NCBI GenBank assembly: GCA_950106755.1
Contig: OX467089.1
Span: 27,757,345-27,821,344 of the forward strand
Length of the DNA: 64,000 nt
Source of the DNA: Climacium dendroides
Lineage: Eukaryota; Streptophyta; Bryopsida; Hypnales; Climaciaceae
Direction: 5' to 3'
Positions 1 through 64,000 of this stretch are shown one piece after another; position 1 is the first letter of the stretch; every line of letters starts with the position of its first letter. The notes under the pieces were generated by a model. It ran no database searches. It was not told the origin of the DNA and was given only the letters and a program-made list of their open reading frames with translations. The position numbers and the translations under genes are program-made.

Positions 1-2
1 TT

Positions 3-758
3 GGCATTCTTTCCAGTGTCCGGGCGGATTGGGAGGTGAAGCATCTGACCCTACAGGCGATCGGAAGACTACTGGATGCGCCGCCAGACAGCCAGCTACC
101 AACGAAGGTAGCCGACTGTATTACCGATCCGGTCGAGTACCGGAGGCGGGAGGAAGAAGTAATCCGACTTCAGACAGAGGCGGATACCTTGAAGGTGGAA
201 AATCTCGTCCTGAGGGAGGATGCAGCCGCCACGTTGGAGATAGCAGAGGAAATACGACGGATAGCGGACCAGGTGAAGGACATTCTTGGAGTATCCGGGG
301 CGGTCGCCACCAAGGCCAAGCTATTCGACGATGAAGTCCATAAGGAGAAGAAACTATTCGGTGCTAGGATAGTAAGGATTCTTACGGACTATGCGGAGCG
401 GGTTGAGACGGCGCTGAAGGAGGCGCGGATTTCAACGGACCGGATTGAAGAGAGCAGTCGGAAGCTGATAGGAGCTAAGGAGGTCCCCCTATCGGAGCTC
501 TCCTTACCAGAAGAGTTTCCAGATGTGACCACTGCTGAAGAGGGGAAGGATAATACTCCCAAACCCAAGATGACTACACAAGCGTCTAAACCGGCAAACA
601 CCCCAGAATCCGCCATTGATCTGGAATCCACACTCGATTCCGGTCAAGCCGATCCAGTTCTCAAACCTGTGGATGGGGAACGGAACCGGAACCTGACTAA
701 AATCTTCGAGGGGATGGAAGCCGAGCCGAAGAGTCCTACCTTAGGGATAGGATTGTAG
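3..758 (+). pseudogene. C-terminal half of retroelement-like ORF1 (host copy 1), cut by the window edge
   Basis: The frame is open from the window edge to a TAG at 756-758, so the start lies outside. The product is hydrophilic and coiled-coil-like (RRREEE, many E/K/R, then an S/P/T-rich tail). It aligns by eye with the minus-strand ORF at 44897-45732: both have a T-K-A-x-L-F-D motif, then a G-x-x-I-x-x-I-L-x-D-[YF] stretch, then an acidic low-complexity tail. No protease, reverse transcriptase or integrase is visible, so 'gag-like' is an inference from its repeat nature only. It could also be a domesticated or non-autonomous element protein. Confidence 0.5.
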
Positions 759-2645
759 ATAGTAAGAGTTTTTGTACATACTAGAGAAGTTAGATCGGAA
801 CCGAATTCTATCCGGTGGTAGGTAGGTAGGATTGGAAGTTTAGCTGGAAAATGCGGTTGGATTCCGTGACGCTTTTTGCCTTTTTGCACTTTTTTTGATT
901 GTATATAAACCTGCCTTGAGAAAGGGAGGAGGAGAGAAAAAAAAACCTTCTTTTGCAAATTCCTTTGTGTCCTCCGTTTTGCTTTGCTGTTGTATGTGTG
1001 TAGCATGGGAATTGTGTGCCTGTTGTATGACCGGAAGTGAGGAGAACAAAGAGGGAGTTAAGAGTTGACATTTTCTCCCCTTGGTGTATTTTATTCTTCA
1101 AGTTTCAATGTATGTGAGTAGGTATTAAAAGAGTTGGGAGTGCGCTTCAGTTCCTCAGCGTGTCTAGAGTTTGAGATTCCGGGTGAGAAAATCGTTGTTA
1201 GGCTAGGCGGATAGGAAGAGATTCCCTACTTGCGCTAAAACTCCTAGGTGAGAAATCCGGTTGAGTGTCCGATCTCCTGTGAGGTCTTGCTGCCATATTT
1301 GGTAAACGGAATAGCTCTAGTAAGTGTTGGAATGGATGGGTTCACTTGTAACCACCTAACTTCGCACGGATAGGAGAGGGTGCCCAAGGTCGTTGTAGTA
1401 TCAGAGGATCGTACGGGGGGGTCTTTGTGTGACCTGCAATCCGGATTAATAACCGAATTGTTGTGAAAGACCAAACCGGATCTATAGTAAGTGGGAGATT
1501 AGGAGATAGGATAGTAGGTCTTCAGCCACTATAAGTTACGGAAGGAATGGTGGGCCTACCACTCTGAAAACCAAGGGACAAACCCTCTGATGGTGAAACA
1601 GAGGATAAATTAAATCGGGTAGTATCCAAAAGAGTACTGTTAAATTGGAACGGATCGGTCTACAAAAGTAACCAAGATCGGAGATTATAGCCTCCTGGGG
1701 TTGTGATTGTTGTTCAGACCGGATAGTTGGTAGAACCGGAATAGTAGTGGGAAGCTAATTCTCCGTTTTCCGGATATTATAGTTTTTTCCGGTAATTGAC
1801 CTGAAACCGGAAGTTGGGTTTATAAGCTAACTTATCCTAAATAGTGTAATGAAGCTAAATACTTCACAGGATCTTGTAGGTTTGATCTTTAGAGTCACTT
1901 AGTTATACTTTAAAGGAGTTTTCAGGAGTATAACAGGGAATTTACTTACCTTGTACTGCGACACTTGCCATCTGAAATAGTAAATGGAAGGACTCTAGAT
2001 TGTATTGATACGAGCGGATATACTTGTAACCACCTTAGTTTCGTACGGATTTGAGGAAGCATTAAGGTCATTGTAGTTGGAGAGGATCGTACGAGGGATT
2101 TTTGTGTGACCTGCAAACCGGATTCACTCCTGGTCCGTTGTGAAAGATTAAACCGGATCCTATTAGAATAGGGAATTAGAGTTAATCGAGTGATACTTCC
2201 GTCACTATAAGTTCTGGAAGGAGTGGTGGGCCTACCTCTGTAAAATCAAGTGGCGAATCCCTCTGAAGTGCCAACAGAGGTTAAGAAAAACTAGAATGGA
2301 AATCGAAGAAGAAGAGATCCTCGTATGTGGTAGTGGTATCCGGACGGATTTGTTAACTCCCGCAGGATTTGAGTTTATTGGATAACCAGATCTTGATTCG
2401 GATTGAATAAAAGTACAGTCCGGATCATCGATCAATGGTCGAATGAGTTGTCCAGTTTTGGGGGAAAGGAGAACCAGAGAGAAAGAGAAGTATTTGTATT
2501 GATATTTACCCCCAAATCACCTAGTAACATGAAACACTTCACAAAGTCTATTCAGTTTGATCTTTAGAGTCACTTTGTTATGCTTTAAAGTGGTTTTTGT
2601 GAGCATAATAGGGAATTTTACTTACCTTGTATTGCGACAATACAC
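759..2645 (+). repeat. 3' region of host copy 1 with a degenerate 677-bp direct duplication
   Basis: A TATATAAAC box at about 902 is followed by a pyrimidine/purine leader, which resembles a promoter. The blocks near 1348-1560 and 2026-2240 match each other (GTAACCACCT, then GTGTGACCTGCAA, then GTGGGCCTACC), as do 1881-1965 and 2556-2640 (TTTGATCTTTAGAGTCACT). The offset is 675-678 bp. Parts recur inverted in host copy 2 (TTTGTGTGACCTG near 44056). It is probably an LTR or 3' UTR of the CCGGA-rich family. Confidence 0.5.
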
Positions 2646-3401
2646 ACTTAGTTTTCACTCATTAAAAAATTCTTAAGTAGAAGTAGGTTTAAGATTGAAA
2701 GAAAATATAAATTGTTAATAGATCTATGATGAGATTTTTCTAGCAAGAGATCTTAACCTTGTGAAACTTTTTTTTTGAGGTAAAAAATGAATCCTACAAG
2801 ATTTTTTTTCCAGAAGATGCTCTAATTGCCTAAAAAACAAGATTGTCTAAAATTTCACATGACAATAAGGCCATATTCATTATATTGAGACTTTTTGCAA
2901 TCTCATTTTTATCTTCAACTCAAAGATAAACCATTTTATTTTTTTATTAGTATTTTTTTATAAATAGGTAACAATACCAACTTTTAAAGTTTCAATTTAG
3001 AATCACTATTTGAGCATTGTTTATTCTTGATTACAATTATTATTTTTATAAATGAATTTATAATATCTAGCATTTTGTCTCAAAATTTGCGAAATGTCTC
3101 AATATAAAAAATATGGTCATAAATTCAAATAGAATAAATCAAAGCTTTTTGTGTACATAAAATTATGATCTATAAAAAAATAATTTTTTTTAATGTTTTA
3201 TTGTATGTTTTTTTAATATTTTATTATTAAGCATTTTTGTGCTTGCCAAACAAAAAAAAGGGCTTTTTGTACCATAATTTTTGCTCCTACAGTAGGCTTT
3301 GATTGAAATAAATATCATATTTTCTAAAAGCTAATGCATTTTTCTATCTTCAAAAAAAAAATTCAAAACATCATGACAAATATTGAGTTTATAGGAGCTT
3401 C
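2646..3401. other. AT-rich intergenic DNA, nothing recognised
   Basis: Very AT-rich sequence with homopolymer runs and no credible coding frame or structured repeat. Confidence 0.6.
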
Positions 3402-3597
3402 CCTAAAATCCATTTTGTTCCTTAAGGGGACAATGGGACTTTAGGGGGATTAAAAAAAGAGATTCTAAAATGCCTAAAATCCATTTTGTCCTTTGAAGGG
3501 ACAATGGGACTCTCGGGGATTAAGAAAGGAGATTCTAAAAGCAAGGGACAATGGGACTTTACTTACTTTAAGGGGTTAAGGCAAGAGGTTCTAAAAG
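3402..3597 (+). repeat. Three degenerate tandem units of about 65-70 bp
   Basis: The core GGGACAATGGGACT recurs three times, each followed by a GGGGATTAA-like stretch and then a GATTCTAAAA-like or GTTCTAAAA end. The first two units also share CCTAAAATCCATTTTGT. Confidence 0.7.
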
Positions 3598-3604
3598 CAC
3601 ACAA

Positions 3605-3719
3605 GCTCTAAAGTTGCCCACCTCCTCAAATATACACTAATTGTACATATTTCATTTTTGTTGTACCACCCAAAACAATGTGCATTTGAAGAGGTGGAAG
3701 AGGTGGATGATTTTAGAGC
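3605..3719. mobile_element. Small inverted-repeat (MITE-like) unit
   Basis: The left end GCTCTAAAGTTGCCCACCTC and the reverse complement of the right end (GCTCTAAAATCATCCACCTC) form imperfect terminal inverted repeats of about 35 bp around a 45-bp centre. I see no clear target duplication. Confidence 0.45.
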
Positions 3720-3883
3720 CCTATGCCATTTCAACTTCAAAATTTCATAACTAATTCTACAAAGCTCCAAAAAATATGTAACAACTTGGAATGGATTAGA
3801 TGTCAATTCCATTTGTCTTCCAAGAAAAATTTACTAAAAAATATTTCAAGAAGCTTCACCTCCCCGAAACTCAATTTCAGCTC

Positions 3884-4084
3884 TTAAATGACTGATTTAA
3901 GGACCTCGTACCTCATCTCTATAGTCCACAGAACATCTTGATTATCTTGTAAGTCAAAATAGAAGCAATCAACAAATACATTGTTTATTCCTCTGCTGGA
4001 TGGACGTGAATGAGGGTCTTTGAAAACATTTAATACCAAATGAATGCAATATTCCATAATATCATCCTTCAAAGAGGAGTCCAT
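3884..4084 (-). other. Unidentified degenerate exon, faintly Ulp1/C48-like
   Basis: A 66-codon minus-strand frame has coding-like composition: an L-x-D-D-x-M-x-Y start, then P-S-S-R-G, then V-D-C-F-Y-F. The pattern of a short helix with DD followed by a hydrophobic strand is reminiscent of the N-terminal part of Ulp1-type cysteine proteases, which are common in plant transposons. No catalytic residues are covered, so this is a weak suggestion only. Confidence 0.25.
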
Positions 4085-4237
4085 CTATTCACTATCTAGT
4101 GTCTACAAGGACACTAAAGTCGTAATAGAGAATAGGATTACAAATCGTTTGAATTAGTTCATCATGCACCCGCTTCGGCCACAAATTCAGAATATCATAA
4201 AACTAAAGAGCGAGGAATTGAAAACAAAAAAGAACCT

Positions 4238-4544
4238 TCAGAAAGAATGATGGATCGAGCTCGGAATGTTGACAACCATCCAATGAAGCCAATTTCGATC
4301 GGAACTTGGCCCATCTCGATTAGCACTGTTGCCCATAGCCAGTTTCTTGTAATTGTACAGGCATCCCGACGTATAGGTATGGGGCTTCCCTTGTGTCTGT
4401 TTCACCAACAGTTCCTCCTCCTTGAGCACCGAAATTCACTCGCATGTGCATATGGTTCTTACATACTTCTGCAACCACACGTACATGGAATCACGGTCTT
4501 CGCTTTCAGTTGGTCCATAGTCATGCTCTTTGATCATATGTAAC
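4238..4544 (-). other. Unidentified minus-strand reading frame with one internal stop
   Basis: Reading the minus strand from about 4544, an open frame (starting H-M-I-K-E-H-D-Y-G-P) runs to a TGA near 4430 and continues in the same frame to about 4238. Composition looks protein-like (V-W-L-Q-K-Y-V-R-T, then K-E-E-E-L-L). I do not recognise it. It may be debris of the same unit as the frame at 3884-4084. Confidence 0.25.
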
Positions 4545-5239
4545 TATATCCACCCACCCTCAAATTTTCTTATCTCAAGTCACTGTGTTGCTAAGGTACA
4601 GGTTTGCTATTCTTCAAAGCACACGTTTACTTCTTTTTCTTGGAAATCATGCGAAAGTCAAAATTCTCAACATACAAATTGTGAGACTGCTTGAATAATA
4701 GAAAAAGAAATCACTGAATTGTGTTACTTGCAAGTGTAATATTTCTCAAACATTGGGATTCACTTTAGTAGACTTTACGATGCTCTCTAGCCGTTACGCA
4801 TCCCTCTTATGAGACTACGCCGTATAAATGTTGCTAACTCATCAGATGGTGTCATCACTGCACGCGTCGCAATGCTACCTGTTAGGAGCTAGGTTTGTAT
4901 TACAATATTTTCAACATAGACCTTGGGCCTCGAACTATGTACTATGAATAGGGTGAGTGAGCTTGAAGGAAGTTAGACCGTCCACATGCCTAGCTTAACC
5001 TCCGCAAAAGTTTAGTGTTTGTAATTCAAGCTACCTCTGAATGACAATGCAATTTAGTTCAAACTACATTAAATTTCGGTAATTAGATATCAGCACTACA
5101 AAGCAATATTCTAAATAGTGCGGGAATACGCATACGGTAATTCCATAACTATACAATTTTATCACATCTTGCACACGATTTATTCCTTTTATGGTGCAAA
5201 AGCTTTACATCACCTCTTGATGAGGCCAGTAGTCAATTC
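4545..5239. other. Intergenic DNA, nothing recognised
   Basis: No coding frame, repeat or RNA gene could be supported here on either strand. Confidence 0.5.
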
Positions 5240-5485
5240 TCATCTGGAAGTACGTTTGCATATCACCGGAGCCCACAGCTCCCTGCTTGTTTGCATTCTT
5301 GGGAGGTTTAATATCTCGTTGTGCCTCACAAACAAGAATGCAAAGAATACTATCCCTATATATCCCTGGTAACAGTTGTGACTACAAAAATAAGCACCTT
5401 CTTTTGGAACCCCTAGCTTGCTCTTCGTCAGAAGAGCAAAGACATGTAAGAGGAACCCATAGATCTCTAGATCCATGAAATTCAA
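5240..5485 (-). pseudogene. Fragment resembling the N-terminal zinc finger of methionine aminopeptidase 1
   Basis: On the minus strand, within about 5366-5422, the peptide KLGVPKEGAYFCSHNCYQ matches the zinc-finger segment of plant/animal MetAP1 (pattern K-L-x-[LV]-P-x-E-G-A-x-F-C-S-x-x-C-F). The preceding CxxC pair and the catalytic pita-bread domain are not visible nearby, so this is at most a stray exon or captured fragment. A chance match is possible because only about 18 residues are involved. Confidence 0.35.
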
Positions 5486-6164
5486 TCACCAAATTCCTAA
5501 CGTCCTCCGACGTCCCCAGGCGTTCTGCATGTTTGCTGGTTGCATGGTTTAGGGTTTAGGATTGAGCGGTTGTTTTATTGAAGTACGTGAGATTGTGAGG
5601 GTGACGGAGCGGCGTTGGGGTTTGGTGGGATTTTTTATGTTTGGAAAGTTGAGCTTGTGAGAGGCGGTGTGGGGCTTTTGTTGTTTCTTGATATTTTTGG
5701 AGGTTAGCTCGGGGGTTTGTTCAATTGTGGTATTTTGCTGCACGATGAGGGCAAGAGCAATGTGATTTCAGCGATTTGAGGCATGTAAATCTCTTTCAGC
5801 TTGTGCAACCGTAGAGCGTCTTCTTCACCACTGCATGTGATTTCTCCTTCGGCGGATCACATTGCCCAGCCGATCATCGCCAATTGCCATCCTCGACGGG
5901 TAAGTTACATTGTGCTCGACCTCAGCCGTGTCCGCACCGGACACAAGTGAGCTCGTCGACGAGGTTTTAGGGTTTAGCTTGCTTGATGAACTTTAGCTTG
6001 TCTTGTGTACTTGAGAATACTGCCCAGCAACATCTGATGTTATTCACATCTGAGGTCGAGTTTTGTGTCCCACTCCGTCCTCAGTGCCGCGAGTGAAAGA
6101 ATTGCTTCGGGGCTCATTAGAGTTTCTTGTGTAGGGTGTGTTGTGGCGTTCAAGCACTGCTACC
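5486..6164 (+). promoter_or_regulatory. Probable promoter/5' leader region of the Crinkler-type gene
   Basis: This non-coding stretch precedes the first ATG of the NTPase gene. It contains several TTTAGGGTTT-type boxes (for example near 5551 and 5967), a plant promoter motif (telo-box-like), and a possible leader splice donor at 5900 (GGGTAAGTTAC). The transcription start cannot be placed by eye. Confidence 0.35.
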
Positions 6165-8999
6165 ATGGATGAGGAACAGCTCACAGCAGATATCCGAATC
6201 GTGGATGAGCGTATCATGCGCTTGGAGAAGGAGGCGGAAGAAATAGATCGTGAGATACCAGGCACTTCTGACCTTGAAAGCATAAAGGCACTTCGGCAAC
6301 GTCTTGACCGGATCTATCGGAAGGAGAATCTTCTTCTGCAGGAGAAGAATCTTCTTCGACAGAAGGAGAATCTACTTCTGCAAGACAGAGCAAACCTGCG
6401 AAATCAAAGTGAGTAATTGAGACTCGGCCATTTTTAAAGCCTATATTGATGCGTCGGATCCTGTTGTTGATTGTCTGTGGTCCACTGTTTGTTGAGGCAA
6501 TAGGTGCTGAGGCGGTGCAGTAATCATGCCGGTGTTGTCACCTGATCGTCGTCACTTGTGCCTTGGTAATCGTAACCGCGTTGGCGCAGCTCGGATTTTC
6601 ACTTTCTTGCTTCTTGCTTGAACACCGTTGTGTCTATCTTCTTAGCCTACTTTCTTTGTTGCGAGCATCTCTTTTGGCCCTCATCGAACTCGCTGCTGGT
6701 GGTTTATTTTCTAACTTTCCTATTGAGGGCAAACTAGGATTTTCTCTTTCTTGCTTCTTGCTTGAACAGCGTTGTGTCTATCTTCTTAGCCTGCTTTCTG
6801 CTTTGGTCTTGGCTCTGACGAGATCAAATTACAGATCTTAAGTGATAGTGATATAGTGATACTTGCTGTTTAGGGTTTTGCTTAATCGTTGTTTTTGTGA
6901 GTTGATATTTCGTTGAGCTTGTTGCACTGCTTATCTATTACGCAGATTGATGGAAAGAGTTCATTTACCTTTTTTTTTTACTTCCTGGATTTTTGGACTC
7001 CTCCCTGGAGTCTTTCTTTAGTGTTTCTGGTTTGTTCCATCCCATCTTATCTATTAGGCAGATTGATAGTAAGAGTTCATTTATAAATGCGTTCATTCTT
7101 TCTTAGGACTTACAGTGAATTGATTAGGGTTGCGGTGATCTAAGTTGAGATTGGTAATAGAGGGTTTAGGGTTCGAGTATTTCTGGTTTGTTGTTCGTCA
7201 CTTGTGCCTTGTTGGGGTTTTGGCTTTCATTTACAATTCAATCATTTTTGTTTGAAGCTGTGTCTATGTCCATTTAGGGTTACTAGTTGATTTATTCGAA
7301 AGGTTTGCCTTCCTCTCGTACTTTGTAAATTCGGCTCCTTGTTCCCCACTTCCTTTCGTGGAGGGTTTAGGTTTTAGGTTCGAGTACTTGTTCGTAGTCC
7401 AAACAAAATTGCATCGGCTTAAAGACGTTTCACTGATATTAAGGTCTTCGTCCGGCAAATGCGGCTGAGCTTCCAAGTGCTCGAGATAAGTTTCAGCGCT
7501 TTGTCCGATCAGCAGCACAAAATTACCAGGAGTGGGAACGTGGAAAGAAAAACCTAACCAAACCGGGAGATCGCCACAACATGTTCTTGGAGGTGGATGG
7601 AGATCCGTTTGGTTCCTTTGGCGATAGATTTCTGATTTTTATTCGGAAATCCTATGAAGATTTGAAGAAGATCTTCATGGAGGCGGGGCAGGGTCAAAGG
7701 TACATTGTAATGGGCACAGCAGGCATAGGGAAGTCTCTCTTCACTATTTTTTGGATCTGTTATCTGGCGACACTGAAGAGGAAAGTTGTTTGGAAGCTCG
7801 CTAGCGGTCGCTATTATCTTCTGGACTTCAGCCTAGAGGTTGCGGTTGCTCGAGGTCCAGTAAAGGATGATACACACCCTGACCTGCAATCAGTGTTCTC
7901 TGATCCTTCTTCCTGGCTTATAATAGATGGCAAACAGGAGGCTCCTTTGGAAACCAATTGCCGTATGTTGCTAGCGGGTTCTACGAAAGAGACAAACCAT
8001 CATGAATTTAGCAAGCATGGCATGTGCACGACCTACTATCTTCCTGTTTGGGCAGAGGCCGAGATCAATGAGTTTTATAACGATTCTGAAGAGCATAAGT
8101 CCAAGTTTTCAGGTATGCATGTGCTTGACATGCAGACGGCTCTTGCAAATTTTAAGGAGCTAGGAGGAGTGCCTCGGTATGTACTAGATGAGCGTAAGTC
8201 GCAGGGGGGCATTGCCAAATTTAGGGCTGCTATTGGAAAGGTTGGAGCAGAGAACTGCTTGCAAATTCTTGGTGGTTTTTTTATCGAGGACGTGAGCGAC
8301 TATCTTATCCATATGTTTGTGAACAAGGAGGACCATATGTCAGTGGACAAGGAGACAGATTATACTGAGACGAAGTTTCGGTTTGCGTCTTCCGTTGCTC
8401 GGGAGAGGATTATCGAGCATTTTGATAAAGCTGGCCGTATGGAGGTAGTGGGATTTCTACAGAAGCATATTGATAGCCAAATGTTTGGGAACACATGGGG
8501 GCACCTCTACGAGCGGGTTGCTCATGTGATTATGAGTCGGGGTGGAAAATTCAAGAGGAAGAGGGTATTCGAGGATCCAGCTGCTGATGGAGGCACTGAG
8601 GACTTCGATCAGGTGAAGCTGAAGTTTGTGAATTTCGAGAAAGTTGAGGAGTTGAAGCGGCTTAAACAGGATCCTTCAGGGGTTTATTGCAAGCCTTCGA
8701 GCCTCAATTTTCAGAGCGTGGATGCAGTTATTGTTCCGAATACTTTGGTGCAGTTCTTCAAGTCCAGTAAGGGCAACCACGGTTATAAAATTCAGGGGTT
8801 GAAGGAGTTGGACGGGGCTTTGAAAATGGAGAGTTACAACGTGTGGTCGTGTGTGCCTGTGGAATCGTTTAAGACAACCAAGTTTCAGAATTGGTTGAAT
8901 CAGGACGGTACGAAATGCAAGTTTAAGGATGAGGAGTCAAAAGCCCTGGTGCGAAAGATGCAGCAGTATGTAGTGATGGTCGACTTCAGGGCCTACTAG
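6165..8999 (+). CDS. Crinkler/RHS-type P-loop NTPase-nuclease protein, two exons
   Basis: Exon 1 is 6165-6408 (donor A|GTGAGT) and exon 2 is 7444-8999 (acceptor ATTAAG|GT); phases agree and the product is about 599 residues. Exon 1 encodes a charged coiled coil with repeated K-E-N-L-L-L-Q. Exon 2 carries Walker A GTAGIGKS (about residues 172-179), a Walker B-like W-L-I-I-D-G, and near the C-terminus Y-C-K-P-S-S-x-N-F-x-S-V-D-A-V. The last motif is typical of the restriction-endonuclease-like domain in Crinkler/RHS proteins. Such proteins couple an NTPase to a nuclease-like effector and occur in oomycetes, fungi, trypanosomes and some plants and algae, often near transposons. No signal peptide or LxLFLAK-type leader is visible. 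No stop or frameshift interrupts it. The role in this genome is unknown; defence, intragenomic conflict or transposon association are possibilities. Confidence 0.8.
6409..7443 (+). other. Intron of the Crinkler-type gene with a short internal duplication
   Basis: Within the 1,035-bp intron, the segment around 6593-6650 (TTTTCACTTTCTTGC..., TGTGTCTATCTTCTTAGCC) recurs at about 6739-6795. The sequence TTATCTATTA(C/G)GCAGATTGAT also occurs twice (near 6931 and 7047). No gene is supported. Confidence 0.6.
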
Positions 9000-9910
9000 G
9001 TCGCAACAAAGAGCGACAAAGACAAATGAAAGTCGTTTGGCAATATTAGCGTGATATAGTGATCATAGGTATTTTCTGAGGGTTGCCTTTATAGCTACAG
9101 TCCTTATTGCAATCTGTTATCCTTCTAGTCATTCATGGATCAGGGTAGTTGTGTTTGCAGGTACTGTGTTGAAACATGGGTAGATTTTGCAAGCTTTCTT
9201 TGGGTAAGGCATGCTTGAGATTGATTTTGCAAGTTCTCTTAAGGTTTTTTTAGGCTGTCATATTGTAACTATGTAACATCTTGCATCATCAATACCTCAG
9301 TTCTAATGTCACTTTTTGGTCCAAATGTTTGTGACACATTTTTGGATTTGATGATTATGGGTGCATAAATCTCAGTGCAAAATCCTTTGTAAAATTGCAT
9401 TCCAGAAAATAAGGTTGTATAAATTAACTACAACAGAGCCCTATCAAGATTCATGATTTGTCACATAACCATTACTTATTCATACAACAATTAAATATGA
9501 CATGTGACAAAGGGTTGAAACTCTCTAACTACTTACAAGTACAAGACCTAAAACAAGACTTCATTCTGATATTATGAAGGTTTATAATCTACTTAGGACA
9601 AGAACGTATGAATAGTGTATTTCACAATGAGCATTCTAAATAGTGTTGAAATTGATGTTAAAGGATATCAAATAAAAGAATTGACAAGAAACATTTTGCA
9701 CATATATGGGAACCAAATTAATTGTGGAAGGATGTAACCCCTATAAGGTAGTCACCAAAGTATTCCTATTATTAGACCAATAGGTGTATTTTTTATTTTT
9801 GGAGTTAATAGTGAAGTCATCCATTGGACCCTTTTAGGTTAACTTTGCAACATCCTTTAAGAGTTAAATGGGATTTTCTTTGAGAATTTTATAAACTTAC
9901 ATAATAAAAA
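9000..9910. other. Intergenic DNA 3' of the Crinkler-type gene
   Basis: AT-rich sequence, presumably beginning with the 3' UTR. No coding frame or repeat is supported. Confidence 0.5.
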
Positions 9911-10078
9911 ACTCTAGATGTATATAAAAGAGCTTGCAAACACTAATCATGGTGATGAGCAAGGCGATTCATCAAGGTTCTTGTAATGGAACTCTAGATG
10001 TATATAAAAGAGCTTGCAAACACTAATCATGGTGATGAGCAAGGCGACTCATCAAGGTTCTTGTAATGGAACTCTAGA
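9911..10078 (+). repeat. 80-bp tandem duplication
   Basis: Two units, 9911-9990 and 9991-10070, are identical except for one base (GGCGATTC versus GGCGACTC). A partial third unit (ACTCTAGA) follows. Such high identity indicates a recent duplication. Confidence 0.95.
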
Positions 10079-10794
10079 AGATGGTGATTTTTTTGACATT
10101 TGTCTCTTGAAAAGGATTTCTTTTAAATTCTAGTGACAAGTGACAACTTAGAATTTTGGATTGGAAACTTAGAATTGGCTTAGTAGATATTTATTGATGA
10201 TGTTTATGGATTTTTGTGTTGACAAGCATAAGGTGCATTTGAGCAATCATAGGATTCTATTGAAGTCATGGAATTGGAGGCTACACAACTAAAGCCACAA
10301 CTCTTTGAAAGATTTTTGCAATCCTTTACAAATGCCTTTTCATCCTCAATTTACTTCAAGTTTTTCAATTGAACATTTTTGGATGTTTGCCTTGGTAGTG
10401 GATATGGGCAAATTCTAGTTCCTTGTTTTTACCTTTAAAGTTCTTTAAGTTCCCTTGGAGTTTTTGAAAGTTGGATAAGGTAGAACCACCCATACTGAAT
10501 TGCTTAAGCAATTCTAGAACAAATCATGAAGAGTATGAAGTAATGTAAATTTTTCCCATGTAGAAAGATAGGAAATATAGGAATGCAAATTTTTCATAAT
10601 TTTATTCTCAAAATTGAAATTATTATGATTTTTGGACGCCAAAAAGTGCTTTGAATCCATAGCCATTGTTTAGACTCTTCTAATTCCGATCATTCAAGAG
10701 ATTACTTTCCCTATAGCAAGAAGGGATGGGAATGTGGCGCATTCCGTGTAATTCGTTACACCTTTTTACAAAGGGCGTTACACCAGTGTAACTT
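10079..10794. other. Intergenic DNA, nothing recognised
   Basis: No coding frame. A first short GTTACACC-type motif appears at about 10754-10790 and announces the array downstream. Confidence 0.5.
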
Positions 10795-12590
10795 TCCTTT
10801 GGGAATCTGGGTCAACCTTGGATCTGTAAGATTTTTAGCCTATCTTGACTGATTTTTTCTCCTCTTTCCAACGGTACCACTCGCGAAGTCTAATTCATCA
10901 CTAATCAAAAGTTATGGCTCTTTTTAGGCCGCAGTTCTCACAACCTGTGGACACTTCGGCGACTCATATCTCAACCAATTCTTGTCCGATTCGAGAAATT
11001 CTTTCATGGGTCTTCACTGATTTCACGTCCTCTTTCCAACGCTGTAAAGCATGACTTCTAATTCCTTAAATGCCAAAAGTTTAGGCGGTTTTGGTCTCGC
11101 AGGGTTCACCGCAGCAAACAACTTGGGGTTCATAGACCCATTTCTTTGGGGTTTAGTAAAAGATAAAGAAAACGCAAGTGTTACACCAGTAGGGTTACAC
11201 CAGTGTTACACCACAACAGCATTACATTGGCGTTACACCACACCAGTAATACACCGGCATTACCACTAGTGTTATACCACAGCAGCATTACACTAGTGTT
11301 ACACCAGAGTTACATCGGCATTACACCAATAGTGTTACACCACCAACGTTACACCACAACAGCATTATACCAGCGTTATACTACTAGTGTTATACTACCA
11401 ACGTTACACCAACAAGGTTATGCCACAACAACATTACATCACACGAATATTACAGCAGCATTACACGAGTATTACACTTGGATTACACCAACATTACACC
11501 CGGGTTACACCAGCATTACACTCGGGTTACACCGGTGTTATACCAGCCTTTTATTGTATTACACTCAGGTTACACCAGCGTTATACCAACATTTTATTGT
11601 ATTACACTCGGGTTATACCGACATTACACTCGGGTTACACCGGCATTACACTCGGGTTATACTAGCGTTACACCAGCATTTTATTGTGTTACACTGGCAT
11701 TACACCCGGATTACACTGGCATTACATTTGGGTTACACCGACATTACACTTGGGTTACACCGGCGTTATACCAACATTACACCAGCATTACACCTGGATT
11801 ATATCGGCGTTATACCTACATTTTGTTGTATTACACCCAGGTTACACTGGCATTACACCCGAGTTACATCAGCATAACCCTGTGTTACACTAACATTACA
11901 GTCTGTTATACCACCGTTACATCGGCATTACACCCGGATTACACCAATATTACACTGTGTTACACCGGCGTTACACCTTTCTTTCTAAAGAAATCACATT
12001 AAGCCCACGTTATACTGTGTGACTTTCCTTTGTTAATCTAGATTGAGTTTTGCTTATTTGTGGATTTAAGGCGTATTATAACTAATTTTTCCTTGCAATC
12101 CCAACGGAGCCACTTTCACATTCTAATTCTTTGCCAATCAAAAGTTAGGGCCAATTGGACGCTGTAGTGTTCATTGTCGGTAGCGACTTCGGCGACTCCT
12201 ACCTCGGGCCATTTTGGCTCCATCCAACCCATTTCGGTTTAAGTATCTTCACTAATTTCACTTCCTCTTTCCAATGGTACCCATCTCAAGGTCGAATTCC
12301 TTACCCATCCAAAGGTAGAGGACCTTGAAGCCTTCAAGGTCGCCGTTTATAGGGGGACTGCAACTTTAGAAACTTGTATCTCAACCCACTCTTGCCCAAT
12401 TCAACAAATGGAGGATTGCGGTTTTAGTGAATTCTCCTCGTCTTTCCAACAGTGTCAAACACGCTTCCTATTCCTTTGCTGTTTAAAATTTTAGGCGGTT
12501 TAGGCATAGGGGTTTCGTGGCAGCCAACAATTCGGGGGTTGAGGCCTCATTCCTTTGGGTTTTAGCAAAACATGAAGGAAACACGAAGAA
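10795..12590. repeat. Diverged direct repeat flanking a minisatellite
   Basis: The segment 10795-11170 and the segment about 12025-12590 are diverged copies in the same orientation. They share, in order, ACTTTCCTTTG, ATCAAAAGTTA, ACTTCGGCGACTC, TTCACTAATTTCAC/TTCACTGATTTCAC, CCTCTTTCCAA, TTTAGGCGGTTT and TTTGGG(G)TTTAG. The minisatellite lies exactly between them. Confidence 0.65.
11177..11985. repeat. Minisatellite of a roughly 10-bp GTTACACCAG/CATTACACCG unit
   Basis: About 0.8 kb consists almost wholly of variants of RYTACACC + RG, with higher-order stretches such as CTCGGGTTACACC and CCTTTTATTGTATTACAC. Long open frames in all three forward phases (products rich in H-Y-T and L-H-x-G-Y-T) are a consequence of the repeat and are not called as genes. 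Confidence 0.9.
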
Positions 12591-12910
12591 AGGAAGCACC
12601 AACACACCGCTAGTACACTTTCTTCAGGTTCAGGGCCTACACTGTGAGATCTCCCGAAAGAAACAAAAAAAGGAAGCACCAACACATCGCTACACCATGA
12701 AATCTCCTGAAAGAAACAAAAAAAAAATATCAATAAGAAGCACAGTGACAGGGTTTACTATTTGATCTCTCAAAATGGAGTGGTCACAAGCACGGTCCCA
12801 TCATCCAGAGATCACTTGATCACAATGATCCTAACACAATGACAAAGGTCATCGTGGGATCTCCCGAGTGTGGGATCCCAATCAAAATCCCGAGTGTGGG
12901 ATCCCACACT
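12547..12910 (+). repeat. Short degenerate direct repeats
   Basis: AGGAAGCACCAACACA occurs near 12590 and 12671, with GAAAGAAACAAAAAAA following twice. TCCCGAGTGTGGGATCCCA occurs at about 12861 and 12887. Confidence 0.7.
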
Positions 12911-12988
12911 TTCCTTTATATACTAATTCCAAAATACTCTTCCAAATCATAGCTTATAATATTTTTCTTCCGCTCACCAAACAACAGT

Positions 12989-13171
12989 GTTGCCGCCAAG
13001 GTGTTGAAGATCATTGGAGTGAATTTGAAGGAGGTTCGTGTGGAGGTGTCAAAGATCATCGATCGAACAAAGCGGCTTGTTGGCCATTGAGATCCCTTCA
13101 CTCCCCGAGCAAAGCGTGTCCTAAAGCGTTTCTTGGGAGAAGTCCGGAAACTTGATAAGTGCATTTGCTTT
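12989..13171 (+). pseudogene. clpC-like: Fragment of a chloroplast ClpC-like chaperone (Clp N domain)
   Basis: The forward strand encodes A-A-K-V-L-K-I-I-G-V-N-L-K-E-V-R-V-E-V and, after frame changes near 13078-13095, F-T-P-R-A-K-R-V-L-K. These correspond to consecutive segments of the N-domain of ClpC/HSP93, the stromal Hsp100 unfoldase. Only about 60 codons are present, with at least two indels and no AAA+ modules, so this is a gene fragment, probably captured or left by a transposon. The start codon and transit peptide are absent. Confidence 0.7.
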
Positions 13172-13429
13172 CGGGTTTGGGGTTCAATTTGGTTGGATTC
13201 TGCAATTTTTAAAAAGTCTGCCAACATCATCCTTAGCTTGCTTGTCCATCCATCTCTCCCTGTCTTTCTTTCCTCTACTTTTTGAAGACATCGCGCCTTC
13301 TTCAAGCTTGTCCGATCGGGTGGCATGCATGCGATTTTTATCAATTAGGCTTAAGTTGTCAATTTCTTGTTGCTATATTCAATTCCATTCAACCCTAGGA
13401 TGCTATTACGATGTTGTTGTAGAATAATC
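13172..13429. other. No gene supported
   Basis: A short unassigned stretch between the ClpC fragment and the CCGGA-rich leader of host copy 2. Confidence 0.4.
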
Positions 13430-13860
13430 TTGTGGGAATCCGGAATCCGGAAACGGATCGAGGATACAAGAATCAGGTGAGAAAAATAGGCAAAAATCAA
13501 AAAAATTATAGTTAGAACGTGATTTTTATGTGAGATAACCGAAATTAGGAAATAAGCATTCCGGCAAAAACCGGAACCGGAACTTATCCGGATCCGGAAT
13601 CCGGATTTACCCGGAACACAGGAACCTACAGTATAGGCCTCGTACCTATGGGAGTAGGATACCATTAGTACAACGGACCTGTGGCCGTTGTCTTAAATTC
13701 TGTAAGAAGACGGTTTAGTATTTAAGTTGTTTGCCTAGGGTTTTCCTCTTCACTTTCCTGTTTTGCTTTTCTGAGACTGTCCGTGTGAGTAGTTGAGAGA
13801 AAGAGTGGTGAGTTAGCGACTAAAGTAGGGTTATTCCTCTCTCGTTCTTACTTAGGTCAT
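13430..13860 (+). promoter_or_regulatory. 5' leader/LTR-like region of host copy 2
   Basis: This CCGGA-rich sequence (GGAATCCGGAATCCGG at 13436, ATCCGGATCCGGAATCCGG at about 13589) is followed by a TATTTAAG box near 13718. A pyrimidine-rich leader and then an ATG at 13861 follow. The boundaries of the long terminal repeat, if it is one, cannot be fixed because no matching second copy with a duplication was found. Confidence 0.45.
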
Positions 13861-13913
13861 ATGGCATCCGGACCAGTACGGAAGGTAGCGATATCTGCCC
13901 GGATTATCTCTCC
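13861..13913 (+). pseudogene. Start of host copy 2 ORF1, interrupted by element A
   Basis: The frame starting MASGPVRK at 13861 runs into the target site TTATCTCTCC (13904-13913). It resumes after element A at 31270-31279 and the downstream host sequence. The ORF was therefore opened close to its start by the insertion. Confidence 0.7.
13904..13913 (+). repeat. Left target-site duplication of element A
   Basis: TTATCTCTCC, repeated exactly at 31270-31279. A 10-bp duplication fits Mutator-like transposons (8-11 bp). Confidence 0.9.
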
Positions 13914-14100
13914 TAACGACGCTAGCGTGCGAGCCTGGAGCCGTGAGCCTGTGAGCGGCGAGCGGGAAGCGGGGAGTCAGAAATTTATCATTTTTTGTTT
14001 AATAAAATTTTTTTTTGCTAAAAGAATTCAAAAAATTCAATTTTTTTGGTTGTTTATGTTGAATTTGGGACCTATATCCGTGCATCCCATGACCGTGGAT
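13914..14100 (+). repeat. Element A transposase-side terminus and first subterminal repeat
   Basis: TAACGAC + GCTAGCGTGCGAGCC, then G-rich GAGC/GTGAGC repeats, a T/A tract, and GGACCTATATCCGTGC followed by CATGACCGTGGAT (14068-14100). The same order is found at 45733-45911. These are likely transposase binding sites. Confidence 0.8.
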
Positions 14101-14957
14101 GAGTAAATATTTTGGAAATTTATTATTCTGTTTTAGAAAAATCCACCGCATGGTGAGAATGAAAGTCATTGTTTAGGATTTTAGGAGAAAGCGTACCTCA
14201 GAAAAAAATGGGTTTTAGTTCCTATTAAAGCTAAATTTAGGACCTATAACCACTTATCCTATGACTGTGGATTAAAAAATATATTAAGTGCTACTTGAAT
14301 CCTTTGTACAAGCTTCATTTAATTTTTTAAACAAAATCACACGAGTGTTGGGAATATAATTCTCCTCAAGATGACTGAGAAAGTCTATTCCCTAAATAGT
14401 CCTCTACAACACCTGACTACCGGATATTACACTTTTTATATTGGTGCAATCCGCAATGCCAATCGATATGGGACATATGAATAGGAGCCGGGGAACATTG
14501 GTTTAGGCACTCTTCTCTATTTTCAGCACTCATCGATATTCTGTGCTAACAAACTACCATGAATGCTTGCATAAGTGTGGTTTACAGTTTGCAACAATGA
14601 TCCAAAAAAAGTAGAGATAAAGAATCCATGCCTTCATGTTTAAGTCTCTTGAACCTCTTGCTGCATTAATCCTTTTTAATGAAGTGATCACCAACATAAA
14701 AAAATTTACTTCAATGAACACATAGTATACTTCAAAAAATAATGACAAAGCAATCAAACTTCCAAATAAAAACATAATGATTGAAGTCTTGGAATCAATA
14801 TTAATGAAATCCAAACTACAAGTGGAAAGACGAAATGAACAAAATGATGAATTTCGTAAGAAAATGATAACTTCCTTAGTAAACAGAAAATATTTAGAAT
14901 TCTATGAAATTTTGTCTTCTATCATACCATTGCAGTACTTTCAACTAGTGCCTGCTC
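14101..14957. other. Element A interior between terminus and transposase stop
   Basis: Apart from the subterminal repeat at 14240-14273, no gene is supported. It is AT-rich and presumably includes the transposase 3' UTR. Confidence 0.5.
14240..14273 (+). repeat. Second subterminal repeat of element A
   Basis: GGACCTATAACCACTTATCC followed by TATGACTGTGGATT is a variant of the unit at 14068-14100. It resembles the form at the CAGGGTT end (32356-32403). Confidence 0.7.
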
Positions 14958-16481
14958 TTATTCTAGCACTCTTATTATCCCCGCCTTAACTAAAATAAGT
15001 TTCAACTCGTTGAAGCTATAGCTTGGTGCATGGATGAACTTGTCCTCATTTATGTCCATTTTGCAAAAGTACCGGAAAAGATAATACAAATGCTTGCAAT
15101 TCACATACTATTGTCGACTTCCTATTGCTGAAACTGCCATAGAAGTAAAGTTAGGACACGTGCACGATGGGTACATGCCCACAGTAATTCGATATACATT
15201 TGAATTTGGTTCAACCCCAGTTTGTAGTGAAACAATCGCTCCTAAACCAGGAAATGGTAACAACGTCACTCCCAATATCTCTCCTTTGATGTTGCCAGCA
15301 CTCTTCCACTTGTTGCGTTGTTTAATTGTAGGTGCATTTGCAATTCGGCGAATAGTACGACTGTTTTGTACAGTTGGATATATGTGTGCGTCTTTTGGAA
15401 CTGGTTCGTCATATACCACAGTCTCAAATATTTTAGACATACTGAATAGTCGTCGAGGAGATAACACAGGACGTTTTTGAAGTCGAAATCCAGCATGCTG
15501 CAACAATAACGTCTCCTCTCGGGTAAGATTTGTTCCTGTTAAGATTGGCCATACTTCAGGAACCTCCGGCCACTCTATAACCCACCTCCGTTTGTTACCC
15601 TTGACGCACCGTTCAATGTCATCTGCACAGAACCAAAAGTCTGCCACTATTTCTTTCTTGGTCCCGTAATCTATCTTTCTTCCACTATAGGTTGGAGCAA
15701 GGGTTCCCTTCCGACCTTTGGCAATCTTTGCCTTGCAAGTGATGTTTGAATCTCGTTGTTGAGCATAACATTTTGCATTGGACTTGTGACTAATCCTTGC
15801 AATGTGCCATTTCGATGTATCACAATTACTTTCAAACGCAACTGTAACATGTGTCGGAGTGTTCACTTGAGGTTGCTTACCTTTATCTCCTGAAGATTCT
15901 ATTGACGCTGTCATGGACCGTGTCCGAACACGAGGTTGGGAAAAGTTAACTTTATCAGGTCTATGCGAGTCCCCTGCATCGCCAATGGGAACGTCTAACT
16001 TCCTCTTTGTGCTCCCAAAAACCTCTTCTCCTTCTAAATGTGGAATGCGAGTTCCAACACCTTCAGAACCAGGCAATGAATTCAAAGCCTTTGCAATTTT
16101 CTTAGGATCACCGCTACGTCTTGCTGCTCTCAACTTTAGCTCTCCTTTCGACAAACCAGATCCAGAAGCGTGTCCCTTCAAGTACGCTCGGTAATTTGTC
16201 ATTTGCATCCATGCACGAATACTGTCATCACATGTGGCGTCAAAGAGATTGTTTCCTTTGTTCCCAGACATTTGAAGCCACTTGTTGTGCACAGTTTCTG
16301 ACAAATTGCATGAAGGCATATCTGCAAGTTCCTCCAAATTCAAATCCTGAAAATGAAACCACTCAAATATTACGCTTTGGTAATTCAATATTTCATACCA
16401 TCTTCAAAAACCCTCAGAGATACAAATGAATATTTATAAGTCCATAAATAAAAAGTGATGGTGTTAATAAGGACTTCAAAT

Positions 16482-16505
16482 ACCCTCGTCGGATCCGACG
16501 AGGGT
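16482..16505. repeat. Intronic hairpin h1 (core TCGGATCCGA)
   Basis: A perfect 24-nt palindrome in the intron of the element A transposase gene, with weaker pairing of the flanks. Confidence 0.8.
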
Positions 16506-16741
16506 CTCAGGTATTTCTATTACTACCCTCGTTTTTGGTTTAGGGGGCGAAATTCAAAATTCTTCCTAAACCTGAAACAAAAATACAAATTCAAAACACC
16601 TTTACTCAATGTTTTATTGGAGGCAAAAAATGAACCCCTTACATCTAAATTAGGGATTTTATGTCACCCCAACAATCATCACATTTTTTTTTAATTTTTG
16701 GAAATTTTTTGTCTGAATTCCTCAAACATGAACCCAAAGTA

Positions 16742-16812
16742 AGGGTACTTAGAAGGATCCAATATAGCCCCGTCGGATCCGAAGGGGGTATTGAAGGTCC
16801 CTCCTCTTACCT
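16742..16812. repeat. Intronic hairpin h2 (core TCGGATCCGA)
   Basis: The arms from GGTACTTAGAAGGA on the left and the reverse complement of the right side (GGTAAGAGGAGGGA) pair imperfectly around the core. It lies in the same intron as h1. Confidence 0.65.
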
Positions 16813-19288
16813 CCACTTTAGATTTGTACACTAATTTTTTGTGAAAATTTTTGAAAAAAAATGATAATTTTTTCTAAGATGCTAAAATTCATCTAATGTA
16901 TACAACTCCTATTTGATGGATGTATTTATTGTCCTTCTTTATACACCAACTTTGAATCAGTCCTTAACATTTCTATTTTTCTTAAAGGAATGATTTAGGA
17001 AATCGAATCGACATTCTAAGTAAATTATATAAATATGAATTATTTTTCTAAATTTTTTTGAATTAAAATAAAATAAAATTTGCAAATGGAATTTCAAAGA
17101 TAGAAGGTGTCCAAGGAAATTGACTTACCATTTGCATGAATCCTCCCCATTGCCTATATCAAAAATGCCAAAAGGCAAGCCAATGTTCTAAGTGGTGAAG
17201 AGCATCTTCAGTAGTGGCTCCTGACGACAACCACCACGACTGAATTGCCAAGTATTTGTTTTCTGCTTCCTCCATGGACTTCGCATCTTTGTACTGTTTA
17301 CAAAGTAAAGTGTGCTGCTGTTGAAATGCTTCTTTAATGTACTTCTGTGTATGTTTTTGGAGTGAAGTACTCCAATGCAATAAGCCTGTTCTTTCCCTAT
17401 TCTCCATTTTCTGATCTGCAAAACCACTTCCGTATACAATTCGTATGGCATTCCAGTTGGCCATAGCACTATCAGCCATAAATCCTTTAAAATTCGGGTT
17501 TTCAACTCCGTGTTGCGACATTACAGCATTCAAGCACTTCCAAAAGAGAACCTGAATCTCAGTATCTTCTGATTGCATATCACAAATTCCAATGGTCATG
17601 ACCCTCTTGTAATCTGGATCATACACTTGGCAAGCCATTGTCGTCTACTCCTTTATACACTTGACGTGGTCGAACATCATCCATGCATTCTGATGATTTC
17701 CACCAAGTTGCATGCGTTTCACTAGGTCCACACCACTTCCAGGTCCCTCAGTGAGCATCTTGAAAATGAACACCTTCTCCTTTCCTTGGCCAGGAAAGAC
17801 GCTGTCGTGAATGAATTCAAATTTTGACTGTTTCTTCATTATCATTATGTTGTCGATGATGCCTCCATAGTTGTTTGAGCGAAATGAGGATATGACGTTT
17901 CTAATGTTGGGACTGCTTAGGTACTGGAAACGATCCATAACCACTTTTAGCTCTTCATCCTTCAACATCTCTTTCTCTCCCTCTCCGTTATGAAACAAAT
18001 ATGTCGTGAGGAAATCTTTGCTTGCAGAGAGAGCAATGGCAGAGTTTGTGGTAGGAGGGGTCTTTGCCACTTGCTCTGCAATGAGTTCGCAAATCTTGTC
18101 TGCAGAATCTCTATACATGCCTTTTGCTACTAGATGAGAATGATATCCAAGATGAATTGCAGCCCTTGTCACTTTAGGAACCTCACTATAGCAATAGTAT
18201 ATTCTAGCCTCACATTGCTTTAGACACTTTGGAGTCTCCTTGCAAAGTTTGCAAACTAACGTACAATCCTTAGAAGGATTGTAGCCTACTACAAATGGAG
18301 ACACTGTATATCCACTCCACTCTGTCTCATTGCGCTTACTAGCTCTCTTCACATATTCCCAATCAGGATTCACACAAATAAGATGACCAACGCAATAGGA
18401 CTTCCGGAATTTCAACTTATCAGGGTTATGAATATTGGTAGTTTGTACCTTACACTACACATGTCCATCATAACGTTTGTCCATCCCCTCCAAATTCCCA
18501 GCAGCCGATGAAGATGGCCACGTGCGGCATGGAGGCAACTCGAAGATGACATCCCCATTGAAGATTGGTGGAAGAAACCCAACTTGATGGTGCTTGATGG
18601 CATTCAAATCTATTGTGGACAGTTCGTTCCTAGATCTATGCATGCTCTTCAAATTCTTCAAGCATTCCATTATGCTTTTCCTATCAAGTGTAAGCGGATA
18701 CAATGGAGGACGAGACAATGGAGACTGTGTAGAAGTATTGGTTTGGATGTCCGAAAAGGAATGGAAAATCTCACGACTATCAACATTATTTCCAATGGAT
18801 GGCGGTTTCTCACGGACAGTAACGTCAGGTGACTCTCCTTCTGATTCACTTGACAAATCTATTACAGAGTCCAATTTCTCAATCTTTACAACGCGTAGAA
18901 AAGTACTTGGACTAGGACTTGGAAATTCGCTCTCAAGAGGTTGAGGAGAGATTGCACTTGTGACATACGGCATATCTACAGTGGAGTTATCGGACTGGCG
19001 ACTGACCATCTACGTGGATGCATTTTGAATGGACAAAGGAAGACCATAAGCTCTATAGTTGCCTAAAGGAAGGAACCAACAAACTCCATCCTCATCTTCA
19101 CTCTTTGTAATAGGAACAAACTCCATGTTCTCACTACATTCAGACTTCCTCTCCTCTTCTATGTAGATTGAAGACTCAACAAACCTGAAACATACATGTA
19201 GAAGATGACTAGATACTCTCGCTTGATTTCCACCAGCCAACGGAAACACCATTGGAATTGCATGACCGTCTACTCTAATGCAAGCCAT

Positions 19289-21824
19289 AGTGATAAAACA
19301 GCAGTGCAAAACAAACGATTTAGAAGCAAGAGATACATTGAAGTCTTGAACTATAAAGACAGAAGCTAGAAGATGTGAGGTACTATATAGTAAACACAAA
19401 TTATGTTGTTTCAATTCTACCAATACCATTCCAAAAGTACAAATTGTTTGGTGAAGTGTAATTGTCAGTAGGTGTAAAAATTATTCATATGGCAGAGCCG
19501 TCATTTAGTTCAAATATTGTTGCTTTCAATAGAATTTAGTGAAATAAATGGGATGTCACAACTCTGGAAGAAGTTTCATTCAAAAAACAAAAATTTATGA
19601 GTCTACCGTTGTAGCCGTGTTCAATAAAAGGTTCGTTAAAAAAATATATTTATGAATGAAGGCAGCTCTGACAAAATGCGTGAAAGAGATCGCTCATTCA
19701 AATGTGTCGGTCTTATATCCTAGAGTAAAAGATACATAATCTAATAAGGTGTCAGAATTAGAAGACGGCTCATCAAATGTTAAGTGGGCTGTCCATAATA
19801 TTCAAATAAAAAGGCGGTAGTTCTCCCAACCCTAATCTTCCAAGGCCGTTTGAGACTTTGAGTGAACGAACCTAGTTGGTAACGTTAAATAAATAGGCTC
19901 TACATCTCCTTCTTTCATGTCTTTCCATCTGCAGCGTTTAACATAGACACCATGCTTTTCATCGATTGAGACCTCTGAGGCTTATGTAGTGGTATTCATG
20001 CTTACAAATTGTGATAGATTTGCAGACGTAGTTCCAGACCATAGAAACAAACGGAAGAGACGTATTTCTCTTTATTTCTCATCTCAGAAGTCACTTAGAC
20101 GATCTAGAATGACTCGCTCAAAGAAAACTTCGTCCAAGATAGGCCAGTCGTCGTAGATAGAACTTCAAAAACATCTTCGTTTTGAAAGTGGAGGCAGTGG
20201 TGGAGAAATGGATTGAGAAGTGCAGGAGTTAGAATGGACGAAGACAACTGATGAGGGCATGACAAGCTTGCAAGGCATCTCAGAAGGTGATCAACTTTTA
20301 CTAGTAAGATTCTACGGACCAACTCTTACCCTTTCAATGCTTTGCAATATGTTGGAATTAGATGTAAAAAATATTCCAGGCTGTCTCACCTCTCCAAAAT
20401 GAAGTTTCAACTCTTAGGTGTGCAATCTGAGAACCTACTAGCTTATGTGGTTTATTATCACTTTGTCATTCTTTTCCATCAAGCGGGAAACTCGGAATCG
20501 CAAAGATGGGTGAGTTCACGAGCCTTGGGTCCCAAAGTGTCACGGAGGACAAAAAGTGTCCTCACACAGTTTTAAGTCTACTATAACTTCTCCATCCAAG
20601 GTTCAAATCTACTAAAACTTATTGGAGAAGTTGCACTTATTCTTCTTGTTTATGTGGTTAAATTTTCAAATCAATCAAAGATGTGTTGTTTCTTTAGTAG
20701 CCAATCAAAGAGCTCAGCTTTGCAAAAGTTCACAAAATTGCATTTTAGAGCTGCAACTTCAGGGACTTGTATCTTCTTCATTAATGATTTGTTTTCATTG
20801 AAATTTGTTTTGATTTGTTTTTCTTGAAGTCTAGTTATTGTGGTAAAATTTTCATGTCAATCCAAGTTGTTTGGAATGTTTGGGAGCAATTCGAAGTTCT
20901 AAACCCTGTCATTTTTGGAGTACAATGAACTTTGATGGCTTATATCTTCTTCGTACAAAGTCCGTTTTCAATAAAACTTATTGGGAAAGTTGTGCCTACA
21001 AGTCTAGTTTGTGCGGCTAAAATTTCATGTCAATCCAAGAAGAATTGAGTGACTGAGAAGCATTCTAGTGGGGAGAGGTTCAGCCCTAGATGTGGTTTTT
21101 GCACTTTTTTTGACTATTTTTTGGCAGTTCGAATCTGTTTTTTAGACACCATGACTCAATTTCATGAATTTTTTTTTCACCAATGTGTTTGTATAGTAGT
21201 TTTAAATCACTTTGTACTGTAAATTTCTTTCATTTTAGTAGGTTTAGAAATCAAATTTCACCTCTAAATGTGTTTTGGGAAAAATTTCAGCATTCATTTT
21301 CAACACTTAATCATTATGATCTCACAATCTATGCGACCAATTGACTTCAAGTTTTGTGCACGTCATCTAAAACATGTTTACTACGAGATTGTATGGTTGA
21401 GATTTGTATAACTTGAAGAAATTTAGGTCCGCATAGCTTCAAAAGCAAGGATGTTTTTGGACCCCGGATATCTCATGTCACTTTGGGGTTAAAGGAAACC
21501 CAGACTCTGCAACTGTACCGTCTCTTTCTCGGGACCAGCTGTCTAGTTGTAGCTTTCCAGAAGCCACGCTACATCCATTTCGGAAATAGAATTCTAGTAG
21601 CTTTTTTTGGAATTCTCCTATCTTCAACGTCTGGAGACGATTTTGCCACAGGAGTCCACCCCTCGCCACTAGTATCAAGGCCTGCAGCCCGAAGTGAAGC
21701 TCGCAGCACACCTCCGGCAACTTTGATCAATCTGCTCTTGCTTGGAATTCAAAACGGCATTCTTTCTTATTCTCAATTCGTTCACAACTTGAAATTGCAT
21801 AGTCGAAATTTAAAATTTCTGACG
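19289..21824. promoter_or_regulatory. Divergent intergenic region of element A
   Basis: This 2.5-kb spacer separates the transposase start (19288) from the first methyltransferase-gene ATG (21825) and should hold both promoters. At 20600-21050 three degenerate repeats share CTTATTGG(A/G)(A/G)AAGTTG and TTCA(T/A)(G/A)TCAATC(C/A)AAG. No further gene is supported. An open frame entering 21825 from upstream is not conserved in B. Confidence 0.5.
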
Positions 21825-22037
21825 ATGTCGACCTTGCAGCGCCCCAGCAAAGGTCAACCTCGTAGGAGAACTCGGAGCCGCCCACTAGAGGAAGATTTTG
21901 AGGAAGCATTGGAACGCGAGAATCAAGATGCAAGTTTGCAGGTACAATTCTAGATAGCATGAACTTCTCTTTTGTTCAATCTGAGTGGGTGTGGAGGTAG
22001 CTTGGATTGCATTGTGAACTGATTCCCGTAGTCGATC

Positions 22038-22095
22038 AAGGTACCTGTGGACAAGCGTCGGACCCGACAGGGGTCCTGCGGTGATCTCCGGTTAC
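22038..22095. repeat. Intronic hairpin h3 (core TCGGACCCGA)
   Basis: Imperfect arms start GGTACCTG on the left and end GGTTACCC on the right, in the first intron of the element A methyltransferase gene. Confidence 0.5.
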
Positions 22096-22282
22096 CCTTG
22101 TATTTTGTCCTCGAAGGCAAATTCAGATGTGAACCCCTGCTTCGGGACCACTATTGAGAGTCTGAGAGATCATCGGTAGTCTGAGTTTGAGCATTGATCT
22201 TGGCTCACCAGCCTTGTTATAGTTTCCTGGGGGAAGGGTCCTTCGGAGCCTGCTGCTACCCTTCACGGGATCCTCAGGGAGA

Positions 22283-22590
22283 GTGCGGTTGGATGATCTG
22301 CTCGGTGCCTACACGGGATCCTCAGGGAGAGTGTGGTTCGGTGATTTGCTAGGTACCTACACGAGATCCTCATGGAGAGTGCGAGCGCAGTTGGGTGACC
22401 TGCTCGGTGCCTCTGGGTCTCGACTGTGTTGCATGTCCATGTCGCGGTTGTGTGATCTGCTCGGTGCCTCTAGGTCTCGACTGTGTTGCATATCCATGTC
22501 GCAGTTGTGTGATCTGCTCGGTGCCTCGGGTCCCGACTGTATTGCATGATCTGCTCGGTGCCTACGGGTCCCGACTTTTTTGCGATGTCG
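22283..22590 (+). repeat. Tandem cassettes GATCTGCTCGGTGCC in intron 1
   Basis: Seven copies of GA(T/C)(C/T)TGCT(C/A)GGT(G/A)CCT(A/C) occur at irregular spacing. The first carry ACACGGGATCCTCA-type spacers and the later ones GGTCTCGACTGTGTTGCAT-type spacers. Base composition is much more GC-rich than the surroundings. Confidence 0.8.
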
Positions 22591-23294
22591 CCTAGTACTG
22601 TTGTGATCGTTGGACGTGAGTGGTGGTGGTGGGCATCCGGGGGGCGTGATTCACCCATTGCTTGGGAAACGAAAGTTTGAAACTTGGATTATTAGAGCGG
22701 TTGGAAGGTGGGTGCCGTATCCTTGTCTGTCTTGGTTGAAGTGTGTCCCTGTCTGCGTTGTTAGCGTTGTCCGCGTGAGAATCTCGTGACGTCTGAGACT
22801 CCCTGAAGACCGCTGCCGCGCCCCTGAGGGTCTCGTGGCACGAGGGGAGGGGGGGGCAAATCAGTGCAAGATCCATCGACGCAACGATGACCGTCTTTCG
22901 ATGCATGCTAGGCGGACTTGTCTGTCAAGATTCCCGGCTTCCAATTGCATTGATATTTGTATCTGCGGAACCTCGTGCTACCCGAGCGGGTCTTGCCCCC
23001 TGGGTGTCCCGCCTGTCAACGTTGTGAACTGAATTGTCCATATGAAGTCTGTCGCCTTGATCGATGGCGGACGCAGAGGGTTGGTCTTGTGCCGATACGC
23101 AGCGCCCAGCTGATCTTGCGGCGACTCCCGCGGCCAAAGCAATCTTGGGGCGAGTGTCCATCTCCGCCAGGTCGACCCCAGTTCCTTTGCTAGCGTTCCC
23201 GTTCCCTTCTGAAGCTCTCCTCCAGCGAGCCCTGGGGATCAGCGTGACGCGAGGCGCGGTGGCGGTCGAGGGGTTACATTCAGGTCAAAAAGTG

Positions 23295-23455
23295 AGGGAA
23301 TGAGGCGGGATCGTGTCGACGCCGTCACTGGCCGAGGCGAGGTCCACGGGGTCCAGTCCGTGAGTTTAGAAGAACGAAAGTTTGCCGCGCCACGCCGACG
23401 CCGTCACTGGCCGAGGCAGGGTCCAGTCTATGAGTCCGGAAGAACGAAAGTATGC
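23295..23455 (+). repeat. Direct duplication GACGCCGTCACTGGCCGAGG
   Basis: The segment 23318-23380 (GACGCCGTCACTGGCCGAGG, then GGTCCAGTC, then AGAACGAAAGT, then GCCGCG) recurs at about 23398-23460. Both are inside intron 1. Confidence 0.75.
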
Positions 23456-23466
23456 CGCGGCCGTTT

Positions 23467-23543
23467 TGGGGGGTATCTTGAGCAACCTGTCGACCTCCGT
23501 CGGACCCGACAGGGTTCCCTCGCAACGTTCCAAATACCCCCAC
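23467..23543. repeat. Intronic hairpin h4 (core TCGGACCCGA)
   Basis: The arms start GGGGGTATCTTGAGC and end with the reverse complement of GGGGGTATTTGGAAC. It lies in intron 1 of the element A methyltransferase gene. Confidence 0.65.
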
Positions 23544-24016
23544 TTTCTGTCATTTAAGACGTTTCTCCCTCGGTACCGATGCATGCTCTGTCTGCAGCGT
23601 CAGTTCATGAGAAGTCAAATTGTTTTGTCTTGCGTTTGGGATGCATCCAAGATGCGTATGTGCGTTCGGATTGGATTTGGTGACTAGCTTTGTTTACAAA
23701 TTGGTAGGGTTCAGGCATTGTCCATTTCATAATGCGGTGAACTGCTTCCTTGAATTTTTGATTCGGTTAGTTTTGGATTTGGTGACCTTAGGTTCCTAAG
23801 TTTGTTGATGATTTGTGACCTCTTGCATTGTTGAGTACAAAAATCAGGATGTGTTAGTTGTAGTTTGGATGACTTTGGAATCAAGATATTCCCTCTTGGT
23901 GAGAGTAGCAAATATACAAAAGAAAACTCCATAATGGAGATTCCAAGAATTTCATTTTTGGAGATAGCCGAATTATTTAATTTGAATCGATCCATTTTTC
24001 CAAAAGTCAGAATCTA

Positions 24017-24089
24017 CGGGTAGTGGGAGCATCGCAGTGCACCCTCGTCGAGTCCAACTAGGGTCAAGTAAGTAGCTGCAGCTACCCCT
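24017..24089. repeat. Intronic hairpin h5 (degenerate core)
   Basis: The core is CGTCGAGTCCAACTAGGG. The arms begin GGGTAGTGGGAGC and end GCAGCTACCCC. This is the most diverged member by eye. Confidence 0.45.
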
Positions 24090-24158
24090 GTATTCCGTCA
24101 CATGAGAGGGTCAAATAAAAAATAGAGTACAAGTACCACTTCGATGACTAATTTTGAG

Positions 24159-24225
24159 GGTGTCTTCAAGTTCTTCCATAACCCTTGTCGGATCCGACGG
24201 GCATTAAACGGAATCTGAAGACACC
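24159..24225. repeat. Intronic hairpin h6 (core TCGGATCCGA)
   Basis: The 5' arm GGTGTCTTCAAG pairs with the 3' arm CTGAAGACACC, followed inward by imperfect pairing up to the core. Confidence 0.75.
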
Positions 24226-25019
24226 ACATGAATCCGTCACATGAGGGGACCCAAACTAGAATTATATCCTTTTTTTTATTGTTTTCCTTCCAATGTTGAT
24301 TTTTTTAATGATATTTTCTATTACATGTTCCTCATCATGCAAATATGTGTAATAGTTCATTATTTGAATAGATTTCACTAAAATTACAATAATTCATATA
24401 GTAGGATACATAATTTTATGTCTACATGTAATTTCAATTGTTCATAATTTATTAAAACAAACATTGAAAATGATATGAAAATTTTAAGAATGACTAATTT
24501 TATGCATGCATATTGTATATTAATTTTACATTGAATAAATTATATTAAAGTATGAAATTTTGAAAGGCTTCTACAGATTTTTTGTCTTTATTATTTTGAA
24601 AACATATTTAGATAGTTTAGGGTAAATAACTAAATTGTAAATTTCTTTACTTAGATTCATTCATGTATCTCATTTTTCCTCATTTTTCTTTCATTTTATG
24701 TTGGGATAAGTTCAAAGGATAAAGTATGTTATTAGATACCATCACTATAATAATAAAAGTAATTCCTTAATTATTTCCTTGAATAAGAGATGAAGCAATT
24801 GAAATGCATAGGTGACACTTGGCTTCTACACTTATAGTGTTCTTTAAAAATACTTTGCCTTAGAAAAATTAGATTTTAATTTTTATTAATTTTTTTTAAT
24901 TTTTTAATTTTTTAATTTCTTTTGCTTTCCAAAGCTTTTAGAGGAGCATCCCTTGATTCATATTTCTTTGAATTAATTATTATGTCAAATATTAAATTGT
25001 TTGGTGGAATGCTTTATAG
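24226..25019. other. 3' part of element A intron 1, AT-rich
   Basis: No gene or repeat is supported. It ends at the acceptor TTTATAG before 25020. Confidence 0.5.
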
Positions 25020-27941
25020 ATGGATACGACGGCCGTGAATTCTAGCATAGCATCATCTTTGCATGTAGAATCTGAAGTCTTGGGCCAGGAGATTGTGGAG
25101 GAGCGAGTTACACAGACACCAAGGCCACTTCCAATGATGGAAAGCAACAATTTAGAACTTGAAGTGGATGTGGTGAGTTTTGATGATATTATGGATGCGT
25201 GTGATCGTGCTACTGATGAGCTTGAGCAAGATAAGGGAAGCCGAATTAGTTTCCCAAAGCCTCGTTATCCTAGAAAACCTGTTTTCTCAGTAGAGAGTTC
25301 TGACACAGAGGGTTGTGACATTTCCTCATTCAGCTCTGATGCTGATTTGTCCCCGTCGATTTCTAGTCCTTGGGGTCCTGTGCGTTGTGATTGTTTAGGA
25401 CGGAAACAATTGCGATATAATCGCTTGGTCATCATTCACCAGTGTTCCAACTTTCAAGATGATGTAGACATTGAATGATTTTTTTAATGAAAAGGATATA
25501 TGAATTTGTGGCAATTTATTCTATGCATATATAAATTTCCATTTGTCAAGTATCTATGTATGTATGACGTACACTATTTAAATACATTTAAGATTGATTC
25601 ATTGTATGGAATTAATAAATTTCGTTCATAAATAACTAGCATTTTGTTTTATCAACTGGCCAAAAGCATAGCTAGAATTTTTGGTAATAAATTCTTACTA
25701 TTATTGTATACATCATTGCACATATAATTTTATGATGAATACATTTTATTTAAGCTTCTTGTTTGACATTCTATTGACAAGGAGTGTCTTTCTACTATTT
25801 GGTGTTTTTTATTTTATAGAGAGAAGATTCGCCACTGATATTGTCCCAAAACCAGCAACACCAAGTTACACCTGTAACGGATGACTCTCAACAACCAGAC
25901 ATAGAAGGTGAAGTAATGTTAGGAGCGGGTCGAGATGAGATTTGGAACAAGGCACTGGAGGAGACAAAGTTTGAGGAAGAAGACAAAGATTTTCTTGAGG
26001 ATGAGCTTCGTCGTTTTCACAAGGTCGACTCTGTGGCAACATTATCGATGCTGAGGTTTAAGCCAGAGAGCTTATCGTGCATGAAGATCCCGCTTTGCAG
26101 GTTAGTGCCAATGCTGATGGTTAGGCCAACACTTTCTTCCGATTTACAGAAACTTGAGCAAGACTTTGCTCATGGTTATCGAGATGGAGCAGCGTCATTT
26201 TATGTTTCGACAACCAATGAGGCCGGCGAGAGAGCAGAGTTCAGTAAGGAGGAGGTTCAAAATTGGGGCCCCCTATGGCAACAAAGAAATGATGAGTTCC
26301 TAGCATTTTTGGAAACAAGGCCAGAGTTGCATTTCATGAGGAATATGAAGTTCTTCATATGTGATGGCAACCATCGACAGATTGCATGGATGAGCCATAT
26401 CCAAAGAAAGTATCCTTTGGACATCAACTAGCATTTTTCGGTGGATTGCATCATGCTGGAAACCAAAGGAAGAGTGGAAATGACGATGCAAGTGATGCAT
26501 GCAATTAACAAGTACGTGATTTGTTTTTCTTAATTTTTCCATTGTTTATTTATATTTCATCTTATTCATGTTGGTTTATGATAGATTGTGTGATTGCTGT
26601 GTGAATTGAAAATTTGAGTTTAATATTTCAGGTCCACTGAAGATTCACATGTGAAGACGAATTTGGTGCACACGTTGTACTATGTGCAAAAGTACGGGAA
26701 AATGGAGATAAAGAAGATCTACGAGATGTTGAGGCCCTCAGAAAGGAAGCAATGCGTGTATCAAATGGGTAGAAAGGCATGGTATTCTATGCCTGTGGAA
26801 GTTTTCACATCATTTAATTTTAGGGTGAGTTCAGTTTTGCCTACTACATTCTTTTTCTTTACAAAAAAATAAGGTAGGCGCTCTAAATTCTGAGTTTCAT
26901 TACTTACAAATTTCTGGTGATGAATATCATTTGCAGCATAAAATTTCTCAGGCTACGGACGTTGCTGCTCGACGTTACCTTGATAAGACACCTGCTGAAG
27001 AAAGAACCAACCGAGGAGTTGCTGACGCCATGAGATCTGCAGCAAAAGAAAAAGTCTCAAAGTTACGTGGAAAGATGGGCAAGTTACTAGCCGTTGCAGA
27101 TCCTGCTCTTGGAAAAGAATTTCTTGAAGAGGTAATTTTAAAAATTCCAATCAAATGAGTTATTTGTTTTGCTTATTTTGCGAAAAAGATGCATATTTAT
27201 TAACATAATGTTATTTTGTAGGTGGAGGAGCATTGGGTTAGGAATGAGGTTCCTGAAATGACTTTGGAAAAGCTACAATTGCTTGCAACAAGCACAATGT
27301 CTGCAGCTCATAAGCTCAAAGTCTTAAAATGGTGGAATTCTTCCGGTGCTTCAAAAGAGGCATTGAAGTTTCCAGTGCCCCCAGTCTCAAAAGATAAATT
27401 CACAATTTTTCTTGGAAAAATTGTTTGGTGGGCCGGGGTAATGTCCCTTACCATACAAAATGGTTGTTGTCAAGAATAGTTATTTTGAATGCAATTTCAT
27501 GCCCTTTGCTGCATTTGAAATGAATAACTTTTTGTTCAATGGAAGTTGCATTTCTTGGATGAGAAAGTTAATTGTTTTGTTTCATGTAGCTTGAAGACGC
27601 GGCTCAGGAGTATTTAGACAACATTGTGGCAAATGACAAGCTAGTCATCAACATGGACTTGCCCAAACCCCCAGAAACTCTAGCAGCGTACATTCAAGGG
27701 TGGAGGGTGAAGCTATGGGAATACGCGTTTGGCCCAACTTTGAAGGGAACCAACAACTTCAAAAAGCATGATTCATTCTCGAGTCGCGAAGGATCGGACC
27801 AAGCCGTCCGAAGGGTTCTATACCGGTAAGATTTCAAATATATAATTTAATGTTGGAATTGACAAGTGAAATAAAAATTAAGAAATTATTTTTCAATTTT
27901 TGTAATTTTTCTTCAAATCTCTTGGGAATCCAAAAGTAGGA

Positions 27942-28007
27942 GTACTAGGAGGGAGCGATCATACCCTCGTCGGATCCGAAGGGGGTACAAGGGCTCCCTG
28001 CCAGTAC
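27942..28007. repeat. Intronic hairpin h7 (core TCGGATCCGA)
   Basis: The arms GTACTAGGAGGGAGC and, reverse complemented from the right, GTACTGGCAGGGAGC pair well. It lies in the intron between exons 7 and 8 of the element A methyltransferase gene. Confidence 0.8.
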
Positions 28008-28356
28008 CCCCATTTTTTGTTTTCTAAGAGAACTTATCATTTTTTTTTAAATGATATGGTAGATGAATAATAAGTTTGGATCATTTCTGAATGGTTACTT
28101 ATTTCAAGATGTTTATTTCCTTTTTATAAATTATTTTTAGGCAAATGAATAGAAAATAATAAAGAGACAATATTTTTTGATCCTCAAAACTAGCAATTGG
28201 AATTTACCTTGTGTTCATTTTTTCTTGTTGATGTTCATTTAAAAAAAGTTAATAAAAGTTTTCTAGGGACCTTTTCCTCTGGTTCTATGTTGTGTTTCTC
28301 CTTATGAATGAAAATTGTTCATTTTTCCGACTAAAAATTAAAAAACTAAAAAAATT

Positions 28357-28428
28357 GGAGTATCAAAAGGGACCATGAATACCTCCTTCGGACCCGACAG
28401 GGGTGTTCTGCCTCCCTTCTCGTACCCC
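28357..28428. repeat. Intronic hairpin h8 (core TCGGACCCGA)
   Basis: The arms GGAGTATCAAAAGGGACC and GGGGTACGAGAAGGGAGG (right side reverse complemented) pair. It is in the same intron as h7. Confidence 0.75.
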
Positions 28429-30821
28429 ACCTTTTGGTGAAGCATAGTTCAATGTAATTTTGGAAGGGATTCATTTCATGTTCAATTGAGTTCTTAGAAC
28501 ATTTATGAGTGTTGAAGTTGATAAAATACAAGACCTAATATTCTAAAAATTATATAGGCTACTATCTTTTCAAACATTGGCTTATGATTGTGCTCATATT
28601 CTAGGTACTTCAATCTTGAGCTTGTTTCTAAAGGCACTATTTCACAAGGCTCTTTACCTCCTTTCCTTACGTCTTGGGTGGATCGGAGTTCAAAAGAGTG
28701 CATGTTTTCACCCACTCAGCTCCGAACGTTTACAACAGCTAATTTGATTGGTGGCGGATGGTACTTGGAGTGCCCACTCGAGTACACCCACTCTTCAAAA
28801 GTTACATTGCGCAAATCATTTGACGGACTTGGGGTGATTGATTTAGAGGTGCCCGAATTTGCGGACCTTCCCGATGCCCAAAAGAAGAAAGCTATTTTAC
28901 GCAGAACAATTGCAGATGAGAAGAAGAAGAAAAAAGAAAACGACATGAAGGCTAACAAGGAGAAGAAAGGAGCAGAGCGTTTAGCAAAGTTGGCTGAGAA
29001 GGAGAAGGAGGTAGAGAAGGAGAAGGAGGCAGAGAAGGAAGGGAAGTATAAAGGTAAAGGGAAGAAGAAGGTGGAAGGTAGAGATCAAGTGCCTGGATCT
29101 TGTATAGTGGACCAAGGATCGCAAATGGAGTCTGGAACACGTAGTGGCGTGAAGAGGAAGGCGGTCTTGCAAGAGCTCACTAAAGAAATGGTCACACAAG
29201 GCACCCAAGTGATTGCTATTGGAGATGACGAGGAGGTGAACACGGAGGAGTTGATTCTCAACAACTCTATCATTGATGTGATGGAAAATGAAGGCAAGGG
29301 AAATGGATCATGCTATGGGGAAGTTATGGAGTTCTTGGTGAAGGTGTCTATTTTATATTTGAGTTTTTGCCATGTCACAATATCAACATATTGCATGAAC
29401 TTATTATTTTGAATTCTTGGAATCATTTATAGATATTTTGTATGCAGGTGGCTGATGGCAAGACTCGCATGTTCAATGGTGAGATGAGCAAAAAGGCTGG
29501 AGTTGATCTCATTTTGTTTGACCTTCAAGAAAGCCTCCCTGTTCCAGGAGTGTCTGTACCAAAAAACCATGTGCCCGAATGGAACCATGATAAAGAGTTC
29601 AAAGAGATTGAATAGGCAATTTTATTTGCAACGAAACATTTGCAAGACAATGGTTGTTTTGTCATTTTTCATTCCTGGAGTGCAAAGGCAAGGGGCGTGG
29701 TGGTTGGTTTGACTCAGGCATATCCATTCTTAAAGTTGAAAGAGTGGTTGGGAATCAATCGCATGCACTTGACTTCAGGCCTCAATCCGACAAACACGGT
29801 ATGGATGTCTTGCAATTTAGTGGTTGTTTTATTTTTGTGCTTGGGATTGATTGCATTATGTATTATAAATGTTTAATTGAATTTTGGACTTGCAGACAAT
29901 GAAGTTCGGAATCTCGTTGTTGGTGAAGAAGCTTGACAAGAGACGAAAGTTTCAGTTCAAGTTCAAGTTGACTGAAGCAATGAAGAAGGCCAAAGTAGAT
30001 CTTGAACGTGACGATACGTTGATCAACTATTCCACCATTGACAGTATGTTGATGAATGGAAGCGTACCGTGGCGGGGTCCTCGTGAGAAAGACGCAAGGC
30101 TTCTTCAATTCATCATTGAAGGAACAACAAGCGAAGGAGACATTGTCTTCATAATACAGGAGCAACTGGTAAGGTTAAGCTCAAGTGGAATTGTTTTCAT
30201 TTATAAAATTCTGAATCCCCAATTTTGCTAATGAATTGCATGTGTTTATTGTTAGGTGCATCAATTACGGCATGTCGAGGGACGGGCCGACATGTTGTAG
30301 CTTTGGAGAAGGATGAAGCCATTTTCAACGCGATCTTGCTGCCTATGAAGAAGATGATTGAGGAGGAAGAGACGACAGAAGAAGAAGAAGAAGAGGAAGA
30401 GGATGACAATATTAAAGATCCTGATGCAATGGAGGTGGAGGTCTTTAGTTTTGCTCGGAATCAAAACACTAGTAAGTAAGTTTTCAAAGGTGTGCATTCA
30501 ATGTGAATATTTTGTTGCTTGTGTTTATGATTTTAACATATTTTAATTTGATTTTGCAGACACCAAAAAGTGACATTCCACGATGCAACATTGCGCAAAA
30601 GAAGACTTGTTTTGACTCCGGAAAAGTCTTTTCATTTGCCAGTGTATGCAGAGCAGATGGCCTCGGCATTTATAGAGTTTGGTGGTTCTAAACCAAAGAA
30701 GCGACAAGACACTTATGCTTTAAATGTGTTAGAGTATTTAGATGTAAGTGCATCGGAAGGTAGAGAGACTTCTGATTCTTCTACTAACAATGATTCTGCA
30801 ACCAAATCCTCTGTTGCCTAG

Positions 30822-31184
30822 ATTCACAAGGTAGACATGTCTTGTGAGTTATAGTTTCTTGTATTTCTTTTTTCATATGAGTGGATTTGTGTGTTTTATG
30901 GTTACATTCATTGTACACATTGTTATTTTCAAATTTTGTCTTGGAGTGAACCCTAAACCCTAAACATTCAATACCATTAAACACATGTATAGAATAACTT
31001 ACCACTACATATCTTAAATCCTAAACCCTAAACCCTAAACCCTAAACCTTCATACCGTAAACCACTTATATGTAATAATTCATGTACAATTGTTTGGGTT
31101 TATTTGGGTTGAATTATTAACCATTTTTCCTAAACAATCCAGAAAGATTTTGTCTTCAAAATTATAAAAATGAACAATCATAAG
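30822..31184. other. Element A 3' flank of the methyltransferase gene
   Basis: Untranslated sequence containing CCTAAACC runs and no gene. Confidence 0.5.
31019..31049 (+). repeat. Interstitial telomere-type repeat (CCCTAAA)
   Basis: About four tandem CCCTAAA units, preceded at 30954-30965 by a shorter run. This is the plant-type telomere repeat. The position, inside the terminus of a transposon, is unusual. Confidence 0.85.
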
Positions 31185-31269
31185 ATCCACGGTTATAGGT
31201 CCTTCATCTGAATTTCCAGCAAAAAAGTTCCCACTCTCACGCTCACAGGCTCACACGCTAGCAACCCTG
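31185..31269 (-). repeat. Element A methyltransferase-side terminus (CAGGGTT end)
   Basis: Read inward from 31269: CAGGGTT + GCTAGCGTGTGAGCC, G-rich GTGAGC repeats, a T tract, then GGACCTATAACCGTGGAT (31202-31185). It matches the end at 32240 in both hexamer and order. Confidence 0.85.
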
Positions 31270-31279
31270 TTATCTCTCC
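31270..31279 (+). repeat. Right target-site duplication of element A
   Basis: TTATCTCTCC, identical to 13904-13913. Confidence 0.9.
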
Positions 31280-32239
31280 GGCCATTTCGGCTAATTCGGA
31301 ACTACACAAACAGTTAGAGGAAGACTTAACTAAGTTAGGGTATATTGGTCTACTACACCGACCATGGAACCTCAAAAGTGAGGATATGATCCAGGAGCTA
31401 CTTCATGGTGTTCCAAATTAGTATGAGTTCACTTTGAGGGGGCGGCCAGTCACGTGGACCGAGGACATCTGGGCGGATGTCTATCAATTCCGGAAGAGCG
31501 GAAACGGGTTGGCATCAAGGACGGACCGTTTTGTAGTTGGGAAGTTCACAGGGTCTGCAAACCCTAAGGACGGATTCGCTATTAGCCAATGCAAGGACGA
31601 GAGACATAGGCGGATACTAGAGTTCCTCATCCCCATCCTGTATCCGGAAAAACCTACACGGGTTACCATTACGGTGGCCAATACTATTTTCGGGGCTATG
31701 GAAAATCGAGTGGTGCACTAGGGTAGAGTCATAGCCGGGATAGTTGCTAAGTTAGCGGATCATGTGACCCGAGCGAAGGCGAGTCCAGTTAGCACCTACT
31801 TGTTCCATTTATACCATCAGCAAGAACTTTTGAGCGCGGCGGAAGTAATCCAGTATGACACCGGAAAGGCGATTCTGTCATATGGACTTTCTAGGGAGGA
31901 AGCGGAAGATCCGATCGAGTCAAAACCGGAAGAACTCCCCGAGGAACACTTGATCAATCCGAGGAACAAGAAGAGGAAGTCAACCGATCCGGGATCGCGA
32001 TCCAAGCCACCGGCGATGGAGAGGGGGGAGTCCAGCAAAGGACCGGAAGTGGAAACTGAATCAGCATTTTTCAATGCTGGGTTCGAATGGATACGTGAGG
32101 CCAAGGTATTCCACGACAGCTTGGCAGATCTGGTGATAGATACCACGGAAGTTTTGAAGGTAGAACCGGACCAGATTGTGGAAGCTGTCAAGCGACTGCC
32201 CAAGCCGGAAGATCTAAAGAGAAGGGAGGACCGGATTCA
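31280..32239 (+). pseudogene. Middle part of host copy 2 ORF1
   Basis: This continues the frame opened at 13861. In-frame TAG stops occur at about 31419 and 31719, after which the frame is open from 31764 to the insertion point at 32239. The product has an aromatic/charged N-terminal region (T-W-T-E-D-I-W-A-D-V), then a K/E/P linker with K-K-R-K, then the start of a coiled coil (K-R-R-E-D-R-I). The C-terminal portion parallels residues at the beginning of host copy 1. The continuation lies inverted at 45732-44897. Confidence 0.65.
32230..32239 (+). repeat. Target-site duplication of element B, host 5' side
   Basis: ACCGGATTCA directly precedes a CAGGGTT end. Its exact reverse complement, TGAATCCGGT, lies at 45723-45732 directly before a CAACGAC end. 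Confidence 0.85.
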
Positions 32240-32403
32240 CAGGGTTGCTAGCGTGCGAGCTTGGAAGCAAGAACTTGCGAGCCTGTGAGCGGGAATTTTG
32301 TTTAAGAAAAATTTTGTGCAAAAATCAAAAGTTGAATAGAGGGTCGGCAACGAACCCATGACCGTGGATTTAGGGTGACTATAGGCTCTATAACCGTGGA
32401 TTA
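32240..32403 (+). mobile_element. Detached CAGGGTT end of element B
   Basis: CAGGGTTGCTAGCGTGCGAGC is followed by GTGAGC repeats, then CCCATGACCGTGGATT and CTATAACCGTGGATTA (32356-32403), the subterminal repeats of this family. The extent beyond 32403 is unknown. The terminus points to the right, but no matching gene end follows it, so it seems separated from the body of B by a rearrangement. Confidence 0.75.
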
Positions 32404-32818
32404 AAAAAGCAAAAGCAATTTAGGGAATGTAGTGCCATTTGTGGACTATGAAGGATACTTCTATATTTAAGGGATTTTTGTTGCACATAAAATAGAGCTA
32501 GGGTGTCTTATCAGACATGGACTGTTGGAAGAAGGTGAAAGTATCTAAATGAGCCAAAGGTGTAGGAAGGCAATGTTATCTACTAGTGATATTTTATTGT
32601 TGGGGGTTTAGGTAGAGTGGTTCACTTGTTGAGCTTTGTTTGTCTTCCTATTCAAATCTATGTGTTCAAAATTGTTTCTATTAGTTTTTGATATCAAATT
32701 ACATGTTTGGAATTTGATAAAATTGGTCTAATTACACATAGAGCATCCCTGGTAGTTGAAAATTGTTTGCATTATCACCAGCAAAGTCTAATTGCCTGGT
32801 TTGTAGTAATGGTCAAAT
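32404..32818. other. No gene supported; may contain an inversion breakpoint
   Basis: AT-rich sequence without recognised features. It may be the remaining subterminal part of B. Confidence 0.4.
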
Positions 32819-32960
32819 CACTACAAGAAAACAATGTCCGAATTGACACGTCCGAATTGACAGAAAAATGTCCAAATTGATAGAAAAAATTTCCAAATTG
32901 ACAGAAAATTGACAGAAAAAACGTCTGAATTGACAAAAATGACAACATTCCCTTGTAGTG
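32819..32960 (+). mobile_element. 142-bp CACTA-type MITE
   Basis: It begins CACTACAAGAAAACAATGTC and its reverse-complemented end is CACTACAAGGGAATGTTGTC. It is flanked by AAT on both sides (32816-32818 and 32961-32963), the 3-bp duplication of CACTA transposons. Inside are repeats of TCC(G/A)AATTGACAGAAAA. Confidence 0.85.
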
Positions 32961-33602
32961 AATTGAATGTGTAGTTGTGGTTGGTAGCTAGTCGAATGTT
33001 TTGCTGTAAGTTGATTGGCATACATACGGCCGTAGAACCAATTAGCAGACCCAAGGGCTAATTGATCCAACCGCAAAGGTTGGAGAGAGAGCCAAAGACA
33101 AGTTAACATTAAAGAATGGAAACAAAGCTGGCGGTCATGAATACTCAAAAAAACCCAGGAAAGTTTCTGATTATATTGTAATTGGAAGAATTTGCAATTA
33201 GATAAATATAATTAATTAATTTTCATAAAAGAAAATTGACAAAAAAAATAATAAATAAAATAATGTGAAAGAAAAGTAAAAAAGAAAAGAGGAAAATAGA
33301 AATAGAAATATTATAAAAAATATTATAAATATGCATATTAAGTGGCTAGAGCATGCATATCAAATTGATGATTCCCGGCAAATTGACTTGAGATTTGATC
33401 TAGCCACACACTAGGCAGGACTGGGACGCATACATTGAGTCTATAATAAACATTATATTTTGGACTGAGAAAATTGACCTTAGAAATTATCCTTGGGATT
33501 TTCTTTTATTAAAAATCGAGTAGAAAATGTTAGATAAGTATTCCAAAAGCGAAACAAAGTGACCTTAGTCACATATACATTAGACTATTTGACCTTTCCT
33601 TT
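32961..33602. other. AT-rich, nothing recognised
   Basis: No coding frame or structured repeat is supported. Confidence 0.5.
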
Positions 33603-34227
33603 GGAAAATGACCCCCTATACACGGGGAGGATATTGTCACTACATTTGGAGTACCCACGTGTGGAGGAGTGATTTTTTGACCCCCTATTTACTTTTGAAT
33701 AAACTATAATTTCATCCTAAAATTTTAAGCTTTGTTTAACAATGACTAAAGGTTTCTATTGACAAAAATTTCAATTCCAAATAACATAAGATATATTGTC
33801 TAGAAAGGGTTGAAAAATGAACTAAAATGGCATGTTCTCCAACTAAAATATTTATAGAGCTCACATGAAGATGACTATTGCATCAATATTCAACCAAAAT
33901 AAACTTTCAATAGAATAGAAAGCTATTCTATAGAATTTTTTTTTCATTTTTCAAATTTTTTTTTCTTATATAATATAAAGGTGTGAAAGTTATTTTTAGC
34001 TTTATTGTGTATCTTTTTTCTTAAAAAATTTATAACTAATTACTATTAGCATAAAAAAATACCAATAATTCAAAACATAAACTTTTAAAGTAGTAAAATC
34101 TATCCATAATTTTTTTTTGAAAAAAAAAATTAAATTTTAAGATGTATTACGTGTATTACTTTTTCCGCCGCACGTGGGTTGCTAAAACGTGGGGAGTGTC
34201 CTCCCCGGGCCCTTATACTAGTTTTCC
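33603..34227. mobile_element. Inverted-repeat-bounded AT-rich segment, about 0.63 kb
   Basis: The left end (GGAAAATGAC..., ACGGGGAGGA, then ACCCACGTG) and the reverse-complemented right end (GGAAAACTAG..., CCGGGGAGGA, then ACCCACGTG) align over about 60 bp with several mismatches. Target duplication is unclear, so the limits are approximate. Confidence 0.45.
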
Positions 34228-34488
34228 CTGGGTTTTGTGAGTAGACAAAATCTACATTACATGAGTCATAGGGTCAAAAAAAGAAGACAGGAATTCACGT
34301 TCTATCAAACAAAAGCAAAAGATACTTCTTCAATAACAAGATTAGTTCATGATGGATCCACAATCTTAGCACATAGTTTCTGAAATACCGCACTGACATG
34401 CATGATTGTTTTCTCCACTCGAGGAGGGAGAAGACCACTGATACAAATAGACAGAACTTCCTACATCAAAACATGGTAATCATGACTC
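34228..34488. other. No gene supported
   Basis: A short unassigned stretch next to the CACTA remnant. Confidence 0.4.
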
Positions 34489-35724
34489 TTAAGACCATGG
34501 AGAGTACTGTCTAGAAAAATGCAAGTCTTCATGTTGGACATGTATCCACTTGGCGATTTCAATGCTGCCAGCCTCTCTAAAAGTTTTCTTGCCCTCCTCA
34601 GTTAAAATGTACGATGCCTTTGGTATATGGAATGCTCTATCTACTATCTCCATTCTCCTAATATGCAATGATTGCTTGCAACCTACTTCTCGCATGTCTT
34701 CCCGAATAGCAGGTCCGTCTTTCATTCCAAATACAGTCTTTAGTAAGTTTTCAGTGAAATTCTTCTTACAGCACATAGTGTCCAATGTATGCCTGATTAA
34801 CAACTTCTGCACGTTCACATATAAAGTGGAGGTCAACATCTCATAGATATGAAATGAAAGTTCTCACTATTTTTGAAGAATGACAGCTCACTAGAAGAAA
34901 CACATGTTTTTGGTGACAAGTCTTCATCTTTTGAAACGGATTTTTTTTGGCATTTATGTTGACATTTAGTTGTTTTTACTTCAACAATATCATCCAATGA
35001 ACATCATAGAAAACATTAAAAAAATTACATGTCAACATAGATGCCAAAAAAAATCTATTCCAAAAATCAAGGCTTGTCATAAAAAATATGGATTTCTTAT
35101 AGTGGCTGCTCAAGGTACATGTCTATCACATTTCCTTCAATGTCATTTGTCAGATGGGGTCATCCAATTATTTTATGCGCCCAACGAAATTCAAATTGAA
35201 GACACAAGATTGTGATGTACCTCCTAGTAAGGCAATCTGAAAAGAATGGAATGTCATTTAACACCCCGTACTTTAACAAGGTTACTTTGACTTCCAGGAA
35301 CTCCTCCTACGGAAATCCACCGCTCCCTCACTTGTCCACACTGTTTATAGTCGCTTCCAAAGACTCTGCACGGCTTGTTTCGATGCTTTTGTTTTCTATT
35401 GAAAGACTGTGACATGAATTTGAAAGAATGCCTAGAAGATAGATAACGACGGTGACCTTAAAACGCATTTTTCTTCAAACTCTTTGAGAACCGGGAATTT
35501 GCCTTTGGTCTACACACAGGGCATCTTTGATATCCTTTGGTGGCACATCCAGAGATCAATCCGTATCCTGGATAGTCATGAATTGTCCAAAGAAGTATAG
35601 CTCTCAAAGTGAAATTTTGACTTCTTGGGCTTTTAAACATGTTTACAGCGGGAACTCCTTTCCAGAGAACAGCGAGTTCGTCAACTAGAGGCTCCAAATA
35701 TATATCTAAGTTTGCACTCTTCAT
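34489..35724 (-). pseudogene. Degenerate CACTA TNP2-type transposase
   Basis: On the minus strand, 35724-35458 encodes N-L-D-I-Y-L-E-P-L-V-D-E-L, then L-L-W-T-I-H-D-Y-P-G-Y-G, then C-A-T-K-G-Y-Q-R-C-P-V-C. This is the hallmark of the Transposase_21/TNP2 core of En/Spm elements. Further along, 34839-34489 encodes K-D-G-P-A-I-R-E-D-M and A-S-Y-I-L-T-E-E-G-K-K, matching the downstream TNP2 region (K-D-x-x-x-A-R-x-D-[LM], then Y-x-L-[ST]-x-E-E-K). The interval is broken by frameshifts and by the MITE at 34889-35104. Only a fraction of the normal transposase is left. Confidence 0.75.
34889..35104. mobile_element. 216-bp CACTA-type MITE inside the TNP2 remnant
   Basis: CACTAGAAGAAACACATG at the left and CACTATAAGAAATCCAT (reverse complement of the right end) start terminal inverted repeats of about 75 bp. 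GCT flanks both sides (34886-34888 and 35105-35107). Confidence 0.8.
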
Positions 35725-37200
35725 AAGAAAGATCTACCATCTAATCTAATTACCTTTAACTAAAAACTTTGTCTTGGTACTCTGAATCCTATTTGTAATT
35801 TGACCCTATGGTATTTTATCCTATTTTCAATAATTCAAAAGGAAGGGAAGAAATTAATGTTTTACCTCAAAGTTGGGTTCGTTGTTGAGGTAATTGTAGG
35901 CATCGTGGAACGCTCCATCATCCGCCATCTTCCAAAATCATTTGATATTTTTGCCCACGGTTTAAAAGAGGGGTTTAGATACTCTTCTAAGTCCTATTTT
36001 TCTCTAACTCCTTTCCTCCTTCTCTTTATCTTTCCTTCTTTTCTTTTCCTATCTTCACTTATTTCACGTACTTCAAAAAATACATAAATTGACCCAACAC
36101 ACTTGATCAATGTACTTCAAAAAATACATAAATTGACCCAATACACTTGATCAATCTTCTTCTGATTTCTCTTATCTCAATTCTAATTGGTTGTTCTAGA
36201 TACTTGAGATTCTCCTTCTTCTTCAACTTCAACTATAATAATCTAACAATTTGGTCTTCAATTTACAATTATCATTCCTATTGAGTTTTTGAACTCAAAC
36301 TTAGTCTAAGCTAGAAGAGTTGAAAGAGTGGTGAAATAGAACTTTGTTTTGCATTCTTCCTTGCTAGTCACACCTCCCTAATCTATCCTTCTTCCCTTCT
36401 AATCTATTTTCTAATTTCCTTATCAAATGCCTTAGCTCTCAGTCTGACTTTTGACAGCTTACTATTTTTAGACTTCTAATATGTTTTCCTTGTAGAGGCT
36501 AAAACTAGCTTTCTAAGTTGATGTGGAACTTGCAAATCGGACTTTCCCAATAGAAGTTATGCATGGATGAAGTTTTAAGTCCTCATTAGTGTTTGAAACT
36601 TCATCCGCTTATAACTTTCTCAATTCAATTCGGTTTTCTTTGTACTTTATGTTGTTGAAAATTTCTTAGCCTCTACTATTATATTCTTAACTCTAATCTA
36701 TACTATAACCCCCATCTAATGGTCTGACTTTGCTTTTAGCCTCGGCTCTACATACACTCTAACTCTCAGACTAACTTTTGTTAGTTTATTATTTTTAAAC
36801 TTCTAATATGTTTTCCTTGTAGAAGATAAAACTAGCTTTCTAAGTTGATGCAAAACTTGCAAATATAACTTTTCTAGTAGAAGTTATGCATGGATGAAGT
36901 TTTGAGTCCTAATTAGTATTTGAAACTTCATCCGCTTATATTTTATTCATTTTAGCTCAGATTTCTTTGTATTTTATGTTTCTGAAAAGCTCTTGACCTC
37001 TACTATGAGATTTTGAACTTCAATTTGTACTGACCTTTCTTCTTAGCGGCCAGACTACACCTTTGGTCTCGGCCCTAAAGAAAGACTAATATTAAAAATG
37101 ACAACTTGACCAAACTAAGGCCAAAAGGCCTAACTACATAGAAATGATAAAAAAAAAGGAGAGGTTCAAAGCTTCGCCGTTAAAATGAAAATAACTAAGA
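35725..37200 (+). repeat. AT-rich DNA with two direct duplications
   Basis: ACTTCAAAAAATACATAAAT and the following 25 bases are repeated in tandem (about 36069-36113 and 36114-36157). A longer pair starts at 36436 and 36773 (offset 337 bp, about 170 bp long; shared blocks CTTCTAATATG, TTTTCCTTGTAGA, GAAGTTATGCATGGATGAAG and TTGAAACTTCATCCGC). No gene is supported. Confidence 0.75.
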
Positions 37201-37700
37201 GTTCAAATCCCACGAAGTCAAAGCTTCGCCGTATTTTAAAGAATATACAATTTCCTCCTTCACTCTAAAACATGCAAAGTCAAAGCTTCGCCGTATTCTA
37301 AAGAATATACAATTTCCTCCTTCACTCTAAAACATGCAAAGTCAAAGCTTCGCTGTTCCAAATGAGACAAGAAAATTACAAGGAAATACTCCCACTTCCA
37401 CTACAAGTTAGTACAATCATAAAACAAAACTCTAGAGACCTCCACAAAGCGGCATCACCAAGGTACGGAGTGGGGTTTCTCTTTAGGATTAGTACAAGCC
37501 AAAAATTCAACAATAATGATCCAAAACCCAAGTTTCAATGACAAAAAAACAACCAAGATGAAGCCAAGATTTGAAAGAATTTGGCCAAGGACAACACGAA
37601 GGAATTAACTTATCGAAAGAAAACACATTCATGGGCTAAAGGCTCCCCTAAGCGGCATCGCCAAGGTACGGAGGGGAATTCCTTTAGGATTAGTAAGATA
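37201..37700 (+). repeat. Short direct duplications
   Basis: GTCAAAGCTTCGCCGTATT with about 45 following bases occurs in tandem near 37217 and 37278. GCGGCATC(A/G)CCAAGGTACGGAG occurs near 37450 and 37652. No coding sequence. Confidence 0.75.
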
Positions 37701-40038
37701 ATTCTACAACAACTCAATCCAACACAATAAGTCCACGAAAACACAATGACTCAAATCAAACTTGAAAGGACCCCAATGTCCTTCAAGAGAGTTTGAAAAG
37801 TATCAACAATGGGCTTAAAATGCCCGAAAAACACAAGAATTTGGCAACGTGGCCGAAAATTGGCCAAAATCCAACTTAATGGATTCAAATGAAATGGGGC
37901 GGTTCAAAATGAACCTAAGGGGTGTTTTGAGAGGAGAATGGGTACCCTTATATACTCTCCCAAGGGTACCCCCCTCCTCTCTTTTCCTACAAGGTAATCT
38001 TATCAATTAAGATTTTCATCTAATTTGCCCAATTTTCACTTTTACGTTGGTCCAAATTCCTAACTTTTGGAGAAATTCTCCAAATCAAAAACGGATTGTG
38101 CCATTGGCTTCAGAAGGCCATTTTTAGTCTTAGGGAATTCTCCACCCCTTTTTTCTACGTCAAAATCACAAAGATTTTTAGGTCTAATTGGAAGACCAAA
38201 ATTGGATAAAAATCCAGCTTTTGGAGATCAACTTTTCTAAGAAAAGTAACTAGCCTAGGCTCTTTAGTAGGTGTAAGGGAGTAAGAAAAGACCCCGCTTC
38301 GACCTTAATCCGATTCCGTATGCTCCCCGTACGCCGGTCAACTCCACGATTAATCTTTAAATTTGCCAATTTTGGAGGATCTTGATGGTTTTGCATCTTT
38401 TGACTATCGGAATGCTACGAAACTTGTTGGAGCTTGTTATTAACATAAAAAAAAGCTACCCTAATTTTTAGTGAGATTTTACCGCTGTCTGGGTAATTTC
38501 TAGGAATTTCCCATCATTACTTCCAACGGTTGACTACTCGGAAAAAGATCTTTTGAAGATCAGAAAAAACCGAGAATTTTCATGGAACCTCTCATGGAGT
38601 TCCACAAGGGATGTGCAAACTCATATTCCCATTTTGCACATCTAAGGAAGGAGAATCAAATCCTGCTATCTCCTTTAACTTCCGGTAAAAAGGGAATCTT
38701 CCAAATAGAAGGGAATCTTGGCGAGCCGATTGCTCCGTTGGACTTCTGGCATGATTTTCACTTTGAACTACCGTACTTAAGTTGTAGATGCCCTCCTATG
38801 ATTCGTCTTGAGTTTTCTTCACCTGCAGGCTAATAATTGGAGTTTCTACTATTTTGTCAATGGAATGGGAAAATTGAAACCTCTCTTTGGGAATCTATAC
38901 TAAGGTTTTTATATAGTTCCCTTGGACCAATTTGGTTAGGATCTATCACTGAAAGGCAGGTTTAGACAAGTTGGACAATTTCTACTAAACATGGTTATTT
39001 TGTACAATTTCTGGGTTTCTACCCTATCTACATGCAGGATTTGGTTACAAATAACAAGAAATGCCTCAATTAGGACCAATGGTCATATTGGTATGTGACA
39101 TCTCCGTTTTGGTTATTCACTCTTTTTTGGGCTTTTTGTATATAAAACTACACTCAAAACTTTATAAAATCCCAAAAAAACAATTCCGAATCATGAGTGA
39201 CCAAATGGGCACTTACAGGCAACTTGAAGATTCACCCTGAAATAGAAAAAAAATTTCACCCATCTCAATAGCATGGCATTTCTTAGGAAAACAATAGCAA
39301 AAATCACCTCAGATTCTCTGCTCAAACAAAGCATTAAAAAAGCATGAAAGAACAAGCGATTTTCACCAAGAAAAAACGCAATTAAATTCAACAGAGAGCA
39401 TTGAAAGCGTAGATCATATACAATACTGCACCCTAAACTTGAAAGGAGAAGCTCCATGGAATCACAAGAGCGAGATTTTGACAATACACAACACTACAAC
39501 AACCACGCAACCGCAAATGTAACTCAGAAGCTTTTCTCCGACGTAGGAGAAAATGCAGCCAAACCTCAACAACTCACTAGGTACTCCTCATAGAGACGAG
39601 ACACTCAACACCCAACACCCAACATTGAACACCCAACACCCAACATCAAATACGATTTGTAAGGTTTCTGATTTCATGGAGAGGTAGTCTGATAGCACTA
39701 CGCAATGTAGGCCCCAATTCACTCAAGTACCAAAGAAAGTTAGTCTGGTGTGTTCTACCTACACCACAACAAGTACTCAAACCAATTAATCATCTTAGAT
39801 ATCTAATCCAATAGCACTGCACTTCCGTAAATTCCACGAATTTATAATATCATCGTCGTCATCATCCTACACTCAGAAGGTGTCATAGATGAGGACTGAT
39901 AAAGACAACTCTCCGTAATCTTATCATCCACCATACCAAGAAAGCCAACAGATATAATTTTCAGTCATACCATTCTTCTATCACGAAGATAGTGATCCCT
40001 TCAACCTAGAAGCTAATCCTCAACCTAGAAGACTTAAA
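37701..40038. other. Intergenic DNA; short CACCCAACA microsatellite at about 39602-39650
   Basis: No coding frame was convincing on either strand. The only structured feature is a run of CACCCAACA-type 9-mers. Confidence 0.5.
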
Positions 40039-42854
40039 CTAGTAGTCAGCAAATAAGGTTGCAGCTACTTGAACATTACATTCTAAGCTCTGCATGAACA
40101 GGCACCCTAAAAATACGAAAGCGACAATCGGCTCAAAGAGGGACCAGCGAGTTAGAAAGGTTGAACTGCAATGGTAAACCTCATCCTCTTCAGCACCATC
40201 AGCAGCTCCGATCATCCGAGACTGATGAAATCTTGGCTTAATATCCTGATAATATAGAAACAAACAATTATTGAAGCACGATCGTCAATGCTGGCGTATG
40301 GTGATACATTGACTACATCAACCAGCAAGACGTAGATCTTGTTATGTAAATGGCATCAACAAAACACTCGTAACAACTTGGAGCGATTCAAAACTTGCCA
40401 ACTCCATCAAACAGATTAAATTATAACCAAGAGAATAAGAAATACTGGGTACCTGCTCTCGGTCAGGTGCATTCTGAAAACCCTAAAAGATCAACAAAAA
40501 AACATTAAAAGCTTGGAGTGGAACTACCAGAAAATGAAATAGTAACTATAGCGGAGCAAAGATCAGACACAGAAGGACGACTCGACTACCTCAAAACTAG
40601 AATCACAGCAAGGAGAACTTATAATAGCTTACATCCTCATCTTGCAAACCTTCGTCATCATCCGCATATGCCATGTTGTCCAATAAAATCTGTAATGTCG
40701 ATGATACAATCATCAAAAGTTGTCCAGCAAAGAAATTGGCACTATCAAATCCAATATCATAAATAGTACCTTTGGTCAACTTACACCCATCATCATAATG
40801 ACCCTAACTATCTCATCAGGTTTAACTTCAATACCAAGTGTAGAATGAGCAGAACAAATCATTTGTTATAGAAACAAAAATTTTACCATGGTAACCATCT
40901 ACATAACAAAGTGCATCCAAAGTGTTACCACCACACACCAGATTTCACCATCCACATCCAACAACAACAAAACAAACATGGTGAATTCGAATCCTCTCCG
41001 AAAACAAAAGCCAACAAGCTACACAGCTACATCCAACTACTCGTGGTAAGCATCCACGGACGTGCATGTCCAACAAAATAAGCAAACAAACTAAGCACTT
41101 TCCATCGAGGTCAAACGAGTTCAAGCCCATATCTCGATAAAACAGCGATTGAAAACTCCACCTACCAGGGTGGATGAAAACGAACTGCTGTCGGGATTGA
41201 ACACAGTCCGAGTCCTTACAAGACTTCTGCTCACTTCGCTGGCGCTAGGGCGTCCAACAGACATCTCCGCCACATCATCATCCCACACCCCGGATGAATG
41301 ACCATGTTCGTAGGACTCACTGTCCGCGAACGAAGAGTTGACCTCCTCGAAGACCGCCTAAATCATACTAGCAAATGATGGCCTGTCATATTCAGGTTCC
41401 TCCACACTTGAGGAGGATGCAAAAACTCCAGAGTCCAGGGAATTTGACTCTTCAACTTCACATGTGACACTATGCGGGACCAAATTGTTGGTTGTATCCT
41501 CTGTATCATCTGCAGTCGAAGTATCATCCACAGAAGCCACAGACTCAACCTCGACATCCAAACATTCAACAACTTCTTCTAAAGAATACTTCCCCTTAAT
41601 GCACATAGTAACCTATAATGAACAACGATAGCGACGGCAAAGAATTACAAAAAGAAACAAGTTAAATAAGGAAACTCTTGCTTCCCAGACGAATCTCTTC
41701 AATAAGGGCTCAACCGACAAAAAAGCAAAAAAACACGAAATTCTCAATCACAGCCAGTCCAAGGTTGCACCATGTGTAAGGCAATCACCGGGACAAACCC
41801 AAACTCCAACCTCACGAGTATGGAAACCCAAACTAGGGATGCTTCTTCCCAATTGCTGAGATTGAGGCCATTCACAATTAAATGGCTCTCTTCACTAGCC
41901 ACAACAACAAGCGGTCTTATAGACAACAAGTAAGGACTCCCAAAGAGACTCAAGGTCCTACAATCAACGATCTCATCTACAAATACACAAAGAGAACATC
42001 AATCTGCAATCTTGAATCCCCATAACAAAATATAAAATACGCACGTCAATCTAGGCTAAAACTCTTCATGCAGTGATCAAAATCAATCACACTTTTCGGT
42101 AGTAAAATGCACAAAAAAAGCTGATGAAATGCACACATTCTCACCATCAACAACGAAAACCCTAAACCGACCAACTTACACCTCAATGCGTCCGATACAC
42201 CAAAAATCGAAATAGCCCAGGCTCAGGAGTCGCTTCACACTTCCAAACAAGTCGCTAATCAACTGCCAAAGAAAAAACATCGAGTTAACCGTCCCGCTGT
42301 GCCACGGAATGCCCCAAAGATACGGACACTTAAACCAAACACAAAGAGGGCGGGATTGCAGATGGAAGAAACAACAGTCGCAACGATCGGGCTCACTTCA
42401 AAGAAACTAGGGCCTTCAAAGCAGGCCCTCAAACGAAGTAATAGCGGACAACATAAAATACTCACCTCAGCCCATGCAGATGAAGGCATGGATAAAAACA
42501 GGATGAAAATGATGCAATCGAGTCTAATGAAGCCCTCCATGTTTGACGGTCGATGAGAGAGCCACTCGTCAATCTGAAAGTAGAAAGGTTAACAAGGACA
42601 GACACAATCAGGCAATCTCCTTGAAGATGGGGAGCCTAGCACTACTACTGTACACATCAAACACAGCACACTAGAAATAATACTCTCCAAACTTGAAATT
42701 CCAACAACCAGATCGTCAAAAATGACAAAGCAAATGCTCGAAGAAAACGAAGTACAAATGGCCCTAAAACCGAGCCCAAAAGCACCCGACTCCAAAGACC
42801 CTCAGGAAACTGCCCCGGATGCTTGTCAAAGAGCTTGAAGGAAATGCGGTTATT
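40039..42854 (-). pseudogene. SPL-like: C-terminal part of an SBP-box (SPL1/12-like) gene, decayed
   Basis: Minus-strand exons with good splice sites: 42854-42786 (R-I-S-F-K-L-F-D-K-H-P), 42573-42466 (D-E-W-L-S-H-R-P-S-N-M-E, then Y/F-I-R), 42262-42182, 42003 to about 41850 (L-S-I-R-P-L-V-V-V-A, then V-N-G-L-N-L), 41612-41166 (I-K-G-K-Y-S), 40689-40633, 40482-40453 and 40245-40039. The first five follow the order of the conserved region after the SBP domain of long SPL transcription factors. A frameshift near 41980 and a TAG at about 41362 break it. The SBP zinc-binding domain and ankyrin repeats are not found in the window. The last three exons are all phase 0 and end in a putative membrane segment (F-E-P-I-V-A-F-V-F-L-G); I do not recognise them, and they may belong to another gene. 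Confidence 0.65.
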
Positions 42855-43029
42855 CTGCAAACACACACACGAAGGATTCAACCATCAGAATACACCATTA
42901 AAAAAATCACGCAACGCCAAACACCAAGTCTGGATTTGCATCAAACTCCAAGACGTGCTCGGTGCCTTCCATGCATACGCTAAAACTACCACCAGGATGC
43001 ATACCTCCCATTCAATAGGCGGGGTGCCG
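42855..43029. other. Junction between SPL exons and the retroelement-like repeat
   Basis: The CCGGA-rich repeat, read on the minus strand, ends near 43030. SPL-like coding sequence begins at 42854 on the same strand. Confidence 0.4.
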
Positions 43030-44896
43030 GACAATTGTTAACGTGAGTCGGAACCTGATCCAAAATCCAACCCAGAACCCGATCCCAAACCCGTTTTGGA
43101 AGCGTCACAGACCTGCTCGGATGGAGGCCGCTGCAAATCTATTGACGGATGATGTAGAGAAGCCTGAACTTGTTTGGACTCCAACAATGAACGATGATGG
43201 GAAACCCTAACTCCCTTCTGGACGGGGACTACTGGAATTATTTTCCTCATTCCTATCCGGACGCTGATCGAGGAAGTTTCTTGTCCATTGGAGCCTGATC
43301 AGCAACGACTCTTTGCACCAACGGTTGGGCGTGGGCGAAACCATTCGCCGAAGTATTGATGCCCTGTCCCACTGCTAGGGCAGCCATGCTCTGTAGCATA
43401 GATAGGGCCACGTTTGCCAACAACTAGGCGAGATCTAGGCCACTGGGTACCCTCAAAAAAGATGGCAACAATAACCCACCTACAGAAACTAGGGGAATTG
43501 CGTGACTACCCGATGCTTCGGGATGTGATGACTTATAGGGCAAAGGACCGCCGCTTACATTGCCGTTCAATGCAGTACGATTGAACATATTTCCTTGGAC
43601 AAGCAAGGCAGCCTGCTTTAGATTTGTCGTACGCGTAGTTAGCCGTAAGTATCCTTACAACGACAAATTGTTGCAAGATGACACAAATTATCGTTCCAAG
43701 AAACTCTAGTATGATATCAATGGAATTAGAAGTATCCGGATCGTGACTACTCACTTAATCCCCCTTGTTTCACTTCCCTACCTCGTTTCAGAAACTCAGT
43801 ACATTCCGGATTCCATTCCGGATCCGGACCACATCTGGAACTTAGTTCCAGCTCTCTTCCGCTACTGGTTTTTGATGCCTCCGTTTTACCTTCAGAGGGT
43901 CCGCCCTTGATCTAGAAAGGGGTGGGGACTCACCACTTGTGTAACTAACCTCTCTACATCCAAATCCTAACTAACAACACACCCAAGACAACACAATTGT
44001 AGGAGGAGGGAGGAGTATTCTCTCACAGTTTCCGGATTGGCCAATCCGGAAACAGGTCACACAAAGAAATTCTCACACCTCTCGTACTACAACGACGGAT
44101 CCGAATTCATAAACCTAAGGGAATAGATTTTCAAGGAGAAGACAATGTACTGAGGTGGAGGTTGGTAGACCTTCCGAAGTAGGGGGAGATCCTTTCCTCT
44201 GGCGGTCGCTTACCTCCGCATGGAACCTCCCTGGTTCCGGACTCGCAGGGACCTCTACCTCTCTTACTTGGATCGCCGTTCCGGCAATTTAAAGGCACGT
44301 AACGCTCACACTCCCTTACTCAGCTTGCATCCTTCCTGACTAGCTCAACACCCAAGAGATCTGTGGTTCAATATCCGGATTCCTCCTCTCCCTCCCTTCT
44401 CTTTCTCCAGTACAAGGATACAACACACATGCATATACTTAGCCAAAGACTCTGTTTAAGTAAAGTGCAGCTAGAGGCACCCTCGTTGACTTAGATTAAG
44501 AAAAGAAAATTGCAATACATACGTGAAAGCACTAAGATGGAATTGAGATGGAATGGAATGGCAGACCACTAACTTGCCATTAAAATACTAACTGAAAAAC
44601 CCAAAGTCAACTCCCAAAAACCTGACAGGAAAACCCCGAAAATCTAGGCCACCAATCACTGAACCTCCGAAATATCCGGAAAGGCTAATTATTGCCGTCC
44701 GAGATTGCCGGATTTCCCCGAACTATACGCCTAAGATTCCGGAAACAGGGCCCACGCTCGGAAACCCATTCCGGATCCGATACTACTCTTCCTACGAATT
44801 CTAATGCCTTGGCTTCCGTCCTTTCTTCAAGCGGCTACCCGCTTGACTGGTTGGCATCCCCTTCATACTTTTAGCTGGAGTTGTTTTTGTTGTTGC
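43030..44896 (-). repeat. 3' region of host copy 2 (minus strand), including a small second ORF
   Basis: CCGGA-rich, with the TTTGTGTGACCTG block shared with copy 1 (here near 44050-44060, minus strand). A second reading frame on the minus strand runs from 43606 (M-L-V-Q-G-N-M-F-N-R) to a TAG near 43424 and on to about 43262. It has no recognisable domain. Long terminal repeats could not be delimited. Confidence 0.5.
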
Positions 44897-45732
44897 TCAA
44901 GTCTGGATATGACGCATTGCGGGAGACGGATCGTTGTCCCCTTCAGTTCCGGAAGTGGAGTGTGCACTCTCTTCCTCGGAATCGTCAATGACTTGAACTT
45001 CCTTCTCCTTCTCTGGCGGTGTATCCTCCAATGTCGCGGGTTCGCTTCTCTTTTCCGGTGTGGTCTTTTGCATATGCGAGAATCCTTCCGGATTGGTCAT
45101 TCCACCGATCCGGTTGATGAGGTCTCCTCTAACTTGCTGTCCTGGAACTTTGAATGTTCCGCTCATCAGGTTCGGCACTGTTTGTGACTTGGGAATTTCC
45201 GGAGTCGAGAATTTGGGTGGTCCCGGAACCGATTTCACGCTAGACTCAGGTTCCGGTTCCGAAGTTGGCCTCAAATTCAGCTCCGTCATCAGCATCTTGC
45301 TGGCGGAAGGCTCGACTGGCGTGAGTATCCCTCTCAATCCCTCCATTCGAGTTGCACGATCCGCTATTTGCCTCCCTGGAGTACCCGAGACAAAAAAAAG
45401 TTCCGAAAAGGTTGAGAAATCCATCACCTGATTTGGATCGATGGCCGCCAATAGCTGCCGAAGCTCCCCCAAAACTCGCTCTATCTTAGTAGTGAAGTCC
45501 ACGAGGATGGTCATTATCTTGGTTCCGGTGATGTGGCCTTCCGATATCATCTTCGAGTCAAACAAAGCCGCTTTCGTGATGACGTCGGCTTTGATGTCGA
45601 TTGCTTCGGATAGATTCTTGATAAGAGAGAGAGACTCCTTCTCTTTCTCCTTTGAAGTTGCCATTTTCCCTTCCGCCCAATTCAATTGGGCTTGGAGTTG
45701 GTTTCGTTCCGCCTCCAACTTCTGAATCCGGT
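44897..45732 (-). pseudogene. C-terminal half of host copy 2 ORF1, inverted
   Basis: The frame enters from the element B target site (R-I-Q-K-L-E-A-E-R-N-Q, a coiled coil) and runs to a TAG at 44899-44897, with an S/P/E-rich tail. It continues the frame that stops at 32239 on the other strand and matches the order of motifs in host copy 1. Codons upstream of 45732 on this strand are read-through into the transposon end and not part of the protein. Confidence 0.65.
45723..45732 (-). repeat. Target-site duplication of element B, host 3' side (inverted)
   Basis: TGAATCCGGT, the reverse complement of 32230-32239. Confidence 0.85.
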
Positions 45733-45911
45733 CAACGACGCTAGCATGCGAGCTTGGAGCGGGGAGCTTGTGAGCGGGGAGCATGGAGCCAAAAATTTCC
45801 CATTTTTTTCCCACTTTTTTTTTTTTGGCAAAAAATATTCAAAAAATTGATTTTTTTTGGCTGTTTAGGGTGAATTTGGGACCTATGTCCGTGTACCCCA
45901 TGACCGTGGAT
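45733..45911 (+). repeat. Element B transposase-side terminus and subterminal repeat
   Basis: The same outer heptamer type (YAACGAC), GCTAGC box, GAGC repeats, T tract and CATGACCGTGGAT unit as at 13914-14100. Confidence 0.8.
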
Positions 45912-46253
45912 GTATAGATGCTTATGCAAATTTTTAATCTGTTTTTGTAGAAAACTAGGCAATCTTGTCTTGTGAACATTGCCGTGGGAACTCTTCACCG
46001 TTTTCAGCACTCATGATACTTAGTATTGCCGTACGAGCAGGAATTTAAAACATTTTGTATTGCAAAGTTTCTTGCAATTAAAAATAACGGCAAAAACTTT
46101 AGAGGGTTTAGGAAAGGCATTGGCCAAAATTGATACGTCAGTGGAAATATAGATGGAACTTTTGATGGGAAAATTTGGCATAAGAATTTTGCAACTGTAA
46201 TATATAAAGAAGAGTTCATTACAACTGAAGTGCATACAGAAACGTGTCTATGC

Positions 46254-49200
46254 CTATTCTGGAAGTGTGGTCATGGCAGCCTGAAGTAGCAACAACTTCA
46301 ATTCATTGAAGCTATAGCTTGGTGCATGAATAAATTTGTCTTCATAGACATCCATCTTGCAAAAGTACCTATACAAATAGTACAAGTGTTTACAGTTCAC
46401 GTATTGCTGCCGACCTCCAATTGCAGAAACTGCCATATTCACAAAGTCTGGGCATGTGCATGTGGGAAATTGGCCCATCGTAACTCTGTATGTATTTTTG
46501 TTAGAGTCTGACCCTGTCTCTAACTCCACAATTGTACCAAGGCCTGGAAAAGGGAGCAGTGTTACTCCCAAAATTTGTCCTTTAACATTGCCTGCGCTTT
46601 CCCACTTGTTCCGTTGCTCGGGAGTAGGCGCATTTGCAATCCTTCGAACTGCTTTGTTGTTCCTCATTGTTGAATACACATTTGAGTTTAGTGGCGGAGG
46701 GTTGTCATACAAAACCGGCTTGAATAGCTTAGACATGTAGAATAGCCGACGTGGTGATAGAATTCGTTGTTCTTGGAGGTGAAATCCAGCATGTTGCAGC
46801 AACAAGGTCTCTTTGCGGGTCAAGTTTGTTCCAAAGAGAACAGGCCAAACCTCTGGCACCTCTGGCCAATCCAAAACCCATTTGCACTTTGTTCCCTTCA
46901 CGCATCGCTCAATATCATCCCAACAGAACCAAAAATTAGCCACCACCTCTCGCTTACTACCATATTCTTCTTTCCTGCCGCGGTAAGTAGGAGCTGGAGT
47001 TCCCTTCTTTCCTTTTGCAATCTTGCTAATGCACTTGATGTTAGACCTGGACTGCTGAGCTTGACATCTTGCGTTGAATTTGTGGCTAATTCTAGCAATG
47101 TACCAGTTGGATGCATCGCAGTCGCTTTCAAATGCTACATTCACATACCCAGAAGTGTTTGCTTGAATTTGCTTACCTTTGTCTGGAGAAGATTGAGAAG
47201 CATTCGTGGTGGATCGTGTTTTGACACAGGGTTGGGAAAAATTGATCTTGTCAGGTCTGTGTGAGTCTCCTGCATCACCGATGGGCACATCCAACTTCCT
47301 CTTAGTGCTCCCAAAGATTTCTTCTCCTTCCAAGTGTGGCACTCTAGTTCCCATGTTCTCTGCCCCAGGCAATGTGTTCAGTGCCTCTGCAATTTTTTGG
47401 GGGTCTCCGCTTCTTCTTGCAGCTCTCAACCTCAACTCCCCTTTTGATGGTCCTGATTCCGCTGCAGAACCTTTCAAGTATGCACGGTAGTTTGTCATTT
47501 GCATCTAAGCGCGGATACCGTCGTCACATGTGGCATCGAACAAACTGTTGCCTTGCTTCCCGGACATTTGTAGCCACTTGTTATGCACCATTTCGGATAG
47601 ATTGCATGATGGCAAATCCAACATCTCCTCCAAATTCAATTTCTGAATTTTGTAATCAAAGGTATAACAGAGTTAATAACAAATATTCACCACCGTTGTA
47701 ACTTGTAGCATCTTCATAAATAATTTTCATTACTTTTATAGTTCTATACGACGAAAGACAAGTACTGACTTCTGATAGTAGAAATCTACTGCTACCGCCA
47801 AACACAACACATCTAGCCTAGTTAAAAACCCAAACCTAAAATAACTGAAAACAATTATGAAATGCAACTATCAATTCAGGTTTAGGGACACAAGTTACAA
47901 GAATCAAGGGGGTCCCCTCCCCACCTCCGACACATGCCTCGGATCCGAGGCACGTATTGGAGGTGGGGAGGGGACCCCTAAGTTTTATTTCCCAAGAGAG
48001 AAAATTGGGCATATTTTATCAAAAAAATTTGAGAGAACTATAACTGTCGCCCCTATTAAAATTTAATTCAGACTCTTCCATTTAGAAAACAGGTAAGGCC
48101 TCATCCAATGGACTATTCATGTCTCAAATCGAAGGCATGTTTTCCTACTATGTGAAGTGTCCCAACTTCTTGATAAATAGAAATAAAATGTAAAACTTAA
48201 TTAACAAAAAGAAGTTCAGAAAAAGTTCTTTATGAAGTACAAAGAACATCATCATACAAAGTGAGCCAGAGATTCCTAAGCACTTAAACACATTTGCGGA
48301 CAAAATTGACTCACCAAGTCCATGAAGCCTCCCCATTGACGGTATCTGAAATGCCAGAAAGCAAGCCAATGGTCCAGGTGATGTAAGCCTTCTTCGTTGG
48401 CCGCACCAGATGACAACCACCAAGACCGTATTGCGAGATAACGGACCTTTGCTTGGTCCATATTCTTTGAATCTTTGTATTGCTTGCACAAAGTTAAATG
48501 TTGTTGTTGAAAAACTTCCTTGATGTACTTTTGTGTGTGCTTGTGAAGAGAGGTACTCCAATGCAATAAGCATGTCCGCTCACGATTCTCCATTTCAACA
48601 TTGGCAAAACCAGTGCCATACACTATCCGCATTGCATTCCAATTGGCCATGGCACTATCTGCCATGAATCCCTTGAAGTTGGGGTTTGCTACTCCGTGGT
48701 GTTGCATAACCGCGTTCAAGCTCCGCCAAAACTGTACTTGCACTTCGGTATCTTCGGATTGCATATCGCACAGTGCAATCGTCATCACTTTTTTGTAGTT
48801 GGTATTATACACGTGGCAAGCCATTGTGGTCCACTCCTTTACTTGCTTCACGTGGTCAAACATTAACCACGCATTCTGCAGGTCTCCATCCGGTTGCATT
48901 CGCTTCACGAGGTCGACTCCACTTCCTGGTCCCTCGGTGAGTATCTTGAAAATGTAAACCTTCTCTTTGCCTTGACCTGGGAAGACACTGTCATGTATGA
49001 ACTCAAACTTAGACTCCTTCATGGTCATGATGTTGTCAATTATCCCTCCTAGGTTGTTTGAGCGGAAAGAAGAGATGACATTTCGAATACTTGGACTACT
49101 CAAGTATTGGAAGCGGTCCATGACCTCTTCCATTTCGTCAGCTTTTAGCATCTGCTTCTCTCCATCTCCATTGTGGAATAGATAGCTTCCGAGGAAGTCC

Positions 49201-50471
49201 TTACTAGCTGAGAGAGTGATTGCAGAGTTTGTGGCCGTGGGTGTTTTTGCCACTTCTTCTGCAATGAGTCCGTGTATTAGGGTGGTAGAGTCCCTGTACA
49301 TGCCTGTAGCAACCGGGTGGCCATGCTCTCCGAAGTAAATAGCCGCCCTCGTCATTTCAGGGTTTTTAGAATACACAAAATATATCCTAGCCTTGCATGC
49401 GCCTAGACACTAGGGAGCCAACTTGCAAACCTTGCACACTAGAGTGGAGTCCTTTGGGGGGGCTTCACCGGGGGCGAAAGGGAACACAGTGTAGCCACTC
49501 CACTCAATTTCATTTTTCTTTGAAGCTCTCTTCATGTACTCACAATTGACATTCTCACAAGCAAGATGGCCAGCACAGTAGGACTTACGAAATGTTAGGT
49601 TGTCGAAGTTCTGGATATTGGTAGTCACAAGCTTGCACCATGGATGTCCATCGTAACGCTTGTCCATTCCCTCCAAGTTCTTGGCTCCCGACGAAGATGA
49701 AGATGCCCCACAAGGAGGCAATTCGAAGATGACATCTCCGTTGTAAACTGTTGGAAGGAATGGAACTCTTTGGTGCTTCACTGTGCTGAAATCCATAGCG
49801 GACAACTCGTTCCGAGAGCGCTGCATACTACCAAGTCCCTTCAGACACTCCATAATGCTTTTCCTGGTTTCAACAGGATGGGGCGGTGGGGGGAGTGAGA
49901 ATGAGGAATTGGAGAGACTTCTTGACAAGATTCTACATGAGGATTTTAGCATAGTGGGCTGGACAGATGCCATGCGGAATGAATCCTCCTCTCTTTGAGC
50001 ATTAATATTGGAGGATTCACCTTCAGATTCACTTGACAACTCTATGATTGGATCTAACTTCTCCTCTTTCACAACAAGAAGCTTGGAAGGCATATGTAGC
50101 ACACTTGGAACATCTGTTGACGGACTGAGTGACACAGTGTGAGTAGTGACTGGCATATTCACGGTAGAATTATCTGACTGTCGACTTTGGATTTCTGTTG
50201 ACGCACCTAGCATGGAGAGTGGAAGTCCGTATGCTCTGTAATTTCTTGGACCAAGATACCAACAATGCGTCCCATCATCGTCAGACCTCACTACCGGAAC
50301 AGATTGAATCACTTCGCCAGTTTTGGACATTTTCTCCTCCTCAACGTAGATGGACGTTTCTACAAACCTAAAACGGATGTGCAGAAGGTGACTAGGAACT
50401 CTAGCGTGACCACCATGAACAATTGGGAACACTACAAGTATATCATAACCGTCTACTCTAATGGAAGCCAT
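46254..50471 (-). pseudogene. Element B Mutator-like transposase with two in-frame TAG codons
   Basis: Exon 1 is 50471-48315 (719 codons) and exon 2 is 47642-46254 (463 codons), with GTGAGT donor and TTCAG acceptor. Domains: N-terminal I-R-V-D-G-Y-D segment; S/T-rich linker with a conserved D-L/N-S-S-E-S-E-G-E-S; zinc-binding region from about residue 295 (C-A-G-H, then C-K-V-C, ending G-H-P-V); DDE-type core (about 540-615: F-D-H-V-K, A-L-C-D-M-Q-S-E-D, G-F-M-A-D-S-A-M-A-N-W-N-A); helical H-W-S-T-S-L-H-K-H-T region; SWIM finger (about 1113-1140: C-T-C-P, then C-K-H). Stops: TAG at 49412-49410 (K in A) and TAG at 47507-47505 (W in A). Family assignment rests on the SWIM finger plus the 10-bp duplications. 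Without the two stops the frame is complete. Confidence 0.85.
47909..47978. repeat. Intronic hairpin h9 (core TCGGATCCGA)
   Basis: Nearly perfect 35-nt arms: GGGGTCCCCTCCCCACCTCC pairs exactly with the right side, then a six-base mismatch patch, then TGCCTCGGATCC. It lies in the intron of the element B transposase gene, as h1 and h2 do in A, but with unrelated arms. Confidence 0.95.
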
Positions 50472-53400
50472 CTTTGCAGCAAAGGGAGAATGTCAAGGAA
50501 CAAGGAGAAGCCCAAGCAACCAAGAAGATGAGCTCCACAGCAAAAAGGTATGGGTTCTCAATGATAGTGGTGCATCTTTGGTTTGTCCTATAGCAATCAT
50601 ATGTTAAAACCAATTAGCAAAATCTTAACACCTATTTGCAACATCTTTGATATAATTTGAAACGATATGGCAATTGAGATTGAAGAAAATTAATTAGTTC
50701 AAAGGTCATTTCAAATTCTTACGTGACTGCTAAGCACAAGGAACACTCTAACAACATAGTGATGCCTAGAAGTATGCCTCCCAAATAAATATTGGGAACA
50801 GTACATTTAGGAATCCAATCAAAATTAATTACTTTAATAATTGAAATGCTCCTTACAAAAGCACTAGCACATATAGCTTGATATGAAGAGGCGAAAATGA
50901 ATCACAAAGAAATTTTGGTGACAATATATCCTGGAATCCACTCAATAGAAATTAGTTTTGTAATTAAAACCGCTCCTTAAAAAAGAACTTGCACAATGAG
51001 GATGACATGAATATGCATAATTGCACCCATCAAATTCTATTCCTTAAATTAATGATTGGCATATCTTGAAATTAATAATTATGCTAGGATGCTACGAAAT
51101 TTACTTTTGGGAAGATGTCATGAAGTAAGGCACAACGAAATATTAGTGATGATGTGCAATACAGAAAATTTAGTCTCTAATAACACGAGGTACTAACCTC
51201 CTAATAAAAAAACATTGCCAATATAGAGAAATTTTTTATTACCATAATTTGATGACATAGCTAATTTTTAAACTACATTTTCACCTTGGACACCTCCTTA
51301 ATTTTAAGGTTCTGATTTAGTCAATTAAAATACCCATACCATAATACTGATTATTGTCTATGCAACTAAATGCATACACGATACACTAAGAACTTCGTTT
51401 ATATTCATCCAACAACATTGAAGGCACTTGGTACTTTATTTCATAGATTGTGGGGTAGATTGCATGAAATCAAATCCAAATTTAAAATTCATGGTTTAAG
51501 AGCCCTTCAAATTCTAGGCAACCATAATTGGCAGAGCTCATTAAATGGGGAGCAATTCATGAATAGAGCAACACTAATAAGGATTTTTGGCACACCATTA
51601 GAGGGAAGAACAAGTACTTTGTCAGAGTGAACGTTGTACATTGAGAAAGTAGTTTCGCCCTGTCAGGGTTTAATTTTAATGGAATCGGCGGTGCCCTCAT
51701 GTGTACTGACAGTCCTATTATGGTCAGGGCCAACCTATCAAAAAAGGATTTGACGGCCGACGTCCTTCACAGCCAAAGGCACCCACAAACAAAGAAAATT
51801 CGCATGTGTGTTGTCATTGTAGATTCAAATTTTGGCGGCTATTGATAGGAATGCCTAGCCAAACGTATAAGGCTTCATGTGCTTCCTTTAGTTTTCATTG
51901 TCTTCCGGTTGTTTTCAGTTCTGTAGTATAGTTGAGAGCGACGATGGCGATGCCCTCAATTTTCCCTTCATGCTTGTAGGGTGCGAGGTTAGTGAGGTTG
52001 TTTGTGTGAGGCCCAAACAAAGAAGAAAGAGACGAGGGTCCTTTTACTTTTCTTCAGCTAGAGAGCTAAAGCGGTCGAGGATGAAAAGAGGTATACGAGG
52101 AGCGCCAAAGTCCGAGGAGAAATTGTCTCTAGATCTTCGTAGAATTCTGCAGTTCGAGAGCGGGAGTATCGTCGGGCAAGAGGATGTCCCTGGTGAAAAT
52201 GTCCAACTTGTTGGAGAGGCCTCAGCAGACAGTTTGAGCTCTGGACGCGGGAAGAACACAGTCGACGTCTCAAATGTAAGCACAACATCTTTGTGTTTTC
52301 TTTAAAAACTATTTAGGTCCCTTGGTTTCTTTCCAGTGAAAGAATTGTCTTCACTCTACTCCTCTAAGGAAAGCTTGTAGAGTCATGTGGCCTCCTTGTT
52401 TGTTCATGGAACAAAGTTGGAAGGATTGCAATCACATGCAAGTATATTGAGATTCACAGTAATAGTTTAGAAGAGGTAACTGCAGGGTTCATGGATGTGC
52501 TACAAAAGTTCAAGAATAGAGAGACTTCATTCGAAACAACTGTAACTCAAATATCTAGAACAACGATCGTGAAGAAAAACACTATCAGGTTTTGCTAGAG
52601 TAGATTTTAAATGCTAAAATTAGGGACCTTGGAGACATGCACATACACAGTACTGGGTTTCTATAAGAGACCAATTGACCATTTCAAAATAGCCTTGTAA
52701 GTGCACCCTGTAGAATCCAAGTAGAATCTGCAGCTTGTAAGTTCTAACGCACTTACAAATTTCAACCACATTAGTATTGCACTCTTTCTGTCAATACGAG
52801 AATGATACTGTTGTTATTTCCTATATGGAAAACCTCCAAAGAATGAAACTAACTTTCGTACTAGAATTCAAAAGACCAAAGTTTTGGGTACTATGGCTTG
52901 TGAAATTCGAAAAAGCTTTGGCAACAGAGTCGTTTTCAATTTCAGTGTCGTTCTCACTGTGCTCCTCTTTGTCCCTGTTTTTTATATCACATGGAAGGTG
53001 ACTTGAATTTTGTATAGCATTCAAGGTAAGTGTTTCAACATGTAGAAATTCTCTTTTGGGAAGTGTCTTCACTAAAGCTCTATAGAGACTAATGAAATCA
53101 AAAAATTTGTAAAATCTCTTACAGTATCCAGGATGCTAATATGGGGATGACTTGAGGACTAGTCCCTACACTTTGAAGAGTTAATATACTTTCAAAACCG
53201 TAAAATACAAAAAATAGGATTGCCAATGAAGAGCGGATTTGCACCAGTAGAAATAGAATTCAATATGTGAAAGTTCTTGAACATATTCTCGTAAGCATAG
53301 TTTCTTGGGGCTCAGTTCAATCTTCCTGATTTCATTTTAAAAATGTAGTGCACGATGGACGTAAGCTAGAATCTCCTGTAATTTTTTGAGGACCTCCTAC

Positions 53401-53517
53401 TGGTGCACCTTGGTGAAACCAGGATCCGGAATTCTGAAGTTCGGCAAATGTAACCGATAGTCTAATTTGGAATCACATATAAAAAAATTTGGGCGTTCAG
53501 TTTGGCCGTTCAGTGAG
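50472..53517. promoter_or_regulatory. Divergent intergenic region of element B
   Basis: The spacer between the transposase start and the 5' part of the methyltransferase gene should include both promoters. It is mostly AT-rich. One open frame (51898-52305, plus) is basic in its first half (R-P-K-Q-R-R-K-R-R-G) and ends at a plausible donor (AAT|GTAAGC at about 52275). It has no counterpart I can see in A, so I do not call it a gene. Confidence 0.4.
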
Positions 53518-53680
53518 GCTATCTAGGAATCCAGTGTACATGACTTCACCGAGGAAGCACGCCAAGGATCCAGCAACGTGGGCGAATCCACGTCAGTCCA
53601 CCGTTGACGCTATCTGGGAATCTAGTGTGCATGACTTCACCGAGGTAGCCCGCCAAGGATCCAGCAACGTGGGCGACAAA
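53518..53680 (+). repeat. Two 70-bp direct repeats, offset 91 bp
   Basis: GCTATCT(A/G)GGAATC(C/T)AGTGT and the following TGACTTCACCGAGG and AGGATCCAGCAACGTGGGCGA occur starting at 53518 and 53609. They lie upstream of the putative first exon of the element B methyltransferase gene. Confidence 0.85.
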
Positions 53681-53891
53681 ATTAGAAACCACTACATTTC
53701 CGGAGATAACCTCACCTGCTTCAAGCCTTATTTGGAATTCCGTGGTCCTCCTTGCTGCTCCATCCACATCGTAGCTGTACTCGATGATTGACAGTGTGTG
53801 CACCTCCATTTGCAAACATTCTCGCATTCTCCCGAAGTCGGTCCGGCAGCAGGTGTGGGAACTGAGCGAACTCTCGTGTGATTTGCAGAGT

Positions 53892-53972
53892 ATGACGATG
53901 AGGAGCACCAGGAGCTGTGGCCGTGGAGGCATTCAAGAACCCGCTCCAGCTGTTGCGCCGGCTCGAACAAAG
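53892..53972 (+). other. Candidate first exon of the element B methyltransferase gene
   Basis: An ATG (M-T-M-R-S-T-R-S) opens 27 codons ending at AAAG|GTAACC. It is in the same relative place as the A exon 21825-21941 and is also R/P-rich. The phase does not fit the next exon as I read it, so it is tentative. Confidence 0.3.
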
Positions 53973-54295
53973 GTAACCTTTCCCAGTTGTGTTGCTTGAT
54001 GAGATTCGTGAGTCTGGTGTGTGAGTACATTACGTGGAGCTTGAGTGTGGCGCGTAAGATCGCATGCGGAGCTTGAGTGTGTCAATGCTTAGATAGCATA
54101 AGTCGTTCGTGAATCGCGCACTAATCCTTGTAGCTTGAAAGTGCTGGGGTTAGCCTTTCAGATTCACGCAGTCGGCAAAGATGGAAGATTGATTTTCTTT
54201 CTGCTGAACACTGTTGGCCACGGCAGAATTCCGTTCCACCTTGAGTGTCAAGAGAATATGATCGTGCAGTACGGGCAAGAAAAATTAGAATCTAC

Positions 54296-54365
54296 GGGGT
54301 CCAGCCGGGAGGCGCCGGTGTAGCTTCGGATCCGAAGCACCTCCAGGCCCTCAACCACGGACCCC
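54296..54365. repeat. Intronic hairpin h10 (core TTCGGATCCGAA)
   Basis: The arms start GGGGTCCAGCC and end CCACGGACCCC, with imperfect pairing between them and a stem of the core plus GC. It lies in the leader intron region of the element B methyltransferase gene. Confidence 0.65.
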
Positions 54366-54554
54366 GACCTTTTCACAAAATTCACGTAAGACTATCCAGC
54401 AAGCTCAATTCGATCTAACCGAATGAAACTGCTCGGAAGAATGCTCGGGGGATTTTTCGGGGGTTCAATACTTAAGGGAGGAGCAATTGAGTTTTCGGGG
54501 GGAATCAGTGACGTCGGGGGCGGTTTGGGGAATCTGGGCAGTTGGCCATGTTTT

Positions 54555-54660
54555 TATTGGAGGCACCACCTGGCCGAAATCAACCCTACACCATTTTTTT
54601 TGGAGGCACCACTTGGACTGAAATTAACTTGCACATTTTTTTGGGAGGCACCACCTGGAC
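54555..54660 (+). repeat. Three direct repeats of about 43-47 bp
   Basis: GGAGGCACCAC(C/T)TGG(A/C)C followed by GAAAT(T/C)AAC and CACATTTTTT-like ends occurs about three times (near 54557, 54602 and 54644). The sequence is the reverse complement of parts of the arm of h11. Confidence 0.75.
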
Positions 54661-54824
54661 TGAAATTAACTTGCACATTCTTTTTTTGAAATTTCTGGGG
54701 TCCTCGGCAATCGGCCAGGTGGTGCCTCGGATCACCCTTGGATCACCCTCGGATCCGAGGCACCACCTGGCCGACTGCCGAAGACCCCAAAAATTTCAAA
54801 AAAAGAATGTGCAAGTTAATTTCA
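54661..54824. repeat. Intronic hairpin h11, long arms (core TCGGATCCGA)
   Basis: Arms of about 78 bp, both starting TGAAATTAACTTGCACATTC, then GGGGTC(C/T)TCGGCA, then GGCCAGGTGGTGCCTCGGAT. Only a few mismatches are present. The left arm has a short extra GGATCACCC at the centre. Confidence 0.95.
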
Positions 54825-54996
54825 GTGCATGCTCGTTTGAAACGCTGAGATGAGTTTTGGGTGCCTCGATTGTGAATTGACTGCGATAACTTGATGGAAT
54901 CTGAAAACACGTAAGGAAGTTGCATGAGTACTCCCAGGGAGGAGGGAGTTTGTGCGCCTGGGGGAAGGGTAATTTTTAAAAAGGATGTTTTTTTAT

Positions 54997-55086
54997 GGAA
55001 ATTTCTAGGGTCCTGGGCAGTTGGCCAGGTGGTGCCTCGGATCCGAGGTACCACTTGGCCGACTGCCCAGGACCCCAGAAATTTCC
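54997..55086. repeat. Intronic hairpin h12 (core TCGGATCCGA)
   Basis: 45-nt arms: GGAAATTTCT(A/G)GGGTCCTGG, then GGCAGT(T/C)GGCCA, then GGTGGTGCCTCGGATCC with three or four mismatches. Arm sequence is related to h11 but offset 0.3 kb. Confidence 0.95.
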
Positions 55087-55604
55087 CAAAAAATATTTGC
55101 AAGTTAATTTCAGTCCATGCATGTGAGTTTCAGTCTAGGCATGTGAGTTTCAGTCCAAGCATGTGAATTTCAGTCCAGGCATGTCACTGGTTTCTCTTAG
55201 CGCTCGTGACGGTCACGGCGCTCGTGACGCTGGTGACGCGAGTGGCGCTCGCGATTGCAGTGTGGCGCTTGTTGCCAAATTAGTGAAAAGTTCATTTTTT
55301 GTTAGTCTTTAGTAGGTTTAGCAAGGGTGGACCAAATGACCTTTGAAGATTTAGGGATCCAAGGCACCTCCCATGGTTGAGGATTTAGGGCCCTAGTACT
55401 GCCAAAAAGATTAAGGCATCCTGAATGAAAGTCAATATTTTGGATGTACATGTGTGGAGATGCCTAGTCCAAAATTTTAATTGACTTTGTTGGTGATGAT
55501 CTTCACATTTACTTTTAGTTTTAAGGCTTGCTAGTTTAGATGTTTTTTTATACCCGTTTCAAAATTATATCTAACTTTATCATTGGTGCCTATCTTCAAA
55601 CAAG
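55087..55604. other. Remaining part of the leader intron of element B
   Basis: It contains four copies of CA(T/G)G(C/T)ATGT(G/C)A(G/A/C)T-type short repeats at about 55116-55190 and a GGCGCTCGTGACG cluster at 55198-55270. No gene. Confidence 0.5.
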
Positions 55605-56004
55605 ACGAGGCCAAGAAAGAGCTTCACCCACAGTGACACCTATTCAGACGCCAGTCAGTGCTGAGGCAGAATCATCTCAGCCTCTTGCACCGTTGCAAGA
55701 GACTGAGATGGAGGTGTCAATCGAATCGAAGGACAAGAACGTTGTCGGTGATCAACCAGAAGACGAAGAGGTATTGATTACTTTTGATGATGTCCTAGAC
55801 GCTGTGGACAACTTCCATGACACATTTGAGACTAGTGTGCAAAGTCAAGCGTGTGTTCAAGGACCTCAGAAGCGTGCACGCCACCATTCCCCACCATTAG
55901 CATCAGCTGAGACGGACGATTTCTATAGTAGTGCCCAAAATTTTGGAGATCCAATCTGCATCCTTTTGAGCTCAGAGTCGGATGAAGATGTAGAGATTGA
56001 TTGA
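55605..56004 (+). CDS. Acidic exon or small protein upstream of the ParB domain (element B)
   Basis: The frame preserves the block F-D-D-V-L-D-A-V-D, which A has at 25020-25478 as F-D-D-I-M-D-A-C-D. Both end in an acidic D-x-x-I-[DE] followed by TGA. Two readings are possible: a separate small acidic protein, or an exon spliced at GAT|GTAGAG (55989/55990; same site in A at 25463/25464), which would join it in phase to the ParB exon. The second is favoured because the A ParB exon lacks an ATG. The upstream end of the exon is uncertain. Confidence 0.55.
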
Positions 56005-56191
56005 CTCTAGTGAGATACAGGGATGTAGTTCTTGAGATAGTTGCATTCCATGAAATCCCATTACAAGAATGATTGATTGTATTATCTATTGTTTCATTAT
56101 GGAGTTCATCAATTTTTCAATGTCAGTATGTCTCTACATTTATCTTGGCTATTTCAAATGTAATACAACTTCTCATGTTTTTAACTTGCAG

Positions 56192-59100
56192 ATGGATGGC
56201 ACCCCATCAAACTTGTGGCTTGAAGAGACAAATCTCCAGACTCCAACTACAGGAGACTCAACGCAACCGGCCATTGCAGGGGACGGAGAAGGAGAAGACG
56301 AGGGTGACATGATGGAAGAAGACGCACTGGTCATTGTGATGGAGGGAGATGACAAAGATTTTTTGGAAGAAGAACTCCGCCAGTACCACAAGGTGGATTC
56401 GGTGAATTCTATAGCGTCCCTTCGAATGAAACCGCACCACCTTTTCAGAATGAGCATCCCACTCTGCCGGATGGTGTCCATGCCCATGGTAAGGCCTACC
56501 TTATCATGCGACCTCGAGTTCCTAGAACACGAGTTCAGCAAGGGCTACCGCGACGGGGCAACGGTTTTCTACGTGACAACAACTGACGAGGCCGGAGAGA
56601 GCTCCCAATTCACTGAAGGGGAGATGGAGGCGTGGGGGCCGCTATGGAAGGAAAAGAACGACGCGTTCAATGCCTACGTGGAATCCGTGCCCGAACTCAG
56701 GTTTTTAAAAAACCTGAAGTTCTATGTTTGCGATGGAAACCATCGACTCATCTCCTGGATGAAGTACATTGGCAAAATGCATTCCAAGGACATTGAATGG
56801 CATTACGTGGTGGATGCCATTGTACTTGACACAAAGAAGAGGACGGAGCTCGTCATGCATGTCATGCATGACATCAACAAGTATGCTTTCTGATACCTTC
56901 AAGCCTTTCTTATGTACTTTTGTTTTTTTGTGGTTTTCGGATGCTGCAGATACTGTGATGAATCTCACTGTGATTAATTGTTTTTCAGATCCATCGAGGA
57001 TTCTCACGTCAAAACCAACTTGGTTCACATACTCTACAGGGTGCAAAAGTATGGCCTTCTTCCCATTGAGCGTTTTCAAGAGATGTTGAGGCCTTCCGAG
57101 CTTCGACTGTGTGGGGCACCGAAACCGAAGCCAACGTGGTATTCTATGCCACTACAAGTCTTCACGGCATTTGTATTTAGGGTGAGGATGCTCGGGCTTG
57201 TTGAATTTGATGTGTTATATTCTCTTCTATTTAATACTTTCTTTATTTGTATTTGAAAGTGCTATTTTTCACTTGCTTCTGCAACAAGAGGTTGTGCAGT
57301 CTGCAGATGCAGCTGGTCGCAAATACAATGAGGTGACAGCACAGGAAGACCGTTCCCCCGTGGAACTAACGCAAGCGATGCGAGCTGGGGCAAACGAGAA
57401 ACTCGGGAAATTAAACGTCAAGATGTCCAAGTTGGTGGCGGTAGCCAATCCGGCGAACAAGCCAGGGTTTATTGAGGAGGTACCTCCATCCCCTTGATAG
57501 CATTCATATGACATTGTGATTAGGAAGTCTAAAACAGTGACTGACTTTATTTTGTTTTTTAATATCAGATTGAGAGACATTGGAGTGCCAATGAAGTGCC
57601 AGAGATGACTCTGGAGAAGCTACAAATGGTGGCCACTTGCAACACCACGGCAGAGCACAAGATCAAGTTCTTGAAATGGTGGAACTCATCAACACCATCT
57701 CGACATGCCAGGCGATTCCCGCCTAAGCCAGTTTCTGAAACATTACTTGGTCCCTTCTTAAACCGTTGTGTGTGGTATGCTGGGGTAAGTGATAATCTTT
57801 GTATAAATTTTTAGACGTCATTGGATTTGGATTTTCTTTGTTTAGAATTTCTAGAGTTCATTTTCTTTTAGTGGATGATAAATTTTTGTTGTTCTATGTT
57901 TTCTCAGATCGAGGATGCAGCGGTGAAGTACTTTGACGACGTTGTCCAGCACGACGGCATTGTCATCAATATGAACGTCCCGCTGCAGCCGGAGACCTTA
58001 CAAGAGTACCTGGAAGGATGGAGGAGGAAAGTTTGGGATGATGGATATATGAACTACCTCAGGGGATCGAATTATTTCAAAAAGAGCGACAATTTCAAGA
58101 AGTATGAGGGGTCCGAACAAGCAGTGAGAAGAGTGCTCTATCAGTATGTCTTACACCACTTTTGTAAGGCTCATTCAAAAATGCTAATTAATTGGGAACC
58201 AATTCAGTCTTCCAAGACTTCCATAGCCTGCCTTCAAAGTAGTATATAATTTGTTTCCAACTCAGGTTCACTTTATCTTGACTCTCATTTGGTATTTGTG
58301 ATGGAAATGTTTGGACTAAAACTTCACGTGTCGCTCACTTTTCCTTCAATGTTACATATTTTTTGGCAATTTAGGTATTTCAAGTTTGAACTTGAGGGAA
58401 AAGGTGCTATCAAAAAGGATGACTTCCCAGAATTCCTTAGGAGTTTTCTTGATCGCCATTCGGCAACCTGCATGTACACTTCGAGTCAACTCCAAACGTA
58501 CACCACGGCTCATCTTAGCCGTGGCGCATGGTACCTCGATTGCCCTATTGGATACACGCATCCATCGGAGCAAGCCCTCCGAGATTCTTTGGAGGGCATT
58601 AGTGGGGTTGACTTAAATGTCGATGAGTTCGCAGGTTTCAACGCAGTTCAAAAGGCGAAGGCGATTGCCAAGAGGGACAGAGCTGACAGAAAGAAGGCGG
58701 CTAAGCTACATTTGGCGCTAGAAACCAAGTCAAAGAGGGAGGCAGATCGCTTGGCAAAGCAAGAGGAGAAGGAGAGGGAGAAATTGAGAGAGAAGGAGGA
58801 GAAAGCGAAGGCCAAAGGCAAGCAAAAAGATGAGGGCAATACCGAGGTTCCATTGTCTTCAGTAGTTGACCAGAGCTCGCAGTTGGTGGAAGGAAGCCAC
58901 TCCGGGATGAAGAGGAAGGCCATACTTCCAGAGTGGACGGAGAATATGCTGACCCAAGGTACACAAGTCCTGGTGATAGACGACGACAATGTCAGAACAG
59001 AGGAGCTTATCTTAAACGTATCCATCATTGATATTATGGAAGATTCTGAGAATTCACCACCAAATCCATATATTGAAGTTATGGACTTCATTCAAAAGGT

Positions 59101-60628
59101 ATCGTGAACCTTCAAATGTATTTTAATTTTCCTCTCTTTCAGTTTCTGGATGAGTTTCTTATTTCTTGTTCAATCCTCTTGTGACATAGTAAACTCCTTC
59201 GTTGCAGGTGAATGCAGGGAAACCGCGCTCATTCGACGGCAGGGTCACCAGAGACCCTTTGGTGGATCTAATCATCTTTGATTGCCAAGAGACCCTGCAT
59301 GTGCCTCTTGTCTCAGAGAAGCGCGTTCCCTCGTGGAACGCGGACCCAGCATATGCTGGAATGCAAAATGCATTCCAATTTGCCGAGGAGTATTTACAAG
59401 ACAACGGTTGTCTTTTGGTGTTTCATTCCTACAGCGTTCAGTCTCGAAGTATGTTTGCAGGGTTGATGAAGATTTTCAAGAACTTGAAGATGAAGAAAGA
59501 GTGGTTGGCATTCAACCAATTGGACCTCGCATCGGGAATAAACCTTGGCGAAACAGTGAGTTCTCTATTCTATTTTTCATGTGATTTTAGGTTTTCTTTT
59601 AGATGTGATTCTTGGTTTGATATATGGTGTGATTGTCAATGGCATTCCCCTCTTTACTAATTAATTTTTTGATGCAGACCGTGAAGTTCGGAGTCACCCT
59701 TTTCATAAAGGACGTGGGTGGAAAAGTGGCATCACTTTTCCAATTTAGGCAGACCACAGCCATGACCAAAGCAAAGTGGAACCTCCAGAAGAAAGACATG
59801 GTCATCAATTACATTACTAAGGAGACCATGATGGTAAACAAGGAAACCAAAGTGCCTTGGCGTGGACCCCGAGAGAAAGATGTGAAGTTCCTACAGTTTT
59901 TCATCGAAGGTTGTACCGATGAAGATGATGTAGTTCTCGACTGCACCGTTGCTACAGGTATAATACTACTCAGTTTCAAGAAAGAGTTCTAAAATGAATT
60001 GTTTATTCTTGTAAAGATGTACTTAAACATTGATCACCACATGCTTCTATTGCAGGGGCGTCCATTACGGCTTGTCGTAGGACGGGCCGCCATATTGTGG
60101 CCTTGGAGAAGGACATCGATATCTTCAACATTGTTTTGAAGCCGATGAAGAAAGCCACTCCAATAGAAGGAGTGACTCAAGCTCCAGTGGAAGCTATTGC
60201 CACCCTTGATCTTGATGCCGTACACGTCGAACCAATGGTGTTCACACGCACCGTTAGACCTAGTAAGTAAGTTTTGCTTTGTAATGACAACATTTTTTTG
60301 TTTTGTAATATACGTTGCATATAAAGAATTTCAAGGACCTAAACCTTCTATGTGTGGTTCTTTAAGGAACGAAGCAGTGAAGGGAACGCACCCAATGAAG
60401 AAGATTCGAAGACTTATCTTGAGTCCGAAGAAGTCTTACAAACTTCCAGTGTATGCCGAGAAGATGGCGACACAATATGAACAACATGGTTGTAGAGATC
60501 CTAAACCTCGCATTCTGAAGTATGCTGCAAATGTGGTTCATTTTGTAGACGTTTCAGCTTCTGAGGGTGAGGAGACGCCAGAGTCATCTTCTAGTGAGGT
60601 TTCTATGACCGAGTCCACCGCAACTTAG
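56192..60628 (+). CDS. Element B ParB-like/DNA methyltransferase fusion protein, ten exons, open
   Basis: Exons: 56192-56880, 56989-57181, 57291-57479, 57569-57784, 57908-58143, 58375-59098, 59208-59555, 59678-59957, 60056-60266 and 60367-60628. All have GT/AG sites, phases agree, and they give 1,115 codons from the ATG at 56192. Residues 60-230 are ParB/sulfiredoxin-like (M-V-R-P-T-L, G-Y-R-D-G, and C-D-G-N-H-R at about 180-185). A conserved middle region, a lysine/glutamate coiled coil (about 590-660) and K-R-K-A-I-L-P-E follow. The C-terminal part has the beta-class order: V-D-L-I-I-F-D-C-Q-E (769-777, where motif IV DPPY is expected), D-N-G-C-L-L-V-F-H-S (motif V-like), a P-x-x-K-D-x-x-F-L-Q motif-X-like segment, and motif I V-L-D-C-T-V-A-T-G-A-S (951-961) leading to a G-R-x-I-V-A-L-E-K-D strand. 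ParB-methyltransferase fusions are known from bacteria and phages. Here the gene is eukaryotic in structure and carried by a transposon. Whether it methylates DNA is unknown because the motif IV tetrad is altered. Confidence 0.8.
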
Positions 60629-62410
60629 ACTCATAAGATTGACGACTCTTATGAGTTGAACTATGTGTATTCCTTTTATGTTTATTTGATTTGTGTGTGT
60701 TATGGCTACAAATGAGGTGCAATGTACTTCTTGCTTGATACTAAACTTGACCTAAAAAATGTTATGAAATATACGCCCAGAGAGAAACAATGTCTCTTGG
60801 ACAAGTGTGGGAATTATAGAATTTGGAGTTCATTTACAACTGTAGGAGTAGGTACTCTGTAGTGGGGAAAAAATAGAGAAAACAAGGTATACTACATTAT
60901 TTATTGCAAATTAGTGAGTAGCGCAAAAAAATGTGATTGGAATAAAAATGGAAAGAAATTATAACTCCTTCCAATGGTAACTCCTACATAGTGGAAAAAA
61001 AATGGAATGCAAATAAATGTAGTCACCTTTAAACGGTGATAGTCATGATATGAAGTAGTGAATAAAATGAGGTCACACTTGCCCTTCTAATAACCTTGCA
61101 ATTGAATGTGTCAAATTTCTCTCTATATTGGTCCAAATGCGACTAGACCAATCCGAACATTGACCTTGTTTTATATCAATTCGACTTAATAACTTGCTGT
61201 GGTCAATTAGAGTAATGTATAATTTAAAATGGAATAATTCTCAACAATTTAAATTCACTCAATTGCTCCATCACGCACATGGCTGGTAGACCAGCTTTAT
61301 ATATCGACCAATCAACTTAATTTGAATAACAATTTACTCACCGAATTCAATCAATAACCACTTGTCAATTAGACTAGGCACAACTTCAACTTCAATATTA
61401 CACACACAAACTGGATCACACAAGCAAATTGACAATTTATAATTACATACGATCAATGATTGATCCACAAGCTCGGGTCAAACAGACCACTATGCAAACT
61501 CTATTCACTCGTCCATTTGACCATTGTAATGCAAGATTAACCATTCACCACGCATTCCATAACATGTTCAATTGACTGATTTACACATACACCTTTTTCA
61601 CGGTGTTGCTTGTTGATTCATCCGTCTATAACTGCATCCTACTTCAAGTTGCGCTCCCAGAAACTTGATTTGATAAATGGGGAACACTCAAGTCCTCTCT
61701 CACAAAGATTTGACTAATCTCAAAATTCTATTACTTGCACAAGTTTCACATAGCTGATAGACTCTTCAGCTTCCACTCAATCAAATAGACATATATCAAT
61801 TTGGTTCTCTTGTATCATACACATAAAATTTACTAAATTCTCAATTTAATAAACTTTATCCTCATACGTACACATTCAGTCAATCGACCTCAATTTCCAC
61901 ACAACACATACACAGCTTTCACTGCAGATAATTTGACAATGAATCATATTTTAAATGTAAGCCAGACTATACCATCAACTTGACAAGGAATTCTCACAAT
62001 TCTTACAATTAGATACAAAAATCAATTAACAAAACAGCACCAATTCCGTGCTATGTTTTAATCACAGTCCACTTGATCCAATACTTACATTGCTCAACAA
62101 ACATGCACATATTGTTAACTAGACCGCACCACACTGTGCGTACAAAATACAATCGCAGTCTACTTGATTGCTAATCAAATCACAGCAACTGGACTTCCTG
62201 TCCAGACTTACTTCACAACCAAAAACACACACACAACGCAATTAGACAATTTGCAAATTGAAAAGCTATAAGTTTGAATTACAAGTTGAGTATAAAAATA
62301 CAATAGAGTCTTTCAGCCTGTAAGAACTAAAACTAAGTAAATGGACATTTAGACATATAGTCTCAAAAAGAAGACATGCAACTCTTCACAGGAAGAGTTG
62401 CTGTGTCCAT
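60629..62410. other. Right flank of element B; AT-rich, no gene
   Basis: It begins with the gene's 3' UTR. No CAGGGTTGCTAGC terminus is present. TCAATT(G/A)GAC-like words are frequent. An inversion or assembly breakpoint is expected somewhere soon after the gene. Confidence 0.45.
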
Positions 62411-64000
62411 TTGACCCTATTCATATCTATCAAATTGACCCTTTCTCTATCTCTAAGCTACCTTTTCAATTTACAACAATTTTCTACAAGGCTATTTGAC
62501 ATACAAATGAGAATGGATCAAATCCAAGGGTCTTTTTACACTGTATTGTCAAATGGACTAAAAAAATCAAAAATTGAAGGTTACAACTCACTTGCTAGTC
62601 CACCTTGTAGAAGAATTGTATTTGTATGGTCCTATACAGAGCTGGTGGATGTATCCTCTAGAGAGGTACATGAAATACTTTAAGTCATATGTTAGAAATA
62701 AAGCTTGACCTGAAGGTTGCATGGCCATTGGGAATGCTATGGAGGCCGGCTTGGGATTGTGCACTAAGTACATCCTAGAGTGCGAGTCAACACGACAACG
62801 AGTGTGGGACAAAGAGGAAGAAGCAGGAGGCAATGGAGAAGTGACATGCACGTCCCTTAGTACTCGAAATCTGACATTGCAGGAGCGTGACTGGGCTCAT
62901 TCGTGTGTTTTTGGGAACTCCATTTGTCTTGCAGAATTTTAGAAGTGAGTGTCACTTACACCTTGCTGTTGCTCTATTTTGTGCAGTTGTAAAGGCTTTG
63001 TAGTTTTCCCATAACATACTAGTAATGGAAAGCCATGTTTACTTGCAAAGGGAGCTTCACGGCTTCCATGAGGCAGTAAAAACATTGAGACTAATTAACT
63101 ACTTTTTTATCGGCGCGCAGGACTCTCCAAGACTTAGTGAATGAAAATCAGTGTTTGAGAGATGCTTATAGGTTGTCGCTACCTCCACGACACCGAAGGC
63201 ATTTACAGTACCCCGCTGAGTTGTCTAAAATTCCAGAGTTTGTGGAAACGCTATATTCAAAATTTTGGGAGTTTAGGACTCTCCCAAAATAATATTGTCG
63301 ATTTTGATACCAATACGAATGGATGTTTTGTATATAATTTAGGTTGACAAATATTAGACATACTAATTTTTTAATGTAATTTCCATTAAAATGAGAGTGT
63401 AGTGACATACAAAGTCTCTAGTTTGAACATTAGGTCAAATTTCAAGCACCAATGCTAACATTAATATACATAAAATCTTTACTTTTTGAACACCATGTCA
63501 TGAGCTTTGAAGTTGGTTGTAAAGGATGGTTCATGTCATTCAAACGGTCCGAGTTCTATTCCCATTGAATATGAATAAGCGGTTGAGGGAGAGGCATGAC
63601 TTGGTGCTGCCTAATGACCTATGCATGTAGCTAGGAAAGTTGTAACAATCAATCGGCCCCCTACCCGAATTGTGACAATTACTTAACACAATTATCAGAC
63701 ACATAGTCATTAGAACCACTACCCATTTTTTCCAGTTGCTTCAAATTATCAATAATATTCGTCATAGATATTATAACATAAGTGCTTCAACAAAAATAAA
63801 TTAAAACATAGAAAAATAATAAAACTCAAATGTACTTAGAAGCAATTTATTATAATTGAAATTGAATACTCTTGTTTTGTAAAAACAAAAGCTACATTTC
63901 AAAGCATATAAACAATACCAAACTATAAATCCAAACCAACATAATTAAAGTATATGCCATCTATTGCAATATATAAATTCCATCCATTACACAGAATATG
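62411..64000. other. Unassigned DNA at the right edge
   Basis: Short open frames at 62721-62942 and elsewhere show no recognisable motif. A small hairpin (ATTTTGGGAGT...ACTCTCCCAAAAT) is at about 63262-63290. No gene is supported. Confidence 0.4.

Follow-up and report, generated by a model that had tools for sequence, protein, structure and literature searches.

A Mutator/IS256-type transposon family in Climacium dendroides with a second gene joining a ParB-like domain to a methyltransferase-like domain of altered motif IV

Elements A and B and their insertion sites

We analyzed a window of 64,000 nucleotides from Climacium dendroides (C38:27757345-27821344 in the searched genome, an assembly of 412.6 Mb in 123 contigs). 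It contains two large elements, A and B, with the following limits and target-site copies:

13904..13913, no strand: left target-site duplication of A, TTATCTCTCC, exact copy at 31270-31279; host frame restored on excision
13914..31269, plus strand: element A, between the exact 10-bp copies; excision restores the host frame
31270..31279, no strand: right target-site duplication of A, exact copy of the left 10-mer
32230..32239, no strand: B target-site copy ACCGGATTCA, adjoining the B right end; reverse complement of the 10-mer before the B left end
32240..32401, plus strand: B right end, in inverted orientation (CAGGGTTGCTAGC...), carrying subterminal repeats at 32360 and at 32392; outer part as far as seen
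45723..45732, no strand: B target-site copy in inverted orientation, TGAATCCGGT
45733..60628, plus strand: B from its left end to the gene 2 stop; right limit of this piece not found

The exact 10-bp duplications that an earlier note on this DNA had described around A were borne out, as cutting A out with one 10-mer kept rejoins a host open reading frame (ORF). The note had also given B the same layout as A; this holds for the divergent gene pair but not for the right end, which lies inverted at 32240 and not to the right of the left end. Because this inverted end stands beside the reverse complement of the left 10-mer, either an inversion has split B or this region is misassembled (32240-45732). 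No further end was seen in the 20 kb beyond the window. The duplications, 10 bp at A and, via the inversion, at B, fall within the 8-11 bp given for Mutator-like elements (MULEs) in the available text of PMC6446971.

When the host sequences on the two sides of A, and likewise of B, are joined with a single 10-mer left at each junction, one ORF is recovered from the ATG at 13861, which by coordinates has 613 codons (13861-13913, 31280-32239 and 45722-44897) and 2 in-frame TAG codons before its end. Recovery of one host frame checks the boundaries of both elements independently, and, provided that the assembly is correct here, it indicates that A and B entered one and the same ORF at points about 1 kb from each other. 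The two elements sit on opposite strands of this ORF. Pfam gave no convincing match for the parts of it that were scanned, and our impression is that it is perhaps retroelement-like.

Terminal inverted repeats are usual, although not universal, in Mutator-like elements. Here the inverted similarity of the ends is short and imperfect, the left and right ends scoring 64 in A (shuffled maximum 68) and 65 in B (shuffled maximum 41). Between elements, the left ends are alike (score 253, shuffles 59), and the right ends score 66 (shuffles 72). Short repeats lie inside the ends:

14068..14272, plus strand: A left subterminal repeats, GACCGTGGAT-type, at 14091 and 14263
31185..31202, minus strand: A right subterminal repeat, GGACCTATAACCGTGGAT
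45902..45911, plus strand: B left subterminal repeat, GACCGTGGAT

With up to 1 mismatch allowed, the window contains 8 occurrences of GACCGTGGAT where 1.83 would be expected, a count reached in 0 of 100 shuffles. Six of the 8 sites are located 75-360 bp inside the four A and B ends and point inward; the other two (8714 and 41052) do not. These repeats may be candidate sites for the ParB-like protein described below or for the transposase.

Other features were seen in the window. Short palindromic cassettes around TCGGATCCGA, resembling small inserted elements, recur in introns and spacers of A and B (16480-16820, 27930-28434, 47930-47990 and 54295-55120; partly by eye). A 518-amino-acid ORF with a P-loop-like GTAGIGKS (7443-8999) had no Pfam match above the cut-off, and an array of 11-bp units of the ATTACACC type (11167-12002) is open in two overlapping frames.

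The transposase and gene 2

The two divergent, intron-rich genes that the earlier note had read in each element were found in both A and B: a two-exon transposase gene on the minus strand and gene 2, modelled with ten exons, on the plus strand. The transposase exons are:

17129..19288, minus strand: A exon 1, with in-frame stops; tblastn to P0002, 67.9%
14986..16346, minus strand: A exon 2, with a SWIM-like motif close to its end; 3' limit approximate
48315..50471, minus strand: B exon 1, one in-frame stop
46254..47642, minus strand: B exon 2, one in-frame stop, SWIM-like motif

A SWIM-like CxC...CxH arrangement was found in the second exon of A, B and P0001. In MULEs the transposase core is of the DDE type, akin to that of IS256. 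The core found here is related to IS256 and resembles that of ISCth4, and a Mutator/IS256-type transposase core was supported. Pfam matched no family to the transposase, no MULE-type Pfam family appeared among 24 relatives at E<=0.1, and a PDB sequence search returned nothing for it. The family shares with Mutator-like elements and IS256 the 10-bp duplications, the SWIM-like finger and the ISCth4-like core, but differs in having no Pfam MULE match and in its short, imperfect terminal repeats.

Gene 2 was modelled as follows:

25820..30821, plus strand: A gene 2, with ParB-like and methyltransferase-like parts, modelled in 10 exons; interrupted by 2 stops and a frame break
56192..60628, plus strand: B gene 2, 10 exons as modelled; open, 1114 codons modelled
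56192..56880, plus strand: B exon with the ParB-like domain
56989..59098, plus strand: B middle exons (56989-57181, 57291-57479, 57569-57784, 57908-58143, 58375-59098)
59208-59555, 59678-59957 and 60056-60262 as modelled, plus strand: B methyltransferase-like domain; DCQE at the motif IV position, motif I DCTVATG
60366..60628, plus strand: B last exon; the modelled start is probably 1 base too early

The modelled introns are GT-AG in 9 of 9 cases in A and 8 of 9 in B, where the acceptor of the last intron is not AG; by eye, moving its donor by +4 bases and its acceptor by +1 gives a GT-AG joint that keeps the frame and adds one codon. Gene 2 probably has extra 5' exons with uncertain joints, located around 20 kb in A and at 52-55.6 kb in B. 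A coding-like stretch is also present at 25020-25478 in A and 55600-56004 in B, where an acidic tail followed by a stop closely precedes the ParB exon (by eye), and it is possibly a retained-intron isoform or a small separate gene. A prokaryotic contaminant as the source was rejected because of the introns, the absence of ParB-exon relatives from GTDB contigs and IMG/VR, and the absence of transposase relatives from IMG/VR.

There is no whole copy in the window, as both transposases contain in-frame stops (5 in A and 2 in B) and gene 2 of A is broken. Reading TAG as a sense codon was rejected, because no stop interrupts the modelled gene 2 of B and because one of the A transposase stops is TGA.

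To compare A with B, stop codons and gaps were dropped and pN/pS was counted. Synonymous differences are saturated or nearly so. The transposase is 69.2% identical over 1170 codons with a pN/pS of 0.24 (0.21-0.27), gene 2 exons 1-8 are 51.5% identical over 951 codons with 0.38 (0.34-0.41), and exons 9-10, under weaker constraint, are 47.4% identical over 156 codons with 0.56 (0.44-0.70). Across the methyltransferase exons the values are 0.39 (exon 7), 0.36 (exon 8) and 0.49 (exon 9), and 0.63 for the last exon. These low ratios in both genes indicate that both were maintained through a long shared history.

The genome holds many further ends of this family. The 20-base left end was found 555 times with up to 2 mismatches (278 and 277), while its backward control gave 2 matches, and transposase exon 2 lay within 1.5 kb inside the left end in the expected orientation in 12 of 12 cases (the first 12 listed, all on C1). 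Of 1415 candidate matches to transposase exon 1, 60 were scored and 15 of these had no stop. On contigs C1-C34, at least 17 of 26 transposase matches are accompanied by a left end at a distance of about 2.5-3 kb (by eye), a lower bound because the listed left ends are all exact matches. When the 10 kb beyond each of 2 copies with an open transposase exon 1 was read, gene 2 was present in both, on the opposite strand and with its exons in order; in one copy the stretch read stops short of the methyltransferase part, and in the other it breaks off within that part. The accessory gene is thus opposite to the transposase within one element in A, in B and in 2 of 2 further copies, and this shared position, together with purifying selection between A and B, supports the claim that gene 2 belongs stably to the family. 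In the 220 kb of genome flanking the window no further copy was detected at E<=1e-5. Just outside one left end of another copy (L029, around 1577-2147) lies a gene 2 fragment, so copies seem to insert into, and may nest in, one another.

Domains of the gene 2 protein

The proposed fusion of a ParB-like domain to an N6/N4-type methyltransferase was supported, both parts being recognized in one protein. The ParB-like domain is a predicted fold: the structure model of gene 2 is closest to ParB structures, some of them with CDP or a CTP analogue, and the best ParB match in Foldseek has E = 6.7e-3, none reaching E 0.001, in fold calls limited to the families present in the fold lists. Searched against a protein collection, the single ParB exon returned 215 relatives. 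The full-length protein returned none, probably because the relatives there are single exons and only similar lengths were kept. Pfam gave weak, mixed matches on 87 ParB-exon relatives (KMP11 in 7 of 87, best 9.2e-4; DUF1015 in 5 of 87), and a PDB sequence search with the ParB part gave no useful match.

In active beta-class N6/N4 DNA methyltransferases, motif IV is (D/N/S)PP(Y/F/W) and motif I is FxGxG. The gene 2 copies in which motif IV was read have DCQE, DLQE and DCQE at this position, so that the strict motif, with both prolines and the aromatic residue, is absent in 3 of 3. Among five phage relatives, three have the strict motif (DPPY or SPPY) and the other two have DLPY and DILY. Motif I is unbroken only in B, where DCTVATG keeps the aspartate and one glycine but not the strict FxGxG; A is broken there, and the phage relatives vary in this motif too. 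The suggestion of the earlier note that gene 2 modifies DNA therefore has methyltransferase ancestry in its favor, but it becomes doubtful with the catalytic motif IV replaced in all 3 copies read. Judged from the motifs, methylation would have been lost, and the changed active-site letters suggest that the gene 2 protein may manage the element without methylating it.

Possible roles of gene 2 and relation to known elements

We consider, with a probability of about 0.5, that A and B are old copies from a family of large cut-and-paste transposons in which a Mutator/IS256-type transposase is regularly accompanied by gene 2, and that the gene 2 protein would be a structural or anti-silencing factor that does not methylate. 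Its ParB-like part would bind the element's own DNA, perhaps at the GACCGTGGAT-type repeats near the four ends, and its methyltransferase-fold part would serve DNA or cofactor binding and not methyl transfer. Binding to its own element is the role that we infer to be most likely. In a more specific form, to which we give slightly less than even odds, a very abundant family would have kept, across a divergence at which synonymous sites are saturated, a ParB fold together with a methyltransferase fold that lost catalysis. The product would be a pseudo-methyltransferase, encoded by the transposon, by which its own ends are read or shielded, a non-enzymatic counterpart of anti-silencing factors.

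An active N6-adenine or N4-cytosine methyltransferase with a non-standard motif IV, marking the element's own DNA as the available text of PMC12477816 proposes for algal relatives, is an unlikely reading of gene 2. The homology to DNA methyltransferases and the purifying selection over the domain agree with such an enzyme, and constraint on the methyltransferase exons would be equally expected of an unusual active one; moreover, two of the five phage relatives also depart from the strict motif IV. This reading is opposed by motif IV, which in all 3 copies read has lost its two prolines and its aromatic residue, and by the altered motif I of B. The joint conservation of gene 2 with the transposase, the nearness of the model to ParB structures with CDP or a CTP analogue and the repeats near the four ends would also suit a part of the transposition complex, a ParB-type clamp bridging the two ends, although we hold this to be quite improbable. 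Mutator-like elements tend to pick up host gene fragments (available text of PMC6446971), and gene 2 might have been captured once as a passenger and carried without benefit. We regard this as very improbable and rejected it, since every sub-region of gene 2 is constrained, protein change between A and B is limited while synonymous change is saturated, and the gene occupies the same place in both further copies.

The earlier note knew of no description of this gene pair, and here it does not stand. In its available text, PMC12477816 reports a ParB-methyltransferase accessory gene in the Ectocarpus element Sola1-1_Ec32, for which its authors suggest DNA modification, and refers to Iyer 2011 and Petroll et al. 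2025 for cases in transposons of green and red algae. As far as that text goes, the two systems share one protein of about 1100 amino acids with both domains (1104 there, 1114 modelled here), encoded opposite to the transposase strand in a giant DNA transposon, which measures 21.5 kb in Ectocarpus and 17.4 kb here. They differ in the transposase, which is of the Sola1 type there and has a Mutator/IS256-type core with 10-bp duplications here, and, compared by description only, in that modification is suggested there whereas motif IV is changed here in all 3 copies read. Our literature search, which covered few subscription papers, turned up neither a Mutator-type element described as carrying such a gene nor an account of the changed motif.

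The anti-silencing protein VANC is not known to be a ParB or a methyltransferase protein. Plant VANDAL Mutator elements with VANC would resemble this family in role, and in role only, as their second protein acts on its own element's epigenetic state (available text of PMC10398659 and PMC5735166). The TET/JBP transposons, as the available text of PMC12730594 presents them, are likewise DNA transposons with a gene for a DNA-modification enzyme, but theirs is a different enzyme, acting on 5mC, and they belong to other transposase superfamilies.

These results add a Mutator/IS256-type family, which has hundreds of left ends in one genome, to the elements reported with ParB-methyltransferase accessory genes, and they show that gene 2 has been kept by selection alongside the transposase. 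They also sharpen the question of what role such proteins play. Self-modification is what has been suggested in print; since the active-site motif is changed here, binding that involves no methylation has to be considered.
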